Positions 1 through 64,000 of a stretch of 64,000 nt of DNA are shown piece after piece; position 1 is the stretch's first letter, and every line of letters starts with the position of its first letter. A program made the position numbers and the translations under genes. Below the pieces are notes generated by a model that was not told where the DNA came from, made no database searches, and was given only the letters and a program-made list of their open reading frames with translations. The stretch lies in the NCBI RefSeq assembly GCF_003194605.1, contig NZ_QHKY01000002.1:124001-188000 (forward strand), read 5' to 3'. Source of the DNA: Nocardioides gilvus. Lineage in GTDB: Bacteria; Actinomycetota; Actinomycetes; Propionibacteriales; Nocardioidaceae.

Positions 1-2
1 CG

Positions 3-2369
3 GTGGTGGCGACCCGGGACCGCTGGCTCGTCGTCGGCCTCCTGGACACCCCGGGCCCCGGACTGCTCCTGCTGGATCTCCTGGGTGGCGGCGACCCGGT
101 GGTGCGCGACTGGTCGGCGTGGGTGCCGGACTTCCGGCCCGTCGAGGCGTGTCGACGCCCTGACGGTGGACTCCTCGTGCTCGACGCCCTGCCCGGACGC
201 GCCGAGCCGACGCGGATCTGGCCGCTGGACTCCCGTGCCGACCCCGAGCTGCTGATCGCGACCGAGGTCGAGGCACCGGTCTTCGATCGCTGTGCCGAAC
301 TGCCCCCTGATGAGAGTGAAGAAGGCGACACCGGGAGCGACGAGGTCGAGGAACCAGCCGTGGTCGGCCTCCCCGTGCCGTGGGTGTTGCCCCTGCAACG
401 GGCGGTCTCGGTGGTGGCCCTGGACGATGCCTCCTACCTGGTGCTCGACCTGGCGTCTCGTCAGGTGGTGCGATTCGAGGGCGAAGCCCGTGCCGGGCAC
501 CTCGACCTCGACATCGCCCTGGCCGGCAGGCTCACCGACCCCACGGCGGACCCGGCGGTCCGGGGCCACGACATCGCGGTCGTGCGGGACACGGCAGGGC
601 GATCCATCCTCTTCGTCAGCGACGCCGGTGGCGACGAGGTCTTCACCTTCGACGTCGACGACGACTTCGCTCCTCTGGCGGAGCACTTCCCCATGCGGCG
701 CCACCACGGCCGAGGGCTGGTCAGTGACGGGGAGTCGGTCTGGTTCGACACTGCGCGGCGGTGGCACCCGCTGGTCACCCGAGGTCGGTCGCGCCACCGC
801 TCCTGGGGCACGGTGGTGACCTCGGAGTTCGACGGTCATGAACGAGGCTGCCGGTGGCACCGCGTGCTGATCGACGGACGCCTCCCGAGCAGCACGTCGC
901 TGCGGGTCGAGACCCGGGCCGCCGACGACTTCGAGGCCCTGGCCGGGATGCCGTGGCGCCTGGAGCCGACGCCGTACCGGCGACGGGACTCCCGCGACCC
1001 CGGTGACTCCAGTGACTTCGGGGACCGTGTTGACCCCGAGGCCCCCGGGACCTGGGAGACGCTCGTCCAGCACACCGACGGACGCTTCTGCCAGTTGCGG
1101 GTCACCCTGGAGAGTGCCGGGGGAGCGACCCCGGAGATCGCCGCCCTGCGGCTGGTGGCGCCCCGCTTCTCCTACCTGCACGCGTACCTGCCGCAGGTCT
1201 ACGCCCAGGAGGACGCGCCCACCCGCTTCCTGGAGCGCTACTTGGCCAACCCCGAGGGACTGCTGAGCGACCTGGAAGGACGGATCGCCGACGTCGACCT
1301 CCTCTTCGATGCCCGGACCAGCCCGGCGCGGTACCTCGACTGGCTCAACTCCTGGCTGGGATCGGTCTTCGACTCCGACCTCGACGAGCGTCGGCGGCGA
1401 CTCTTCCTGACCCACGCCACCCGGCTCTTCGCCCGACGCGGGACCCCCGGCGGTCTGGTGGCCATGCTGCGTCTGGTGTTGGACGAGTGCCCGGAGGCGG
1501 CCTTCGACGATGTCGCCGACGACCCGACCTTCATCGTGCGAATTGCCGAGCGGTACCTGAGTCGGTCGGTCACCATTCCGTTGCCCGGAGGGCCCACGGA
1601 GACGCGGGTCGAAGGGCCCGACGAAGTCGCGGCCACCGACCGCTGGGTGCCAGGACTGGGCAGCAGCGAGCTGCACCAACGTTTCCGCGAGGCGCTGGTG
1701 GCTCGACATGGTCCCGACTGGAGCAGCACGGCGATCGGGGTGCCGGACTGGCTGCGCGGGCGGACACCGGACGAAGTGGAGATCAGCCCCTTGACACCGG
1801 TGGCCCCCGACGCGAAGGCCGACTGGGTCCGCTTCCTCGGTGGCCAACTCGGTCTGCGTACGGTCTCGCTGACCGATGCCCACCTGCCGCTGTGGCGTCG
1901 GTTCCTGCTGCAACGCCACGAGCGGATCGAACGACTCGTCTCGGCCCACCAGATGGTGCCGGCGCCTTCCTCCTTCGACGCGGTCGGCTGGCCGGATCGT
2001 CTGCCGGCCTTCGGCCCGGGACTGGAGGACTGGACCGCGATGGTCTCCCTGGTGGTGCCGATCGCCGAGTCCGCCCACCGCTTCTCGGTGCTGCTGCCCG
2101 TCGACCTGGAGACACCCGAGGGCGAGCAGTTGCGCCTCCTCGAACGCGCTCGCCGGGTGGTCGAACAGGAGAAGCCCGCGCACACCGTCTTCGACGTACG
2201 CCCTTACTGGGCTGCCTTCCAACTCGGCGACGCCCGTCTCGGGGTCGACACCCGGCTCGGTGCCGGTGCGCGGCGAGCCGCCCTGGTCCTCAACCGCAGC
2301 CGCCTGACCCAGGCGGGGCTGGCTCCACCCACCACCCACACCGCGTCCTGCGGATGTGACCACGACTGA
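3..2369 (+). CDS. Phage tail protein I-like baseplate component of an eCIS (5' end probably cut off)
   Basis: The frame is open to the window edge, so the real start may lie upstream; GTG at 3 is only the first possible start. Residues 1 to about 380 are strand-rich with blocks such as GGLLVLDALPG and SYLVLDLASRQVVRF, suggesting a beta-propeller-like region. Residues about 385-520 (FSYLHAYLPQVYAQED, then FLERYLANPEGLLSDLEGRI, then LDWLNSWLG and RRGTPGGL) match the phage tail protein I-type domain known from contractile tails and eCIS baseplates. The frame is followed at once by further eCIS-type genes ending in an AAA+ ATPase and a DUF4157 protein, which supports a baseplate role. The fold of the N-terminal half is inferred. 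Little doubt about coding; the family call is by motif only. Confidence 0.8.
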   Translation: MVATRDRWLVVGLLDTPGPGLLLLDLLGGGDPVVRDWSAWVPDFRPVEACRRPDGGLLVLDALPGRAEPTRIWPLDSRADPELLIATEVEAPVFDRCAELPPDESEEGDTGSDEVEEPAVVGLPVPWVLPLQRAVSVVALDDASYLVLDLASRQVVRFEGEARAGHLDLDIALAGRLTDPTADPAVRGHDIAVVRDTAGRSILFVSDAGGDEVFTFDVDDDFAPLAEHFPMRRHHGRGLVSDGESVWFDTARRWHPLVTRGRSRHRSWGTVVTSEFDGHERGCRWHRVLIDGRLPSSTSLRVETRAADDFEALAGMPWRLEPTPYRRRDSRDPGDSSDFGDRVDPEAPGTWETLVQHTDGRFCQLRVTLESAGGATPEIAALRLVAPRFSYLHAYLPQVYAQEDAPTRFLERYLANPEGLLSDLEGRIADVDLLFDARTSPARYLDWLNSWLGSVFDSDLDERRRRLFLTHATRLFARRGTPGGLVAMLRLVLDECPEAAFDDVADDPTFIVRIAERYLSRSVTIPLPGGPTETRVEGPDEVAATDRWVPGLGSSELHQRFREALVARHGPDWSSTAIGVPDWLRGRTPDEVEISPLTPVAPDAKADWVRFLGGQLGLRTVSLTDAHLPLWRRFLLQRHERIERLVSAHQMVPAPSSFDAVGWPDRLPAFGPGLEDWTAMVSLVVPIAESAHRFSVLLPVDLETPEGEQLRLLERARRVVEQEKPAHTVFDVRPYWAAFQLGDARLGVDTRLGAGARRAALVLNRSRLTQAGLAPPTTHTASCGCDHD

Positions 2370-2403
2370 TGCACCCACGCAGGTGGGAGGAAGGGGAGCG
2401 ACG

Positions 2404-4020
2404 ATGACCGTCTTCGCGCCGTCGCACGAAATGAGCGAACTCGATCCGGACAAGCGGGTCCGCTACTCGTTGGGCATGATCGTCGGTGACGACGAGCTGC
2501 GACAGGACCAGCGTTACCTGATGGCCAGGGACGAACGGCACCAGCGGGCCCTCCACGGGTGGGGGGTCGTCGCCGGGTTGGAGCTCGTGATCGCGGACGA
2601 GGCGCACGTGGAGGTGCATCCCGGTGCTGCCCTCGACGCCCAGGGGCGGTGGATCGGCATCGACGTCACCCAGTGCGCCGACCTCCTTCCGTGGCTGGCG
2701 GCCCACCGTGAGGAGTTGCCGGCGCTCCCGGCAGACGTCCCCGTCTGGATCACACTCTGCTACGACGAGTGCGCGACCGACCTGATCCCCGTGCCGAGTG
2801 GACCGTGCCGGACCCTCGACAACTCGGTCCAGCCCTCCCGGGTCAAGGACTCCTTCCAGCTGGGATTCACCTTGGAGGAGCCTCCGGTGCGTGGGGACCT
2901 GGACGAGTTCCCCGAGGCCGGAGTAATGACAGTGCTCCTCGACGAGGACGCCGACCTGGCGACCAAGCGCAGCGCCCTGTCCGACTTCGTCTCCTCCAGG
3001 GGCGACCCGGGTGGCTTCGCGAACCCCACGCTCGACGCCCTGGAGCCCGGATGTGTGGTCCTCGGTCGCGTCGACGTGCCCTTGGCTGTCGTCGAGGAGG
3101 AGCTGGTCCTGGGCAGCGACGTGGAGGCGTCGTGGCTGACCTTCTCCGACCGGCCCCTGGTGCTCTCGACCCAGTTCATCCAGGAGTGGCTGCTGCGGGT
3201 GGAGGGCGGAGGGACTGTCGTCATTCCACCCGACCCGGATCCGTTCTTCACCCTGGACGAACTGACCGACGTCAACGCCCCGACCGCTCGAGAGGGCAAC
3301 GTGGTGATCGGCACGGTGCGCCCCGACGAGGTCGGGACCGGGATCGGTACCGACGCCCCACCCCCCAACCCACGATGGGAGGAACGCCTGCTCAACCTCG
3401 ATCTGCTGGCGGACGTGCAGATCCCGGCCAACTTCGGGGCAACTTCCTCGGACATCGGGCTGGTCCTGAAGTTCGACGGTCGGGTGTGGCGCCCCCAGAC
3501 CGACGACGTGGGCACAGTGACACCGGAGATCCAGCCTCACGTCCGCTGTCGCCCGACGCCGTACGCCATCGTGGCGGGAGGAGTTCTGGACCTGCACCTC
3601 AACTCCGACGGGTTCCTCGAAGAGGTCACCCAGCGCACCAGGTACGGGGGGCTCGAGGCCGAGATTCTCGCCCGGGGGCGGGTCGGCAGCCTGCTGCACC
3701 TGCGTTTCCACGGCTACCGGGAGACCCGCGAGGCCTTTCGGGAGCTCTTCGGACGACAGTTCGTCGTGAAGCTGACACCGGAGGCCGGGGGTGCCCTGCT
3801 GCGGACCCAGGTGGTGCACATGGGTGACGAGGGAGTCGTCGTCTTCGTCGGACAACTCCTCGAGCGCGACGTCGAGGAGTACCGGAACATGGTGGTCGAG
3901 CACCTCGGTGACGACGTGCTCGCGATTTCCGCCCTGCACGTCGAGATCTCTGCCTTCGACGACCGCGAGGCCGGCAACGAGACGCTCGACAAGGTCCCCC
4001 AACTCACCGAGGACCTGTGA
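2404..4020 (+). CDS. eCIS-associated structural protein with 'GVVAGLEL' domain
   Basis: This is a 538-residue protein of unknown exact role. ATG 2404 was chosen because a strong purine-rich ribosome site (GGAGGAAGGGG, near 2387-2397) precedes it; an in-frame GTG at 2356 would overlap the previous gene by 14 bases. The N-terminus has the pattern RYSLGMIVGDDELRQDQRY, HQRALHGWGVVAGLEL and VHPGAALDAQGRWIGI. I associate this pattern with proteins encoded near phage-tail-like and eCIS baseplate genes, and the next gene has a diverged copy. No signal peptide or membrane segment is visible. Its stop overlaps the next start (TGATG), so translation is probably coupled. A baseplate-periphery or cargo-attachment role is inference. 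Confidence 0.75.
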   Translation: MTVFAPSHEMSELDPDKRVRYSLGMIVGDDELRQDQRYLMARDERHQRALHGWGVVAGLELVIADEAHVEVHPGAALDAQGRWIGIDVTQCADLLPWLAAHREELPALPADVPVWITLCYDECATDLIPVPSGPCRTLDNSVQPSRVKDSFQLGFTLEEPPVRGDLDEFPEAGVMTVLLDEDADLATKRSALSDFVSSRGDPGGFANPTLDALEPGCVVLGRVDVPLAVVEEELVLGSDVEASWLTFSDRPLVLSTQFIQEWLLRVEGGGTVVIPPDPDPFFTLDELTDVNAPTAREGNVVIGTVRPDEVGTGIGTDAPPPNPRWEERLLNLDLLADVQIPANFGATSSDIGLVLKFDGRVWRPQTDDVGTVTPEIQPHVRCRPTPYAIVAGGVLDLHLNSDGFLEEVTQRTRYGGLEAEILARGRVGSLLHLRFHGYRETREAFRELFGRQFVVKLTPEAGGALLRTQVVHMGDEGVVVFVGQLLERDVEEYRNMVVEHLGDDVLAISALHVEISAFDDREAGNETLDKVPQLTEDL

Positions 4021-5759
4021 TGAGCACGCCCTTGGACCAGATCGACGTGACCGGCGGGATCTCGGTCCCGAACTTCTTCAACGGCCGGATCCTGAGTGCC
4101 GAGGACATGCGCCAGTGGCAGGGCGCCGAACGCAGTCACCGGCGCCTGCTCGGCCGGTCGATCGGCCCGGGAGTGGCTGCAGGTCTGCACGTGACTCGAC
4201 TCAGCGCCACGACCGTCCGGGTGAGCTCCGGGGTGGGGATCAACCGTCTGGGGGAGACGATCGAACTCCCCCTCGACACCGAGGTGCGCCTGGCCGGGAC
4301 GGCTGCCGTGGCCGAACCGGCGACGTCCTCGGGCCCTGTCTTTGCCGACTGCGGGGGGACCAGTGGTGGCTCCAACGCCTCGAACGCCTTCCTGCTCACA
4401 GTGCGTCCCGACAGTGTGGAGGCGGGGTCGGCACCGGCAGATCCCTACCTCACCGGACAGTCCTGTGGACCCGGCCACGTGACCGAGGGCGTGCGATTCC
4501 GCCGGATCGGCATCGACCCGACCTACCTGGCCGCGGTGCTGGACCTGTCCGGGACGGCCAACCTGGGTAGCGCCTCAGCCCTCTCTCGCAACATCGTCAG
4601 TCACCTCTTCCTGGGGTCCAGACGCTGGGAGATCTTCGGTGACGTGACCACGGCCTCCGGCACCCAGCCCGATCTCGAGGCCGCCCAGGACCTGGTCGGG
4701 TTGCAGGGCTGCGAGGTCCCACTCGCGCTGTTCTACCTGCAGGGCGGCACGGTGACCCAGCTCGACGAGTGGTCCGTACGGCGACCCTGTCGTCCCGCCG
4801 GTGACGACGCGACCGGACTGGGCGGCTTCGTCTCCTCGATGCGGGCGGCGGCGGGGGAGGCCACCTTCAGACAGTTCCAGGCGCAACTCACCGACCTCCT
4901 CGGGGGCAGCTCCAGCGACCCTCCCCGGGCGGGAGTCCACTTCCGTCATCTCCCGGCCGCCGGCATCCTTCCCGGGACAGCGATCGGGTCTCCCGCCACC
5001 TTGGCTGCTTTCCGCACCTCGGCGACCCTGCCCTTCTTCCAGGCACTGTCGTCAGTGGCGTGGAGACGCTCGGAGCGCACGATCGACAGCGCCCGGGTCG
5101 AGTCGGTGATCCGGGACGGGTGCCGTCATGCTCCGGTGGACCTCGTCAGCACCCGAGGTCTGCCGCTCACCGTGGTGCCGGTCCGGGAGTCGTTGTCGTC
5201 CGGCCGCCCCTACGCCGTCTTCGTCTCCGCCACTCACCCCTATCGGGACCGCATCGACCTGGACGGGGTGATCGACCGGATCGCCGCGCTGGAGCCGGAG
5301 ATCGACGACGAGCCGTACGTGACCGTGGTCAGCCAGGATGTCCGGCCGGTCCGCAGCTTCGACGGACATGCAGTCCGCGTCCAGTTCCGGATCACCACCA
5401 ACACGGCGGGGGAGTACGTGCTCGATCCGGTGGCCTCCTCGCGGCTGGCCAACCGGGCCGATCCGGAGGCGACCGTGGCCTCCGGTGAGGCGGTCCAGTC
5501 CCTGCCCGAGGGGAGCACCGTGGTGGAGGTCAGGTACTTCATCGCCTTGACCGAGACGAACGGCGGCCTCCTCCGGGAGAAGAGGCGTCCGCTCTCCGAC
5601 GACACGGAGAGAGGCAGGAGTGACGAAGAGTTCGAGGCGTCCGAAGGTGACCAGCCCTCGAAGTCGTTGAAGCTTCCCTACCTCCTGGGTCTCGAGGTCG
5701 CCCTGGAGAGCGATCCCGAGGTCAGGGCGCGCGCCAGCGTGGGGTACCGGCCCTCGTGA
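4020..5759 (+). CDS. eCIS-associated protein, second copy of the GVV/AGL-type domain
   Basis: This is a 579-residue protein without a recognised catalytic motif. The ATG at 4020 overlaps the upstream TGA (TGATG); the GTG at 4017 is a less likely start. Residues about 10-95 contain VPNFFNGRILSAEDMRQWQ, RRLLGRSIGPGVAAGLHV and SGVGINRLGETIEL, which line up with the start of the preceding protein (GMIVGDDELRQDQRY, GWGVVAGLEL, PGAALDAQGRWIGI). The two genes are therefore diverged tandem paralogues over the first 100 residues. The remainder is mixed alpha/beta and soluble. The last base pairs overlap the next start (GTGA). Position in the operon suggests a structural part of the injection particle; this is inference. 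Confidence 0.72.
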   Translation: MSTPLDQIDVTGGISVPNFFNGRILSAEDMRQWQGAERSHRRLLGRSIGPGVAAGLHVTRLSATTVRVSSGVGINRLGETIELPLDTEVRLAGTAAVAEPATSSGPVFADCGGTSGGSNASNAFLLTVRPDSVEAGSAPADPYLTGQSCGPGHVTEGVRFRRIGIDPTYLAAVLDLSGTANLGSASALSRNIVSHLFLGSRRWEIFGDVTTASGTQPDLEAAQDLVGLQGCEVPLALFYLQGGTVTQLDEWSVRRPCRPAGDDATGLGGFVSSMRAAAGEATFRQFQAQLTDLLGGSSSDPPRAGVHFRHLPAAGILPGTAIGSPATLAAFRTSATLPFFQALSSVAWRRSERTIDSARVESVIRDGCRHAPVDLVSTRGLPLTVVPVRESLSSGRPYAVFVSATHPYRDRIDLDGVIDRIAALEPEIDDEPYVTVVSQDVRPVRSFDGHAVRVQFRITTNTAGEYVLDPVASSRLANRADPEATVASGEAVQSLPEGSTVVEVRYFIALTETNGGLLREKRRPLSDDTERGRSDEEFEASEGDQPSKSLKLPYLLGLEVALESDPEVRARASVGYRPS

Positions 5760-7354
5760 TCGTGGACGATCGTATTGCCCGACTTGCTCTGGTCGACTGG
5801 CCCGAGGGGAAGGCCGTGCCCCAGATCCAGGAGTTGCGCCCTCCTGCCCTGGACGACCGCGCCGTGCTCCTGGTCCGCCGGCTCAGTGTGGTCGCCGATC
5901 CCGACGACGTGCCCGCAGCCGTGGCAGCGGAGGTGCAGGCGGGTGCTGCGCGGGCCGTACGCCCGATCCGCGGTGGCCTGGCCCTCGAGGCCGAGGCAGT
6001 GCTCTTCGACGACGAGAGCCAGATGCTGGCCTGCTACCTGCTGGCTGCCTCGGGTCACACCCTGGAGCACCACTGGTGCTGGCCGCTGCTGCGGACCACT
6101 CTGCCGCCTCCTTCGCTGCGCGCGGTGGTGAGTGATCCGAGCACTCCGGTGCTGGGGGTGTTGGCGGCGCTGATCGGCTGGGGTCGGTTGGTCGACGTGG
6201 TCGGCGAACTCGACCGAGCGACCCGGTGGCGGGTGCTGACGGCCATCGCCGAGCGCCACGACCTCTGGCTGCGCGAGGTCGCAGCGGTCGACCCGACGAC
6301 AGGTGACCCAGGGGGTGGGCGAGGTTCGAATGGGTGGTCACCAGAGCAGTCACCCGCCGAGGAGGGGGTCGGCCTCCGCCTCGGGGGAGTGTTGTCCGCG
6401 CGGGGCGCCAAGGGCGACCTCGGCGCCGCGTCGACGCGGACGACCTCGCATGACTCCCCGGCGGACTGGGCGCCCTCCGGGCGGAGGGTCGGGTCCGGTG
6501 GCCTCCCGGGTTGGCACGTCGGGCGCGAGGGCTCCGCGCGTGCCCTGTGCCACCTGCCTGCCGGGGAGGACTTCCCCACGGGCCTCGCCCGGTTGGTCGC
6601 GACACTGCTGGGGCGACGGTCCGGGGTCGGGGACGGTCATCGGACCCTGATTCATCCCGGGGCTCGTGGGCTGGAGGACGTGGCCCAGCGGCTGTCGCCG
6701 CACACGGTGCCCGTCGCCCTGAACAGCCCGCGGGACGAAGTGGAGTCCCCTGCCGGGAGAGTGCCCGATTCGCGTACGCCTTCATCGGCGGCGACCGGGC
6801 GGGAGACGTACGCACTGGATCACCCTGGTCCTGGAGAGGGCATCGAGCACGGGGTCCGCACCAACCTCGGCGGGGTGCTGTACCTGGTCAACCTCCTACG
6901 CCGTTTCGACCTGCTTGAATTCGGCCTCGTCGACGCAGACGCCTGGGACGTGGTCGACGGACTGGCGCGGGCCGCCCTGTCGTGGTCGCAGGGCGAGGGC
7001 GGCGCCGCTCCCGATCGGGATGGCCTGACGTGGGACGACCCGATCTGGGACCTGCTCTCTGCCCTGGCCGGTCGCGAGCCCGGTGAGGCTCCCGAGCCCG
7101 TCGTCGTCCAGTGCTGTCGCGAGGCACTGAGGGCCCTCCTGCCCGCGTTGGCCTTCGCCGACGACGAGCCGGGGTGGGGGACCTTGTTGGCCGTTCCGGG
7201 TCGCGTCACGAGCGACGCGACCCACGTCGAACTCTTCACCGCCTTGACCCAGGTGCACCTGTCGATCCGCAGACGGGCGCTGGACAGCGACCCCGGGTGG
7301 GTGCCGGCACTGGGCCGAGTGGTGCTCTTCCACTTCACCGGAGGGCAGCGATGA
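5756..7354 (+). CDS. eCIS operon protein with possible tape-measure-like C-terminus and a disordered middle
   Basis: This is a 532-residue protein starting at GTG 5756, overlapping the previous stop by four bases. Residues 1 to about 180 look folded and contain VEEL-free alpha/beta segments with a conserved-looking ETYALD-type end further on. Residues about 180-340 are rich in Gly, Ser, Arg and Pro and look disordered. Residues about 365-390 (VRTNLGGVLYLVNLLRRFDL) resemble the hydrophobic 'NAGLVLL..P.L..LF' signature of the contractile injection system tape-measure family, but the match is weak. It sits directly before the AAA+ ATPase, where Afp-type loci carry their tape-measure gene (Afp14 before Afp15). 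It could equally be an unrelated accessory protein. Confidence 0.6.
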   Translation: MIVDDRIARLALVDWPEGKAVPQIQELRPPALDDRAVLLVRRLSVVADPDDVPAAVAAEVQAGAARAVRPIRGGLALEAEAVLFDDESQMLACYLLAASGHTLEHHWCWPLLRTTLPPPSLRAVVSDPSTPVLGVLAALIGWGRLVDVVGELDRATRWRVLTAIAERHDLWLREVAAVDPTTGDPGGGRGSNGWSPEQSPAEEGVGLRLGGVLSARGAKGDLGAASTRTTSHDSPADWAPSGRRVGSGGLPGWHVGREGSARALCHLPAGEDFPTGLARLVATLLGRRSGVGDGHRTLIHPGARGLEDVAQRLSPHTVPVALNSPRDEVESPAGRVPDSRTPSSAATGRETYALDHPGPGEGIEHGVRTNLGGVLYLVNLLRRFDLLEFGLVDADAWDVVDGLARAALSWSQGEGGAAPDRDGLTWDDPIWDLLSALAGREPGEAPEPVVVQCCREALRALLPALAFADDEPGWGTLLAVPGRVTSDATHVELFTALTQVHLSIRRRALDSDPGWVPALGRVVLFHFTGGQR

Positions 7355-9426
7355 GTCCCCGTCGGGGCACCACCACCCAGGAGCACGCACGCGCCCTCAC
7401 CCTGGCGGGGGTCACGGCACTGCTCAACCTGGCCGAGACCACCCTGCCCGGCGGGGTCGACGAGCTCGTTGAACGCCAACCCTTCGTCGCAGGCTACGTC
7501 GACGAGCTCGCCCGGGTGCTGCCCGACCCGATCAGCTGGGAAGCAGCCGTGGTTTGGTGGCACCGACATCTCGCCGACCTCGAACGAGCAGCCCCGGCGG
7601 CACGACGCGGATCGGTGCCACCGCTCCCGTTGACCCTGGTCCCCGGCCTGGCCGAGGTCCGGGACCGGATCGCCGTGGGGCTGGTGGCGTTGCCCGAGGA
7701 GGACGAGCGCTTCACCCAGGTCGTCAGGGAGTTGCAGGGCGTCGCTCCCGCCGAGGGCATGCCCACCGCGGTGGTGGTGGGTGCCCTCGAACGACCGGGC
7801 GAGCGCGTCGTGGCGCGCCTGCTGGATCGGCTCACCCGTGACCAGGTGCTCATCGAGGTCCCCGGTGTCGGGCAGGCACGTCGAGTGGCGCCGTCATGGT
7901 GGGCGAGCGTCCGCGACGACGAGGCCTGGGCCGACTTCGCCGCGGCGACACCGGCAGGTGATCCGAGCCGACTGAGGCACTGGCACCGATCGCGTCGTGA
8001 GGAGCTGGTCCGACTGCTGCGGATGCTGGAGGAGGAGCAACTCGACACCGTGGTGATCCGCCAGGTGCCGGGGGCCGACGGCGCCGCCAGCGTCGCCGCC
8101 GCCAGCACCCGGCGTCTGCTCTGGCGTACGCCCGACGAGCTTCTCCGGGGGCCGGGGCTCGTGCTGGCGGCCTCGCTCGACGCGATCCCGGCGGTCTCGC
8201 TCAGCCTGGTGGCGGGGGAGGAGATCGACGTGCCGCGCCCACCGGGCTACTCCGGCCCACTGGTCGTCCTCACCGGAGTGGCCGGGGGGCTGCGCACCAC
8301 GGAGAAGGAACGCTCCGCCTCGCTCACCCTCCACCGAGGCGATGCAGACGAACGACACAGGCTGTGGAAGGCCCTCTTCCCGCGCGCAGGAGACGTCCGC
8401 CTCACCGAGCTCGCCGCGGCCTGTGTCGTCCCCGACGGGCACCTGCGCCGCCTCGCGGCAGACGCAACGGTGATCGCACGTCTGGACGGGCGACGGCTCC
8501 CGGGCGTGGACGACGTACGAGCGGCCAGTCGTCGGCTCTGCGACCACGTCCTGGAGACCCGCGCGACCCGGATCGACAACGAGGACCTGAGCTGGGACGA
8601 CGTCGTGACCAGTGCTCCTGTGCGCACGGACCTGGAGATGCTGGAGAGTCGGTGCCGGCTGCGCGAGACCCTGGCCGTCGGTGACCGCGGGGTCGGAGGC
8701 GCTGGCGTACGCGCCCTGCTCACCGGTGCCAGTGGGTGCGGCAAGACCCTGGCGGCCAGGACGCTGGCCTCCGTGCTCGGTCGCAGCATCTACCGCGTCG
8801 ACCTGGCCGCTGTCTTCGACAAGTACGTCGGGGTCACCGAGAAGATCCTCGACGGCCTGCTGACCGAGGCCGAGCAGCTCGACGCGGTCCTGCTGCTGGA
8901 CGAGGGCGACACCTTCCTGGGCAGCCGCACCGACGTGCGCTCGGCCAACGACCGGTACGCCAACCTCGAGACCAACTTCCTGCTCCAACGCCTGGAGACC
9001 TACTCCGGGATCATCGTGGTCACCACCAACTCCCCGGACCGGATCGACACGGCCTTCAACCGCCGGATGGACGCCACGATCCTCTTCGGCAAGCCGCGCG
9101 CCGAGGCACGGGCCGAGATCTGGTCACTGCACCTGCCCGACGGCCACCAGGTTGGGCCCGAAGAGGTGGCTCTCATCGGGCAGCGTCACCGCCTCACCGG
9201 CGGCCAGATCCGCAATGCCGTCCAGTACGCCCGACTGCTCAGCGCCCGTGACGAGCGGCCGCTCGATGCCCGCACCGTGCGCGATGCGATTGCCGCCGAG
9301 TACCGCAAGGCCGGCGCCATGCCGCTCGGCCTCTCCCCGGCGCCGCCCGACTCGGCGGTGGCGCTGGACACGTACGTGCGCTCCGTGGCGGAGGCCGCCC
9401 CGCGCCGGGCAGGGAGACGGAAGTGA
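7351..9426 (+). CDS. AAA+ ATPase of the eCIS locus (Afp15/Cis15-like)
   Basis: This is a 691-residue protein. ATG 7351 overlaps the previous stop (ATGA) and has GGAGGG at 7340-7345; longer upstream starts would run through the preceding gene. The C-terminal third is an AAA+ module: Walker A GASGCGKT at about residues 459-466, Walker B AVLLLDEGD at about 512-520, a sensor-1-like VVTTNSPDRID and an arginine-finger-like AFNRRMD. The N-terminal 440 residues have no motif I recognise and may form helical or winged-helix adaptor domains. One such ATPase is encoded in nearly all eCIS loci and is thought to act in particle assembly or cargo loading in the cytoplasm. The next start overlaps by four bases (GTGA). 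Confidence 0.88.
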   Translation: MSPRRGTTTQEHARALTLAGVTALLNLAETTLPGGVDELVERQPFVAGYVDELARVLPDPISWEAAVVWWHRHLADLERAAPAARRGSVPPLPLTLVPGLAEVRDRIAVGLVALPEEDERFTQVVRELQGVAPAEGMPTAVVVGALERPGERVVARLLDRLTRDQVLIEVPGVGQARRVAPSWWASVRDDEAWADFAAATPAGDPSRLRHWHRSRREELVRLLRMLEEEQLDTVVIRQVPGADGAASVAAASTRRLLWRTPDELLRGPGLVLAASLDAIPAVSLSLVAGEEIDVPRPPGYSGPLVVLTGVAGGLRTTEKERSASLTLHRGDADERHRLWKALFPRAGDVRLTELAAACVVPDGHLRRLAADATVIARLDGRRLPGVDDVRAASRRLCDHVLETRATRIDNEDLSWDDVVTSAPVRTDLEMLESRCRLRETLAVGDRGVGGAGVRALLTGASGCGKTLAARTLASVLGRSIYRVDLAAVFDKYVGVTEKILDGLLTEAEQLDAVLLLDEGDTFLGSRTDVRSANDRYANLETNFLLQRLETYSGIIVVTTNSPDRIDTAFNRRMDATILFGKPRAEARAEIWSLHLPDGHQVGPEEVALIGQRHRLTGGQIRNAVQYARLLSARDERPLDARTVRDAIAAEYRKAGAMPLGLSPAPPDSAVALDTYVRSVAEAAPRRAGRRK

Positions 9427-12400
9427 CCACGGACCGGGCGCGCAGCAGGGCCACGTCAGGGTCAGAGTCGACCGCGCACCCCCGCTCGCACCGGCCTCCG
9501 GTGGTGGGTCACCGCGCAGGCGGGTCCGTCCCCCCGGCGCTCCAGTTCAAGGAGGCGGCGGTGGGGTCCTCCGGGGACGGGTTCGAGAAGGAGGCAGACC
9601 AGGCCGCCGAGCACGTCGTCCAGGGGCGTACGGCTCCTGCGTTGTCGGGAGTGACCCCGCAGGCCCTGCAGCGGATGGCCGAGGTGCCTGCGGTCTCGCC
9701 CGACGAGTTGGCCGAAGGCGGGGGACTGACCCAGGCCCTCTTCGATGAGGAGGTGACGGAGGAGGAACCGGTGCAGGCCAAGGCAGCGGGACGTTCGGGC
9801 TCGCCGTCCACCGTCGACCTGCCGGCGACCGGCGCGGGGCGAGCGTTGGCGCCCGCCCCCCGGGCCGCGCTCGAGTCCGGCTTCGGCACGGACCTGGGGG
9901 CCGTACGCGTCCACGACGACTCGACCGCGCGCAACGCTGCCGACCGGATGGGTGCCAAGGCCTTCACCCACGGCACCGACATCTCCCTGGGTTCGGGGCA
10001 GTCGGCCGACGACGTGGGCCTGCTGGCGCACGAGGCGGCCCACGTGGTGCAGCAGGCCGGCGGCTCGGGAGCAGTGGCCCAGCGCAACGAGACCACCGAC
10101 GCAGCACCGGCACCGGCACCGGCCGCCACCGTGACTGACAAGACCTGGCCGGACGGAGCCGCGATCAACACAGCGACCACCCCACGCCGGGTGACTCTGG
10201 GCAGCCTGCAGGTGCCGGCGACGAAGCGGGACCAGACGTCCAACCCGCTACCCACCGACGTCCCGGTCGGCAGGGATCGCCACACCACCCAGTCGACGAA
10301 GTGGGCACAGCAGCTGCGGGCAGCCACCCGGACGGCTGCGGAGACCGTGTTGGCGAAACCCGAGGTGATGGCCACCAAGGACGAGAACGACCAGTTCTTC
10401 CTGGTCAACCCGGTGGCAACGAATCACCCGGTGGTCGTCAGCACGGATTCGCTGGCGACCCTGGCGCTGCGGCCGACCTGGGACAAGAGCGGGGTCCCGA
10501 CCCGATTCCACGTCGACCACCGGGTCGAGTACCAACTCGGCGGCGCCGATGAGCCGGAGAACTACTGGCTGCTGGAGGAACAGGCCAACATGAGCTCCGG
10601 CTCCTCGATCGCGAACCTCATCGCCGAGGGCATCAACAACGTCTTCACCCGGGCTCGCGGCGAGGGTGTGGCCAACGTGCCGGCTGATGTCGCCGCGGCC
10701 CGCGGTGGACAGTGGAAGTTCTCGGTCGCCTCGATCTCGACCTCGCCGCTGCCCGTCGCGGGCCGTGAGACCAGCAACTGGACCAAGGACGAGGTGGAGC
10801 AGGGAGACCCGGTCCTCGATCACCTGCGGGCGATGACCACCACGGAGATGCAACAAGCAGGCGGGACCGCCGATGAGCTGGTGCTCTTCCTGGGGCCTGA
10901 AGGTGGCGCCCGGGCGCCCGTCGCATGGGGAGCTGCCGGAGCCACCGGGGTGAAGGAGATGCCGGGCTGGTGGTTCCACTTGGGCACCTCTGCACCGGGG
11001 GCGACCAACAACAACTTCCGGGTGGAGCGCATCCGCTGGTCAGCAACGGCCGACGGGGCCGTGGAGGGGAAGCTCTTCAAGGCGAACCGCCGCAACAAGG
11101 GCGTGATCGCCGAGGTGGCCAAGTCGATCCCGATCAAGGTTCGCCCGCAGATCCCGTGGTCGGGCTTCCTGGACAAGCAGCGCTTCCTCAACGAGGCCCG
11201 GACCGAGCTCTCGTTCACCGGCCTGAGCCCGATCGAGCTCGAGGAGATGGATCTCGACTCGGCGCGCGGGTTGGTGGCGCGGGGCCGGCTCCTCCCCACC
11301 GTCCCACTCATCTCCGAGGCCGAGGTCGACGTGGTCATCGAGGGCGACAACGTCTACCTCTCGAAGGTCTTCACCACCGACGACTTCTCCTTCCCGGGCC
11401 CGATCGAGGTCGGCACCTGCAGCCTCGAGCTGCGGTTCGGCACCCAGGGGTTCGAGATCCTCGGCGAGGCGGGCTTCCAGGTCCAGGGCCTCGGCACCGG
11501 TCGAGTCTTCGCCCAGGCTGGCGCCAACACCGAGGAGGTCTCCTTCGCCCTGGGTGGCGAGTTCAACTTCCTCTCCGACCTCTTCGACCCCGCCCGCGTC
11601 GAGCTCTGGTACCGCGACGGCGAGTTCGGGGGCCGGGGCACGCTCGGCATTCCCGAGGGGCGGGTCAACGGGCTCAGATCGGCCAACGCCACGGTGGAGT
11701 GGGCCGGTGGACAGATCACGGCGAACGGCACCTTCGCCACCGAGATCCCGGGCGTCGAGTCGGGGACCCTGGCGTTCGCGTACCGCCCCGACGGCACCGT
11801 GGAGCTCGGCGGCACACTCAACCTGGGTTCACAGGTGCCCGGCATCTCCAGCGGCAGCGTCGAGGCCCAACTCGTACGCAATCCGGAGGGTGGGTGGAAG
11901 GTCTTCGGTCGCATCCGCGCCGTGCCCGCGATCCCCGGGGTGGCGAGCGAGATCACCGGCACCTACGACGACGGCGCTATCCAGATGGAGGCGAGCGTCG
12001 CCTACGAACGCGGGATGGCCGCGGGACAGTTCACCGTCGGCGTCTCCAACCGTCCCCTCGACTCGGCCGGACAACCCGCCGGCGACCCGGGGCCCGACCT
12101 CACCGCGTACGGCGGCGGGCAGGTCGCCCTGACGCTGGCACCGTGGTTGCGGGCCACCGCAGGGCTGCGGCTGCTGCCGTCGGGCGAGATCGAGGTCAGT
12201 GGTGAGATCGCGTTGCCGTCGACCCTGGAGGTCTTCGCGCAGCGCTCGGTGGAGCGTGAGCTCTTCCGGATCGGGCTCGACATCCCGATCGTCGGGTTGG
12301 CCGTGGCGGGGCAACGAGTGGGGATCTTCGCGACCATCGCCGGAGCCGCGCAGCTGCGGGCCTACTTCGGACCGGCCGAGTTGCGCGAGGTGCGCCTCGG

Positions 12401-12911
12401 AGTGGTGTGGAACCCCGACCGCCAGGAGGAGACCACCGTCACCGGGCACGCCGCGCTGCACCTGCCGGCCGGCGCCGGGGTCCGACTGAGCGTCTCTGCG
12501 GCGCTCGGGGCCGGGATCCCGCTGGTCTCGGCCCGCCTGGGCCTGGAGATCGGAGGCCAACTGGGCATCGAGGCGGTGATCGGGGCAAGCCTCGACGTGG
12601 CCTGGACCCCGACCACCGGGCTGGTCCTGGAGACCGTGGCCGAGGCCTACGCCGAGCCGGTCTTCCGCTTCGACATCACCGGCTTCGCCAGCGTCGACCT
12701 CGACCTGTTGCTGCGCACCATCAATCTCTACGAGCAGCGCTGGGAGCTGGCCGCATTCGAGTACGGCTCCGGGCTGCGCCTGGGGATGCGGTTGCCGATC
12801 ACCTACCGCGAGGGAGAGCCATTCGAACCATCCCTCTCCGACGTCGAGTTCGAAGTCCCTGACATCGACCCGGGCCAGTTGCTCTCGGGTCTCGTCGACC
12901 GTCTCACCTGA
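9423..12911 (+). CDS. DUF4157-domain eCIS cargo candidate with HNH-like motif and strand-rich C-terminus
   Basis: This is a 1162-residue protein, start GTG 9423. Residues 1-145 are polar and probably disordered. Residues about 147-215 are a DUF4157 domain: FGTDLGAVRVHDD, AFTHGTDISLG, then the zinc-protease-like LAHEAAHVVQQ with H203, E204 and H207. A Pro/Ala linker follows (about 222-235). Residues 363-393 read like an HNH nuclease: HVDHR, then a GG, N380, LLEEQAN and a final Gly. From about residue 690 the protein is strand-rich, with roughly 31-residue repeats ending in PGVESG, PGISSG and PGVASE. DUF4157 is the best known marker of eCIS-associated toxins. That this is the cargo of the upstream particle, and that the HNH-like part is active, are inferences. 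No signal peptide is seen. Confidence 0.85.
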   Translation: MTTDRARSRATSGSESTAHPRSHRPPVVGHRAGGSVPPALQFKEAAVGSSGDGFEKEADQAAEHVVQGRTAPALSGVTPQALQRMAEVPAVSPDELAEGGGLTQALFDEEVTEEEPVQAKAAGRSGSPSTVDLPATGAGRALAPAPRAALESGFGTDLGAVRVHDDSTARNAADRMGAKAFTHGTDISLGSGQSADDVGLLAHEAAHVVQQAGGSGAVAQRNETTDAAPAPAPAATVTDKTWPDGAAINTATTPRRVTLGSLQVPATKRDQTSNPLPTDVPVGRDRHTTQSTKWAQQLRAATRTAAETVLAKPEVMATKDENDQFFLVNPVATNHPVVVSTDSLATLALRPTWDKSGVPTRFHVDHRVEYQLGGADEPENYWLLEEQANMSSGSSIANLIAEGINNVFTRARGEGVANVPADVAAARGGQWKFSVASISTSPLPVAGRETSNWTKDEVEQGDPVLDHLRAMTTTEMQQAGGTADELVLFLGPEGGARAPVAWGAAGATGVKEMPGWWFHLGTSAPGATNNNFRVERIRWSATADGAVEGKLFKANRRNKGVIAEVAKSIPIKVRPQIPWSGFLDKQRFLNEARTELSFTGLSPIELEEMDLDSARGLVARGRLLPTVPLISEAEVDVVIEGDNVYLSKVFTTDDFSFPGPIEVGTCSLELRFGTQGFEILGEAGFQVQGLGTGRVFAQAGANTEEVSFALGGEFNFLSDLFDPARVELWYRDGEFGGRGTLGIPEGRVNGLRSANATVEWAGGQITANGTFATEIPGVESGTLAFAYRPDGTVELGGTLNLGSQVPGISSGSVEAQLVRNPEGGWKVFGRIRAVPAIPGVASEITGTYDDGAIQMEASVAYERGMAAGQFTVGVSNRPLDSAGQPAGDPGPDLTAYGGGQVALTLAPWLRATAGLRLLPSGEIEVSGEIALPSTLEVFAQRSVERELFRIGLDIPIVGLAVAGQRVGIFATIAGAAQLRAYFGPAELREVRLGVVWNPDRQEETTVTGHAALHLPAGAGVRLSVSAALGAGIPLVSARLGLEIGGQLGIEAVIGASLDVAWTPTTGLVLETVAEAYAEPVFRFDITGFASVDLDLLLRTINLYEQRWELAAFEYGSGLRLGMRLPITYREGEPFEPSLSDVEFEVPDIDPGQLLSGLVDRLT

Positions 12912-12925
12912 CCCGGGAGGTCACC

Positions 12926-13972
12926 ATGAAGTCCAGCACCGGACCCCACGCGATCGCCGCCCGACGCGCGGCCCGAGGCGCCGCCGAGTGTCCCGACCAA
13001 CCCGGCGGCGAGGACGACCGGACCACTCTGCTGCGGCGTGCGGCGCTGCTCCACCTCGACGGTGACTGGGACGGCGCCCAGAAGGCGTACGAAGCGGTGC
13101 TGGCCGACGATCCCGGCCATGCCGTGGCGCTCAACAACCTTGGCCTGGTACGCGCCCAACGACGTGACCCCACGGGGGCGCTGGCGGCCTACGAGGCGAT
13201 CGGTCCCGACGAGACCCTCACCCCGACAGCGCTGCTCAACAAGGCCAACGCCCACCTGGCCCTCTCCCACCCGGACCGGGCGTTGCCCCTGCTCCAGCGC
13301 GCCGTGAGCCTCGACCCCGGCTCGAGCGCCTGGGTGGCGTTGGGTCAGTGCCACCTTGTCACCGGGGACCTGGCTGCCGCGGAAGCTGCCCTGCGCCAGG
13401 CGTACGAGCGCCTGCCCGCGCGCGCCGACGTGCACCGTTCGTACGCCTCCTGCCTGGCTGCTCGTGGAGCGGTGACCGAAGCCGCGGATCTCCTGTCGGA
13501 GGCGGTCCGGCTGGATCCTCACGAGGAGTCAGGATGGCGCCAGTTCGGAGCAGTGCTGCTGACGATGCGGGACCTCGGCTCGGCTGCCCGAGCGACAGCC
13601 GAGGCTGTGCGTCTGGCGCCCGACTCCGTGACGTCGCTGCGGCAGATGGCCGTGGTCCTGGTGGCACTTGGGCGCCCGAGCGAGGCGGCTGAGCAGTTGG
13701 ACCGGGCCCTCGCAGCGGAACGCCAGTGTGACGTCCTGGTTGACCGGGCCGTGCTCCACCTGGCGTGTGGCGAGCCGGACGGCGCGCTGTCGCTGCTCGA
13801 CGAGGCCTGCAGCGGTGCGGGGCACCCGCGAGCGGAGTTGTACCGGGCGTACGCCCTGCTGGCTGCCGACCGGATCGAAGAAGGTCGGCGCCAGCTGGAG
13901 GCGGTGACGGTGGAGCCGTACGCAACGCAGGCGCGCGAGGCGCTGGAGCGGGTCCAGCCAGAGCCCTCCTGA
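12926..13972 (+). CDS. Tetratricopeptide-repeat protein at the end of the eCIS operon
   Basis: This is a 348-residue protein starting at ATG 12926, preceded by GGGAGG at 12914-12919 and only 14 bases after the DUF4157 gene. About eight TPR units run from residue 35 to the end; typical blocks are GDWDGAQKAYEAVLADDPGH, HPDRALPLLQRAVSLDPGS and GRPSEAAEQLDRALAAERQ. There is no signal peptide or membrane segment, so it should be cytosolic. TPR proteins bind partner peptides. Sitting last in the eCIS operon, directly after the cargo candidate, it could be a cargo chaperone or a regulator of loading; this is inference. The first 30 residues are charged and probably disordered. Confidence 0.85.
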   Translation: MKSSTGPHAIAARRAARGAAECPDQPGGEDDRTTLLRRAALLHLDGDWDGAQKAYEAVLADDPGHAVALNNLGLVRAQRRDPTGALAAYEAIGPDETLTPTALLNKANAHLALSHPDRALPLLQRAVSLDPGSSAWVALGQCHLVTGDLAAAEAALRQAYERLPARADVHRSYASCLAARGAVTEAADLLSEAVRLDPHEESGWRQFGAVLLTMRDLGSAARATAEAVRLAPDSVTSLRQMAVVLVALGRPSEAAEQLDRALAAERQCDVLVDRAVLHLACGEPDGALSLLDEACSGAGHPRAELYRAYALLAADRIEEGRRQLEAVTVEPYATQAREALERVQPEPS

Positions 13973-14054
13973 CGTGTCCCCAGTCGTTGAGCAGACACAA
14001 GGACCTGTCAACGGGTGGTGGATGGGTCTGATCGATCAAGTCGGTCCGGGGTGA

Positions 14055-15695
14055 TCACCCTTCGGAGTTGAGGGCGCGCGCGGCCTGTTCGGCTGCTGCG
14101 TGGAAGGGGTGGAGGACGAGGTCCACGTGCCCGGAGTCGAGTTCGCGGGTGAAGGAGGCGGCCTCGGCATTGGTGTGTGCGGTCACCGCGAACCTGCCCG
14201 CGAACTGCCAGCGTCGCAGTGCGGTGGCCAGGATCCGATTGGTCGTCACTCGGGGGATCGTGCTGACAACCCAGGGGGTGGAGGAGAGCGGCAGGCTGGC
14301 GGGGAACTCCGGGTCGTCGGCGTCACCGAAGACGAGGTGCACGCGTGCGGCTGCCTCCTCGGTGGGCAGGTCGAGGCGCGCGTACGGGTCCCAGTCGACG
14401 ACGAGGACCCGCATGCCTTCGTCGGCGAGGCGTCGTACGATGTGATGGCCGTAGCGCCCGTAGCCGTAGACGATCACGTCGACCGGTTCGTCGCAGTGCT
14501 GCGTGGGATCCAGTGGCCTCCGCCGCTCGAACGGACGCAGGAACGGTGCCAGCCTTTCGTAGATCTGGTGCGAGTAGAGGATCAGGTAGGTCGAGGTGCC
14601 GATCGTGATGATTCCGACGAGGGTGACCAGCCCGACGGCGTCGTTCTCGATGTGACCGAGACTGAGGCCCAGCGCCACCAGGATCAGGGAGAACTCGCTG
14701 ATCTGGGCGACTGCGAGGCCCGCCAGGAAAGAGACCCGTTTCGGGTAGCCCATGAGCCCCATCAGCACCAGGACGATCAGCGGGTTGCCGACCAGGACGA
14801 AGACTGAGAGGACGAGGGCCGCAGGAATCTGCGAGCCGATCTCCGCGAAGTCGAACTGGGAGCCGAGCTCGATGAAGAAGAAGAGCAGGAGAAAGTCCCG
14901 CAGGCCGGTCAGCGAGGAGGCCAACGACTCGCGATAGCGCGTCGAGGCGAGGGCGAAACCCGCGAGGAACGCGCCGACCTCGATCGAGAAACCCATCCAG
15001 TCGCCCAATGCTGCGACCGAGGTGGCCCACGCCACCGCGAAGACGACCAGCAGCTCCTGGGATCCCGCCACGAAGCCCATCAGACGGGGCAGCACCCAGC
15101 GCATCAGGATGGCCAGCCCCACAACCAGGCACACTCCTTGGGCCACCACGAGCATGATCTGCACCCCTGCAGAGCCTTCGTGCTCCCCGCCGAACGAGGA
15201 GAGCACGATCATCAGCAGCACGACCACGATGTCCTGCACGATGAGGAACCCCAGTGCGATCCTGCCGTGCAGTTCATCGAGCTCACGTTTGTCGGAGAGC
15301 AGTTTGACGATGATGATCGTCGAGGAGAAGGTGAGGGCGATCGCGACGTAGAGGGCAGTGACCGGGTCCATGCCCAGTGCCAGCGCGAGCCCGTATCCCA
15401 CCACTGAGGTGAAGACCACCTGACCCAGTCCGGTGATCAGGGCGACCCGGCCCGTGGTGCGGACCAGGTGGAGGTCGAGTTTCAGCCCCACCAGGAAGAG
15501 CAGGACCGCGATGCCCATCTCGGCGAAGAGTTCCAGCGGTTCGCTCTCCTCCACCCACCCGAGCACCGAGGGCCCCACGAGCACACCGACGGCGATGAAG
15601 GCGACGATCAGCGGCTGACGAACCCGATTGGCGATCATGCCGACCGCCGCGGCGACCGCTAGCACTGCGGCCGTGCTCTGGAAGGTGCTCTCCAT
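14055..15695 (-). CDS. Kef/CPA2-type monovalent cation:proton antiporter with TrkA-N domain
   Basis: This is a 546-residue inner-membrane protein of the CPA2 family. Residues 1 to about 385 form roughly 12 hydrophobic segments, with family motifs such as FLVGLKLDLHLV, ALTFSSTIIIVKLLSDK and EVGAFLAGFALAST. Residues about 400-520 are a TrkA-N (RCK) domain with the nucleotide-binding glycines of VYGYGRYGHHIV and an acidic strand end VVDWDP. The family exchanges K+ or Na+ for H+ and is gated by nucleotide binding at the RCK domain. The gene converges with the eCIS operon across 82 bases and is not related to it. The start at 15695 has a weak GGTGAG upstream. Confidence 0.92.
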   Translation of the reverse strand: MESTFQSTAAVLAVAAAVGMIANRVRQPLIVAFIAVGVLVGPSVLGWVEESEPLELFAEMGIAVLLFLVGLKLDLHLVRTTGRVALITGLGQVVFTSVVGYGLALALGMDPVTALYVAIALTFSSTIIIVKLLSDKRELDELHGRIALGFLIVQDIVVVLLMIVLSSFGGEHEGSAGVQIMLVVAQGVCLVVGLAILMRWVLPRLMGFVAGSQELLVVFAVAWATSVAALGDWMGFSIEVGAFLAGFALASTRYRESLASSLTGLRDFLLLFFFIELGSQFDFAEIGSQIPAALVLSVFVLVGNPLIVLVLMGLMGYPKRVSFLAGLAVAQISEFSLILVALGLSLGHIENDAVGLVTLVGIITIGTSTYLILYSHQIYERLAPFLRPFERRRPLDPTQHCDEPVDVIVYGYGRYGHHIVRRLADEGMRVLVVDWDPYARLDLPTEEAAARVHLVFGDADDPEFPASLPLSSTPWVVSTIPRVTTNRILATALRRWQFAGRFAVTAHTNAEAASFTRELDSGHVDLVLHPFHAAAEQAARALNSEG

Positions 15696-15793
15696 GTCAG
15701 CTCACCAGGTTGGTCGTCGGGCACGGGTCTGGTGAGGCATCGGGGCCCCCGGCGGTGGTGGGCGGCGAGGACCTGTTGGTGGGAGGTGGTGAC

Positions 15794-16564
15794 TCATCGC
15801 CAGCGAGCAAGCCACTCCTGCGACACCTTCGCCAGCGCCATCTGCCAGGTCGGGCCGAAGCTGATCCGGCCGGCGCCGGCGCGGCGGTACATCTCCAGGT
15901 CGTCGACGTCCGGGCGAGCGATGGCATTGACCGGCAGGGTCAACTCACTGCAGAGGCGGGTCAAGGTCGCCTCGTCGTGGAACCCGACCGGGTAGAGGCA
16001 CGACGCGCCGGCGTCGGCGCACAGTTGCATCCGGGCGATCGCGTCGTCGATACGGGTTGCCTCCTCACCGTGCTGGCCCTTGAACCAGTCGGTGCGCGCG
16101 TTGATCACCACGGGCACGCCGGCCGCATCGGCAGCGGCACGCAGGTCGGCGACGTACGCCGCGTGCTCCTCACCGCTGCGCAGACGTCCGCCCTCGGAGT
16201 GGACGGTGTCCTCGACGTTGATGCCGACGGCGCCCACCTCGAGCATCCCGTTGATCAGGGCGGCGGGTTCGAGCCCGTAGCCGGCCTCCACGTCGACGGA
16301 GACCGGCACGTCGACGGCCTCGGTGATCTGGGCGACCCGCGTGGTGACCTCCTCGAAGGTCATGCCCTCCCCGTCGGGACGACCGATGGAGTCGGCCATC
16401 GGGTGGCTGCCGACGGTCAGGGCAGCGAAGCCGGCGTCCACGGCCAGCGTGGCCGACCACGCGTCCCACACGGTCGGGAGGACCACCGGATCGCCGGGCC
16501 GGTGCAGGGCCTGGAGAGCCTGGGCGAGCGCTGACAGGGACGTGCTCGAAGCAGTCTGGGTCAT
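15794..16564 (-). CDS. Isocitrate lyase/PEP mutase family protein
   Basis: This is a 256-residue TIM-barrel protein of the PEP mutase/isocitrate lyase superfamily. Visible signatures are LPTVWDAWSATLAVDAGF, TVGSHPMADSIGRPDGEG, VDVEAGYG, and VGINVEDTV, followed by VVINARTDWF. These supply the metal-binding acidic residues, but the KKCGH loop of true isocitrate lyases is absent, so a C-C bond lyase or oxaloacetate-type activity on an unknown 2-substituted dicarboxylate is more likely. ATG 16564 was preferred to a TTG three codons upstream (16573); neither has a clear ribosome site. No operon partner of known related function lies beside it. Confidence 0.85.
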   Translation of the reverse strand: MTQTASSTSLSALAQALQALHRPGDPVVLPTVWDAWSATLAVDAGFAALTVGSHPMADSIGRPDGEGMTFEEVTTRVAQITEAVDVPVSVDVEAGYGLEPAALINGMLEVGAVGINVEDTVHSEGGRLRSGEEHAAYVADLRAAADAAGVPVVINARTDWFKGQHGEEATRIDDAIARMQLCADAGASCLYPVGFHDEATLTRLCSELTLPVNAIARPDVDDLEMYRRAGAGRISFGPTWQMALAKVSQEWLARWR

Positions 16565-16621
16565 GTCAACCAATCTAGCGATGCCGTGGTCCGGGCAACA
16601 GGCCCGCGACGGTGAGCAGGC

Positions 16622-17092
16622 TCAGGCCACGCTCGCGGGGAAACCGCCGGTCGCAACCGGGCCCCAGGCATTCGGAGTGATCCGCAGCAACGACTTGCCC
16701 TGGTCGACCATCGCCCGGCGGTACTCGTCCCAGTCGGAGTGCTCGCCCGCAATGGTGCGGAAGTACTCCACGAACGCGTCCAGGGCGGTGTCACCCTCGG
16801 TGGCGTCGAGCACCTCGCAGTCTCCCGTGACCTGGACCCAGGGTCCGTCCCACTCGTCCGAGACGACCACGACGTGGACCTCCGGGTGGCGGCGTGCGTT
16901 GCGCGTCTTCGCGCGCTCGGGGTAACTGGCGATGACGAGGCGGCCCTCCCGGTCGACCCCGCCGGTGACCGGCGAGGCCTGGGGTGAGCCGTCGCTGCGC
17001 TGGGTGATGAGGAGCATGCGGTGACGCGGTTTCACGAACTCCACGAGTCCGTCCCGGTCCACGGGGGTGTTCGTGGCGATGTTGCGGGCCAT
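16622..17092 (-). CDS. PPOX-class F420-dependent oxidoreductase
   Basis: This is a 156-residue protein of the pyridoxamine-5'-phosphate-oxidase-like split-barrel fold. Typical actinobacterial features are the start RHRMLLITQRSDGSPQASPV, then GRLVIASYPERAKTRNARR and WVQVTGDCEVLD, and a closing GKSLLRITPNAWGPV. Members of this group bind the deazaflavin F420 and reduce unknown substrates; the exact cofactor here is inferred from the family and host group. It lies 57 bases upstream of the PEP-mutase-like gene on the same strand, so co-transcription is possible. The gene directly opposite (17206 onward) is transcribed away from it. Confidence 0.85.
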   Translation of the reverse strand: MARNIATNTPVDRDGLVEFVKPRHRMLLITQRSDGSPQASPVTGGVDREGRLVIASYPERAKTRNARRHPEVHVVVVSDEWDGPWVQVTGDCEVLDATEGDTALDAFVEYFRTIAGEHSDWDEYRRAMVDQGKSLLRITPNAWGPVATGGFPASVA

Positions 17093-17205
17093 GACTGCTC
17101 CTTCGCTGATCGGTGTCGAGGTCCGAGTCTAGGGAGTCTGGCGGCGCCACCAGTGATGTGCGAACCTCGGGGAGGTCAGGACCGGGTGTGGCAGGAGGTG
17201 TGGAC

Positions 17206-17712
17206 GTGCCGGACTCGTCGGAGGTCGAACGTACGCCGGACGGCCGGTACCTGGTGGTTGACGGTCGGCGGTGGCGCGCCAGCGATCCGGGCATCCCGGA
17301 AGGGCTGCGGCAGGAGTTGGTCGACGAGTTGATGGCGGCGCGACGTGGGGTGCGTACGGACCCGGCAACGGCCCGCCCCCGGGTGCACGACGCCAAGGTG
17401 GCGCTGGGGGAGCGCGGGCGGGCCTGGTGGGAGGAGCCCTCCGAGCCGGAGCTGGTCGAGCGGATCACCGCGACCATCAGGGCCCTGCTGCGCAAGCGTG
17501 ACGGCAAGTCGATCTGTCCCAGCGACGTGGCACGCGTGGTGGGCGGTGAGGGGTGGCGGGGCCGGATGGCAGACGTACGCGCGGTCGCCGGTGAGTTGGC
17601 TGGGCGCGGAGTCCTGGTGGTGACGCAGAAGGGCGAGACGGTCACCGTGGACGCGTCCGGGCCCATCCGCCTGAATCGAGGGACGGCCTTCGACGACGGT
17701 CGCGAGGCGTAG
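17206..17712 (+). CDS. DUF3253 protein
   Basis: This is a 168-residue protein of unknown function. GTG 17206 was chosen because AGGAGG at 17193-17198 lies seven bases upstream; an open frame continues upstream to 17113 but has no ribosome site. The first half (GRYLVVDGRRWRASDPGIPE, LRQELVDELMAARRGVR, ARPRVHDAKVALGERG) is a block common in actinobacterial genomes, sometimes loosely called 'biopolymer transporter Tol'. The second half (ICPSDVARVVGGEGWRGRM, then VTQKGETV and GPIRL) matches DUF3253, which has a winged-helix look. DNA or RNA binding is possible but not shown. Confidence 0.8.
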   Translation: MPDSSEVERTPDGRYLVVDGRRWRASDPGIPEGLRQELVDELMAARRGVRTDPATARPRVHDAKVALGERGRAWWEEPSEPELVERITATIRALLRKRDGKSICPSDVARVVGGEGWRGRMADVRAVAGELAGRGVLVVTQKGETVTVDASGPIRLNRGTAFDDGREA

Positions 17713-17737
17713 GCGAGGGCTCTGGATGACCAGACGT

Positions 17738-17753
17738 TTAACATGCCTGAAAC
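17738..17753 (+). promoter_or_regulatory. Candidate GlnR-type box upstream of type III glutamine synthetase
   Basis: TTAAC, six bases, then GAAAC fits the Streptomyces GlnR pattern gTnAc-n6-GaAAc with one mismatch (first G is T). It sits 72-87 bases upstream of the type III glutamine synthetase start. The decamer GCCTGAAACA (17745-17754) recurs upstream of glnA in this window. A second half of the full box is not obvious, so this remains a candidate. Confidence 0.4.
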
Positions 17754-17824
17754 ACGTGGGCCATCGGAGGTAACAGGAGCGACCTAGGGTCATCGCAACG
17801 AACATCGACGATTGTGAGTTGAAC

Positions 17825-19999
17825 ATGACTGCCAACGAAGTCCGTAGCGGTGCCATCACCGAGGTACTGAACCGCACTGGCGTGGAGACGGCCGAGATCC
17901 GCCCCCTGAGCGAGACCTGGGCAACCGACGTCTTCAACCTGGACAAGATGGAGGAGGCGCTCTCGAAGAACGCCTTCAAGGCCGTCAAGAAGACGGTCCA
18001 GACCGGAGAGCCGCTCGACCCCGCCACGGCCGACATCGTCGCCGCCGCCATGAAGGACTGGGCGATGGGCAAGGGTGCGAAGTTCTTCTCGCACGTGTTC
18101 TACCCGCTGACCAACATCACTGCGGAGAAGCACGACGGCTTCATCATCACCAACGCCGACGGCAACGCAATCACCGAGTTCACCGGCAGCCTGCTGATCA
18201 AGGGTGAGCCGGACGGCTCCTCGTTCCCGAACGGCAGCCTGCGGATGACCAACGCGGCACGCGGTTACACCGCCTGGGACCCCACCAGCCCCGCGTACAT
18301 CATGCAGACCGCCAACGGCGCCACCCTGATGATCCCGTCGGTCTTCATGTCCTGGACCGGTGAGTCGCTCGACAAGAAGATCCCGCTGCTGCGCTCCAAC
18401 GCTGCGATGGACCAGGCTGCTCGCCGCGTGCTCACGCTGATGGGCGAGACCGACATCGCGCCGCTCAACGCCAGCTGTGGCGCCGAGCAGGAGTACTTCC
18501 TGGTCGACCAGCACTTCGCTGCCGCGCGACCCGACCTGATCCTCGCCGGCCGCACGCTCTTCGGCGCCCCGCCGGCCAAGGGCCAGGAGTTCGACGACCA
18601 CTACTTCGGGGCGATCCCCGAGCGCGTCCAGATCTTCATGCAGGACTTCGAGGACAAGCTCTACCGCCTGGGCATCCCGGCCAAGACCCACCACAACGAG
18701 GTGGCCCCCGGCCAGTTCGAGATCGCGCCGTACCACGAGGCCGCCAACATCGCCGCCGACCACCAGCAGCTGCTGATGACCGTCATGAAGAAGACCGCCG
18801 CAGAGCACGGCTTCCTGTGCCTGCTGCACGAGAAGCCGTTCGCCGGTCTCAACGGTTCGGGCAAGCACGTCAACTGGTCGGTCGGCAACGCCACCCAGGG
18901 CAACCTGCTGGACCCCGGCACCTCCCCGGAGCAGAACCTCAACTTCCTGCTCTTCTGCGGTGCGGTCATCCGTGGCGTGCACAAGTTCGGTCCGCTGCTG
19001 CGCGCCGTCATCGCCAGCGCTTCCAACGACCACCGTCTGGGCGCCAACGAAGCGCCCCCGGCGATCCTGTCGGTCTACCTCGGCGACCAGCTCGAGGCTG
19101 TCTTCGAGGACATCAAGAACGGATGCGTCTCCGTCTCCAGCGACGGTGGCGAGATGGACCTCGGTCTGTCGCAGATCCTCAACTTCAAGCGCGACCCGGG
19201 CGACCGCAACCGCACGTCGCCGTTCGCCTTCACCGGCAACCGGTTCGAGTTCCGCGCGGTTGGTTCCTCCCAGTCGGTCTCCGGTCCTCTCGTCGCGATG
19301 AACACGATGCTCGCCGACTCGCTCAACTGGATCGCCGACCGCCTCGAGGTCCAGCTCGAGGGGGGCAAGACCCACGCCGAGGCCGTGGCGGTCGTGCTGA
19401 AGGAGCTGCTGGAGCAGCACGGCAACGCCATCTTCGGTGGCGACGGCTACTCGTCCGACTGGCACGAGGCCGCCGTCTCCGAGCGTGGCCTGCGCAACCT
19501 GCCGACCAGTGCTGACGCTTTGCCGGTCTTCACCGAGCCGGAGGTCGTGGAGCTGTTCGAGTCGACCGGGGTCCTGTCGGCCGTCGAGCTCAACGCGCGC
19601 TACGAGGTCTACGCCGAGCAGTACATCAACTCCATCGCGGTCGAGGCCAAGCTCGTCATGGAGCTGGCCAAGACGGTCATCTACCCCGCCACCCTGAAGT
19701 ACGCCTCGGAGCTGGCCCGGACGATCACCGCCGCGCAGGAGCTGGACGCGTCGTTCGACACCGGCCAGGTCAAGGTGATCGCCGACAACGCGAACAAGCT
19801 CATGGAGACGGTCAGCCAGTTGGCCGTCGAGGCGGAGAAGCACGACTTCGCGGACACCGAGGCGCACATGCACCACTGCGCCAAGGCCATCCGCCCGCTC
19901 ATGGAGAAGGCCCGCGTCTACGCCGACACCCTCGAGGCCGAGGTGGACGACGCAGTCTGGCCGTTGCCGAAGTACCGGGAGATGCTCTTCATCAAGTGA
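17825..19999 (+). CDS. glnN: Glutamine synthetase, type III
   Basis: This is a 724-residue protein, the usual length of type III glutamine synthetases (about 700-730, against about 470 for type I). It should make glutamine from glutamate, ammonia and ATP in the cytosol. Characteristic blocks are [66 protein letters not shown] and [18 protein letters not shown] 17825 was preferred to TTG 17819; neither has a strong ribosome site. It stands alone, with a candidate GlnR-type box upstream and a strong terminator hairpin downstream. A type I enzyme (glnA) is also encoded in this window, so the host has at least two glutamine synthetases. Confidence 0.95.
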
Positions 20000-20016
20000 T
20001 GAGGTAGCGATCCGCA

Positions 20017-20053
20017 CATCGCCCCGCCAGCCCTCATGGCCGGCGGGGCGATG
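20017..20053 (+). terminator. Hairpin terminator after type III glutamine synthetase
   Basis: The arms CATCGCCCCGCC-A-GCC (20017-20032) and GGC-C-GGCGGGGCGATG (20038-20053) pair over 15 of 16 positions, with one A/C mismatch and the 5-base loop CTCAT. It lies 18 bases after the stop codon. No T-run follows, as is common for actinobacterial terminators. Confidence 0.75.
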
Positions 20054-20117
20054 TCGTCGGTCGATCTGGTCCGGCCGAGATCCACAGACCTGACATCATG
20101 GAGGTCGACAGGCGGCA

Positions 20118-22094
20118 ATGGTCCCGGTGCATGACCCCGTGCATGCCCAGGGGCATTCCGCAGCGACACGAAGGGGTCCACGCGTGCGCCAATCGGTCGT
20201 CTTCCTCCGCCAACAGTTGTTGACCCTGTTCGCCGCCCTCGGGCTGGGGCTGGGAGTGGGGCTGTGGGCATTCGGGCCAGCCTCGGCCCTGGCGGTGACT
20301 GCCTTCGTAGTGCTGGGTGTCGTCATGGTCGCCACCGCGATGGGCATGGTGCGCGACCTCATGGAGGGCCGCTGGGGCCTGGACGTCCTGGCGCTGATCG
20401 CCATGGGCGCGACGTTGGCCGTCGAGGAGTACGTGGCCGGCCTCATCATTGCGCTCATGCTGACGGGCGGGGAAGCACTGGAGGCGTGGGCCGCGCGTCG
20501 CGCGACCCGGGAGCTCGACACGCTGCTCAACCGAGCTCCCGCGTACGCCCAGCGGATCGATCCGCGGACCGGGGACGTCGTACAGATCAGCGTCGACGAG
20601 GTGGCCGTCGGGGACGAACTGCTCGTCCGATCGTCGGAGATCCTGCCGGTCGACGGCGTCGTCGTCTCGGAGCGGGCGGTCATCGACGAGTCCTCGGTGA
20701 CCGGCGAACCGCTGCCCTCGACCTTCGCAGCCGGTGACACCGTGTTGTCCGGCACGATCAACGGCACCGAGACCTTCACGATGCGGTCCACGAGGACCGC
20801 CAAGGACTCCCAGTACGCCACCATCGTGCAGCTCGTCGAGAGTGCCGTCGCGTCCAGAGCGCCGATGGTGCGCCTCGCGGACCGCTATGCGCTGCCGTTC
20901 ACGGGCATCGCGCTGCTGATCGCTGCTCTGGCCTGGTATCTCAGTGGTGACCCGGTGCGTTTCGCCGAGGTCCTCGTCGTCGCCACGCCGTGCCCGCTGC
21001 TCATCGCAGCGCCGGTGGCCTTCATGGGCGGCATGAGTTCGGCGGCGAAGCTCAACGTCATCATCAAGGAGGGCGGCGCCCTCGAGAAGCTTGCTGGGAT
21101 CCGTTCAGTGGCTTTCGACAAGACAGGCACGCTCACGGCCGGTCGGCCCGACGTGGCCCGGATCGTGCCGGGCGCGGAGTCCCCGCGGGAGGTCCTGAGG
21201 CTGGCGGCCGCAGCCGAGCAACACTCGGTGCACGTCTACGCCCAACCCGTGATCGAGGCGGCCCGCGGCGAGCATCTCGAGCTGCCTCAGGTCCGTACGG
21301 CTGCAGAGGTCGCCACCAACGGCGTGCGGGTCACCCTCGTCGACGGGTCACAGGTGCGAGTGGGCAAGCCTGCCTTCATCGAGGAGGCAGTGGGCCCGTT
21401 CGACCGGGACGTCCTCGACGGGGGTGAGACGGCCGTCTACGTATCCGTCGACGACGCGCTCGCCGGTGTGATCGTGCTGTCGGACCCGGTGCGCAGGCAT
21501 GCGGCGCAGACCGTGGAGCGGTTGCGTGCGTTCGGGGTGAGCGGGTTCGTGCTCGTCACCGGAGACGTCGCCTCGACCGCGGATTCGGTGGCGGCCGAGG
21601 TCGGGATCGCTACGGTGCACGCGGAGACCACCCCGCAGCAGAAGGTCGAGATCGTCAGGGCCCTGGAGCCCCGGCCGGTGTTGATGGTGGGGGACGGGAT
21701 CAACGACGCACCCGTACTGGCGGCAGCTGACGTCGGGATCGCGATGGCGGGCAGGGGCGCGACCGCCGCCAGTGAGTCCGCCTCGGCAGTCGTCACCTCC
21801 GACGACCTCTCGCGGGTTGCCGACGTGGTGGAGGTGTCGCAGCGCACGGTGGCCATTGCGCTGCAGTCGATCTGGATGGGCATCGTCATCTCGATCGGTC
21901 TGATGCTGGTGGCGGCCTTCGGTCACCTCCCGGCGGTGGCTGGCGCCCTGCTGCAGGAGGCTGTCGATCTGGTCGCGATCGTGTCTGCGTTGCGGGCCCT
22001 GAGGCTTCACCGTCGCTTCGGGCGTGCTCCGGTGGGTGATCTCAAGGGCCTTCGAGGCGACTCGGAGCTGTCGGGGGGTCCATCTCACGCCTGA
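20118..22094 (+). CDS. Heavy-metal P1B-type ATPase without an N-terminal metal-binding domain
   Basis: This is a 658-residue membrane pump. Motifs in order: the actuator loop SSVTGEPLPS, the membrane metal-site motif TPC (T290-P291-C292, in ATPCPLLIAAPVA), the phosphorylated aspartate D334 in DKTGTLT, and the hinge GDGINDAPVLAAADVGIAM. Hydrophobic segments lie at about 30-110, 255-305 and near the C-terminus. There is no HMA (CxxC) domain; instead the first 25 residues contain several His. The nucleotide-domain dipeptide usually written SHP is VHV here (H372-V373). TPC rather than CPC argues against a plain copper or zinc exporter, so the metal is unassigned. The end overlaps the convergent gene by 53 bases. 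Confidence 0.88.
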   Translation: MVPVHDPVHAQGHSAATRRGPRVRQSVVFLRQQLLTLFAALGLGLGVGLWAFGPASALAVTAFVVLGVVMVATAMGMVRDLMEGRWGLDVLALIAMGATLAVEEYVAGLIIALMLTGGEALEAWAARRATRELDTLLNRAPAYAQRIDPRTGDVVQISVDEVAVGDELLVRSSEILPVDGVVVSERAVIDESSVTGEPLPSTFAAGDTVLSGTINGTETFTMRSTRTAKDSQYATIVQLVESAVASRAPMVRLADRYALPFTGIALLIAALAWYLSGDPVRFAEVLVVATPCPLLIAAPVAFMGGMSSAAKLNVIIKEGGALEKLAGIRSVAFDKTGTLTAGRPDVARIVPGAESPREVLRLAAAAEQHSVHVYAQPVIEAARGEHLELPQVRTAAEVATNGVRVTLVDGSQVRVGKPAFIEEAVGPFDRDVLDGGETAVYVSVDDALAGVIVLSDPVRRHAAQTVERLRAFGVSGFVLVTGDVASTADSVAAEVGIATVHAETTPQQKVEIVRALEPRPVLMVGDGINDAPVLAAADVGIAMAGRGATAASESASAVVTSDDLSRVADVVEVSQRTVAIALQSIWMGIVISIGLMLVAAFGHLPAVAGALLQEAVDLVAIVSALRALRLHRRFGRAPVGDLKGLRGDSELSGGPSHA

Positions 22095-22857
22095 GCTGAC
22101 GGGCGGCCTCGAGTGCTTGGTCGAGCTCGTCGAGGTCGCCGTCAGGGGCGAACTGCAACTCGCCGGCATCGACCTGTCGTTGCGTGGCGGCCTCCAGCTC
22201 ACGCTCGGCCTCGGCGAGCGCCGACGCCTTGGCCGCGCTCCGGAAGACCCACTCCCGCGAAGCTGCGTGCTCCTTGGTGTCCTGGTGGCCGGGCACGCCG
22301 TCGGCCCGACCCAGCGCAACCACCAGGGCTTGCATCCTGAGGTCGTTGGCAGCGATGGCTGCCCGGGCCTGGGAGGCCCCGTCGAGAGCCTCGACCTTGT
22401 CGCGTGCGGCAAGCCAGTCCCTCCAGGCGTCCGCGAGACCACCCCGCAGGGCCAGGTGACGCTCGGCGTCCAGTTGTCGAAGGGCTCGACCACGATGGGC
22501 CGCCAGGGCGACGACAGGCAGCAGCAACGCCCAGATCGCGAACTGCGCCGCGAGCGGGCCGACGGCCACCCCGACGATGAGCAGGACCGGAGCCAGCAAC
22601 ACCGCCAGGCCGAGTTGCGTGCTGAGCTCGCGGTGGCGCTGGTTCAAGGCGGCGTAGCGACGTGGGGACACCGACGGATGGGGGAGTGCGACCTCGGAGG
22701 TCGTGGATCGCTGGTAGCGGCGCAGGGCCGTCTCCTCCGGCGTACGGACGAGGCCACCCGCCGAAGCGATCCTCGACCGCAACTCGGCGGCGTCGCGGGT
22801 CCATCGCTCCAGTCGACGACCGAAGGTCTTGTCCCCGGGTCCTGGATCGACGGCCAT
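22042..22857 (-). CDS. Hypothetical protein with two membrane segments and coiled-coil-like flanks
   Basis: This is a 271-residue protein of unknown family. One hydrophobic hairpin (LGLAVLLAPVLLIVGVAVG and FAIWALLLPVVALAAH, about residues 82-122) splits it into an N-terminal Arg/Glu-rich part and a C-terminal helical part rich in Ala, Glu and Gln (SALAEAERELEAATQRQVD and LDELDQALEAARQLRREM). It is the last of four same-strand genes starting with the SPFH protein at 25625, only four bases after the small membrane protein, so it is probably part of that membrane-stress module. It overlaps the metal ATPase gene tail to tail. It could play the part of YdjH in the Bacillus module, but no sequence similarity is claimed. 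Confidence 0.72.
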   Translation of the reverse strand: MAVDPGPGDKTFGRRLERWTRDAAELRSRIASAGGLVRTPEETALRRYQRSTTSEVALPHPSVSPRRYAALNQRHRELSTQLGLAVLLAPVLLIVGVAVGPLAAQFAIWALLLPVVALAAHRGRALRQLDAERHLALRGGLADAWRDWLAARDKVEALDGASQARAAIAANDLRMQALVVALGRADGVPGHQDTKEHAASREWVFRSAAKASALAEAERELEAATQRQVDAGELQFAPDGDLDELDQALEAARQLRREMDPPTAPSRLEGP

Positions 22858-22861
22858 GGGT

Positions 22862-23155
22862 TCAGTTTAGGCGCTTGACCCGAGACCGGTGGTCGGAGAC
22901 GTTGTTGCCGCTGATCTCCGTACGCTTCGTGCCCCGGACGCTGTCCACCTTGTGCTCCGACCCGGTGACAGGTTGGGACTCGATGTGAGTCTCCTTCTCG
23001 AAGGCGTGGGACTTGTCGGTGTTGCGGTAGTAGCGGTAGATCGCCCAGTAGACACCCGCCGCACCGGCCGGCCCGAGGAGCAGCAGGGCCAGCGAACCGT
23101 CCGCATCCGTCGCCATCGGAAGGACCGCGTACGTGAGCATCACGAGGGTGGTCAC
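22862..23155 (-). CDS. Small membrane protein of the SPFH/zinc-ribbon module
   Basis: This is a 97-residue protein. GTG 23155 overlaps the stop of the zinc-ribbon gene by four bases (GTGA), which decides the start; longer versions of the frame run into that gene. It has two hydrophobic stretches (TTLVMLTYAVLPMA, about residues 2-15, and LALLLLGPAGAAGVYWAIY, about residues 22-40) followed by a polar, charged tail containing HIESQPVTGSEHKVDS and ending in a basic stretch. No family was recognised. Tight coupling with the zinc-ribbon and SPFH genes suggests a shared membrane complex; that is inference. Confidence 0.72.
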   Translation of the reverse strand: MTTLVMLTYAVLPMATDADGSLALLLLGPAGAAGVYWAIYRYYRNTDKSHAFEKETHIESQPVTGSEHKVDSVRGTKRTEISGNNVSDHRSRVKRLN

Positions 23156-24396
23156 GATGCCACCAGGATCGCGATGGCGATGGTCTCCAGGACCGTGCCC
23201 GTGGTCAGGGCAGCGACCATCAGCCGCCAGTGCGAGACAGGGACGCTGCCCATGGTCTCGCCGGTGCGCCCGTTGACTGCGATGTAGTGGACCATCGCCC
23301 GGCCCCCCTCCTCGTGGTAGTAGGAGTAGAGCCATACCGGCAGATACATCGACACCCACCGGGTCCCGTGCACCGTGAGGCGTTCGGTCTCCCACCGCAC
23401 CCCGCGGTCATAACGCTTGACCGAGTCGCGCACCTCGGAGCGGGTGATGGAGAGCAGTTGGTGCTCCAGCGCCGGCACCAGGGCAGACACGTCGGTGTCG
23501 CGTCGTTCTGAGGTGTATCCGACGAGGTAGTTGGCGTTCCACTGCACTGCGTTCTTGGTGTCGAACGGCAGGATCGTGTTGATCACGTTGTTGGTGTTGA
23601 CGAAGGCGTTCATGTTGGCGCGCTCGGTGGACGACTCCAGGGTCAGGTCGTCGACCGTGAAGTCGACGTGGCGGTCCACGCGGTAGATGTCCGCGTCGTA
23701 CACGGTCTCCTTGTTGTCGCCGCTGCCGCGGGTGTAGCGCCGGGTCTGGACCTCGCCGACCCCCTGGACGTCACCGCTCGCGTTGCTGTCGACGATCATG
23801 TACGGGAGGTAGACACCGACGACGTTGCCAGGGGTGAACTCCCGGACGAAGCGTCGGTGCGCGAACAACTTCCGCTTGCCGGCGAAGGCCGTGATCTGCT
23901 CGATCGCCTGGTCCCTGGTGATGCTGAACGGCAGGACCGCGTCGGGGACGGCGCCGTTGGGCACCTGTTCGTTGACGGTGAGCACGTGACGGCACCAGTG
24001 ACAGCGCGACGACGTGGCCTCCGCGGTGTTGACCACCACTTCCGCGCCGCAGCCGGAGCACTTCATGGTCAACATCTCGGCATCGGCCTGGATGTCTGAC
24101 GCGCCCGACGTCACCGTCGTGCCGGTGAGGTCGCGGATCGACCCCTCACCGGTCACGAGCGGCTCGATCACGGCTTCTGCCCACTCGTGGCGACAGAACA
24201 GGCAGATCAACTTCGAGGTCGACACCCGGAGCTGGATCTCGGTGGATCCGCACTTCGGGCAGCGGTTGACGCCGTCCTCCAACCGTTCGTTGGCGGTGTT
24301 GATCACCGGATCCGTCGCTGGGGTCGGACCGGCGAGGTTCAGGTCGGGGGAGTCGCTCGGGACCGCGTGCGGCGCCCCGGTGGAGTTCTCAGTCAT
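23152..24396 (-). CDS. TFIIB-type zinc-ribbon membrane protein (YdjG-like)
   Basis: This is a 414-residue protein. The first zinc ribbon has C46-C49 and C65-C68 (RCPKCG and ICLFCRHEW), and a second ribbon lies at about residues 112-136 (KCSGCG and RCHWCRHVL). A large central domain includes PYMIVDSNASGDVQGVG and QTRRYTRG. A hydrophobic C-terminal segment (LMVAALTTGTVLETIAIAIL) should anchor it in the membrane. The domain order matches B. subtilis YdjG, which works with YdjH and the SPFH protein YdjI in the PspA-linked envelope stress system. An SPFH gene directly upstream (14 bases) supports that reading. The exact biochemical role is not known. Confidence 0.85.
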   Translation of the reverse strand: MTENSTGAPHAVPSDSPDLNLAGPTPATDPVINTANERLEDGVNRCPKCGSTEIQLRVSTSKLICLFCRHEWAEAVIEPLVTGEGSIRDLTGTTVTSGASDIQADAEMLTMKCSGCGAEVVVNTAEATSSRCHWCRHVLTVNEQVPNGAVPDAVLPFSITRDQAIEQITAFAGKRKLFAHRRFVREFTPGNVVGVYLPYMIVDSNASGDVQGVGEVQTRRYTRGSGDNKETVYDADIYRVDRHVDFTVDDLTLESSTERANMNAFVNTNNVINTILPFDTKNAVQWNANYLVGYTSERRDTDVSALVPALEHQLLSITRSEVRDSVKRYDRGVRWETERLTVHGTRWVSMYLPVWLYSYYHEEGGRAMVHYIAVNGRTGETMGSVPVSHWRLMVAALTTGTVLETIAIAILVAS

Positions 24397-24410
24397 GGCC
24401 GGTCTCCGGG

Positions 24411-25625
24411 TTACAGGCCCAGAGCCTTGGCCTTGGCCGCGTCGTAGTCCTCCTGGGTGATCAACCCGGCGTCGAGCATCTGCTTGGCCTTCGTCAACGT
24501 CGCCATGGCGTCGTCGGCCGCGGGTGCCGGCGCGGCCGCAGCAGGAGCAGCCGGCTGAGCCGGGGCGGCCTGGGCCGGGGTCGACTGTGCGCCGACGCCG
24601 GGCACGGGCTGCTGGAGCCCGCCGATCCCGGCGCCACCGGCGGCCATCCCCATGCCGATCAGGCCGCCGGGGCCGGCGTTCTCGCCCGCCGACTCGAAGC
24701 CTGCCGCGACCGAGGCCTGCAGGTTGGAGTTGCCACGTGCCCCCGAGAGCGCGTCGGCACGCTGCACGTTGCGGAGCAGTTCACGGGTGGACTCGTCATA
24801 CTCGATCGAGATGATGGCGACCGAGATGATCTCGAGCCCGCGGCCGGTGCTCCACTTGTAGTTGTCCTCTACGGCGGCCGACAGGCTCTGGGCGAAGCCC
24901 ACCGAGTCCTGCTGGATCTTGGTGATCCGGTTGCCCTTCGACGGGTCGTTCGTGTACATCGAGAACGCGGGCGCCAGAGAGCCGACGACCTCGTTGAAGA
25001 GCTGCGAGGCGGCGTCGTTCTCGACATCGGTGAAGTCGAAGACCTTGCCGGGCTCGAGGTATGCAGCGGGCACGAAGGCCTTGATGAAGAGGATCGGGTC
25101 AACGATGCTGAGTGTGTACGTGCCCCGGGTGATCGCGCCGACCTGGGCGTTCATGTAGGCGTCGTCCCAGTAGATCTCCGACTGGGTCCCGAAACGGTTG
25201 TTGGGCAGCTCCTTGAGCGTGACGAAGTAGGCCCGCTGCTGGCTGCTGGGGCGTCCACCGAACTTGAAGCGCTCCCACGAGGTGGTGATCAAGGGGCTCA
25301 CGAGGCCGTTGCCCGCGAAGATCGACTGCGAGTCCTGCGCCTCGGAGTTCCACTCGTAGCCGCCCGCCTCCGCGGCGAATCCGGTGATGGCTCCGTCCTG
25401 CATCAGGACCAGGCCATAGCCCTCCGGCACCACGATCTTGCTGCCGTTGGTGATGACGCCGTCCGACGCCTTGCTGTTCGATCCGCGACCGGAGTTGCTG
25501 CCTCGGGGAACCGCGGCGAAGAGCGCGGCGGTGGGTGCGAGACCGTCAGGGACTGTGTAGAAGTCCTTCCACTGGTCGGCCAGGGTGCCACCGAGTGCAC
25601 CGATCGCTGCCTTGATGAGTCCCAT
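24411..25625 (-). CDS. SPFH-domain protein with C-terminal SHOCT motif (YdjI-like)
   Basis: This is a 404-residue protein. The N-terminus carries a short amphipathic stretch (IKAAIGALGGTLADQWKDFY), then an SPFH/band-7-type region at about residues 60-290 with VVPEGYGLVLMQDGAITGF and GLEIISVAIISIEYDESTR. A Gly/Ala/Pro-rich linker follows, and the last 30 residues (DAMATLTKAKQMLDAGLITQ) are a SHOCT motif. The family is often annotated 'virion core protein' or YdjI. Such proteins assemble on membranes and take part in envelope stress responses. It is the first gene of a four-gene run with the zinc-ribbon protein and two small membrane proteins; no PspA gene is adjacent. Confidence 0.88.
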   Translation of the reverse strand: MGLIKAAIGALGGTLADQWKDFYTVPDGLAPTAALFAAVPRGSNSGRGSNSKASDGVITNGSKIVVPEGYGLVLMQDGAITGFAAEAGGYEWNSEAQDSQSIFAGNGLVSPLITTSWERFKFGGRPSSQQRAYFVTLKELPNNRFGTQSEIYWDDAYMNAQVGAITRGTYTLSIVDPILFIKAFVPAAYLEPGKVFDFTDVENDAASQLFNEVVGSLAPAFSMYTNDPSKGNRITKIQQDSVGFAQSLSAAVEDNYKWSTGRGLEIISVAIISIEYDESTRELLRNVQRADALSGARGNSNLQASVAAGFESAGENAGPGGLIGMGMAAGGAGIGGLQQPVPGVGAQSTPAQAAPAQPAAPAAAAPAPAADDAMATLTKAKQMLDAGLITQEDYDAAKAKALGL

Positions 25626-25844
25626 GGATGACGCCTCCGCTTTCGGCTGACAGGAGTGCTCACCCTAACCGGGAGGGGAGCAGGCCCCTGCACGTCTCGA
25701 CAGGAGGGCGCGGTCGAGTCAGTGGGCGCCCGACCGGCGAGTTGTGGTCGCCGTCACATTTACCGCATTTGGAACTTCCGCCCCGGGGCCATACGGGCGT
25801 CTTCTGGAATTCAGGTTTCATCCCTCCTCACACCGGGACACGAG

Positions 25845-26555
25845 ATGCGAGATTCCCTTGAAAAGTTGGGCAGTCGATTCACCTACGCCAACGTCGTCAG
25901 CACGGTGGCGCTCGTCATAGCTGTCGGTGGGGGCGGTGTGGCAGCCAACGCTGCCCTCGCCAACAACACCGTCGGTTCTCCACAGATCAAGAACGGTCAG
26001 GTCAAGAACGTTGATCTGGGCCGCAAGTCGGTCACCACGTCCAAGCTGCGCAACAACTCTGTGCTCAGCAGGCACGTGAAGAACGGCACTCTGCAAGGAA
26101 AGGACGTCAAGAACGGCTCCCTCACCCGCAACGACCTGGCGCCGAGCTCGATCGTCGCCAGTCTGCTGGCGTCCGGCTCGGTCACTGGAGACGCGATCGC
26201 CGACGGCGCAGTCGCTGCCGACGACCTGGCGTCGAGCCCCCTGGGGGTGGCTCGTGCCTACGCGTGGAACAACATCCCCGCAGGCCCCCTGGGCGTCAGC
26301 TCGGTGCTGAACAACGGATACGTCTACAACAGCAGCGGGGAGGACACCACGGTGACCCGAAACGGAGTGGGCTACTACGCGGTGCGGTTCACCGGGGTGG
26401 ACCTCGGATCGGGTTCTGTCCACGTCACCGCGTACGGCTCCTCGTCCGACACGTGCAAGGTGCAGTCGTGGGGCGCCGAGAGCGTCTGGGTCAGGTGCTT
26501 CGACGCTGCCGGGAATCCTGCGGACAACCGGTTCACCGTGGGGTACTACCGCTGA
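25845..26555 (+). CDS. Probable exported or membrane-anchored protein with short 'KNG' repeats
   Basis: This is a 236-residue protein. ATG 25845 was chosen because the protein then opens with a short charged N-terminus followed by a hydrophobic helix (NVVSTVALVIAVGGGGVAANAAL, shown split in function as signal or anchor, about residues 17-37). Residues about 40-110 hold repeated short units of the form 'IKNGQVKNVDLGRKSV', 'LRNNSVLSRHVKNGTLQG' and 'VKNGSLTRNDLAPSS'. The C-terminal 100 residues have paired Cys (SSDTCKVQSW and VWVRCFDAAG) and look like an extracellular beta domain. This repeat style is seen in actinobacterial surface proteins of unknown function. No partner gene was identified; the 219 bases upstream are less GC-rich and may hold its promoter. 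Confidence 0.75.
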   Translation: MRDSLEKLGSRFTYANVVSTVALVIAVGGGGVAANAALANNTVGSPQIKNGQVKNVDLGRKSVTTSKLRNNSVLSRHVKNGTLQGKDVKNGSLTRNDLAPSSIVASLLASGSVTGDAIADGAVAADDLASSPLGVARAYAWNNIPAGPLGVSSVLNNGYVYNSSGEDTTVTRNGVGYYAVRFTGVDLGSGSVHVTAYGSSSDTCKVQSWGAESVWVRCFDAAGNPADNRFTVGYYR

Positions 26556-26609
26556 TCCGCTCGGCCTTCCGGTTGCGACCGTCACGAGCGGTGCCACCCA
26601 GGGGCTGGT

Positions 26610-28394
26610 TCACTCCTGCTCCTGGGCGGCCTGGTCGTCCAGCAACCTGCGAGCGCGATCACCGTTCTCCTCCTGCGCCAGGGCACGACGGAAGTTGTCC
26701 AGCTTCTGCTCGCCAGCAGGGAAGGGCGGCAGCAGCGGCACGTCCGGATCGACGATCGCCTCCAGCACGACCGGCCGGTCCGCGCTCAGCGCGCGCTGCC
26801 ACGCCGCATCGACCTCGTGACCGTGCTCGACGCGGATGCCGGTGAGGCCGAGCAGTTCCGCGTACGCCGCGTACGGGAAGTCGGGCAGCGACTGGCTGAC
26901 GTCGTAGCGCGGGTCGCCCTCGGTCTCGCGTTGCTCCCAGGTCACCTCCGCCAGGTCCTGGTTGTTCAGCACGAGCACGACGAACCGCGGGTCGGTCCAG
27001 TCCTGCCAACGCGAGGCGACGGTGATGAGTTCGGCGATGCCGTTCATCTGCATGCCCCCGTCGCCGACGAGCGCCACCACTGGTCGCTCCGGGGCCTCCA
27101 ACTTCGCTGCGAGCCCGTACGGCAGACCCGAGCCCATCGAAGCCAACGTCGAGGAGAGGTGGGCCTGGACGCCGACCGGCAGCGTGAGGTGACGGGCGTA
27201 CCAGTAGACGACGGACCCCACGTCGACGCTGACCTGCGCGTCGGCGGGCAGACGCGGTGTCAGCGCCCGGACGACGTACTCCGGGGTGAGCGGGTGGGCC
27301 TGCGCCGAGGCGCGCTCCTCGGCGATGCGGTGCCAGCGCTCGACCTGCTCAACCACCTGGGATCGCCACGTCGACTCCGAGCGGTCCTCGAGCAGGGGGA
27401 GGAGCCGTTCCAGGGTCTCGGCGGCGTCTCCGACGAGCCCGACCTCGACCGGGTAGCGATTGGCGAGGTGACGTCCGTCGATGTCGACCTGTACGCCCCG
27501 CGCCTGACCCGGCGCGGGGTAGAACTCGGTCCACGGGTCGTTCGTGCCGACCATCAGCAGCGTGTCGCAGTGGTCCATCAACCATCCCGACGCCGTGGTG
27601 CCCAGATGGCCCATGACCCCGCAGCTGGTGGGGAGCGTCTCGTCCCACCACGGCTTGCCGAGAAGGCTCGTGGTGACGCCGGCCCCCAGTCGCTCCGCCA
27701 CTGCTCGCACCTGTGCGCCGGCGTCCCTGGCCCCTTGGCCGACCAGGAGCGCGACACGCTGGCCTGCGTTCAGGACGGCTGCGGCCTCTGCGAGGTCGTC
27801 GTCTGCGGGGATCACACGGGGCTTGCGCCACTGTGGTGCGGTGGGCACGACGCCGTGCTCGTGTGGCGGCTCCTCGGGTGCGGGTTCGACCTGTACGTCA
27901 TGGGGCAGGACGACGACGCACGGCGAACGGGTGGCGAGGGCCGTACGGAAGGCACGGTCGATGACCATGGCAGCCTGCTCAGGAGCCAGCACCGTCTGGA
28001 CGTACTGGGCAGCGACGTCCTTGAAGAGTGACGGGAGGTCGATCTCCTGCTGGTACTCCGAGCCGAGCGCCGTGGTCGGCTGCTGGCCGACGATGGCCAC
28101 CACCGGCTGGTGGTCCAGCTTCGCGTCGTACAGCCCGTTGAGGAGGTGCACGGCCCCGGGACCCTGGGTGCTGGTCACGACGCCGATCCCGCCGGTGTAC
28201 TTGGCGTGGCCAACGGCCATCAGCGCGGCGTTCTCCTCGTGACGTGCCTGGACGAACGCCGGGTCGCCGCCCGCTCGTCGCAACGCACCCATCACCGGAT
28301 TGATGCCGTCTCCGGAGTAGCCGAAGACGCGGTGCACGCCCCAGGCCAGCAGACGTTCGACCACCAGGTCCGCGACCAACCGTTGTTCCGTCAT
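26610..28394 (-). CDS. ThDP-dependent enzyme, pyruvate oxidase/dehydrogenase (PoxB)-like
   Basis: This is a 594-residue protein of the acetolactate synthase/pyruvate oxidase family. The catalytic glutamate lies in FVQARHEENAALMAVGHA, the central domain has VGTNDPWTEF, and the ThDP/Mg motif runs GDGGMQMNGIAELI to NNQDLAEV. ATG 28394 has GGAG six bases upstream; the open frame extends to 28463 but without a ribosome site. The sequence fits a flavin-containing enzyme acting on pyruvate (acetate formation at the membrane in PoxB), but substrate and flavin use are not proven. It is divergent from a YjbQ-family gene across 75 bases. Confidence 0.85.
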   Translation of the reverse strand: MTEQRLVADLVVERLLAWGVHRVFGYSGDGINPVMGALRRAGGDPAFVQARHEENAALMAVGHAKYTGGIGVVTSTQGPGAVHLLNGLYDAKLDHQPVVAIVGQQPTTALGSEYQQEIDLPSLFKDVAAQYVQTVLAPEQAAMVIDRAFRTALATRSPCVVVLPHDVQVEPAPEEPPHEHGVVPTAPQWRKPRVIPADDDLAEAAAVLNAGQRVALLVGQGARDAGAQVRAVAERLGAGVTTSLLGKPWWDETLPTSCGVMGHLGTTASGWLMDHCDTLLMVGTNDPWTEFYPAPGQARGVQVDIDGRHLANRYPVEVGLVGDAAETLERLLPLLEDRSESTWRSQVVEQVERWHRIAEERASAQAHPLTPEYVVRALTPRLPADAQVSVDVGSVVYWYARHLTLPVGVQAHLSSTLASMGSGLPYGLAAKLEAPERPVVALVGDGGMQMNGIAELITVASRWQDWTDPRFVVLVLNNQDLAEVTWEQRETEGDPRYDVSQSLPDFPYAAYAELLGLTGIRVEHGHEVDAAWQRALSADRPVVLEAIVDPDVPLLPPFPAGEQKLDNFRRALAQEENGDRARRLLDDQAAQEQE

Positions 28395-28469
28395 CGAGGC
28401 TCCATACCCCGACGTCGGGGGAATCATGCGAGCCTTCACGGGCTGGTTCGGGCAAGCCACCATGGGCTG

Positions 28470-28874
28470 GTGGAATCACAGGTGCACCGCTACCGGACCG
28501 GGGACGTCGAGCGCGTCCTCGACATCACCGACGACGTTTCCGACTGGGTTGCTGAGCGCGGGGACGGGTTGCTGCACGTCTTCGTACCGCATGCCACTGC
28601 CGGGATCGCGATCCTCGAGACCGGTGCTGGTTCGGACGACGACCTGCTGGCGGCCCTGGCCGACCTGCTGCCGGTCGACGACCGTTGGCGCCACCGGCAC
28701 GGTTCGCACGGCCACGGTCGCTCGCACGTGATGCCGGCCCTGGTTCCGCCGTACGCGACGGTCCCGGTGCTCGGCGGGCGGTTGATGCTGGGGACCTGGC
28801 AGAGCATCTGCCTGGTCGACCTCAACATCGACAATGCCGATCGAGAGGTCCGCTTCTCGTTCGTCGCCGGGTGA
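28470..28874 (+). CDS. YjbQ/UPF0047 family protein
   Basis: This is a 134-residue protein. Signatures of the family are LHVFVPHATAGIAILETGAG, the His-rich stretch WRHRHGSHGHGRSHVMPAL, and the closing LMLGTWQSICLVDLN. Family members have been linked to thiamine-phosphate synthase side activity, but their true role is open. GTG 28470 was taken as start; a second GTG lies at 28482, and neither has a clear ribosome site. The divergent neighbour is a ThDP enzyme, which would fit a thiamine link, though this may be chance. Confidence 0.82.
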   Translation: MESQVHRYRTGDVERVLDITDDVSDWVAERGDGLLHVFVPHATAGIAILETGAGSDDDLLAALADLLPVDDRWRHRHGSHGHGRSHVMPALVPPYATVPVLGGRLMLGTWQSICLVDLNIDNADREVRFSFVAG

Positions 28875-28888
28875 CGCAGTCCGGCAGG

Positions 28889-29692
28889 TCAGTCGACGAA
28901 ATCCCGGACCAACCTCGCGAGCTCCGCGGCGTGCAGGTCGAGCATTCCGTGGCTCCAGCCGGGTAGGTGCCGGTAGGCCAGGTCAGGGCGTAGGTCGAGG
29001 GCCTTCAGCGTGTGGTCGTGCAGGTCGTCATCGCCGTTCAGGACCAGCGTGGGGACGGCGCTTCGGGCCACCGCGCTCGCGTAGTCATGGTCGAACGCGG
29101 CGGCGTGGCCCCACCACGAGGTCCGTGGGTTGCGCAGGACGTCGGCGAACTGTTCGGCCAGGTGGTCGGCCGTCCAGGCGGCCTCCGACCATTTGCGATG
29201 CCCGTCCCACATGCGCTGGATGTGGCTGCCGTCGTCCTCGACTGCGGGTCGCAGGTAGTGCTCGCGCATCGCTGCGCGCTCGTCGTCGCTGAAGATCGGC
29301 GCGGAGATCAGCACGGCGTGCTTGACGAGGTCCGGTCGGCGTTCCGCGACGGCCAGCGCGGTCATCGAACCGGTGTGGTAGCCGAGCACGTCGATCTCGT
29401 CCCACCCCAGGGCGTCCGAGAGCTCAGTGATTGCCTCGGCATAGTCGTCGATGCTGGGCCGCGTGGAAGGCACGTAGCTCTCCCCGAAACCGGGGGTGTC
29501 GGGGGCCGCGACGATCCGGTCGGTCCCCATCTCGTCCTGGAACCGTCGGTAGATGCGCCCGGAGTTGGGGCTCATGTGCAGGCACACGAGCGGACGGACA
29601 GAAGCAACTTCCGGCGTCGCGACTCGGCAGTGGAGCTGCCCCTCGGGGACATCGACGTAGGACTTGCTGAACGACGGAGTGGACTGAGTCAC
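28889..29692 (-). CDS. Alpha/beta hydrolase-fold protein with His at the nucleophile position
   Basis: This is a 267-residue protein. The oxyanion-loop region (PLVCLHMSPNSGR) and the following APDTPGFGES are typical of the alpha/beta hydrolase fold, as are a late LNGDDDLHDHT (acid loop) and PGWSHGMLD (catalytic His). At the nucleophile elbow, where GxSxG is usual, the sequence is GYHTG (G104-H106-G108). The fold is clear, but a standard serine-hydrolase mechanism is not. It lies alone, convergent with the YjbQ gene (14 bases apart). No substrate can be proposed. Confidence 0.82.
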   Translation of the reverse strand: MTQSTPSFSKSYVDVPEGQLHCRVATPEVASVRPLVCLHMSPNSGRIYRRFQDEMGTDRIVAAPDTPGFGESYVPSTRPSIDDYAEAITELSDALGWDEIDVLGYHTGSMTALAVAERRPDLVKHAVLISAPIFSDDERAAMREHYLRPAVEDDGSHIQRMWDGHRKWSEAAWTADHLAEQFADVLRNPRTSWWGHAAAFDHDYASAVARSAVPTLVLNGDDDLHDHTLKALDLRPDLAYRHLPGWSHGMLDLHAAELARLVRDFVD

Positions 29693-29784
29693 AGTCGCAG
29701 ATTACAACGATGTTCCGCTCCGTGGAACCTGTGAGTTGGGGGGGGCCTGCCTACGTCCAAGGACTTCTGTCCCCGGGGTTGTCG

Positions 29785-30393
29785 TCACGAGGCCACGGCC
29801 GAGTCTTGTGGCTGCGCGCTCGACTCGGCAGGCTCTGCCGGCAGCCGGCGCGCACGATCGCGCCACGCGCTGACGAACATCCACGCGGCGTAGAGCAGCA
29901 GTGCGCCACCCGCGACGGGGACGAATCGCATCCTCATCTCGCCGGAGATCATGACGTTCATCCACCCCAGCAGGGGGATCGAATACGTCACGACGCCGCG
30001 CAGTTGCTCCTCACGTACGGGCTCGAGGTCGGCGGTGGCGTTCGCGTCGCCCTTCGTGACCAGCAATCGGGCGCCGTCCTCGACCCCTGTGCCGACCACC
30101 CGGTGGGTCGCGACGGTCGGCTTGCCGGACTCCAGCTGAAAGGTGACCACGCTGCCGACGGGCACGTCATCGATGCTCCGGGGCCGCACGACCACCAGCG
30201 ACCCCACTGGAATGGTCGGCTCCATCGAGGCACCCAGGATTGTGTAGCGCTGCGCGCCCGTGACAGCGGGGACCACGATCACCGCGATGACAGCCAGGGC
30301 CGCCAGGCCGAAGAGTCCCCACGTCACTCCGCGACCGAGGTACCGCCACGCCGATCGGGTCGTCCACGAGGACCGGGCCCGTCCGACGAGCAT
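29785..30393 (-). CDS. sipW: Signal peptidase I, SipW/archaeal type
   Basis: This is a 202-residue membrane protein. A hydrophobic segment at about residues 22-45 precedes the catalytic serine S56 in LGASMEPTIPVG. The box THRVV places H97 where most bacterial type I peptidases have a lysine, which marks the SipW/endoplasmic-reticulum type, and TKGDAN contributes D116. A second hydrophobic segment lies near residues 157-175. These enzymes cut the signal peptides of TasA/CalY-like proteins. The start overlaps the stop of the TasA-like gene by one base (TGATG), so enzyme and likely substrate are translated together. Confidence 0.9.
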   Translation of the reverse strand: MLVGRARSSWTTRSAWRYLGRGVTWGLFGLAALAVIAVIVVPAVTGAQRYTILGASMEPTIPVGSLVVVRPRSIDDVPVGSVVTFQLESGKPTVATHRVVGTGVEDGARLLVTKGDANATADLEPVREEQLRGVVTYSIPLLGWMNVMISGEMRMRFVPVAGGALLLYAAWMFVSAWRDRARRLPAEPAESSAQPQDSAVAS

Positions 30394-30971
30394 CAGCCTT
30401 CGGCGGGGGGCAGAGGCTCAGCGACCTGGGTCAGGGTGACCGGAACGGGCTCAAGGAAGATCCCGTTCACCATCGACTCCGGGTCCTCGAGGTCCGCCGG
30501 CACCGAGATCGAGATCTTGACCTCGACCATGCCGCGACCCGTGACGTTGAAGGCACGCGCTTCGTTCGTCGGTGCATAGCTGAGGCCGTCGGACCATTCC
30601 TCGACCGTGCTCACTGTCAGTTCGGCGTCGATCGCGTCCATGACTGACGAAGAGGTGTTCCCGAAATCCAGCGCGGCAACGCGCAGCACCGCGTCCGCCC
30701 CCAGGGCCACATCGATCCCGAAGTTGTGCTGGTACGTGACGACATCGCCGGGGACCAGACGATTGCTGTAGCCGATCAGCGTGTCGTAGGTCATTGCCTC
30801 GCCGTTCAACGAGTACGTCTTCGCACCGCTGTCGAGCAGGAGATGACCCATCTGGAGAGTCATCGCGTCCGTGCTCTCGGAGTCCTGCCAGTAGGCGAGC
30901 GAACCAGCACCGCTTCCGAAGAGTGCGACGGCCGCGGCGGCGGCGACTGTTCCTTTGATGACCTTGTTCAT
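30393..30971 (-). CDS. TasA/camelysin-like secreted protein with SipW-type signal peptide
   Basis: This is a 192-residue protein. The N-terminus (basic MNKVIKG, then a long Ala/Val run, ending GSLAYWQDSES) is the signal-peptide form that SipW-type peptidases cut, with the likely cut after A26. The mature part is strand-rich, contains no Cys and has the block IGYSNRLVPGDVVTY, which is typical of the family. TasA-like proteins form extracellular fibres or surface coats, but fibre formation here is only inferred. An AAGGA ribosome site lies just upstream of the ATG. It is the first gene of a pair with the peptidase. Confidence 0.88.
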   Translation of the reverse strand: MNKVIKGTVAAAAAVALFGSGAGSLAYWQDSESTDAMTLQMGHLLLDSGAKTYSLNGEAMTYDTLIGYSNRLVPGDVVTYQHNFGIDVALGADAVLRVAALDFGNTSSSVMDAIDAELTVSTVEEWSDGLSYAPTNEARAFNVTGRGMVEVKISISVPADLEDPESMVNGIFLEPVPVTLTQVAEPLPPAEG

Positions 30972-31095
30972 GACAATCCTTAGGGGAGGGGGGACACGCC
31001 GTTCAGTGGCGGTGCGCTCACCCTAGGAACGCGTGTCATCGAGCATGCGGCTTCCAGCCACCGACATCGGTGGTTGTGGGAGCCGTCCCTTGCTC

Positions 31096-33237
31096 TCAAC
31101 CGTGGTAGGTCTGTGCGCGATCGTCCACGAGGACCTGCGCGGCCCACGGTCGATCCGGGGGGAGCAAGCGACCTACGAAGCGGTTGTCCGCCTCGTCGAG
31201 CAGGACTCGCATCCATGCGGCGACCGCCGTGGCGGTCGCCGGCTCGACGCGGCCGTCACCTGCGTCGTCCAGGAGGACCACGTCGACGCCGCGGGTGCGC
31301 GCCCGCATCGCCGCGTCGATCAACGCAGGGTCCAGCAGCCGACCCGCACGATACCCGTCTCGCAACCGCCCCTCGATGCCACGCGCGCGGGCTCGACCCG
31401 CCGCGTCGAGAGCATGTCCCGCCGCGACTCGCGAGAGGAACGGCCCGGCCAGGTCGTCCATGGCGGCGGCGTGATCCTCGAGCTCGTGTCGGGCCGCGGC
31501 ATCCCACTCCCGCTGCTCGGTGGCCGTCACCGCCCGACGCGCGAGCGCCCGCGTGGAACGCCGCAACCGAACGATGGCGACGGACAACAGCGTTCCCAGG
31601 CCGACTGTCGTCGCTGTGCGCACACCGACGCTCACGAGCTGGACAGCCTCACCGTCGCGCAGCGCGGCGTGAGTCAGGAGCATTGCGAGCATCACCACCA
31701 GACCGCAGATGGCGAGCACCGGGCGCGCGTTCAGTGCCACGGCCACGAGCACGAATCCCGCGGCGGGTAGGAACCACGCGCTTCCGTAGGTCAGCGGGGC
31801 CGGTGTTGCGAGCAACCCCAGCAACACCGTGACGCAGGCCAGCACGACCGTCGCCACGTTGCGGATCGTCGGCGCGGGCAGTGAGGGAAGCGTGAGTGCG
31901 GCAGAGACCAGGATTCCGGCGAGGATGAGCAGTGGCATCCACCAGCTGTCGGTGACGGTCACGGACGCCGCCACAGCGACGAGGGTCTGGGTCGCAACGA
32001 ACAGGACGGTGGCAACGAACGCACCCACCCGGTCACCGTCCAGAGTCGGCCCCGGTGTACCTGCCACGTCATCATCCTCGCCGTCGCTCGCCTCAGCCCA
32101 GCGCAGCTCGACCGTCGTACCGTGCTTCGGCTCGGACGTCACGCGGCCGGTACCGCCCGCGACATCCCGCATCGCACCCACGATGCTGGCGGTGACACCC
32201 ATCCGCCCTGGCCGGATTGACTCCGCAGAGAATCCGATCCCGTCGTCAGCGATCCGCAGCAGGAGATCGCTGCCGCCGACCTCGAGCCGGACGCTGCGCC
32301 TGCACGGCCCGGCGTGGCGGACGCTGTTGTCCAAGGCCTGGCGGGTCGCGATGAGCATCGCCTCTGCCACGTCACGGCGAGGGACCAGTGCCTGCGGGAC
32401 GCAGTTGATCTGTAGGTCAGCGCCGGCGTCCGCAGCCATTGCGCGCAGTTGCTCGATCCAGTCACTGACATCGCGGTCCGCATCAATCATCGCAGCGGCC
32501 CGCCGAGCCTGCGATTGCACCGCTGTCGCGGTGTCCGGCGTGTACTCGGCTGCGCCACGAAGGGCGGCCAGCACCTCGTCGTGGACGAAAGCGGCGACTC
32601 TGGCGCGTGCGGCCAACCGGCCCCGGGCGGCGCCCTGCTCGGCCGCGAACTGCTCGGCCCGCCCGGCGGCAGCGTCGAGCTCGCGACTCGTCCGCAAGGC
32701 ATGGGCGGCGATCACACACAGGGCCGCAGCCGTCATCAGCGCCTGGGCGTCGTTGGCGAGTCCGATCATCGAGTAGCCGCCCAGGAGCAAGCGGTACAGC
32801 ACCACGAGACACACCCACACCACAGTTGATGTCCACCCGAGCCGTGCGCCGCCCGCTACAACAGCGGCCACGGCAAACCCCCCGAAGGTGGTCAGCGCCC
32901 ACGGCAGTGTCCCGCCCGATCCGGTTCCGGTGAGGGCTCCGCTCACCGGGGCGAACAGCACGAGCGCCGCGAAGAACAGTGCGACGCCGGTCGCTGCTCC
33001 GCGTCGCAGGGCCCGCGCACCCAGCCAGGGCGCCGCCACACCGACGACCAGGAGCACGGCAAAGGCTGAGGTCGTGAGCGCAACGAGCCAACCCGGTAGC
33101 TCCACCCGGCCACGGGGGTCCGCGACCGCGGATGTCACGACGGCGGAGAAGATGACCGCGACCGCCACGCCGAGCAGCAGGATGCGCAGGGTGGCCAGCT
33201 CAGCGGGGTGCCCCTGTGACCGTCCGGAGTCAGCCAT
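31096..33237 (-). CDS. Sensor histidine kinase with a second membrane plus degenerate kinase-like module
   Basis: This is a 713-residue membrane protein. ATG 33237 overlaps the end of the response-regulator gene by eight bases. Residues about 15-185 form six or so membrane segments. The phospho-acceptor helix AFVHDEVLAALRG has H219, and the ATPase domain has the N-box RQALDNSVRH (N304) and the G-box IADDGIGF near 330, as in NarL-partner (HPK7-type) kinases. After about residue 395 there are four or five more membrane segments, then a 150-residue cytosolic part (LEDHAAAMDDLAG to LVDDRAQTYHG) that looks like a worn kinase domain without N and G boxes. The signal sensed is unknown. Confidence 0.82.
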   Translation of the reverse strand: MADSGRSQGHPAELATLRILLLGVAVAVIFSAVVTSAVADPRGRVELPGWLVALTTSAFAVLLVVGVAAPWLGARALRRGAATGVALFFAALVLFAPVSGALTGTGSGGTLPWALTTFGGFAVAAVVAGGARLGWTSTVVWVCLVVLYRLLLGGYSMIGLANDAQALMTAAALCVIAAHALRTSRELDAAAGRAEQFAAEQGAARGRLAARARVAAFVHDEVLAALRGAAEYTPDTATAVQSQARRAAAMIDADRDVSDWIEQLRAMAADAGADLQINCVPQALVPRRDVAEAMLIATRQALDNSVRHAGPCRRSVRLEVGGSDLLLRIADDGIGFSAESIRPGRMGVTASIVGAMRDVAGGTGRVTSEPKHGTTVELRWAEASDGEDDDVAGTPGPTLDGDRVGAFVATVLFVATQTLVAVAASVTVTDSWWMPLLILAGILVSAALTLPSLPAPTIRNVATVVLACVTVLLGLLATPAPLTYGSAWFLPAAGFVLVAVALNARPVLAICGLVVMLAMLLTHAALRDGEAVQLVSVGVRTATTVGLGTLLSVAIVRLRRSTRALARRAVTATEQREWDAAARHELEDHAAAMDDLAGPFLSRVAAGHALDAAGRARARGIEGRLRDGYRAGRLLDPALIDAAMRARTRGVDVVLLDDAGDGRVEPATATAVAAWMRVLLDEADNRFVGRLLPPDRPWAAQVLVDDRAQTYHG

Positions 33238-33898
33238 GGCGCGGCGTCGGCAGGAACCCGTCTTCGAGGCTGCGCCGATACAGCTCGACCTTTGTCGCTG
33301 CAGGTCGGCCGAGCTGGTGGTAGACGCTCCGGATGCGCCGCAGGTGGTCGTTGACGGTGTTCTCACTCACGAACAGCATCTCGCCGACTTCTCTCGCCCC
33401 CAGCCCAAGGGCGTACAGGCTCAACACCTCACGTTCACGCGCCGACAGCGGCGCCGAACGGAGGATCGGATCAGTGTCGAGCGCAGATGCCCACTCTGTG
33501 GTCGGGACGCACTCGCCCTGCGCCGCCGCGAGCAGCGCCGCGCTCAGCACCTCACGGGGAGCAGACTTGCGCATGATCCCGAGCGCCGCGGTCTGGGAGG
33601 CCGCCCGCACCAGAAAGGGGTTCTCGGCCGCGGTCAGGAACAACACCGACGCACCCCACGCGACTGCCGCCTGCACGTTCTCGTCCGGCGTGCTCTCGTC
33701 AGGGAGGCTGAGGTCGAGAACGACGAGGTCTGCGTCCTGGCCCGGTCGGATGAGGGACTTCATCGACGTCTCGTGGCGCGCGAACACGAGTCCGGGTGTG
33801 TCATCGACGATGGCCTGCACCGCCATGGCCACGAGCTCGTGGTCATCGACGACGGCGACCCGCTTCGGCTGGGCCACCAGCTCAGTCTCAGATGACAC
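33230..33898 (-). CDS. LuxR/NarL-family response regulator
   Basis: This is a 222-residue protein. The receiver domain has the acidic pair D18-D19 (VVDDHE), the phosphorylated D62 in LVVLDLSLPD, and a conserved Thr or Ser around FLTAAE with a Lys at IMRKSAP. The C-terminal domain (PLSAREREVLSLYALGLG to FVSENTVNDHLRRIRS) is a LuxR-type helix-turn-helix. It is translated just before its sensor kinase, with overlapping ends, so they form a two-component pair. Targets are unknown; the TasA-like and SipW genes directly downstream on the same strand are the nearest candidates. Confidence 0.9.
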   Translation of the reverse strand: MSSETELVAQPKRVAVVDDHELVAMAVQAIVDDTPGLVFARHETSMKSLIRPGQDADLVVLDLSLPDESTPDENVQAAVAWGASVLFLTAAENPFLVRAASQTAALGIMRKSAPREVLSAALLAAAQGECVPTTEWASALDTDPILRSAPLSAREREVLSLYALGLGAREVGEMLFVSENTVNDHLRRIRSVYHQLGRPAATKVELYRRSLEDGFLPTPRHG

Positions 33899-34202
33899 CC
33901 GCTGAGCCTATCGTCCTGACCGGGGCTGGTCAGGCAAAGCAGTGAACACGGCAGCATCCGTCGGGACCCCTCACTCGATCGAACCGACGCAAGTCAGGCT
34001 CGAGCCCGGACTGCGTCGGATTGTGCGGACTGTGCGGTGTCTGGGTGTCACTGGGTGACACCCAGACACCGCACAAGCACTGAGCCACCGGTCCGGGGGC
34101 TTCGGGATCTCCATGCACTCCGTGGTCAAGCTCTGGAGCAGACGAAAGGGCCCCTGGTCCTGCGGTTGCAGGTTCGGGGCACCTTCGGGGTTCAGGCGTG
34201 GA
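33899..34202. other. Gene-free stretch between response regulator and glnA
   Basis: These 304 bases hold no convincing open frame. They lie downstream of glnA and upstream of the response regulator, which are on the same strand. The only clear element is the perfect 20-bp inverted repeat at 34031-34075. The promoter of the two-component pair should lie in the left part, but no clear -35/-10 pair was seen. Confidence 0.6.
34031..34075 (-). terminator. Perfect 20-bp inverted repeat downstream of glnA
   Basis: The left arm (34031-34050) and right arm (34056-34075) are exact reverse complements, with loop CTGGG. The arms read TGTGCGGTGTCTGGGTGTCA and its complement. It lies about 130 bases beyond the glnA stop on the transcribed side. 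No T-run follows. A terminator is the likeliest role; a protein-binding palindrome is an alternative. Confidence 0.6.
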
Positions 34203-35624
34203 TCAGATGTCGTAGTAGAGCTCGAACTCGTGCGGGTGCGGGCGCTGCTGCACCGGCTCGATCTCGTGGGTGCGCTTGTAGTCCACCCAGGTCTCGATGA
34301 GGTCGGGGGTGAAGACGTTGCCCACCGTGAGGTAGTCGTGATCGTCCTCGAGAGCACCGAGCACGGCCTCCAGCGAGGTCGGGACCTGCGCGATCTCGGC
34401 CATCTCGTCCGGCGGCAGCTCGTAGATGTCCTTGTCGATCGGGTCCGGCGGCTCGATCTTGTGCTTGATGCCGTCGACACCGGCCAGCATCAGGGCCGAG
34501 AAAGCCAGGTACGGGTTGGCCGACGGGTCGGGGAAGCGCGCCTCGACGCGCTTGGCCTTCGGGTTGGTGCCGGTCAGCGGGATCCGGATCGACGCCGAGC
34601 GGTTGCGCGAGGAGTAGACCAGCGAGATCGGGGCCTCGAAGCCCTTCACCAGGCGGTGGTACGAGTTCACCGTCGGGTTGGTGAAGGCCAGCAGCGACGG
34701 CGCGTGCTTCAGGATGCCGCCGATGTAGTGCCGCGCCATCTCGGAGAGGCCGCCGTAGCCGGTCTCGTCGTAGAAGAGCGGCTGGCCGTTGGTCCACAGT
34801 GACGAGTGCACGTGCATGCCGGAGCCGTTGTCGCCGAAGATCGGCTTCGGCATGAAGGTGACCGACTTCTTGGCTTCCCAGGCGGTGTTCTTGACGATGT
34901 ACTTGAACTTCATGACGTCGTCAGCGGCCTTGAGCAGCGTGTCGAAGCGGTAGTTGATCTCCGCCTGACCGGCGGTCCCGACCTCGTGGTGGGCGCGCTC
35001 CACGAGCAGTCCGGAGGCCTCGAGGTTCTTGACCATCGCGTCGCGCAGGTCGGTGTAGTGGTCGTACGGCGCGACCGGGAAGTACCCGCCCTTGAGTCGG
35101 GTCTTGTACCCGAGGTTGTCGTCGCCCTCCTTGCCGGAGTTCCACCAGCCCTCGACGGAATCGATGTGGTAGTACGACTCGTTGACACCGGTCGAGTAGC
35201 GGACCGAGTCGAAGATGTAGAACTCCGCCTCCGGGGCGAAGTAGGCGGTGTCCGCGATGCCTGTCGAGTCGAGGTACGCCAGCGCCTTGCGAGCGATGTT
35301 GCGAGGGTCGCGGGAGTAGGCCTCGCCGGTGATCGGGTCATGGATGAAGAAGTTCACGACCAGCGTCTTCGCCGTACGGAACGGGTCGAGGTAGGCGGTC
35401 GACGGGTCGGGGAACAGGTTCATGTCCGACTCGTTGATGGCCTGGAAGCCGCGGATCGACGAACCGTCGAAACCGAGCCCCTCCTTGAAGACGGACTCGT
35501 CGAACGACGAGGCAGGCACCGTGAAGTGCTGCATGATGCCGGGCAGGTCGCAGAAGCGTACGTCGACCATCTCGACGGCTTCGTCCTTGATGTACTTCAG
35601 CAGATCATCGCTGTTTGCGAACAT
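34203..35624 (-). CDS. glnA: Glutamine synthetase, type I
   Basis: This is a 473-residue protein, the usual type I length. Motifs include [37 protein letters not shown], the ATP-binding block [18 protein letters not shown] and [12 protein letters not shown]. The stretch [11 protein letters not shown] carries the tyrosine that GlnE adenylylates in the GSI-beta group, so the enzyme is probably controlled that way. A very good AGGAGG lies ahead of the ATG, and a candidate GlnR-like half-site sits 115-130 bases upstream. It is divergent from the RDD-protein gene, as in other actinobacteria. Cytosolic dodecamer in the family. Confidence 0.97.
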
Positions 35625-35738
35625 TCGTCCTCCTTGGCCGCGTGTCTGGGGCGACCTGACGTTCCGGGGAGTGGCCGGTGCGACGCTGCACCGAATGACG
35701 TGTACTTGCAGGGCAGATGCTGAGACCGTATCCCGATT

Positions 35739-35754
35739 GTTTCAGGCCCGTCCC
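35739..35754 (-). promoter_or_regulatory. Candidate GlnR-type half-site upstream of glnA
   Basis: On the minus strand the sequence reads GGGAC, six bases, GAAAC, close to gTnAc-n6-GaAAc with the T mismatched. The decamer GCCTGAAACA is identical to one upstream of the type III glutamine synthetase. It could also act on the divergent RDD gene. Unproven. Confidence 0.35.
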
Positions 35755-35801
35755 CATCGCCCGCCCAGTGGGTGTCGCTGTGGTGCGACTAACCTGACGA
35801 C

Positions 35802-36194
35802 GTGATCGAGACTGCTTCCTGGGGACACCGCATCCTCGCCCTCGCCATTGACTGGGTCGGCAGCATCTTGGTGGTGATGGCGTTCATCGGTCTCGACGGT
35901 TGGATCGAGGACCCCGCCTCCGGGCTCTACACGCTCGGGGTCTTCGTCCTGCAGTCCGCGATCCTGCTCGCGCTCGCCGGTGGTTCGTTCGGCCAGTTGG
36001 TGACCAGGTTGCGCGTCGTCCGTTACGACGGCGTCCCGCGCCCCGTCGACCTGATCCGTGCCCTCGTACGCCAGGTCCTGATCGCCCTGGTCATCCCGCC
36101 GTTGGTCTTCCGCCCCGACGGTCGCGGTCTGCACGACATGGCGGTCGGCTCCGCTGTGGTTCGTCTCCGCGACCTGCAAGGGGCAGCGCGCTAG
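35802..36194 (+). CDS. RDD-family membrane protein
   Basis: This is a 130-residue protein with the RDD pattern: HRILALAIDWVGSILVVMAF at the N-terminus (Arg and Asp within the first membrane segment), then a second hydrophobic stretch (LYTLGVFVLQSAILLALAGG) and SFGQLVTRLRVVRYDG. The end is marked by DGRGLHDMAVGSAVV. RDD proteins have three or so membrane segments; some may act in ion transport, but the function here is not known. Its position opposite glnA is conserved in actinobacteria (for example Rv2219A next to glnA1 in M. tuberculosis). Confidence 0.88.
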   Translation: MIETASWGHRILALAIDWVGSILVVMAFIGLDGWIEDPASGLYTLGVFVLQSAILLALAGGSFGQLVTRLRVVRYDGVPRPVDLIRALVRQVLIALVIPPLVFRPDGRGLHDMAVGSAVVRLRDLQGAAR

Positions 36195-36234
36195 GGTCGA
36201 CGACGCACACCGTCTCGACCCGAAAGGCCCTCCG

Positions 36235-37092
36235 ATGTCTCGACCCCTTGCCCTACGTCGTGCCGGCGCAGCACTGGCGCTGCCCCTGCTCCTGGGCCTG
36301 ACGTCCTGCGCCGATGACTCCAACTCGGAGGACTCGCAGAGCTCTGTCAGCGAAAGCACCCCGACCGATGACTCGTCGGAGTCTCCTGACGGGGCCGGTG
36401 ACAACGAGGCCGAGGCCGACGCGAAGGACGCTCCGCAGGGCAGCAAGAAGTCTGGGAACAGCTCCGGCACGCAGTCGCCGCTCACCACGCTCGACGTGGA
36501 GGCGGGGGCGACCGTCGACGGCAAGAAGTTCGCGGCCCTCACGAAGTGGGCCCTCGACAACGCCACGACGGCTGACATCGACCTCGACTCCAGCGCCCAG
36601 GGTGGGGTCAGCGGCTCAGGCTCGGTCGACCACACGACCACACCGCTGTCGCTCCAACTCACGATCGAGGCGAACGGCAGCAAGGGGGACGTACGTCTCG
36701 TCGACGGCGCCATCTACATGTCGACGCCCGGGATGGGCGGAGGCAAGTACCTGAAGCTGGACGTCTCCGAGGGCGCAGGCACCGGGCTGGGGCTCCCGGA
36801 GCTCGACCCGTCGCGCGAGCTCGAACGCGGCCTCGGGAAGAAGAAGTTCACCTACCGCGGGGTGGAGACGATCGACGGCACCCCCGCCCGACGCTTCTCC
36901 ACTGCCGACGTCGACATCTGGTTCGACGAGAGCGGTTTCCTCCGTCGGGTCAAGCGCGACGCCGGGGACAAGGGAGTGACGACGGCGACCTACTCGAACT
37001 GGGGCAAGGAGGTCGACATCTCGGCTCCGCCGGCCGACCAGGTGCAGGAGATGCCGTCGCTGCCCTCGATGCCGCAGGCGCCGAAGGGTTAG
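36235..37092 (+). CDS. Lipoprotein, LppX/LprG-like
   Basis: This is a 285-residue protein with a lipoprotein signal: basic start, hydrophobic core and lipobox GLTSC, giving a lipidated Cys at about residue 23. Residues 24-85 are a disordered Ser/Asp/Glu-rich spacer. From about 90 on the domain resembles the LppX_LprAFG fold (ALDNATTADIDLDSS, SGSGSVDHTTTPLSLQL, DVRLVDGAIYMSTPG, KKFTYRGVETIDGTPARRF). Members carry glycolipids or lipids in the cell envelope. It starts 40 bases after the RDD gene and may share its transcript. A lipid-carrier role is inferred from the fold. Confidence 0.82.
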   Translation: MSRPLALRRAGAALALPLLLGLTSCADDSNSEDSQSSVSESTPTDDSSESPDGAGDNEAEADAKDAPQGSKKSGNSSGTQSPLTTLDVEAGATVDGKKFAALTKWALDNATTADIDLDSSAQGGVSGSGSVDHTTTPLSLQLTIEANGSKGDVRLVDGAIYMSTPGMGGGKYLKLDVSEGAGTGLGLPELDPSRELERGLGKKKFTYRGVETIDGTPARRFSTADVDIWFDESGFLRRVKRDAGDKGVTTATYSNWGKEVDISAPPADQVQEMPSLPSMPQAPKG

Positions 37093-37104
37093 AGCACCCA
37101 GAGG

Positions 37105-37812
37105 TCAGCGGCCGCGCATGTTGCCGCGCATGCCCTTCATGCTGGTCGGCACGGGGCCCTTGGGCATGGGGATGTTGGACCGGTTGGCGTCCAGCGCCTT
37201 GAGACGGTTCAGGATGTCGGTGATCTCGGCGGGCTTGACGTTGCGGCCCAGTTTGGTCACGTGCTTGATCAGCTTGTCCAACGGCACCTCGCCCTCGTCC
37301 TTGCCGCAGACGACCTCGAAGATCGGTGTGTCGGAGACGAGGCGCTCGTGCTTGCGGCGCTCGCTGATCATCAGGCTGCGCAGACGGGCCTTGCTGCGGC
37401 CCTCACCCACCAGCACGATGCCGGGAGGACCGATCACCCGGTGCACGACGTCCTGCTGCTTGGTGAAGGCCACCACGGCGTCCACCTTCCAACCGCGGCG
37501 AAGCATGCCCAGCGCGGCCGCGGCCGCGCCGACCTGACCGTCCATCTGCTTGTACGCGGCGCGTTGGACCCGGCGTCCGAAGATGAGGAGGGCAGCCAGG
37601 GTGCCGACCAGGATCGCGCTGATGGCCGCGAAGATCCAGGAGAGGATGCCGCCCCCGGGGATCAGCCACACGACGAAGAAGCCGACCACTGCGCCCAGGG
37701 CGAACCACGCCAGCAGGATCAGACCGAGCTTCGGGTCGCTCTTCTTCGCCATCTGGTACGAGCGGACCAGCTGTTGGCGACGGCTGAGGTCTTCGGTGAC
37801 GGGGGTCGACAT
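37105..37812 (-). CDS. DUF4191 membrane protein
   Basis: This is a 235-residue protein. ATG 37812 was chosen; the frame is open further upstream, but that part overlaps lipA and is not protein-like. Two hydrophobic segments (GLILLAWFALGAVVGFFVVW and ILSWIFAAISAILVGTLAAL, about residues 29-75) are followed by a cytosolic domain with RRGWKVDAVVAFTKQQDVVHRVIG and GIVLVGEGRSKARLR. The family is found next to lipA across actinobacteria (Rv2219 in M. tuberculosis). Its role is not known. It lies 52 bases downstream of lipA and is probably co-transcribed with it. Confidence 0.88.
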   Translation of the reverse strand: MSTPVTEDLSRRQQLVRSYQMAKKSDPKLGLILLAWFALGAVVGFFVVWLIPGGGILSWIFAAISAILVGTLAALLIFGRRVQRAAYKQMDGQVGAAAAALGMLRRGWKVDAVVAFTKQQDVVHRVIGPPGIVLVGEGRSKARLRSLMISERRKHERLVSDTPIFEVVCGKDEGEVPLDKLIKHVTKLGRNVKPAEITDILNRLKALDANRSNIPMPKGPVPTSMKGMRGNMRGR

Positions 37813-37864
37813 GCGATGCCTTTGCTGACTGGCCGGGGGAGATGACCCCGGCAAGGGGTCGGAC

Positions 37865-38833
37865 TCAGAAGGTGGCCGCGGAGGCGGCCTGCTTGGACGT
37901 ACGCGCATCCATGGCCTGACGGTACAGGCGTCCGGCGCGGTAGGACGAACGTACGAGCGGGCCGGACAGGACCCCGGAGAAACCGATCTCCTCGGCCTCT
38001 GTGTTGAGCTCCACGAACTCCTCCGGCTTGACCCACCGCTCCACGGGGTGGTGACGCGCCGAGGGGCGCAGGTACTGGGTGATGGTGATCAGCTCGCACC
38101 CGGCCTCGTGCAGGTCACGCAGCGCCTGCGAGACCTCCTCACGGGTCTCGCCCATGCCCAGGATCAGGTTGGACTTCGTGACCAGGCCGAAGTCGCGGGC
38201 CTGGGTGATCACGTCGAGGGAGCGGTCGTAGCGGAAGGCCGGACGGATCCGCTTGAAGATGCGCGGCACGGTCTCGACGTTGTGGGCCAGGACCTCGGGA
38301 CGGGACTCGAAGACCTCCTGGAGGAGCTCCGGCTTGCCGTTGAAGTCGGGGATCAGGTTCTCCACGCCGGTGCCGGGGTTGAGCTCGTGGATCACCCGCA
38401 CCGTCTCGGCGTAGAGCCAGGCGCCGCCGTCGGCGAGGTCGTCGCGAGCAACGCCGGTGATGGTCGCGTACTTCAGCTGCATCTTCTGCACCGACTCGGC
38501 GACCCGACGGGGCTCGTCCCGGTCGAGCGGCTGGGGCTTCCCGGTGTCGATCTGGCAGAAGTCGCAGCGACGGGTGCACTGGTCACCACCGATGAGGAAG
38601 GTCGCCTCGCGGTCCTCCCAGCACTCGTAGATGTTGGGACAGCCCGCCTCCTGGCAGACCGTGTGGAGTCCCTCGGACTTCACGAGACTCTGGAGGGCCT
38701 TGTACTCGGGCCCCATCTTGGCTCGCGTCTTGATCCACTCGGGCTTGCGCTCGATCGGGGTCTCCGCGTTGCGCACTTCCAGACGGAGTAGCTTGCGACC
38801 TTCGGACTGGGGTGATGCAGGCTGGGACGTCAC
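37865..38833 (-). CDS. lipA: Lipoyl synthase
   Basis: This is a 322-residue radical-SAM enzyme that inserts two sulfurs into protein-bound octanoyl groups. The auxiliary cluster cysteines are C60, C65 and C71 ([15 protein letters not shown]), and the radical-SAM cysteines are C86, C90 and C93 (CTRRCDFC). The closing RSSYRAG supplies the conserved RSSY serine. GTG 38833 was chosen to match the family length; an upstream frame reaches 38869. It works after LipB, and its product serves SucB and the glycine-cleavage H protein. In this window lipA is separated from lipB by an ABC transporter pair. Confidence 0.95.
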
Positions 38834-38869
38834 GGTGCAGACTTTACGCCGCGCTCGGCGCCGACCCAA

Positions 38870-39862
38870 TCAAGGGACGTCCCTGCGGCGGAACGAGACG
38901 ATGCTGGGCACCAGGATGAGGACCAGGATCACCCCGAGGTACGTGGCGCCGTGGGCAGCGGTGATCAGCGCGGTGTCGTCACAGTTGCCGTACTCATCGC
39001 AGGTGCCGGTGCCCGGGACCCAGTACTCGTAGCCGTCCATGACCACCGCCATGGCGTTCGTGGGCAGCATCCACTTCTCGGCACCCACGCCGAAGACGGC
39101 GGCGATCAGCAGACTGCTGAAGAGGGTCACGCCGAACATCAGCCCCAGGGAGCCGACCGTGCTGCGGAACCACATGGTCAGGGCGTACGCCGCCAACGCG
39201 GCAGCGGCGACGAGCCCCAGACCACGGGCCTGGGTCCAGACCACGTCGCGCCACACGTCTGACGTGGCCTCGACGTCGCGGAGCTGGGCCAGGACGAAGA
39301 TCGCTGCCCAGAAGAGCATCACGGCGACAACGGCCATCGTGAGTGACCCCACCACGACTGCTACTGCCTTCGCGAGCCAGATCCGGGGACGACGGCTCTC
39401 GAAGAGCAGTTGGTTGCTCATCGACCCGCTGGCCCAGTCGTGCCCGACGAAGGTGGTGCCGATGAGTGCGCCGAGCAGTGCCAGCACGGTGATGACCGCA
39501 ACCCCGGTGTCCTGGTTGGTGCGCTCGATCTGCATGGGGGTGCGGTAGAGGTAGTCCTCGACCGCCCCGCCGTATCCCATGTTCTCCTCGCAGGCCGCGG
39601 TCAGTTCAGCCTCCGGCAGATCCTCCGAGACGCCCCAGTCCTGGGGTTCGGCGAGACAGTTGGGCAGTTCCTCCTGCGCATACACCAGGGATTCTTCGTA
39701 ATTGGCCTGGGCCTCGGCGTACTCGGCGTCCGTGAAGGGACGGGTGTTCCACGCCTCGGCGACGAAGAGCACCGCGGGCACGAGGATCATGGCTGCGAGC
39801 AGCACGAGGACCGCGCGACGCAGGCGCAGACGGGTGAACTCGGTGCGGATCAGGGGCCACAT
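38870..39862 (-). CDS. ABC transporter permease
   Basis: This is a 330-residue ABC-2-type permease with an N-terminal membrane segment (RAVLVLLAAMILVPAVLFVAE), a long extracytoplasmic loop (about residues 40-115, with two Cys in PNCLAE and AACEEN), and five more membrane segments including AVITVLALLGALIGTTFVGH. A second external loop before the last segment holds Cys in TGTCDEYGNC. Its start overlaps the stop of the ATPase gene by one base (TGATG). Together they would form a heterodimeric or homodimeric exporter; the substrate is unknown. Confidence 0.85.
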   Translation of the reverse strand: MWPLIRTEFTRLRLRRAVLVLLAAMILVPAVLFVAEAWNTRPFTDAEYAEAQANYEESLVYAQEELPNCLAEPQDWGVSEDLPEAELTAACEENMGYGGAVEDYLYRTPMQIERTNQDTGVAVITVLALLGALIGTTFVGHDWASGSMSNQLLFESRRPRIWLAKAVAVVVGSLTMAVVAVMLFWAAIFVLAQLRDVEATSDVWRDVVWTQARGLGLVAAAALAAYALTMWFRSTVGSLGLMFGVTLFSSLLIAAVFGVGAEKWMLPTNAMAVVMDGYEYWVPGTGTCDEYGNCDDTALITAAHGATYLGVILVLILVPSIVSFRRRDVP

Positions 39863-40791
39863 CAGCGCTCACCTCCCAGGGTGTCGTGCGCGGTGAGCTC
39901 GAGGAAGACGGACTCGAGGTCGCGGCGTACGGGGGTCAGTTCGCGCACCCAGAGGTCGGCCTGCGCGAGCGACCTGACGACCTTGGTGGCGTCCTCGGCC
40001 TCGACCAGGAGGCCCTCGCCGTCGGTGGACACGGCGAATCCTGCTGCCCGGAGGAGTTGTTCGGCCCTGACGGGGTCGTCGACGACCACCCGGTGCTGGG
40101 TGGCGGTGGTGGTGTCGGCGATCAGTTCACTGACCGGCCCCGATGCGATCTGCCGGCCGTTGCCGATGATCGTGGCGGAGTCACACACCTGCTGCACCTC
40201 GGCCAGGATGTGGGAACTGAGCAGGACGGTCACGCCCGCGGCGCCGAGCCCACGGATCGTCTCGCGGATCTCCCTGATCCCGGCCGGATCGAGACCGTTG
40301 GTCGGCTCGTCGAGGATCAGCAACTGGGGTTCCTTGAGCAGGGTCGCGGCGATGGCCAGGCGCTGCTTCATCCCCAGCGAGTACGAGTTGTACCGGTCGT
40401 CGGCACGCTCGCCGAGGTTGACCGTGGTCAAGGCGGACTGCACCCGCTCCTGCGGAAGTGAGACCGAACGGGCCAGCAGGGTCAGGTTCTGGCGGCCGGT
40501 GAAGTTGGGGGAGAACTTCGGCGACTCGACCACCGCACCGACCGCACCGATCACCTCGGGCAGCCGCTCGGGCACCGGGGTGTCGAAGATCCGCATGGTC
40601 CCGGAGGTGGCGGAGGCCAGCCCGAGGAGCATCCGGATGGTCGTGGTCTTGCCCGAGCCGTTCGGCCCGAGGAAACCGTGGACCCCGCCGCGCGGGACGG
40701 CCAGGTCCAGGGACTCGATGGCGACGCGACGCCCCCTCCTGCCTCTGAACTCCTTGCGGAGCCCATGGGTCTCGATCACCAGATCGCTCAC
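39862..40791 (-). CDS. ABC transporter ATP-binding protein
   Basis: This is a 309-residue ATPase with a Walker A GPNGSGKTT at about residues 38-46, a Q-loop region (AVVESPKFSPNFTGRQN), the signature YSLGMKQRLAIA and Walker B LLILDEPTNGLDP, followed by the switch His in LLSSHIL. The C-terminal 80 residues resemble the extra domain of CcmA/NatA-type exporter ATPases. It is cotranslated with the permease that follows. Bacitracin- or antibiotic-export-like systems have this layout, but no substrate can be assigned. Confidence 0.92.
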   Translation of the reverse strand: MSDLVIETHGLRKEFRGRRGRRVAIESLDLAVPRGGVHGFLGPNGSGKTTTIRMLLGLASATSGTMRIFDTPVPERLPEVIGAVGAVVESPKFSPNFTGRQNLTLLARSVSLPQERVQSALTTVNLGERADDRYNSYSLGMKQRLAIAATLLKEPQLLILDEPTNGLDPAGIREIRETIRGLGAAGVTVLLSSHILAEVQQVCDSATIIGNGRQIASGPVSELIADTTTATQHRVVVDDPVRAEQLLRAAGFAVSTDGEGLLVEAEDATKVVRSLAQADLWVRELTPVRRDLESVFLELTAHDTLGGER

Positions 40792-40927
40792 GTGTTGCCT
40801 CTCGGGTCTGCACCCGGGAACGGACCGAGACGGGTGAGTCAGGCAACCATGGCGAGGCAGTCGAGGGTTGTCACGCCACCACGCCGGGTGTCGCGCAAGG
40901 GGCTGGGGCGTGAGGTTCGGATTCTCG

Positions 40928-41653
40928 TCAGCCGGGGGTGACGAGCTGGATGCGGGGCGTACGGCCCGGCTCGGGGCGTGCTTCGTAGTCCGGGGTGGCT
41001 TCGTAGGCCGCCCACTCCAGCAGGCGCGCGACGTGCTTCTCGACCAGCGGGGCGACTTCGGCGACCGTGACGTCGCGACCGAGCTCGGCGCTCAGCGAGG
41101 TGACTCCGGCATCGGCGATCCCGCACGGCACGAACCGGCCGTACCAACTGAGATCGACGTCGCAGTTCAAGGAGAAGCCGTGCATCGTCACACCGCGGCT
41201 GACTCGGATTCCGATCGCGGCGACCTTGCGTTCGGGGCCGCGGGCATCGGCCTGCAACCACACCCCGCTGCGTCCGGGTACCCGGGCAGTGGTCACGCCG
41301 AGCTCGGCGCAGACCGCGATCAGGGCCTCTTCGACCCGACGTACGTAGTCCACGACCTTCACGTGGTCGGGCAGCGCGACGATGGGGTAGCCCACCAGTT
41401 GGCCGGGGCCGTGGAAGGTGATCTTGCCGCCACGATCGACCTCGATGACGTCGGCGCCACCGGGGTCGGCCGGGAACTCGTGGGCGTCGGTGCGCTTGCC
41501 AGCGGTGAAGACGGGCGGGTGCTCGAGGAGCAGCACGGTGGGCGGCCGTGAGCCGGCCACCACCTGGGCGTGCACGCCCTTCTGCAGCTCCCAGGCCTCC
41601 AGGTAGGGGACTGCCTCGTCACCGAAACCAGCGACTTCGAACTGCAATGACAT
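40928..41653 (-). CDS. lipB: Octanoyltransferase
   Basis: This is a 241-residue protein that moves an octanoyl group from acyl carrier protein to lipoyl domains. Motifs are [17 protein letters not shown] at about 74-90, the catalytic lysine K143 ([10 protein letters not shown]) and the catalytic cysteine C177 in [14 protein letters not shown]. It forms the lipoate pathway with LipA. The gene starts 67 bases from a divergent hypothetical gene. The 136 bases downstream, before the ABC ATPase gene, show no clear terminator. Confidence 0.96.
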
Positions 41654-41720
41654 GCCCTGAATCTAACCTGCCTGTGGATGAGCCGGAACGGGGTGGCGCA
41701 GAAGTCGGCACAGTTGACCC

Positions 41721-42251
41721 ATGGCTCTCACCCGCGCTGCCGTCGTCGCCTGCCTGGTCGCCCTGCTGTGTCTCAGCGGGACGGTGCTCCTGTGGCTGTT
41801 GACGCCGGGCGGGGCGGACGAGACGTCCGAAGCAGCGACTGCGGATCCCGGTGGTGCGCCGGCGGTGGAGGTCGTACGTGCCTGGGACGCCCAGCGTTCA
41901 CGCGCCTGGGCCTCGGGGTCCCTCAGCGAGCTCGAGGGGTTGTACGTCGACGGGTCCCGCGCCGGGCGTCGCGATGCCGCCATGCTGCGCGCGTACGTGG
42001 ATCGCGGCCTGGTCGTGGAGGGGCTCGACGTGCAACTCATCAGCGTCGAGGAGGTGCGACGTGGGCAGAAGTCGATGGTGCTGGACGTGACCGACCGGGT
42101 GCATGCCGGCCGAGTGGTCGGTGAGGGGGTGGAGCAGGTGCTGCCACGCGACGGCGCCGACACCCGCCGTCTCGTTTTTCGCCTGGTCGAGGATCGGTGG
42201 GTGCTCGATCGGGTCGCCGACCGCTCAGACCGGGTCGGCCAGGCCAGTTGA
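41721..42251 (+). CDS. Hypothetical secreted or membrane-anchored protein
   Basis: This is a 176-residue protein with an N-terminal hydrophobic segment (AAVVACLVALLCLSGTVLLWLL, about residues 6-27) that is a signal anchor. The rest is soluble and resembles NTF2/SnoaL-like domains in outline (VVRAWDAQRSRAWASGSLSE, LRAYVDRGLVVEGLDVQL, RLVFRLVEDRWVLDRV), which would place it outside the membrane. No family was recognised with certainty. It overlaps the end of the TIGR01777 gene by 27 bases, tail to tail. Confidence 0.75.
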   Translation: MALTRAAVVACLVALLCLSGTVLLWLLTPGGADETSEAATADPGGAPAVEVVRAWDAQRSRAWASGSLSELEGLYVDGSRAGRRDAAMLRAYVDRGLVVEGLDVQLISVEEVRRGQKSMVLDVTDRVHAGRVVGEGVEQVLPRDGADTRRLVFRLVEDRWVLDRVADRSDRVGQAS

Positions 42252-43121
42252 GAGCACGTCAGTGACGTCGTGGTCGCGGAAGTCGTACCCGGCGGCCTCC
42301 AGCGCCGCGGGTCGGGTGCGCAGCGACCCGAGGAGTTCGGGAGCCATGGCGCCTGCCCCCACCTTGATCAGCGGTGCGGGCACCTTGAGGAAGACCTTCC
42401 GCCCAACCGCCTTGGCGAGAGCGGCGGTGAACTCGGCGTTCGTCGGGGTCACGGGGGAGCAGAGGTTGAACGGTCCGGAGAGGTCGTGCGACTCGGCGAG
42501 GAACGCCGTGGCGCAGAGCCAGTCCCGCAACGAGATGATCGGGAAGTACTGGTCCCCGGGGCCGAGCCGGGCCCCGAGACCGAGCCTGAAGAGCGGGGCC
42601 ATCGTCTGCAGCGGCGGGGACTCCTTGTCGAGCACCGGAGCCGTACGCAGCACGCAGACCCGCGCGCCGGCGCGTACCGCCGGCTCGGCGGCTGCCTCCC
42701 ACTCGCGGGTGACGTCGGTCAGCAGCGCGTCACCGCGGGAGTCCGAGGACTCGGTGAGCACCTCGTCACCGTGGTCGCCGTAGACCGAGATCCCGTTGCC
42801 GGCCAAGAAGGCGGGCGGCTTGGCCTGGGCGGCGATCGCCTCGGCCAGCACCTGGGTGGTGCGCACCCGGCTCTCGCGCAACTGCGTGGCCCACTTGGAC
42901 GAGTGCGGATTGCCGATGGTCGGGGAGCCCGCCAGGTTGATCACCACGTGCACGCCCTCCAGGGCCGCCGGATCGAGCGGTCCGGCGTAGGGGTCCCACT
43001 GGATCTCGTCGGGGCCGGGGGTGCGACGCACAAGGGCACTCACCTGGTGACCGTGACCACGGAGGTGACGGACCAGATGAGTGCCCAGGAAGCCGGACGA
43101 ACCGGCGATGACGATGCGCAT
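42225..43121 (-). CDS. TIGR01777-family NAD(P)-binding epimerase-like protein
   Basis: This is a 298-residue protein of the extended short-chain dehydrogenase fold. The nucleotide-binding start is IVIAGSSGFLGTHLVRHL, followed by VHVVINLAGSPTIG, the Tyr-containing NGISVYGDHGDE and the LRTAPVLD segment. The family (YfcH-like) is widespread, but its reaction is not known. It lies between sucB and lipB, as in M. tuberculosis (Rv2216), which points to a role near lipoate or 2-oxoacid metabolism; this is inference only. Confidence 0.88.
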   Translation of the reverse strand: MRIVIAGSSGFLGTHLVRHLRGHGHQVSALVRRTPGPDEIQWDPYAGPLDPAALEGVHVVINLAGSPTIGNPHSSKWATQLRESRVRTTQVLAEAIAAQAKPPAFLAGNGISVYGDHGDEVLTESSDSRGDALLTDVTREWEAAAEPAVRAGARVCVLRTAPVLDKESPPLQTMAPLFRLGLGARLGPGDQYFPIISLRDWLCATAFLAESHDLSGPFNLCSPVTPTNAEFTAALAKAVGRKVFLKVPAPLIKVGAGAMAPELLGSLRTRPAALEAAGYDFRDHDVTDVLSTGLADPV

Positions 43122-43173
43122 GGGACCAGCCTTGCAGGTGACTGGTCAGCGGTCCCGCGATCGACTCAGTGCA

Positions 43174-44988
43174 TCAGATGTCGAAGCCACCGGCCTCGAG
43201 GCGTGCCTTGACGTCGCTGAGGAAGCGAGCCGCGTCGGCACCGTCGACCAGACGGTGGTCGTAGGTGAGGGCGAGGTAGACCATCTGGCGCACCGCGATG
43301 GTCTCGCCGAGGTTGGCGTCGTCGATCACCACGGCCCGCTTCACGACCGAGCCGGTGCCCAGGATGGCGACCTGGGGCAGGTTCAGGATCGGGGTGTCGA
43401 AGAGCGCGCCCCGGCTGCCGGTGTTGGTGAGCGTGAAGGTGCCGCCCGACAACTCGTCGGGGGTGATCTTGTTGTTGCGCGTGCGGTCCGCCACGTCGGC
43501 GATCTTGCGAGCCAGACCGGCGACCGACAGGTCTCCGGCGTCCTTGATGACCGGGGTGAGCAGGCCCTTCTCGGACTCGACGGCGATGGCGAGGTTCTCG
43601 CGGTCGAAGTAGGTGACCTCGCCCTTCTCGACGTCGATCTGGGCGTTGACGACCGGGTGGTCCTTGAGCGCGTCGATCGCAGCCTTCGCGAAGAACGGCA
43701 TGAAGGAGAGCTTCACGCCCTCGCGGGCCAGGAAGTCAGCCTTCTTGGCGTCGCGCTGGCGGGAGATGTCAGTGACGTCGACCTCGACCACGGTGGTCAG
43801 CTGGGCGGCGGTCTGGAGCGACTCGACCATCCGCGAGGCGATGACCTTGCGCAGACGCGAGAGCTTCTCCGTACGGCCACGCAGCGGGGAGGCCGAGGAC
43901 GCTGCTGCGCCGGAGCTGGCCGGAGCAGCGGGTGCCTCTGCGGCCGGAGCCTCCGCGGCGGGAGCAGCCTTGGCCGCCGCAGCGTCCAGGATGTCCTGCT
44001 TGCGGATACGGCCACCGACGCCGGTGCCGGTGACGGAGTCCAGGTCGACGCCCTGGTCGGCGGCGAGCTTGCGCACCAGCGGAGTGACGTACGCGCTCTG
44101 GTCGTCGTCGCGCGACGGACGCGAGGACTTCTCCGCGGTCGTCGGAGCAGCAGGTGCTGCGGGGGCGGCCGGGGCCTCCTTGGCAGGCTCAGGCGCCTTC
44201 TCGGCCGGCTTCTCAGGAGCGGCCTCAGGGGCGGGCTGAGTCTGGGCAGGCGCAGGCTCGGGCTTCTTCTCCTCGGCAGCCGGGGCGGGCGCCTCGGGCG
44301 CCTTCTCCTCAGCGGCAGCGGGAGCGCCAGAGCCGATCACGGCGAGCTCGGCGCCCACCTCGACGGTCTCGTCCTCGGAGACCTTGATCTCCATCAGCGT
44401 GCCGGCCACGGGGGACGGGATCTCGGTGTCGACCTTGTCGGTGGAGACCTCGAGCAACGGCTCGTCGACGGCGACCTCGTCACCGACGGCCTTGAGCCAG
44501 CGGGTGACGGTGCCCTCGGTGACCGATTCACCCAGCGCAGGCAGGGTCACGGAGGTGGACTCACCGGAGGACGCGGCCGGCTTCTCGTCCTGCTTCTCCG
44601 GGGCCGCGGGCTTCTCAGCGGGGGTCTCCTCAGCCGGTGCTTCTGCGGCCGGTGCCTCTTCGGCGGCGGGCGCTTCCTCGGCCGGGGCAGGGGCCTCGTC
44701 AGCCTGGGCAGGCTCCTCGGCCGGAGCGTCGTCGCTGCCGCCGCTCTCACCGGCCTCGCCGATGACGGCCAGCACGGCGCCGACCTCGACGGTGTCGTCC
44801 TCGTTGGCGCGGATCTCGAGCAGGACCCCTGCGATCGGGGACGGGATCTCGGTGTCGACCTTGTCGGTGGAGACCTCGAGCAACGGCTCGTCGACGGTGA
44901 CCTCGTCACCGACCTGCTTCAGCCAGCGGGTGACGGTGCCTTCGGTGACTGATTCGCCGAGTGCTGGGAGGGTGACTTCGGAGGCCAT
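43174..44988 (-). CDS. sucB: 2-oxoglutarate dehydrogenase E2 (dihydrolipoamide acyltransferase) with two lipoyl domains
   Basis: This is a 604-residue protein. Two lipoyl domains, each with the lipoylated lysine in [14 protein letters not shown], lie at about residues 1-77 and 145-221, separated by Ala/Pro/Glu linkers. A peripheral subunit-binding domain ([19 protein letters not shown]) lies near 300. The catalytic domain ends with the active-site [18 protein letters not shown]. It is the acyltransferase core of an actinobacterial 2-oxoacid dehydrogenase complex; in M. tuberculosis the counterpart (DlaT) serves pyruvate dehydrogenase as well, so the substrate could be pyruvate or 2-oxoglutarate. 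No lpdA lies beside it. Confidence 0.93.
44330..44988 (-). repeat. Internal duplication of lipoyl domain inside sucB
   Basis: The two lipoyl domains (about 44758-44985 and 44330-44556) are near-identical over some 75 residues, and their DNA is also closely similar. For example, the stretch around GAGACCTCGAGCAACGGCTC occurs at 44871 and 44443. The duplication is typical of actinobacterial E2 proteins. Confidence 0.85.
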
Positions 44989-45243
44989 GAGTGTCCTGTC
45001 GTCTCGTGAGGGTGGTGGGGGTTCAGGAGTTGGTGTGCCGAGGGGCGCCGGCTGGAGCCAGGTGTGCTCGGATCAGCGCCTCGTTCTGGGCGGGACGGCA
45101 GACGAAGGGTGCGTCGTGTGGGGCCGCAGCCACGGTCGTGAGTCCCTCTTGTTGATGAGGAGTGTGTTCGTCGCCACCATCTTCGCACTTCCGTCTGTGC
45201 TGTCCAGCACCGGATCTTCACCCCACCCGTCACACTGTGTGCC

Positions 45244-45609
45244 ATGAGTTTGTTCGATCGATTCCGCCGAGGCGGTTCTTCCCGCATGCGCAGGCCCTCC
45301 GGCGACACCGCGCGCACCGGGTCGACGACGGTGCGTTCCGCCACTGCCGCCGACACCAAGCACCTCAACGACTGGGTCGCCGGCAGGCGCGGGGTCGAGG
45401 GATTCGTCGAGCCGCGCACGGCGGTCAACGACGTCACCCTGCTGCTCGTGGCGCACGACGGGGAGTGGACCCGACGCCGCGTCCAGTCGGTCAAGTGGGC
45501 ACACGACTTCTGCAACCACCACCGCATTCCGTCCTACGACGCCGCCGTGGTGGGCGTGCCGCAGCGGATGCGCGAGTGGAACCGGCGCAAGAAGGCCGGC
45601 GAGGTCTGA
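45244..45609 (+). CDS. Conserved actinobacterial hypothetical protein
   Basis: This is a 121-residue soluble protein. Blocks such as ATAADTKHLNDWVAGRRGVEGF, PRTAVNDVTLLLVAHDGEWTRRRV and IPSYDAAVVGVPQRMREWN are shared by small actinobacterial proteins often called 'oxidoreductase' without support. No catalytic motif is seen. The N-terminus is basic and disordered. It lies between sucB and pepA on the opposite strand to both. The 255 bases upstream (44989-45243) hold no other frame that looks real. Confidence 0.75.
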   Translation: MSLFDRFRRGGSSRMRRPSGDTARTGSTTVRSATAADTKHLNDWVAGRRGVEGFVEPRTAVNDVTLLLVAHDGEWTRRRVQSVKWAHDFCNHHRIPSYDAAVVGVPQRMREWNRRKKAGEV

Positions 45610-45660
45610 CCTCGACCCACGCCGACGCCCCACGCCCCACGCCCCAACGCCCTACGCCGG

Positions 45661-47175
45661 TCAGGCGGGCAGTCCTTCGTCGGCGAGCGTGCGGGCGTAC
45701 TCGACGAGGGTGGCCACGGCAACGCCCGTGCCCCCCGAGGTCCAGTCGCCGAAGGGACCGCCGGAGTTGAACGAGGGCCCTGCGATGTCGAGGTGGGCCC
45801 ACGGGAGCCCGCCGGTGAACTCGCGCAGGAAGGCGGCTGCGTAGAGGCCTCCGCCCCACCGGGTCCAGTCGTGCTGGGCCAGGTCGGCGACCTTGCTGCT
45901 GCGGATGCGTTCCTTCATCTCCTCCGGGATGGGCATCGGCCAGGCGGCCTCACCCACCCGCGCACCGGCGGCGACGACGCTGGCGACGATGTCGTCAGAG
46001 CCCATCACCCCGGTGACCTTCTCGCCCAGGGCGACCACCATCGCGCCGGTCAGGGTGGCGACGTCGAGCACGACGTCGGGCTCCTCCTCCGTGGCGAGCA
46101 CCAATGCGTCACCGAGGACGAGGCGTCCCTCCGCGTCGGTGTTGAGGACCTCGACCGTCTGTCCGCCGCGCATGGTCAACACGTCACCGGGCCGGCTGGC
46201 CGCGCCGGAGACCATGTTCTCCGCCATCGGAGCGAATGTGGTGACGCGGATGGGGAGACCCAGGGCGGCGATCGCGAGGGTGGCCTGGACGACGGCCGCG
46301 GCACCGGCCATGTCGGACTTCATCGTGCCCATGCTGTTGGCGGGCTTGATGCTCAAACCGCCAGAGTCGAAGGTGATGCCCTTGCCCACGAGGGCCAGGT
46401 GAATCTTGGCGCCCTTGGGTGCGTACGTCAGCTTGGCCAGACGCGGGGGAGCGGCCGAGGCGGCGCCCACCGCGAGGATTCCGCCGCACTCCAGCTCCGC
46501 GAGCCGGGTTTCGTCGAAGACCTCCAGGGCCACCTTGGGTGCTCCCCGGCCGTGGGTGGCGACCCGGTGGGCCTCGGTCACGGCGTCGCTGAACTTGGCG
46601 GGGGTGAAGTCGCCGGGAGGCTGGTTGACCCAGTCGCGCGTGGTCGCGACGGCGGAGGCGATCACCTGCGCGGTCTCGAAGGCGGCCTTGGTGGCTCCGC
46701 TGCGGGCGTTGGGGGCGAGCACGACGACCTCGCTGGCCCTCGTGTCGGGCGTGGGCTTCTTGTAGGTGGTGAAGGTGTACCCACCGAGCACGTAACCGCT
46801 CAGCGCGGCGGCGACCAAGGCGTCCTCGTCGGCCGGCAGCGCCAACGTCACCGAGGAGGCGTTGGGAACGTTGCGTGCCGCGACCCCGGCGGCCCGGCGC
46901 ACGGAGACGACGTCAGCGGCCTCACCGAGTCCGACCAGCACGAGCAACGGAGCCTTGATGGTGCCACTGGTGGGGATCTTGACCGCCTCACCAGCCTTGC
47001 CGGTGACGCCCATGGTCGTCAGCAAGGGGTGCAGCTTGCGCCCGTACGCGTCGGCGACGTCTGCGCCGCCCGGGGCCAGGACCGGCCCTCGCTCGGTCTT
47101 GAGGACACCGACGACGACGGCGTCGCTGCGGGTCTTGGCGGGGCTGGCGGAGCGCAAGGTGTACGTCGGGGTCAC
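45661..47175 (-). CDS. pepA: Leucyl aminopeptidase (M17 family)
   Basis: This is a 504-residue cytosolic peptidase. The metal-binding and catalytic blocks are VGKGITFDSGGLSIKPANSM, KSDMAGAAAVV and NTDAEGRLVLGDAL, all in the expected order in the C-terminal half. The N-terminal 170 residues are the usual macro-like domain. It removes N-terminal residues from peptides using two divalent metals. The GTG start at 47175 has only a weak GAG upstream. It is divergent from gcvT across 63 bases, the same neighbourhood as in M. tuberculosis (gcvT-pepB). Confidence 0.95.
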   Translation of the reverse strand: MTPTYTLRSASPAKTRSDAVVVGVLKTERGPVLAPGGADVADAYGRKLHPLLTTMGVTGKAGEAVKIPTSGTIKAPLLVLVGLGEAADVVSVRRAAGVAARNVPNASSVTLALPADEDALVAAALSGYVLGGYTFTTYKKPTPDTRASEVVVLAPNARSGATKAAFETAQVIASAVATTRDWVNQPPGDFTPAKFSDAVTEAHRVATHGRGAPKVALEVFDETRLAELECGGILAVGAASAAPPRLAKLTYAPKGAKIHLALVGKGITFDSGGLSIKPANSMGTMKSDMAGAAAVVQATLAIAALGLPIRVTTFAPMAENMVSGAASRPGDVLTMRGGQTVEVLNTDAEGRLVLGDALVLATEEEPDVVLDVATLTGAMVVALGEKVTGVMGSDDIVASVVAAGARVGEAAWPMPIPEEMKERIRSSKVADLAQHDWTRWGGGLYAAAFLREFTGGLPWAHLDIAGPSFNSGGPFGDWTSGGTGVAVATLVEYARTLADEGLPA

Positions 47176-47238
47176 CTCTGCACCCTAGCCAACGCGTCGC
47201 GCGGGCTCGGTGGCCGCGGGCTGCGTTAAGGTCATCGC

Positions 47239-48372
47239 ATGTCGACAAACTCGGGTTTGAAGCAGTCGCCCCTGCATGCTCGTCACGTCGCCCTGGGCGC
47301 GAAGTTCTCCGAGTTCGGCGGCTGGTCGATGCCCCTGGAGTACGCGACGGGCATCGTCAAGGAGCACACCGCGGTCCGCGAGGCGGTCGGGGTCTTCGAC
47401 GTCTCCCACCTCGGCAAGGTGCTGATCAGTGGCCCCGGTGCGGCGGACTTCGTCAACGCGACCCTGAGCAACGACCTCGGTCGGATCGAGCCGGGCAAGG
47501 CGCAGTACACGCTCTGCTGCGACGAGGAGACCGGCGGGATCGTCGACGACCTCATCGCCTACCTCTCCGACGACGAGCACGTGTTGCTGGTGCCGAACGC
47601 GGCCAACTCCGCTGAAGTCGTACGCCGCCTCGCTGCGCAGGCACCCGACGGCGTCAAGATCACCGACCATCACGACGACTACGCGGTCCTGGCGATCCAG
47701 GGCACGAAGTCCGACGAGGTGCTCGCTGCGGTCGGGCTGCCGGCCGACCACGGCTACATGTCCTTCGTCGAGGCCCCCTGGGAGCCGGCGGCCACCGGTG
47801 AGGAGGTGCCTGCGATCGTCATCTGCCGCACCGGCTACACCGGTGAGCGCGGCTACGAGTTGATCGTCCCCAACGCGCAGGCGGAGCAGGTCTGGGACGC
47901 GCTCATGACGGCCGGAGCCGAGTTCGGGCTGACGCCGTGTGGTCTCGGTGCCCGTGACACCCTGCGCACCGAGATGGGCTATCCCTTGCACGGCCAGGAC
48001 ATCACCCCCGAGACGACTCCGCTGGAGGGCGGCCTCGGGTGGGCGGTCGGCTGGGACAAGGAATCCTTCTGGGGCAAGGACGTCCTCACCGCGAAGAAGG
48101 CCGAGGGTGCGACCCGGGTGCTGCGCGGCCTCGTCGCGACGGGTCGTGGCATCCCGCGCCCCGGGATGTCGGTCACACTGACGGCTGACGTGCGGTTGGG
48201 TGACGTCACCTCCGGCACCTTCAGTCCGACCCTCAAGAAGGGCATCGGCCTGGCGCTGCTGCCCACGACGATCGCGGTGGACACCGAGGTCGGGGTCGAC
48301 GTACGTGGACGCCGGGAGATCTTCCGGGTGACGAAGCCGCCCTTCGTCGACACCTCTGTCAAGGAGAAATGA
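47239..48372 (+). CDS. gcvT: Glycine-cleavage system T protein (aminomethyltransferase)
   Basis: This is a 377-residue protein. It takes the aminomethyl group from lipoylated H protein and gives methylene-tetrahydrofolate and ammonia. Blocks typical of the family are FSEFGGWSMPLEYATGIVKE, VGVFDVSHLGKV, RTGYTGERGYEL, GLGARDTLRTEMGYPLHG and FWGKDVLTAKK. No gcvH or gcvP lies nearby. The product feeds the one-carbon pool used by the thyA and folA genes downstream, although they are not in the same unit. A small gene follows three bases after the stop. Confidence 0.96.
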   Translation: MSTNSGLKQSPLHARHVALGAKFSEFGGWSMPLEYATGIVKEHTAVREAVGVFDVSHLGKVLISGPGAADFVNATLSNDLGRIEPGKAQYTLCCDEETGGIVDDLIAYLSDDEHVLLVPNAANSAEVVRRLAAQAPDGVKITDHHDDYAVLAIQGTKSDEVLAAVGLPADHGYMSFVEAPWEPAATGEEVPAIVICRTGYTGERGYELIVPNAQAEQVWDALMTAGAEFGLTPCGLGARDTLRTEMGYPLHGQDITPETTPLEGGLGWAVGWDKESFWGKDVLTAKKAEGATRVLRGLVATGRGIPRPGMSVTLTADVRLGDVTSGTFSPTLKKGIGLALLPTTIAVDTEVGVDVRGRREIFRVTKPPFVDTSVKEK

Positions 48373-48375
48373 CGC

Positions 48376-48594
48376 ATGGCTGCTGACGACCAGTGGTACT
48401 GGACCCTCGAGACGACTGCCGGGCTGCCGGTGCAGGTGAGTGAGGAGTACACGGGCGTTCGCTTCGAGACCGAGCTCGAGGCAGAGGCCTGGATCGGCGA
48501 GGTCTTCGATGCTCTCCTCGACCAGGGCGTCGACGCGGCCACTCTCTTCGAGGGTGAGCGCAAGGCGTACGGCCCCATGTCGCTGCACCCCTGA
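48376..48594 (+). CDS. Small conserved hypothetical protein
   Basis: This is a 72-residue acidic, soluble protein (QWYWTLETTAGLPVQVSEEY, FETELEAEAWIGEVF, LLDQGVDAATLFEGERKAYG). It is packed three bases after gcvT and three before the PhzF gene, so translation is probably coupled across all three. No family is recognised and no catalytic residue pattern is visible. Confidence 0.8.
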   Translation: MAADDQWYWTLETTAGLPVQVSEEYTGVRFETELEAEAWIGEVFDALLDQGVDAATLFEGERKAYGPMSLHP

Positions 48595-48597
48595 GCG

Positions 48598-49419
48598 GTG
48601 CACGACTTCTCCCAGGTCGACGTCTTCTCGGACGAGCCGCTGCGGGGCAACCCCGTGGCCGTCGTGCACGGGGCCGACGACCTCAGCGACGAGCAGATGG
48701 CTGCCTTCGCCCGGTGGACCAACCTCAGCGAGACCACCTTCTTGTTGACCCCCACAGATCCGGCCGCCGACTACCGGCTGCGGATCTTCACCATTGACGG
48801 CGAGCTGCCCTTCGCGGGGCATCCCACACTCGGGTCGGCGCACGCCTGGCTCGAGGCCGGGGGAGTGCCCCGTGGTGACGATCTGGTCCAGGAGTGCGGG
48901 GCCGGGCTCGTACGCATCCGTCGCCGGGAGGTGCTCTCGTTCGCGGCGCCCCCGTTGCGGCGCAGCGGGCCGGCCGACACCGCGACCATCAACGAGGTCG
49001 TCAGAGCGCTGGGGATCGAGCTCTCCGACGTGGTCGCTGCGGAGTGGGTGGACAACGGACCGGGCTGGGTGGCGGTGCTGCTGCGTGATGCGGCCGCGGT
49101 GCTCGCCGTGCGCGGTGACCGGGTCGATGCTGGCGATCTCGCGATCGGCGTGGTCGGTCTCCACGACGCCGGTGCCGAGTGCGCCGTCGAGGTGCGCGCC
49201 TTCTTCCGCAGCTTCGAGGACCCGGTGACCGGTTCACTCAACGCAGGACTGGCGCAGTGGTTGATCGGGCGAGGCACGCTGCCCCCGACCTACACCGCTG
49301 CCCAGGGCACGGCCCTGGCCCGTCGCGGCCGGGTCCGGGTCGAGCAGGTGGGCGCCGACATCTGGGTCGGTGGCGCCACCCGGACCACGATCACCGGACA
49401 GGTGATGCTCAACGACTGA
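48598..49419 (+). CDS. PhzF-family isomerase-like protein
   Basis: This is a 273-residue protein of the PhzF/diaminopimelate-epimerase fold. Recognisable blocks are [20 protein letters not shown], the catalytic-glutamate region [29 protein letters not shown] and the late [17 protein letters not shown]. The true PhzF makes phenazines, but no phenazine genes lie here, so a general isomerase role is more likely. GTG 48598 is the start that fits the family and the three-base spacing from the previous gene. Confidence 0.88.
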
Positions 49420-49474
49420 GGTCGTTGGTCGGGCCTCCCGCGCCCACGTGGCGACCGGCGATAGTCTTGCGGCC

Positions 49475-50284
49475 ATGCGTGCCTACCTCGACCTGCTCCA
49501 GCGGATCCTCGACGAGGGCGTGGACAAGTCCGACCGTACCGGGACCGGGACCCGTTCGGTCTTCGGCCACCAGATGCGCTTCGACCTCTCCGAGGGTTTC
49601 CCGCTGGTGACGACCAAGAAGGTCCACACCCGCAGCATCTTCGGTGAGCTGTTGTGGTTCCTGCGTGGGGACACCAACGTGAAGTGGCTCCAGGACCGCG
49701 GCATCACCATCTGGGACGAGTGGGCCGACGAGAACGGCGACCTCGGCCCGGTCTACGGCTACCAGTGGCGTTCCTGGCCGACCCCCGACGGCGGCACGGT
49801 CGACCAGATCGCCAAGTTGATCGAGGGCATCAGGACCAACCCCGACTCGCGGCGCCACATCGTCTCGGCCTGGAACGTCGCTGACGTTGACGACATGGCC
49901 CTGCCGCCGTGCCACTCGCTCTTCCAGTTCTACGTGGAGCCGGTCGCCGACGGCCCGGCCAAGCTCTCCTGCCAGCTCTACCAACGCTCTGCCGACGTCT
50001 TCCTGGGCGTGCCGTTCAACATCGCCTCGTACGCCCTGCTCACCCACATGGTGGCGCAGGTGACGGGTCTTGCGGTCGGCGACTTCGTGCACAGCATCGG
50101 CGACGCACACCTCTACTCCAACCACGTCGAGCAGGCCAAGCTCCAACTGACTCGCGAGCCGCGGGAGTTGCCGCGCCTCCAGCTCAACCCTGCGATCACC
50201 GAGATCGACGGCTTCGACCTCGAGGACATCTCCGTCGTCGGCTACGACCCGCACCCCGGCATCAAGGCCCCGATCGCGGTATGA
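49475..50284 (+). CDS. thyA: Thymidylate synthase
   Basis: This is a 269-residue enzyme that makes dTMP from dUMP with methylene-tetrahydrofolate. The catalytic cysteine is C146 in [12 protein letters not shown], followed by [23 protein letters not shown] and [12 protein letters not shown] 49475 was chosen over a frame extending to 49448, because the protein then begins with the family's [13 protein letters not shown]. It is cotranslated with folA (ATGA overlap), which regenerates the folate it consumes. Confidence 0.97.
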
Positions 50285-50778
50285 GCACGGACGACGGTCC
50301 GGGCCGGCGGATCACCCTCGTCGCCGCGCACTCCCGGGGGCGGGTCATCGGCAACGGCCCCGCCATCCCGTGGCACAGCCGTGAGGACTTCGCCCACTTC
50401 AAGGCGACCACCCTGGGACACACGTTGGTGATGGGTCGCGTCACCCACGAGTCCATCGGACGTCCGTTGCCGGAGCGGCGCACGATCGTGATCACGCGTT
50501 CGCCCGACTGGACCGACGCCGGAGTCGAGGTGGCGCACTCCTGGGAGGAAGCGCTCGAGATGGCGGGCGAGAGTGAGCTCTTCGTGGCGGGGGGCGCCCA
50601 GATCTATGCGCTCGCCCTGCCGCTGGCCACCCATCAGGTGATCACCGAGATGCACCTCGACGTCGAGGGTGACGCCTTCTACCCGGACTTCTCGACCGAG
50701 GAGTGGATCGAGACCGAGCGTCGTTCGCACCCGGAGTTCGATCCCGGACTCGACTGGGTCTGGTGGGAGCGCCGGTGA
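50281..50778 (+). CDS. folA: Dihydrofolate reductase
   Basis: This is a 165-residue enzyme reducing dihydrofolate with NADPH. Family signs are the start [20 protein letters not shown], the substrate-binding acid D36 in [31 protein letters not shown] and the NADPH-binding [16 protein letters not shown] 50281 overlaps the thyA stop (ATGA), a common thyA-folA arrangement. Its own stop overlaps the GntR-type gene (GTGA), so all three are likely one transcript. Confidence 0.96.
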
Positions 50779-51125
50779 AGGTGCACATCGACCACGACGC
50801 CACCGAGCCGGCCTTCGAGCAGGTGCGGCGTCAGATCACCGAGGCCGTCGACAGCGGTGACCTCGCGCCGGGGCAGAAGCTGCCACCGGTGCGTACGTTG
50901 GCGGCCGAGGTCGGCCTCGCCGTGAACACGGTGGCCAAGGCGTACAAGGAGCTCGAGGCGCTCGGAGTCGTCGCCACCCGGGGCCGGGCCGGGACCGTGG
51001 TCCTGGGCCGTGGCGCTGACCGCGCCGCCCGCGAGGCCGCCGCCACCTACGCCGCCACCGTGCAGGCTCTGGGACTGGGTCAGGCCGAAGCCATCGAGCT
51101 CGTCCGCCGGGCCCTGACGCCCTGA
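50775..51125 (+). CDS. Short GntR-family regulator (YtrA-like)
   Basis: This is a 116-residue protein. The winged helix-turn-helix is clear: PAFEQVRRQITEAVDSGDLA, KLPPVRTLAAEVGLAVNTVA, KAYKELEALGVVATRGRAGT. The C-terminal tail is only about 40 residues (AAATYAATVQALGLGQAEAIE), too short for a ligand-binding domain, which matches the YtrA subfamily. Such proteins often regulate transporters. It is translationally coupled to folA; whether it controls this operon is unknown. Confidence 0.88.
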   Translation: MKVHIDHDATEPAFEQVRRQITEAVDSGDLAPGQKLPPVRTLAAEVGLAVNTVAKAYKELEALGVVATRGRAGTVVLGRGADRAAREAAATYAATVQALGLGQAEAIELVRRALTP

Positions 51126-51178
51126 GGCTCGTCGCCCTGGCGTGCTGACGCTCGGAAGGTCGCGGCAGACTGTGCGGC

Positions 51179-51580
51179 GTGAGTCCCACGATCGTCGTCT
51201 CCGCCGTTGCCCTCGTCCGCGACGGAGCCGTGCTGACGGTGCGCAAGGCCGGGACCAGCCGCTTCATGCTGGTCGGCGGCAAGCCGGACCCCGGCGAGAG
51301 CCCGCTCGACTGCGCGCTGCGCGAGACGCGTGAGGAGGTCTCCCTCGACCTGGCCGATCTCGTCCTGCTGGGGGAGTTCGAGTCGGAGGCCGCCAACGAG
51401 CCGGGACACCGACTGCACTCCACCGTCTACACGGCCGAGCTGACGGGAGAGCCCGTGGCCGCCGGGGAGATCGCCGAGCTGCGCTGGACCGGGCTCGACC
51501 GCGCCTACGACGACCTGGCACCGATGCTGGAGTTCAACGTCCTGCCACTGCTGCGCGGGCGCCACGCCCCGACTGAGTAG
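51179..51580 (+). CDS. Nudix hydrolase
   Basis: This is a 133-residue protein with a complete Nudix box: G34, E40 and R48-E49 to E52-E53 in GGKPDPGESPLDCALRETRE. It should hydrolyse a nucleoside-diphosphate-linked compound with Mg or Mn; the substrate cannot be told. GTG 51179 is the only sensible start. It lies 53 bases after the GntR-type gene and ends shortly before a bidirectional-looking hairpin. Confidence 0.9.
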   Translation: MSPTIVVSAVALVRDGAVLTVRKAGTSRFMLVGGKPDPGESPLDCALRETREEVSLDLADLVLLGEFESEAANEPGHRLHSTVYTAELTGEPVAAGEIAELRWTGLDRAYDDLAPMLEFNVLPLLRGRHAPTE

Positions 51581-51590
51581 TCCCCGGCAA

Positions 51591-51632
51591 CGTGTGACGA
51601 AGCGGTCGCGCTGGCGACCGGATCGTCACACG
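51591..51632. terminator. Bidirectional hairpin between Nudix gene and selO
   Basis: The arms CGTGTGACGA (51591-51600) and TCGTCACACG (51623-51632) pair exactly. Inside them, GGTCGC and GCGACC form a second 6-bp stem around the loop GCTG. It sits between two convergent genes, so it can end transcription from both sides. Confidence 0.7.
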
Positions 51633-51650
51633 TCACACCGACAAGGAGGC

Positions 51651-53105
51651 TCAGGTCCCGCAGAAGGTCTGGAAGCCCTCTGCGAAACCGGGCGGTGCCG
51701 GCTGGGCGTAACGCTCGCCGCCCTCGATCGGGGTGAAGGGCGCGCGCACCGCTGCCAACAGTGCCTCGTACGGCCCCAGGTCGCCGGCGGTGGCGGCCCT
51801 GAGGGCTTCGTCGAGGAGGTGGTTGCGGGGGACGTGCACCGGGTTGACCGCGTCCATCGCGTCGGCGTCGGGGGAGTGGGCCATCCACCGGTCGAGCCAC
51901 TGGTCGAGCGCCGTGACGTCGTGCGTCGTGGCGTGCACGGCACTGCGGTCACCGCGGGCGGCCCGGGTCAGGTCGCGGAAGAAGGTGGTGAAGTCGACCC
52001 GGCTCGCCTCGAGCAGGCCGTGCAGGGTGGTGACGAGGTCGACCAGGTCGGCCAGGTCCGCGGAGATTCCCAGCTTGGCAGCCATCGCTCCCATCCACGC
52101 CTCGTTGAAGTAGGCCGGGAACTGCTCCAGCACCGCTGAGCCGGCCTGGACGGCCTCGGCCTCCTCATCGGCGATGATCGGCAACAAGGCCTCTGCGAAG
52201 CGCGCCAGATTCCACTGGGCGATCTGCGGCTGGTTGCCGTAGGCGTAGCGGCCACCGGTGTCGATCGAGCTGAACACCGACCCCGGGTCGTACGCGTCGA
52301 GGAAGGCGCACGGACCGTAGTCGATGGTCTCCCCGGAGATCGTCATGTTGTCGGTGTTCATGACGCCGTGCACGAAGCCGACGGTGAGCCACTGGGCGAC
52401 CAACCGTGCCTGGGCAGCGACGACGTGGTCGAAGAGGGCCAGCGGCGGGTTGTCGGCCTGGAGACCTTCGGTGTGGTGGCGCTCGAGGGCATAGCGGGAG
52501 AGCTTGACCAGCACCCGCATCTGGTTGCTGGCCCGGGCGTACTGGAATGTGCCGACCCGCAGGTGGCTCGACGCCACCCGGACGAGAACGGCGCCGGGCA
52601 GGGCGCCCTCCTCGCGCAGCACCGGGGTGCCGGTCGCCACCACGGCCAGCGAGCGCGTGGTGGGGATCCCGAGAGCGTGCATCGACTCGCTGACCAGGAA
52701 TTCGCGCAGCATCGGGCCCAGCGCGGCGAGGCCGTCCCCACCGCGGGTGAAGGGGGTGGGCCCGGAGCCCTTGAGGTGGATGTCGCGCAGCCCGTCAGGG
52801 GTCTCGACCTCACCGAGCAGCAGGGCGCGGCCGTCTCCCAGCTGCGGGGAGTAGCCGCCGAACTGGTGGCCCGAGTAGAGCTGCGCCACGGGCATCGCGC
52901 CCTCGGGCAGGTTGAGCCCGAGCAGGAAGAGCACGCCGTCCTCGGTGCGCAACCACTCGACGTCGAGGCCCAACTCGCGGGCCAACGGTTCGTTGAGCAC
53001 GATGAGTTGGGGCGCGGGCACCGGTGCGGCCGAGGCCTTGCGGGCAAGCTCGGGGAGTTGCTCGGCGAAGCCGTGCTGCAGGGCGATGTTCTCCGGCGCG
53101 TTCAC
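51651..53105 (-). CDS. selO: Protein adenylyltransferase SelO (YdiU family)
   Basis: This is a 484-residue pseudokinase-fold enzyme that adds AMP to protein Ser, Thr or Tyr. Blocks are AQLYSGHQFGGYSPQLGDGRA, LKGSGPTPFTRGGDGLAALGP, SESMHALGIPTTRSLAVV, then HGVMNTDNMTISGETIDYGPCAF. The protein ends FCGT, so a Cys sits third from the end, where animal SELO has selenocysteine. GTG 53105 is the likely start; open sequence further upstream lies opposite the LLM oxidoreductase and is not part of it. A role in redox stress is known for the family. Confidence 0.94.
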   Translation of the reverse strand: MNAPENIALQHGFAEQLPELARKASAAPVPAPQLIVLNEPLARELGLDVEWLRTEDGVLFLLGLNLPEGAMPVAQLYSGHQFGGYSPQLGDGRALLLGEVETPDGLRDIHLKGSGPTPFTRGGDGLAALGPMLREFLVSESMHALGIPTTRSLAVVATGTPVLREEGALPGAVLVRVASSHLRVGTFQYARASNQMRVLVKLSRYALERHHTEGLQADNPPLALFDHVVAAQARLVAQWLTVGFVHGVMNTDNMTISGETIDYGPCAFLDAYDPGSVFSSIDTGGRYAYGNQPQIAQWNLARFAEALLPIIADEEAEAVQAGSAVLEQFPAYFNEAWMGAMAAKLGISADLADLVDLVTTLHGLLEASRVDFTTFFRDLTRAARGDRSAVHATTHDVTALDQWLDRWMAHSPDADAMDAVNPVHVPRNHLLDEALRAATAGDLGPYEALLAAVRAPFTPIEGGERYAQPAPPGFAEGFQTFCGT

Positions 53106-53165
53106 AGGTCCAAGGCTACGGGGCGGGTGATGCGTCGCCTTGTTCGCGGTGGCAAGGTGGCAGAC

Positions 53166-54095
53166 ATGGAACTGCGCATCTTCACCGAACCCCAGCAGGG
53201 CGCCACCTACGACGAGTTGCTCGCGGTGGCCCAGGCGGCCGAGCGGCTCGGATACGGAGCGTTCTTCCGTTCTGATCATTACCTGACCATGGGCGGTGAC
53301 GGCCTTCCCGGACCCACCGACGCCTGGACCACGCTGGCAGGTCTGGCCCGCGACACCAGCACCATCCGCCTCGGCACCCTGATGACCTCGGCGACCTTCC
53401 GCCACCCCGGCGTCCTGGCGATCCAGGTCGCGCAGGTCGACCAGATGAGCGGTGGCCGGGTCGAGCTCGGTCTCGGAGCCGGGTGGTTCGAGGGCGAGCA
53501 CACGGCGTACGGGATCCCCTTCCCTGACACCCGTGAGCGCTTCGACCGCTACGAGGAGCAGTTGGAGATCGTCACCGGTCTGTGGGCCACGCCGGTGGGT
53601 GAGCAGTTCACCCACTCCGGCGAGCACTACCAACTGGTCGACTCGCCGGCCCTGCCCAAGCCGACCCAGGCCAAGCCGCCGGTGCTGATCGGTGGCCGCG
53701 GCAAGCGGCGTACGCCCGCACTCGCGGCCCGGTACGCCGACGAGTTCAACCTGCCCTTCGTCGACGAGACCGAGACCCGCGACCAGTTCGCCCGCGTCGC
53801 TGCGGCCTGCGAGGCGATCGACCGGGACCCGGCGACGATGACCTGGTCGAACGCCCTGGTGCTCTGCGTCGGCGAGGACGAGGCCGAGATCGCCCGCCGC
53901 GCCGCCGCCATCGGGCGGGACGTCGAGGAGTTGCGCGCCAACGGTCTGGCCGGCACCCCGTCCGAGGTGGTCGACAAGCTGGGCCGCTTCTCCGACCTCG
54001 GGAGCCAGCGCGCCTACCTGCAGGTGCTCGACCTCGACGACCTGGACCACCTGACGCTGGTCGCCGAGCAGGTGCTGCCACACCTACGCGACTGA
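53166..54095 (+). CDS. LLM-class F420-dependent oxidoreductase
   Basis: This is a 309-residue luciferase-like TIM-barrel protein. Typical signs are MELRIFTEPQQGATYDELLA, FFRSDHYLTMGGDG, STIRLGTLMTSATFRHPGVL and RVELGLGAGWFEGEH, then PPVLIGGRGKRRTPALAARY. In actinobacteria these enzymes use F420; the substrate is unknown. ATG 53166 was chosen. It is divergent from selO across 60 bases. Confidence 0.92.
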   Translation: MELRIFTEPQQGATYDELLAVAQAAERLGYGAFFRSDHYLTMGGDGLPGPTDAWTTLAGLARDTSTIRLGTLMTSATFRHPGVLAIQVAQVDQMSGGRVELGLGAGWFEGEHTAYGIPFPDTRERFDRYEEQLEIVTGLWATPVGEQFTHSGEHYQLVDSPALPKPTQAKPPVLIGGRGKRRTPALAARYADEFNLPFVDETETRDQFARVAAACEAIDRDPATMTWSNALVLCVGEDEAEIARRAAAIGRDVEELRANGLAGTPSEVVDKLGRFSDLGSQRAYLQVLDLDDLDHLTLVAEQVLPHLRD

Positions 54096-54170
54096 GTGTG
54101 GGCCGGCGCAGGTGACCACGGTGGTTCACCTGCCGCAGATCCGCCCCGCGAGGGGGATAACCTTGCCCTC

Positions 54171-55067
54171 ATGAGCACTGCACCCATCGCACCGTTCGGA
54201 CGCATGTTGACCGCGATGGCGACGGCATTCAAGGACGACGGATCGGTGGACCTGGACGGCACCGCCCGCATCGCGGCCCACCTCGTCGACCACGGCAACG
54301 ACGGCGTCGTCGTCTCCGGCACCACTGGTGAGTCCCCGACGACCACCGTCGCCGAGGACGCCGAGATCCTGGTGGCCGTGAAGGACGCCGTCGGTGACCG
54401 GGCCACGGTGATCGCAGGAGTGGGCACCAACTCCACCCAGCACTCCGTCGAGCTGGCCCGCAACGCCGCCAAGATCGGGGTCGACGGCGTGCTCCTCGTC
54501 GCTCCGTACTACAACAAGCCTTCTCCTCGGGGAGTGCAGCACCACTTCGACTCGGTGATTGACGCGACCGACCTGCCGGTCATGCTCTACGACGTGCCCG
54601 GCCGGGTCGGCATCTCCATCGCCATGGAGACCTACGAGCGCACCGTCGCCTCCGACAAGGTCCTGGCGGTGAAGGACGCGTACGGCGACATGGTGCGGGC
54701 CACCCACCTGGTCGACATGGGTTACGCGGTCTACTCCGGCGACGACCCGGCGACGCTGAGCTTCCTCGCGCACGGCGGCTGCGGTCTCGTCTCGGTCGTC
54801 GGACACGCGGCCTCGCCCCAGCTCAAGCAGATGATCGACACCTTCCTGGCCGGCGACCACGTCGCGGCCCATACCATCTTCCGTCGGCTCATCCCTGCCT
54901 TCGACGCCGTGATGGGGGTGCCGAACTACGGCGCCACCACCGCCAAGGCCGCCCTGCAGATGCAGGGCGTCCTCGACAACCGCAACGTCCGCGGCCCGCT
55001 GGTGCCGCTGGACGACGCTGAATACGCCGCCCTGCGCGAAGGACTCGCTGCCGCAGGCCTGATCTGA
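54171..55067 (+). CDS. dapA: 4-Hydroxy-tetrahydrodipicolinate synthase
   Basis: This is a 298-residue enzyme joining pyruvate and aspartate semialdehyde in lysine and peptidoglycan synthesis. The Schiff-base lysine is K168 (LAVKDAYGD). Y140 in VMLYDVPGRVG and the SGTTGESPTT loop complete the active site. ATG 54171 has a GAGGGGG ribosome site; an open frame upstream to 54096 was rejected. It is followed nine bases later by the RNase J gene, a pairing common in actinobacteria. Confidence 0.96.
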   Translation: MSTAPIAPFGRMLTAMATAFKDDGSVDLDGTARIAAHLVDHGNDGVVVSGTTGESPTTTVAEDAEILVAVKDAVGDRATVIAGVGTNSTQHSVELARNAAKIGVDGVLLVAPYYNKPSPRGVQHHFDSVIDATDLPVMLYDVPGRVGISIAMETYERTVASDKVLAVKDAYGDMVRATHLVDMGYAVYSGDDPATLSFLAHGGCGLVSVVGHAASPQLKQMIDTFLAGDHVAAHTIFRRLIPAFDAVMGVPNYGATTAKAALQMQGVLDNRNVRGPLVPLDDAEYAALREGLAAAGLI

Positions 55068-55075
55068 GGAACTGC

Positions 55076-56770
55076 ATGTCTCATCCCCACCCCGAACTCG
55101 CCGCGGCCCCGCCGCTCGCCCAGGGCGCACTGCGTGTCATCGCCCTCGGTGGCCTGGGCGAGGTCGGTCGCAACATGACCGTCTTCGAGTACGACGGTCG
55201 TCTGCTGATCGTCGACTGCGGCGTCCTCTTCCCCGAGGAGCACCACCCCGGCGTCGACTTGATCCTCCCTGACTTCGACGCCATCCGGGACCGCCTCGAC
55301 GACGTCGAGGCCCTGGTCCTCACCCATGGCCACGAGGACCACATCGGCGCGACGCCCTACCTGCTCCGGGAGCGCGGCGACATCCCGCTGGTCGGCTCCG
55401 AGCTGACCCTGGCCCTGCTCGGGTCCAAGCTGCGCGAGCACCGGCTCAAGGAGACCGTGCACCATGTGGTCAAGGAGGGCGAACGCATCCAGTTCGGTCC
55501 CTTCGACCTCGAGTTCGTGGCCGTCAACCACTCGATCCCCGACGCCCTCGCTGTCGCCATCCGCACCGGGGCCGGCATGGTCCTGCACACCGGTGACTTC
55601 AAGATGGACCAGTTGCCGCTGGACGGCCGGGTCACCGATCTGCGGGCCTTCGCGCGACTCGGCGAGGAGGGGGTCGACCTCTTCCTCACCGACTCGACCA
55701 ACGCCGAGGTGCCCGGGTTCACCACCCACGAGAAGAGCATCGGTCCCGTCCTGGACCGGGTCTTCTACAAGTCGAAGCAGCGCATCATCGTGGCCTGCTT
55801 CGCCTCCCACATCCACCGGGTCCAGCAGGCCCTCGACGCGGCGGTCGAGCACAACCGCAAGGTCGCGTACGTCGGACGGTCGATGGTCCGCAACATGCAG
55901 ATCGCCAAGGACCTCGGCTTCCTGACCGTGCCGGCCGGCGTGCTCGTCGACGCCAAGGAGCTGGCCCATCTGCCGCCCGAGCGTCAGGTCCTGATCTCGA
56001 CCGGTTCGCAGGGCGAGCCCCTCTCCGCGCTGGCCCGCATCGCGCAGCGCAACCACTCGTTCGTCCACCTCGAGGAGGGCGACACCGTCGTCCTGGCCAG
56101 CTCGATGATCCCGGGCAACGAGAACGCGATCTACCGGGTGATCAACGGTCTCGCCAAGTTGGGGGCCAACGTCGTGCACAAGGGCAACGCTCTCGTGCAC
56201 GTCTCGGGCCACGCCAGTGCCGGGGAGCTCCTCTACTGCTACAACATCGTGAAGCCGCGCAACGTCATGCCGGTGCACGGGGAGATCCGTCACATGCTGG
56301 CCAACGCGGCGCTGGCTCGAGAAACCGGCGTGCCGGCGGAGAACGTCGTCATCGCCGAGGACGGCGTCGTCGTCGACCTCGTCGACGGCCACGCCAAGAT
56401 CGTGGGCAAGGTCGACTGCGGTTACGTCTTCGTCGACGGCACGACCGTCGGGGGTGACATCACCGAGGCCTCGTTGAAGGATCGTCGGATCCTCGCGGAG
56501 GAGGGTTTCATCTCGATCATCACGGTCGTCGACTCGGTCACCGGCAAGGTCTCCACCGGCCCGGAGATCCACGCCCGGGGGTTCGCCGAGCACGACGCCA
56601 CCTTCGACTCCGTACGTCCCCAGATCGTGCGGGCCATCGAGGCCGCCATGGAGGAGGGCGTCACCGACACCTACCAGCTCCAGCAGGCCGTACGCCGTGT
56701 CGTCGGTCGCTGGGTCAACAAGGCGCACCGTCGCCGGCCGATGATCGTCCCGGTCGTCATCGAGGCCTGA
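55076..56770 (+). CDS. rnj: Ribonuclease J
   Basis: This is a 564-residue metallo-beta-lactamase/beta-CASP ribonuclease. The zinc motif is THGHEDHIG (H84, H86, D88, H89), and later blocks are ADAVAIRTGAGMVLHTGDFK-like (HTGDFKMDQLPLDG), FASHIHRVQQALDAA and HVSGHASAGELLY. It degrades and matures RNA as endo- and 5'-exonuclease in the cytosol. Starts nine bases after dapA and is likely co-transcribed with it. The end is convergent with the cydDC gene (38 bases apart). Confidence 0.96.
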   Translation: MSHPHPELAAAPPLAQGALRVIALGGLGEVGRNMTVFEYDGRLLIVDCGVLFPEEHHPGVDLILPDFDAIRDRLDDVEALVLTHGHEDHIGATPYLLRERGDIPLVGSELTLALLGSKLREHRLKETVHHVVKEGERIQFGPFDLEFVAVNHSIPDALAVAIRTGAGMVLHTGDFKMDQLPLDGRVTDLRAFARLGEEGVDLFLTDSTNAEVPGFTTHEKSIGPVLDRVFYKSKQRIIVACFASHIHRVQQALDAAVEHNRKVAYVGRSMVRNMQIAKDLGFLTVPAGVLVDAKELAHLPPERQVLISTGSQGEPLSALARIAQRNHSFVHLEEGDTVVLASSMIPGNENAIYRVINGLAKLGANVVHKGNALVHVSGHASAGELLYCYNIVKPRNVMPVHGEIRHMLANAALARETGVPAENVVIAEDGVVVDLVDGHAKIVGKVDCGYVFVDGTTVGGDITEASLKDRRILAEEGFISIITVVDSVTGKVSTGPEIHARGFAEHDATFDSVRPQIVRAIEAAMEEGVTDTYQLQQAVRRVVGRWVNKAHRRRPMIVPVVIEA

Positions 56771-56808
56771 GCCCCGGCGTACGAGCATGACCCCGAGCAT
56801 GACCCCGG

Positions 56809-59800
56809 TCAGGCGACCGGGGTTGGCTGCCCTGCGTTCATCGTGACCACGTGGTCCATCTCATCCAGCCCGATGGTGCCGTGGGTGATCCAGAGGATCG
56901 TGCGACCGGTGGTGCCCAGGATCTCCGCGGTGACGGTGCGCGCGTTCTCGGCGTCGAGGTGAGCGGTCGGTTCGTCGAGGACCAGCACTGGCAGATCGGC
57001 TAGCAGTGCGCGCGCCATCGCCAGGCGGGCCCGCTCGCCGCCGGAGACGTGGGCGAATCCTTCACCGATCATCGTCTCGGCACCGTGGGGGAGCGCGGCC
57101 ACCCAGGCACCGAGGCGCGCCTGGTCGAGGGCCGTGCGCACCTCGGCGTCGGTGGCCGTGGGACGGGCGAGACGTACGTTCTCGACCACGGTCGAGGCGA
57201 AGACGTACGGGTCGTCGTCGACCAGCCCCACACGCTCCCGGATGCGGTCGGCAGCCAGCGTGCGGGCCTCCTGGCCGTCCCACCGGACGGCGCCGCCCAT
57301 CGGGTCGAGGAAGCGCATCAGCAGCGCCGCCACCGTTGACTTGCCGCACCCGCTCGGGCCGACCAGGGCGACTCGGCCCCCCGCCGGGAGGTCGAGATCG
57401 AGTCCGGTGAAGGCGGGGGTGGCGCCCCATCCGGCGTCGACACTGTCGAGCGTGCCGTGCGGGTGGGCGGACAGGGGCGCCTGTGAGTTGTCGGTCTCGT
57501 CGATCGCTGGGGCCTGGCTGGTCAGGGCATCGAGGCGCATTCGCGCGGCGCGCGTGCGCACCGCCACCGGGGCGGCGTCGACCAGGGGACCCAACACGTC
57601 AACCAGTGCCAACGGCAGCATGACCAGGAGCGCGGTCATGGCCGGCGACAGCTCACCCCGGCTCAGGGGGTCGGTGAGCAGCCACGCCATGGCGATCAAC
57701 CCGAAGCCACAGGTCAGGGTGACGAGGAGATGACCGCGTGCGGTGGCTGCCGCCGAGCGGACGGACGAGGTGCCCAGGCGCCTCGAGGCCCCGTCGACCT
57801 CGTCGAGCACCCGGTCGCGCGCCTGCCACAACACCCACTGGCGCAGGTCGTGGAGGTAGCCCTCGACGTGGGTGGAGACACCGGCGCGGGCGGAGACGAA
57901 GTCAGCTTCGGCCGACCACACGCCGCGCAGGGTGCGGATGTGGATCAGCACCCCGAGCAGGCAGACCGCGACGATGACGGCGCCGCCGACCGGGTGGACC
58001 AGCACGGCGAAGAGGCCGGCGAGCACGAGCACGAAGGCAGCCGTGGAGCGCGGTTGGCGCACCCGCAGCTGTTCGTCGACGAAGGCGTCCACGTCGTCGA
58101 CGACCGAGGTGAGCAGGTCACCGCGACGCACCCCGAGTCGGCCGGGCACCAGCGGCACCAGAGCGTCGTAGACCTGGGCTCGCCGCTCGGCGAGCATGCG
58201 GAAGGCCGCGTCGTGCGAGACCAGGCGCTCGGCGTAACGGAGCACGGGTCGGGCGAGACCGAACGTACGGACCCCGACGATCGCGACGATCAGGTACATC
58301 ACCGGCGGATGCTCGGAGGCACGCGTGATCAGCCACGCGGCGGTCGCCGTCAGAGCCACGCCGGAGGCGACCGAGAGACCACCCAGGAGGGTGCCGGTAC
58401 GCACGCCCCACCGGGTCGGCTCCACGGCGTCGTCCGAGATGGTCACCTGTCGGGCCCTTCGGGGCGCTGCGAGTGGGGGAGTTTCCACGGCGACACCCGC
58501 AGAAGCGATCGGCGCGGGGACGTGCACCACGTGGTCGGCCGCTTCGACGACCTGCTCCCGGTGAGCCACGACGACGACGAGGCAGCGGTCGGCGAGGCGA
58601 CGGAGCGTACGCAGGAGGACAGCTTCGCTGGCGGCGTCCAGGTGGGCGCTCGGCTCGTCGAGCAGCACCACCGGGCGCTGTGCCAGCACCACTCGCGCGA
58701 GGCCGAGTCGAGCGCGCTGGCCAGCGGAGAGACCGGCGCCGTCCTCTCCCAGGAGGGTGTCGATGCCTCGGGGCAGGAGGCTGACGACGTCGCCCAGGTC
58801 GACGTCGTCCAGGGCACGCCACACCGCGCAGATCAGTGCCTCGGGTCGACCCACCCGCAGGTTCTCCTCGATGCTGCCGGGGGTGAGCCAAGGACGCTGG
58901 GGTGCCGTCGCCACCGTGGCACGCCACTGCTCGGGCTCCACGTCGGCCAGTAGATGCTCGCCGATCCGGACGTCACCGACGGTGGGTCTGAGTTCACCGG
59001 AGAGCACGGACAACAGTGTCGACTTGCCGGAGCCGGACGGGCCGGTGATCGCCACCAACCCGGTGGTGGGCAGCGTCGCGGTCACGGGCGCGAGGGCGGG
59101 TGTCTCGCGGCCGGGGTAGGTGAAGCCGACCCCAGCCAACGTGATCGAGATCGGCGTCTGCAGGGCCCTGGCGGGGATGGCGCCGGAGGCGTCGGCTCGC
59201 TCCTCGACACCTTCGAGCAGGGCGGTGGCGGCCTCGAAGGTGGCTGCACCTTCCGCGGCGCTGTGGAACTCCGCCCCGACCCGACGCCACGGCCAGTACG
59301 CCTCCGGGGCGAGCAGCAGCACGATCAGGGCGGTCTCGAAGTCCATGCCGTCGGCGGTGAGGCGCAGACCGACGACGACGGCGACCAGCGCGACCGAGAT
59401 GGTGGCGATGAACTCCAGGGCGGCCGAGGAGACGAAGGCGATCCTGAGGGTGTCGAGCGTGGCCTTGCGGTAGCGCTCGGTCACCTGGCGGATCGTGCGC
59501 GACTGCGCGTCGGCGCGACGGTGCGCCACCAGGGTGGGCAGACCGCGTACGACGTCGAGGAAGTGTCCCGACAGGGTGGCGAGCTCCCGCCACTGGCGGT
59601 CTGCGGTGTCCCTGGTGTTGAGACCGACGAGGATCGCGAAGATCGGCACCAGGGGCAGGGTGAGGACGACGATCAGCCCGGAGATCCAGTCCAGCCAGAA
59701 GATGGTCGCCACCGTCGCGACGGGAAGCACTGCCGCGAGCACCAGCGACGGGAGATACCTGGTCAGGTAGGGCTCGACGGCGGCCATGCCCCGGGTGGCC

Positions 59801-60156
59801 AGTGCGGTCATCTCGCCCGTACGCGTGCGCGAGAGGTCCACGGCGTCGAGGCGGGCGGCGGACTCCAGGAGCCGGCGTCGCAGGGTGGTGGAGACGACGT
59901 CCGCGGCCTTCGCGCCACTGACGTCGACGACGTAGGAACAGGCGGCGCGGACGATGACGATGCCGCCCAGCCAGAGGGCGGGGGAGTGCCACCCGGGGCC
60001 AGCGGGGTCGGTGACCAGGCGGACGATCAGGACGCCGATCGCCCAGGCCTGGGCGACCGCCAGAAGGCCCTGCGTCGTCCCGGCAACCAGCCCCACCACG
60101 AGAGGGCGGCGCGCGGGCAGGAGGTGCGGGACGAACGCAGGGTCAAGCGGTTTCAT
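56809..60156 (-). CDS. cydDC: Fused CydD-CydC thiol/heme exporter for cytochrome bd assembly
   Basis: This is a 1115-residue protein with two full ABC exporter halves in one chain. Each half has six membrane segments and an ATPase: Walker A GPSGSGKST near residue 370 and GPSGCGKST near 932, signature sequences SAGQRARLGLARV and SGGERARLAMARA, and Walker B VVLLDEPSAHLD and VLVLDEPTAHLD. ATG 60156 was chosen; a His-rich upstream frame lies opposite cydB and is spurious. It follows cydB by five bases. In E. coli, CydD and CydC are separate and export glutathione/cysteine or handle heme; the fused form is common in actinobacteria. Confidence 0.94.
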   Translation of the reverse strand: MKPLDPAFVPHLLPARRPLVVGLVAGTTQGLLAVAQAWAIGVLIVRLVTDPAGPGWHSPALWLGGIVIVRAACSYVVDVSGAKAADVVSTTLRRRLLESAARLDAVDLSRTRTGEMTALATRGMAAVEPYLTRYLPSLVLAAVLPVATVATIFWLDWISGLIVVLTLPLVPIFAILVGLNTRDTADRQWRELATLSGHFLDVVRGLPTLVAHRRADAQSRTIRQVTERYRKATLDTLRIAFVSSAALEFIATISVALVAVVVGLRLTADGMDFETALIVLLLAPEAYWPWRRVGAEFHSAAEGAATFEAATALLEGVEERADASGAIPARALQTPISITLAGVGFTYPGRETPALAPVTATLPTTGLVAITGPSGSGKSTLLSVLSGELRPTVGDVRIGEHLLADVEPEQWRATVATAPQRPWLTPGSIEENLRVGRPEALICAVWRALDDVDLGDVVSLLPRGIDTLLGEDGAGLSAGQRARLGLARVVLAQRPVVLLDEPSAHLDAASEAVLLRTLRRLADRCLVVVVAHREQVVEAADHVVHVPAPIASAGVAVETPPLAAPRRARQVTISDDAVEPTRWGVRTGTLLGGLSVASGVALTATAAWLITRASEHPPVMYLIVAIVGVRTFGLARPVLRYAERLVSHDAAFRMLAERRAQVYDALVPLVPGRLGVRRGDLLTSVVDDVDAFVDEQLRVRQPRSTAAFVLVLAGLFAVLVHPVGGAVIVAVCLLGVLIHIRTLRGVWSAEADFVSARAGVSTHVEGYLHDLRQWVLWQARDRVLDEVDGASRRLGTSSVRSAAATARGHLLVTLTCGFGLIAMAWLLTDPLSRGELSPAMTALLVMLPLALVDVLGPLVDAAPVAVRTRAARMRLDALTSQAPAIDETDNSQAPLSAHPHGTLDSVDAGWGATPAFTGLDLDLPAGGRVALVGPSGCGKSTVAALLMRFLDPMGGAVRWDGQEARTLAADRIRERVGLVDDDPYVFASTVVENVRLARPTATDAEVRTALDQARLGAWVAALPHGAETMIGEGFAHVSGGERARLAMARALLADLPVLVLDEPTAHLDAENARTVTAEILGTTGRTILWITHGTIGLDEMDHVVTMNAGQPTPVA

Positions 60157-60161
60157 GCGAC

Positions 60162-61214
60162 TCAGCTCTCCACGTGCTCGGTGACGGCGGCGTGTCCGGT
60201 GTGGCCCGTGTGAGCGATGTGGTCGGGGATGTGCGCGGTGGTGATGCGCTTGCGGAAGACCCAGTAGGTCCACCCCTGGTACATCAGGACGATCGGGGTG
60301 AAGGCGACCGCTACCCAGGTCATCACCTTGAGCGTGTAGGCCGTGGCAGCCGCATTGGTGGTGGTCAACGAGAAGGCCGTGTCGGTCGTCGAGGGCATCA
60401 CGTCGGGGAAGAGCGCCAGGAAGAGGCCTCCGACCGCGAGCGCAATGGTCACGAAGGTGCCGATGAAGGCCCAGCCCTCACGCCCTGCCTGGTTGGCGAT
60501 GAGCGCGCCCACCAGGGCCAGAGCGGCCACCACGAAGGCGACGGCCGAGCTGAGGTCGCCGGTCCTCACCTGGATCCACACCATGAAGACGACCGCCAGG
60601 ACGGCGGCCAGCAGGCCCAGTCTGGTGCCCAACGCCCGCGCCCGGTGCCGGATGTCGCCGTCGGTCTTCAGTGCGATGAAGAAGGCGCCGTGGGTGGCGA
60701 AGAGCGTTGCGGTCACCAGACCACCCAGCAGGCCCAACGGGTTCAACAGGGTGAAGAGGTTGCCGGTGAACTCCTTGGTGGCGTCGATCGGGACACCCGC
60801 AACGATGTTGGCGAAGGCCACGCCCCACAGGACGGCCGGCAGCCAGGAGCCCAGGATGAGCGCCCGGTCCCACCGTGCCCGCCAGCTGTCGGTGTCGCCC
60901 TTGTGGCGGTACTCGAAGGCCAGGTTGCGCACGATCAGGGCGACCAGGATCAGCAGCAGCGGCAGGTAGAAGCCGCTGAAGAGAGTGGCGTACCACTCGG
61001 GGAAGGCCGCGAAGGTGGCGCCGCCGGCGACCAGGACCCAGACCTCGTTCCCGTCCCAGGTCGGTCCGACGGCGTTGTACATGACACGGCGTTCCTTCTC
61101 GTCCTTCGCCAGCACGGGCAGCAGCATGCCCACGCCGAAGTCGAACCCCTCGAGGGTGAAGTAGCCGATCCACAGGATCGCGATGAGCGCGAACCAGACA
61201 GTGGTGAGTTCCAT
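60162..61214 (-). CDS. cydB: Cytochrome bd oxidase subunit II
   Basis: This is a 350-residue membrane protein with about eight membrane segments. Family signs are the start WFALIAILWIGYFTLEGFDF, GVGMLLPVLAKDEKERRV, GPTWDGNEVWVLVAGGATFAAFP and the FEYRHKGDTDSWRARWD loop. It forms the oxidase with CydA, 13 bases upstream, and precedes cydDC by five bases, so all form one unit. The last residues are His-rich (HIPDHIAHTGHTGHAAV). Confidence 0.97.
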   Translation of the reverse strand: MELTTVWFALIAILWIGYFTLEGFDFGVGMLLPVLAKDEKERRVMYNAVGPTWDGNEVWVLVAGGATFAAFPEWYATLFSGFYLPLLLILVALIVRNLAFEYRHKGDTDSWRARWDRALILGSWLPAVLWGVAFANIVAGVPIDATKEFTGNLFTLLNPLGLLGGLVTATLFATHGAFFIALKTDGDIRHRARALGTRLGLLAAVLAVVFMVWIQVRTGDLSSAVAFVVAALALVGALIANQAGREGWAFIGTFVTIALAVGGLFLALFPDVMPSTTDTAFSLTTTNAAATAYTLKVMTWVAVAFTPIVLMYQGWTYWVFRKRITTAHIPDHIAHTGHTGHAAVTEHVES

Positions 61215-61227
61215 TGATCCTTCTCCC

Positions 61228-62673
61228 TCAGTACGCGAACGCCATGGGGCGGTCGTCGTCGTTGCCGCCCACGGGGACCTCAGGGGTCTCCTCGTACGGG
61301 GCGGCGCCGATCTTGATGAACTTGGCGAGCAGCCCGAGCTCGATCACCGCGAGCACGGCGTAGAGCAGGGTCAGCACGATCAGCGACGTGGCCGCCTCGA
61401 AGACGCTCACACCGGGCGACACAGCGTTCTGCGTGGTCATCAACCCGTAGACGGCCCAGGGCTGGCGACCCATCTCGGTGAAGATCCAGCCGAACGAGTT
61501 GGCACCCACCGCGAAGACCGGCAGCGAGATCCCCATCCACCCGACCCATCCCATGATCGGGTTCCGACGGCCCTTGCGGGTCATCCACAGCAGGGCGGCC
61601 GCACCGCCCGCGACGACCATGCCCAGGCCCATCATGAAGCGGAAGGACCAGTAGGCCACCGGGATCACGGGCGAGTAGTCGCCTGCGTGGTAGTACGTGG
61701 CGCCCGGGTCCTGCCCGTACTGCTCCTTGTACTTCTCGCGCAGTGGGTTGATGCCCTCGACCTCGCCGTTGAACGAACCGGTGCCGAGGAAGGAGAGCAG
61801 TCCGTGGACCTCGATGATCGGCGTCGCCTCCGAGCCGTCCAGCTTGCCCCAGGTGAGCACCGAGAACGGCGCGGTCGAGGTGGTCTCGTACAGACCCTCG
61901 GCGGCCGCCATCTTCATCGGCTGCACCTCGGTCATGACCTTGCCCTGGAAGTCGCCCGAGACGGCCACGCCGAGGCCGCCGATCAGGGCCGCGACGGCAC
62001 CGATGCGGATCGCGGTCCGGTAGAGCGGACGGTCGTGCTCGTGCCTCTTGCTGACGTAGAGGTAGGCCGCGACGCCGGCCATGAACGCACCCGCGGTCAT
62101 GTAGGCGGCCATGATCACGTGCGGGAAGGTGACGAGCTGGACCTTGTTGAACATGACGGCCCAGAAGTCGATCATCTCGGCGCGACCGTTGGCCTCGTTG
62201 TAGAAGTAGCCGACGGGGTGCTGCATCCAGCTGTTGGCCGCGAGGATGAAGTAGGCCGAGGCGAGCGTGCCGAGGTGGACCAACCACATGCAGGCGGCGT
62301 GCAGGGCGCGGGGGAGCTTGTCCCAGCCGAAGACCCACAGTCCCAGGAACGTGGACTCGAGGAAGAAGGCGAGCAGTCCTTCGATCGCCAGGGGTGCTCC
62401 GAAGACATCGCCGACGAAGCGCGAGTAGTCGGACCAGTTCATGCCGAACTGGAACTCCTGCACGATGCCGGTCACCAGGCCGAGTGCGAAGTTGATCAGG
62501 AAGAGCTTGCCGAAGAACTTGGTCAGACGCAGGTACTCCTCCTTGCGGGTGCGCAGCCACATGGTCTCCAGGATCGCCAGCAGGGCGGAGAGACCGATCG
62601 TGAGCGGCACGAACAAGAAGTGATAGACGGTGATGATGCCGAACTGCCATCTGGCAATTTCCAGAACGTCCAC
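61228..62673 (-). CDS. cydA: Cytochrome bd oxidase subunit I
   Basis: This is a 481-residue quinol oxidase subunit carrying hemes b558, b595 and d. Visible signs are ARWQFGIITVYHFLFVPLTI with heme ligand H18, LLAFFLESTFLGLWVFGWD, ANSWMQHPVGY and GRQPWAVYGLMTTQNAVS. The Q-loop is of the short type. GTG 62673 is the start; an overlapping ATG at 62675 is out of frame. Its promoter region (62674-62785) contains the operator cluster it shares with blaI, so it may be under BlaI control. Confidence 0.96.
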   Translation of the reverse strand: MDVLEIARWQFGIITVYHFLFVPLTIGLSALLAILETMWLRTRKEEYLRLTKFFGKLFLINFALGLVTGIVQEFQFGMNWSDYSRFVGDVFGAPLAIEGLLAFFLESTFLGLWVFGWDKLPRALHAACMWLVHLGTLASAYFILAANSWMQHPVGYFYNEANGRAEMIDFWAVMFNKVQLVTFPHVIMAAYMTAGAFMAGVAAYLYVSKRHEHDRPLYRTAIRIGAVAALIGGLGVAVSGDFQGKVMTEVQPMKMAAAEGLYETTSTAPFSVLTWGKLDGSEATPIIEVHGLLSFLGTGSFNGEVEGINPLREKYKEQYGQDPGATYYHAGDYSPVIPVAYWSFRFMMGLGMVVAGGAAALLWMTRKGRRNPIMGWVGWMGISLPVFAVGANSFGWIFTEMGRQPWAVYGLMTTQNAVSPGVSVFEAATSLIVLTLLYAVLAVIELGLLAKFIKIGAAPYEETPEVPVGGNDDDRPMAFAY

Positions 62674-62726
62674 ATTGACTCCGTTGGTGAGTGGCCATGG
62701 CCGGAGTTCCTCGAACCCCGGCCTCT

Positions 62727-62779
62727 ACTACGCACTGTAGTTACTACGCACTGTAGTACGGAGTGCTCCGTAGTACTAT
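62727..62779. promoter_or_regulatory. Operator cluster in the cydA-blaI divergent promoter
   Basis: ACTACGCACTGTAGT occurs twice in tandem (62727-62741 and 62743-62757). Each is an ACTAC/GTAGT dyad like the BlaI/MecI operator core (TACAxxTGTA-type). A third palindrome, TACGGAGTGCTCCGTA, lies at 62757-62772. TACTAT (62774-62779) fits a -10 element for blaI, and TACAGT inside each dyad fits a -10 element for cydA on the other strand. Confidence 0.7.
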
Positions 62780-62794
62780 GTGGGGGTGACCACG

Positions 62795-63190
62795 ATGAAG
62801 CGGACCCCCCGTAAGCAGGCCAAGGCATCGCTCGGTGAACTCGAGCGCGCGGTGATGGACGTCCTGTGGGAGCTGCCCGATGGACAGGACGTCACGGTGC
62901 GTGAGGTGCACACCACGCTCAGCTCCACTCGCGACGTCGCCTACACCACGGTCATGACGGTGATGGACCGGCTGGCTCGCAAGGAGCTGGTCGTGCAGCA
63001 GAAGTCCGGGCGTGCCTACCGTTACCACCCAGCGACCTCGCGCGCGGAGATGACCGCCGACATGATGCGCGGCACCCTGTCCACCCTCGGGTCGGGGGAG
63101 CGTGGCCCGGCACTCGTCGCCTTCGTGGAGGAGGCGTCCGCCGAGGACGTGGAGGCGCTGCGTCAGGCCCTCGCTGCCCTGGGCGACTGA
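62795..63190 (+). CDS. blaI: BlaI/MecI/CopY-family repressor
   Basis: This is a 131-residue regulator. The winged helix (LGELERAVMDVLWELPDGQD, VREVHTTL, VAYTTVMTVMDRLARKELVV, GRAYRYHP) is followed by a C-terminal dimerisation helix. ATG 62795 has GGGGG eight bases upstream. A GTG at 62786 would give a nearly leaderless start if TACTAT at 62774 is the -10, so the start is uncertain by three codons. It is followed eight bases later by its likely partner, an M56 protease. Such repressors are released when the protease cuts them. Confidence 0.9.
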   Translation: MKRTPRKQAKASLGELERAVMDVLWELPDGQDVTVREVHTTLSSTRDVAYTTVMTVMDRLARKELVVQQKSGRAYRYHPATSRAEMTADMMRGTLSTLGSGERGPALVAFVEEASAEDVEALRQALAALGD

Positions 63191-63198
63191 CTGCCGAC

Positions 63199-64000
63199 GT
63201 GATCACCCCCTTCGTGCTCGGTCTGCTGGCCGTCGCGCTGGCCGGCCCGGTGCCAGCGCTGATGGCGCGTTGGCGCGGCCTCCACCACACCCCGTTCGTC
63301 GCCATGCTCCTGTGGCAGTCGGTGGCGCTCGCCGGTGTCCTGGCCGCCGTCGGTGCCGGTCTCTCGTTGTTCACCCACACGACCGGCACCTCGGACCTGA
63401 CCTGGCGCACCGGTCCGATCACTGTCCTGACCGTGCTGATCACCGTCACCGTCGTGGGCCGCCTGCTGCTCAGCGGCCACCTGGTCGGCACCTCACTCCG
63501 GGTCGTACGACGCCAGCAACGCCAGGAGCTCGACCTGCTTGCCGAGTGGCGCGGTCGGGTCCGCGTCGTCGAGCACGACGTGCCCGTGGCCTACTGCGTG
63601 CCCAGCGTCACCGAGCCGCGGGTCGTGGTCTCCGATGCGACCCTGACCAGGCTCGACGAGGGCCAGCTCAACGCCGTCTTCGCGCACGAACGGGCCCACC
63701 TCACCGCCCGCCACGACCTGGTCCTCGAGGCGTTCACGGTCCTGCACCGGGCCTTCCCCCGCTGGGTCTCCTCCGACGCCGCGCTGCGAGAGGTGCGTCT
63801 GCTCGCGGAGATCCTTGCCGATCGCGCCGCACTCCGGGTCGCTCCGGCCAAGGACCTCGGGGGAGCGCTGCTGGCGATGGCGACCGGGCGTACGCCCGAG
63901 GGCGCCATGGGTGCCAGCACCGTGGACCTGGTCGAGCGGGTCCGACTTCTCGGCGAGCTCCGACCTCGACCTGCCCAGACGGTGCTCATCGCGTTGCTGG
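63199..64000 (+). CDS. M56 (BlaR1-like) membrane metallopeptidase, 3' end cut off
   Basis: The frame is open from GTG 63199 to the window edge (267 codons seen). Three or so membrane segments (TPFVLGLLAVALAGPVPALM, FVAMLLWQSVALAGVLAAVG, ITVLTVLITVTVVGRLLL) precede a cytosolic zinc-protease domain with FAHERAHLTARHD (H163, E164, H167) and a downstream LAEILADRAAL that could supply the third ligand. Members sense a signal and cut a BlaI-type repressor. No penicillin-binding sensor part is visible in the portion seen; it may lie beyond the edge or be absent. Confidence 0.9.
   Translation, partial: MITPFVLGLLAVALAGPVPALMARWRGLHHTPFVAMLLWQSVALAGVLAAVGAGLSLFTHTTGTSDLTWRTGPITVLTVLITVTVVGRLLLSGHLVGTSLRVVRRQQRQELDLLAEWRGRVRVVEHDVPVAYCVPSVTEPRVVVSDATLTRLDEGQLNAVFAHERAHLTARHDLVLEAFTVLHRAFPRWVSSDAALREVRLLAEILADRAALRVAPAKDLGGALLAMATGRTPEGAMGASTVDLVERVRLLGELRPRPAQTVLIALL

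Follow-up and report, generated by a model that had tools for sequence, protein, structure and literature searches.

The last two genes of an extracellular contractile injection system (eCIS) locus in the actinobacterium Nocardioides gilvus probably (at roughly 60%) encode, first, a predicted HNH-type nuclease cargo that bears a DUF4157 tag and a conserved, predicted beta-meander and, second, a TPR partner whose likely role is to hold the cargo in a folded or inactive state before loading. The locus was examined in a window of 64,000 nucleotides (contig NZ_QHKY01000002.1, positions 124,001 to 188,000), the first part of which had been read in an earlier note, from the sequence alone, as the 3' end of an eCIS. 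The eCIS itself is of a known kind and the cargo cassette is its new part; the nuclease core, the beta-module and the link between the TPR protein and the cargo are additions beyond that first reading.

A complete eCIS locus on one strand

The 3' half of the locus consists of seven consecutive ORFs on the + strand (window positions 3–13972), whose coordinates bear out the row of overlapping or tightly spaced genes described earlier. The first encodes a Cis12/Tail_P2_I baseplate protein of 916 aa (−381..2369, in-window 1..2369), matched by Tail_P2_I (22 bits, cut-off 20.6), by TIGR02242 (65.4 bits) and, partially and far below the cut-off of 860, by the NCBIfam family CIS12_fam (107.7 bits); its ORF at 3–2369 is truncated by the window edge, the true ATG being located at −381, 382 bases left of the window, and preceded by GGAGGAG. 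It is followed by a Cis13-like protein (2404..4020, alternative start 2356) with a partial match to NCBIfam CIS13_fam (50.9 bits, far below the cut-off of 370), no matches in the PDB and relatives in the same gene order in loci L026, L030 and G045. The third gene (4017..5759, alternative start 4020) encodes a conserved eCIS protein of unassigned role, which has no match in Pfam, NCBIfam or PHROG and has relatives in L020, L024, L026, L030 and G045. These two are the proteins earlier called "GVV-type", of which the former has the partial CIS13 match and the latter belongs to no matched family. The fourth (5756..7354), likewise with no family match of its own in these three collections, occupies the candidate tape-measure (Cis14) position before the ATPase gene; its relatives adjoin the ATPase gene in L020, L026 and L034, and the gene in its place in a Cereibacter eCIS has a weak CIS_TMP match (19.7 bits, below the cut-off of 27.8). 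The row ends with an AAA+ ATPase of the Cis15 type (7351..9426; PF00004, 75.3 bits), the DUF4157 cargo protein of 1162 aa (9423..12911, alternative start 9501; eCIS_core, 75.2 bits) and the TPR partner of 348 aa (12926..13972; TPR families), so that domain matches agree with the identities first given to these three and to the tail-I-like protein. Depending on the choice of start, the first junction is a 14-base overlap or a 34-base gap and the second an overlap of 4 bases (GTG at 4017) or 1 base (ATG at 4020); the next three junctions are 4-base overlaps, and 14 bases separate the cargo gene from the TPR gene.

The roughly 15.2 kb that precede base 1 hold, on the same contig and the same strand, a complete eCIS core set. 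It includes the sheath, tube, gp25 and baseplate J genes that had been predicted there, sheath and tube falling within the limit of about 25 kb upstream that had been set beforehand, and supports the first reading of the locus. The set comprises a Pvc16 cap (Pvc16_N, 66.2 bits), a contractile sheath (Phage_sheath_1, PF04984, 67.6 bits; Phage_sheath_1C, PF17482, 42.5), an inner tube (gp19, PF06841, 114.4 bits), a second sheath-like protein, a second gp19 tube (PF06841, 94.3 bits), a CIS_tube protein (79.6 bits), gp25 (87.8 bits) and baseplate J (Baseplate_J, 36.4 bits; TIGR02243, 231.7 bits). The sheath has its best PDB matches in 8bky (355 bits) and 8bl4 (347 bits), both deposited as "phage tail sheath", and also matches Pvc2 and Afp3 (153.6 and 152 bits). 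In the genome as a whole, Phage_sheath_1 and eCIS_core each match a single place, namely this locus. The VgrG-like spike that had been expected is represented by a spike with a Phage_base_V match (85.4 bits) and, in a separate gene, by a hub with scores below the cut-offs for both Phage_GPD (23 against 30.1) and VgrG_rel (103.6 against 275). The LysM family, also anticipated, has no match in the CIS_tube protein. Between spike and gp25 lies the gene for a protein of 484 aa, whose C-terminus is hydrophobic and near-invariant and which has no match in Pfam, NCBIfam, PHROG or the PDB.

That these are the tail genes of an ordinary prophage is hardly credible. The sheath and tube do match phage tail families. 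However, Pvc16_N, CIS_tube and DUF4157 are present. The terminase (TerL_ATPase, PF03354) and portal (PF04860) families, which give a signal in no more than 3 and 4, respectively, of the 14 genomes used as controls, have no match in the whole genome, in line with the absence of a plain prophage as far as these two families go. The beta-module of the cargo finds no match in 50,697 phage records, and relatives are encoded by none of the 40 stretches of viral contigs that fit a pattern. On the lack of terminase and portal matches and of a phage relative of the beta-module the prophage was rejected. As for the surroundings of the locus, the right-flank antiporter matches in 2 of the 59 genus genomes and the carbamate kinase of the left flank in 41 (own genome included in both), and an empty site is therefore not demonstrable.

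Domain order of the cargo protein

From N- to C-terminus the cargo consists of the DUF4157 domain, an HNH-type (HNN) core and a conserved predicted beta-meander of about 560 aa, preceded by residues 1–42, which have a pLDDT under 50 in the predicted model; with pLDDT taken as a disorder proxy, this fits the disordered N-terminus expected of DUF4157 eCIS cargo. The DUF4157/eCIS_core domain (9852..10064, residues 144–214; PF13699, 75.2 bits) contains HEAAH, and the three residues of HExxH are kept in 51 of 54 rows of an alignment made of the window protein and 53 of 57 homologs, the remaining three rows having gaps. For the whole cargo, profile comparison with the PDB gave two weak unrelated matches, and the fold search gave generic beta-meander matches.

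The middle of the protein (10506..10661, residues 362–413) is a predicted HNH-type nuclease core on the basis of motif conservation and structural models. H366, N380 and N389 are invariant (54/54 rows), D365 is kept in 53 and E369 in 52; the N-to-N spacing is 9 in every row, and the H-to-N spacing is 14 in 21 rows and 13–26 in the others. Spacings of 14 and 9 are those of SpCas9 (H840/N854/N863). The core is modelled as a strand (362–366), a second strand (381–385) and a helix (386–413), a strand-strand-helix order present in both models, and the model of residues 241–599 has a pLDDT of 92.7 and a pTM of 0.87. When a profile of 14 cores, hand-picked from 43 diverse ones, was compared with the PDB, the top chain belonged to a Cas9, whose D-H, N and N lined up with those of the profile, although the E of 0.7 is not significant; the stretch matched is presumably the HNH domain, from which the cargo core differs in not being RNA-guided. 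Among these 14 cores, 6 have a Pfam HNH match (best E 0.0061; window core 0.027, 15.1 bits, below the cut-off of 21.4), as do 2 of 40 full-length members, and 2 of the 14 match Endonuclea_NS_2 (best E 0.0087). In one relative (P0026) Endonuclea_NS_2 occupies the same slot as the HNN core. A fold search of the nuclease region returned one nuclease, besides lipocalin-like matches to the second part of the region.

The conserved beta-module (11223..12908, residues 601–1162), delimited by alignment and model, is nearly all-beta in the predicted structure, and its fold matches are generic (barrels, LptD, ushers). Internal repeats appear as weak periodicities with no clear unit. In 16 of 25 hand-picked strands the two faces differ by at least 3 hydropathy units, a count made with no control and only suggestive; the module may act at membranes. 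At least 2 of the 396 genomes sampled from the phylum encode it, as does at least 1 of 391 from the order, own genome counted in each case. A candidate fusion of the module with TPR (P0056) was set aside, as it looks by eye like out-of-frame stretches.

In the last gene of a Cereibacter plasmid eCIS (P0178, annotated as a hypothetical protein) the same two parts occur in reversed order, the beta-module preceding an HNN nuclease stretch. Its beta-module matches that of the window at an E of 2e-21 in pairwise comparison, and its nuclease matches that of P0026 (44% over 71 aa, E 4e-10). Beta-module and HNN nuclease in a terminal eCIS gene are common to both hosts, but P0178 has no DUF4157 match and the Cereibacter eCIS stretch no TPR match. 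This swap bears on another reading, in which the HNN core would be an inactive scaffold and the DUF4157-beta protein would serve the particle structurally or in targeting, as a fibre, plug or tape measure. Conservation speaks for it, in that the mean column identity per 40-residue block (54 rows) is 0.49–0.75 in the beta-module as against about 0.3 in the nuclease region outside the motif, which is unusual for a toxin. Nevertheless, the invariance of H, N and N amid variable surroundings, the exchange of nuclease subclass in P0026 and the order found in Cereibacter all argue against it, and a purely structural role is considered improbable.

The TPR partner

Of the 17 related loci, 13 have a homolog of the TPR gene immediately 3' of the cargo gene, and the gene is absent from all 13 examined eCIS contexts lacking the beta-module, which served as controls. 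Linked in this way, the TPR protein would likely hold or neutralise the cargo.

An immunity protein, blocking the nuclease active site within an antibacterial weapon with self-protection, could be what the TPR gene encodes, as suggested by the adjacent order of toxin and partner and by L033, where TPR, nuclease and DUF4157 matches are missing together. Against this, L032 retains the TPR gene with neither a nuclease nor a DUF4157 match, L034 and L035 carry the nuclease motif with no TPR match, and hosts whose nuclease regions diverge share a single TPR family, whereas immunity proteins usually evolve fast; true immunity is regarded as somewhat unlikely.

Proposed working order and known systems

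In the preferred reading of a loaded nuclease cargo, assembly of the particle (sheath, tube, spike and baseplate) would take place inside the cell. The cargo would be led to spike and tube by its DUF4157 domain and the AAA+ ATPase, and the TPR protein would attach to it as chaperone or block. Contraction would then drive tube and cargo into a target, where the beta-module, as an amphipathic sheet, could help the nuclease to cross or sit in a membrane, and the nuclease would cut nucleic acid. DUF4157 proteins are reported to occupy the tube lumen in AlgoCIS (available text of PMC8894135).

Alternatively, the machine may not be exported but remain cytoplasmic as in Streptomyces, its nuclease acting on the producer in programmed death or DNA release. 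Streptomyces coelicolor CIS are described as cytoplasmic and dependent on the membrane protein CisA (in the text available of PMC12237407), DNA release and spore formation are linked to Tme, a DUF4157 nuclease of S. davawensis (in that of PMC11126660), and the hydrophobic C-terminus of the 484-aa protein would be compatible with such a mode. However, relatives of the cargo also occur in groups that are non-hyphal, as named in the record titles (Chromatiaceae, Rhodobacteraceae, Halomonas, Anaerolinea, Desulfatitalea, Planctomycetota and Thermoanaerobaculia). This distribution speaks against a function in hyphal development, and the intracellular mode is viewed as somewhat unlikely.

With the described eCIS (PVC, Afp, AlgoCIS and actinobacterial systems) the locus shares, as known here from its genes, the sheath, tube, hub/spike, gp25, baseplate J, Tail_P2_I, AAA+ ATPase, Pvc16 cap and terminal DUF4157 gene; it differs in the separate hub and spike genes, the lack of a LysM match and the 484-aa protein. 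Tme, likewise from an actinobacterial CIS, also pairs DUF4157 with a nuclease domain but, as far as the available text describes it, is tape-measure-like, has predicted transmembrane helices and bears its nuclease, of the EndA type, C-terminally (PMC11126660), unlike the N. gilvus cargo, in which the HNH-type core lies mid-protein (362–413 of 1162) and the C-terminus is the beta-module. Other DUF4157 eCIS toxins share the N-terminal position of DUF4157 and a place near the 3' end of the locus (PMC8213781, PMC11297309, accessible parts), yet carry the toxin at the C-terminus (PMC8213781), where N. gilvus has the conserved part, followed by the TPR partner. VPA1263, treated in a paper where the term HNH nuclease also appears, is a DNase effector belonging to a contractile system, the N. 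gilvus cargo being a predicted nuclease effector, but it is a MIX-domain T6SS effector (PMC9602870, accessible part).

A broader and quite doubtful generalisation would be that eCIS carry modular warheads in which a His-Me-finger nuclease and an amphipathic beta-module of about 560 aa, serving as translocator of the nuclease across a target membrane, are joined in either order and checked by a dedicated TPR chaperone or immunity protein, forming a rare cassette spread across phyla. The survival of producers of antibacterial eCIS cargo and the function of DUF4157 are stated as open questions in the available text of PMC8213781. A conserved carrier-like module that accompanies nucleases in either order, together with a linked TPR partner, provides two concrete candidate genes. 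Should the beta-module be a translocator, this would account for the access to nucleic acid of a nuclease set free on the wrong side of a membrane.

The injection system and its gene set

The window covers bases 124001-188000 of contig C2 of a source genome of 3.33 Mb in seven contigs. The host is likely a Nocardioides species on the strength of a single housekeeping protein (43177-44988 in the window, minus strand), for which 120 relatives were listed, those with names being mostly Nocardioides. Gene calls and family scans confirm the row of seven + strand genes described in an earlier note; the first is present but not whole in the window, whose edge cuts it, and encodes a Cis12/Tail_P2_I protein of 916 aa that starts at -381 (negative coordinates lie left of the window start). 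The interpretation of this row as part of an extracellular contractile injection system (eCIS) also holds, with a full eCIS gene set to the left on the same contig and strand, where family scans recovered the sheath, tube, spike, gp25 and baseplate J genes that the note had expected there. A plain prophage was considered as an alternative, and profile searches with PF03354 and PF04860 gave no match in the whole genome. Phage_sheath_1 and eCIS_core each have a single match in the genome, within the eCIS locus. The eCIS is real and of an already known kind.

The left flank was annotated with our own gene caller and family scans; all of its genes are on the + strand, and families were assigned by family scan unless stated. 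The locus is headed by a SARP/BTAD-type regulator (-16426..-15569), followed by a 63-aa ORF (gene call; -15438..-15247), Pvc16_N (-15247..-14642) and a protein without assigned family (gene call; -14645..-13776). SARP-like matches also occur near L023, L024, L028 and L031 (loci of cargo relatives) and near G017, G047, G049 and G057b (genomes of the relatives set). Next come a sheath of 876 aa (-13762..-11132), a tube (-11100..-10645), a second sheath-like protein of 1004 aa (-10648..-7634; 18.6 bits in Pfam, below the cut-off of 26.9, and 96.7 bits with PHROG tail sheath) and a second tube (-7634..-7167). The long sheath and the degenerate sheath-like protein are each followed by a tube gene of their own (-13762..-7167); G017 and G045 share this order, and G042 has it with a gap ahead of the second tube. 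The remaining genes encode CIS_tube (-7174..-6443), a hub (-6283..-5207; Phage_GPD scores 23 bits and VgrG_rel 103.6, each short of its cut-off), a Phage_base_V spike (-5207..-4506), a 484-aa protein called between spike and gp25 (-4443..-2989; 15557-17011 in stretch L003), gp25 (-2989..-2573) and baseplate J (-2576..-381). The C-terminus of the 484-aa protein is hydrophobic and almost invariant over 40 aligned rows. A search yielded 1293 homologs of this protein at E <= 0.001, whereas Pfam, NCBIfam, PHROG and PDB gave no match. The protein may be a part of the tip that touches the membrane.

Kinship and spread

Baseplate J was matched in 13 of the 58 genomes of the relatives set, the source genome included, and among 36 congeners only in G017 (34% identity, 244 bits) and weakly in G014. 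Genomes behind 12 of the 17 named cargo loci were also searched, and 11 of the 12 match, some weakly or possibly via another eCIS. The best matches in these come from Albimonas (522 bits, 45%) and Mameliella (513), followed by Thermoanaerobaculia (404 + 144 bits, in two pieces) and Chromatiaceae (350); comparison scores are 288 bits for G042, 244 for G017 and 240 + 212 (two pieces) for G045. By this pattern the eCIS type is patchy within the genus and shared by several phyla. Horizontal transfer is the likely reason for its distribution; searches with the flanking genes in 59 genus genomes gave no empty site. To the right of the locus, on the opposite strand, lies a cation:proton antiporter-like gene (14055-15695; named by eye) that is rare in the genus (2/59 genomes at E <= 1e-60, the source genome included).

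The cargo protein and its predicted nuclease core

Residues 215-1162 of the DUF4157 cargo (9423..12911, +) retrieved 57 proteins at E <= 0.001, and 53 of these were aligned with the window protein (54 rows), leaving out P0003 and P0024 (short), P0056 (frame-damaged, by eye) and P0057 (different build). Mean block identity is 0.49-0.75 in the C-terminal module, 0.55 at the nuclease motif and about 0.3 in the rest of the nuclease region. H366, N380 and N389 are conserved in 54/54 rows, D365 in 53/54 and E369 in 52/54; the N380-N389 spacing is always 9 (54/54), and that of H366-N380 is 14 in 21/54 rows and 13 to 26 in the others. The motif occurs in 14 of the 17 named loci: a pattern search finds it in 13, and visual inspection adds L025, where E replaces D; L032 and L033 gave neither a nuclease nor a DUF4157 match, and L036 starts inside the module at a contig end.

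The core is taken as a predicted nuclease of HNH type (HNN). This is supported by the conserved motif and by the strand-strand-helix order in a confident structure model. Among 14 cores hand-picked from 43 diverse ones, six match Pfam HNH and two Endonuclea_NS_2; the best PDB match of the core profile is a Cas9, with the catalytic residues aligned but at a non-significant E of 0.7, and in the homolog P0026 a recognised Endonuclea_NS_2 occupies the slot of the core. Against the assignment, the window score falls below the Pfam cut-off, just two of the 40 full-length members have an HNH match, and fold-search matches are weak.

Other arrangements were observed as well. L034 (Thermoanaerobaculia; 6051-18581) carries three consecutive DUF4157 genes; by visual inspection, the outer two have further stretches that resemble a His-Me finger close to their ends. 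The last gene of a Cereibacter plasmid eCIS (L081:14011-17820), annotated as hypothetical, has the beta-module first and the nuclease last.

The TPR partner and the proposed loading route

A homolog of the window TPR protein lies directly 3' of the cargo gene, in the same orientation, in 13/17 named loci, its stop 815-1052 bases past the cargo stop. No TPR homolog was seen after the cargo gene in L033, L034 and L035, nor in L029, whose contig ends 632 bases on; a TPR match was likewise not found in the Cereibacter eCIS locus. The controls were drawn from 15 eCIS places without the module in 12 same-order genomes; 13 of these places, in 11 genomes, were examined as 37-40 kb stretches, and at E <= 1e-3 none of the 13 matched the TPR protein, the module or the nuclease. 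Fisher's exact p for this linkage, loci versus controls, is 2e-5, a guide only, given the kinship among the loci and the origin of all controls in a single order. The AAA+ ATPase is present in 11/17 loci, spike and gp25 in two more (L022 and L033), and no eCIS core gene was found in the examined stretch of L023, L029, L032 and L036.

In the AlgoCIS, DUF4157 proteins are cargo in the tube lumen (PMC8894135); S. lividans has a small DUF4157 protein that binds a different cargo and was proposed as the link between that cargo and the baseplate (PMC13277306), and the Pvc15 ATPase is said to help effector loading (PMC11495950). By analogy with these three systems, the AAA+ ATPase and the DUF4157 domain would load the cargo. 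The TPR partner would then likely chaperone or block it; a chaperone is slightly favoured, since L032 retains the TPR gene without a visible nuclease. Further sources are PMC8213781, PMC11297309, PMC11126660, PMC8894136, PMC8651086, PMC12210884, PMC12923769, PMC12237407 and PMC9602870. Among the papers listed by searches of the open literature, without supplements, no title or abstract opening connects a TPR gene with DUF4157 cargo. No paper came up for contractile injection together with DUF4157 and tetratricopeptide, and none for contractile injection together with Nocardioides; two came up when it was paired with TPR repeats.

The locus fits an antibacterial weapon, and it fits an internal role such as that in Streptomyces. 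What is new here, held with moderate confidence, is a cargo cassette with a predicted internal HNH-type nuclease core, a conserved beta-module and a linked TPR partner.
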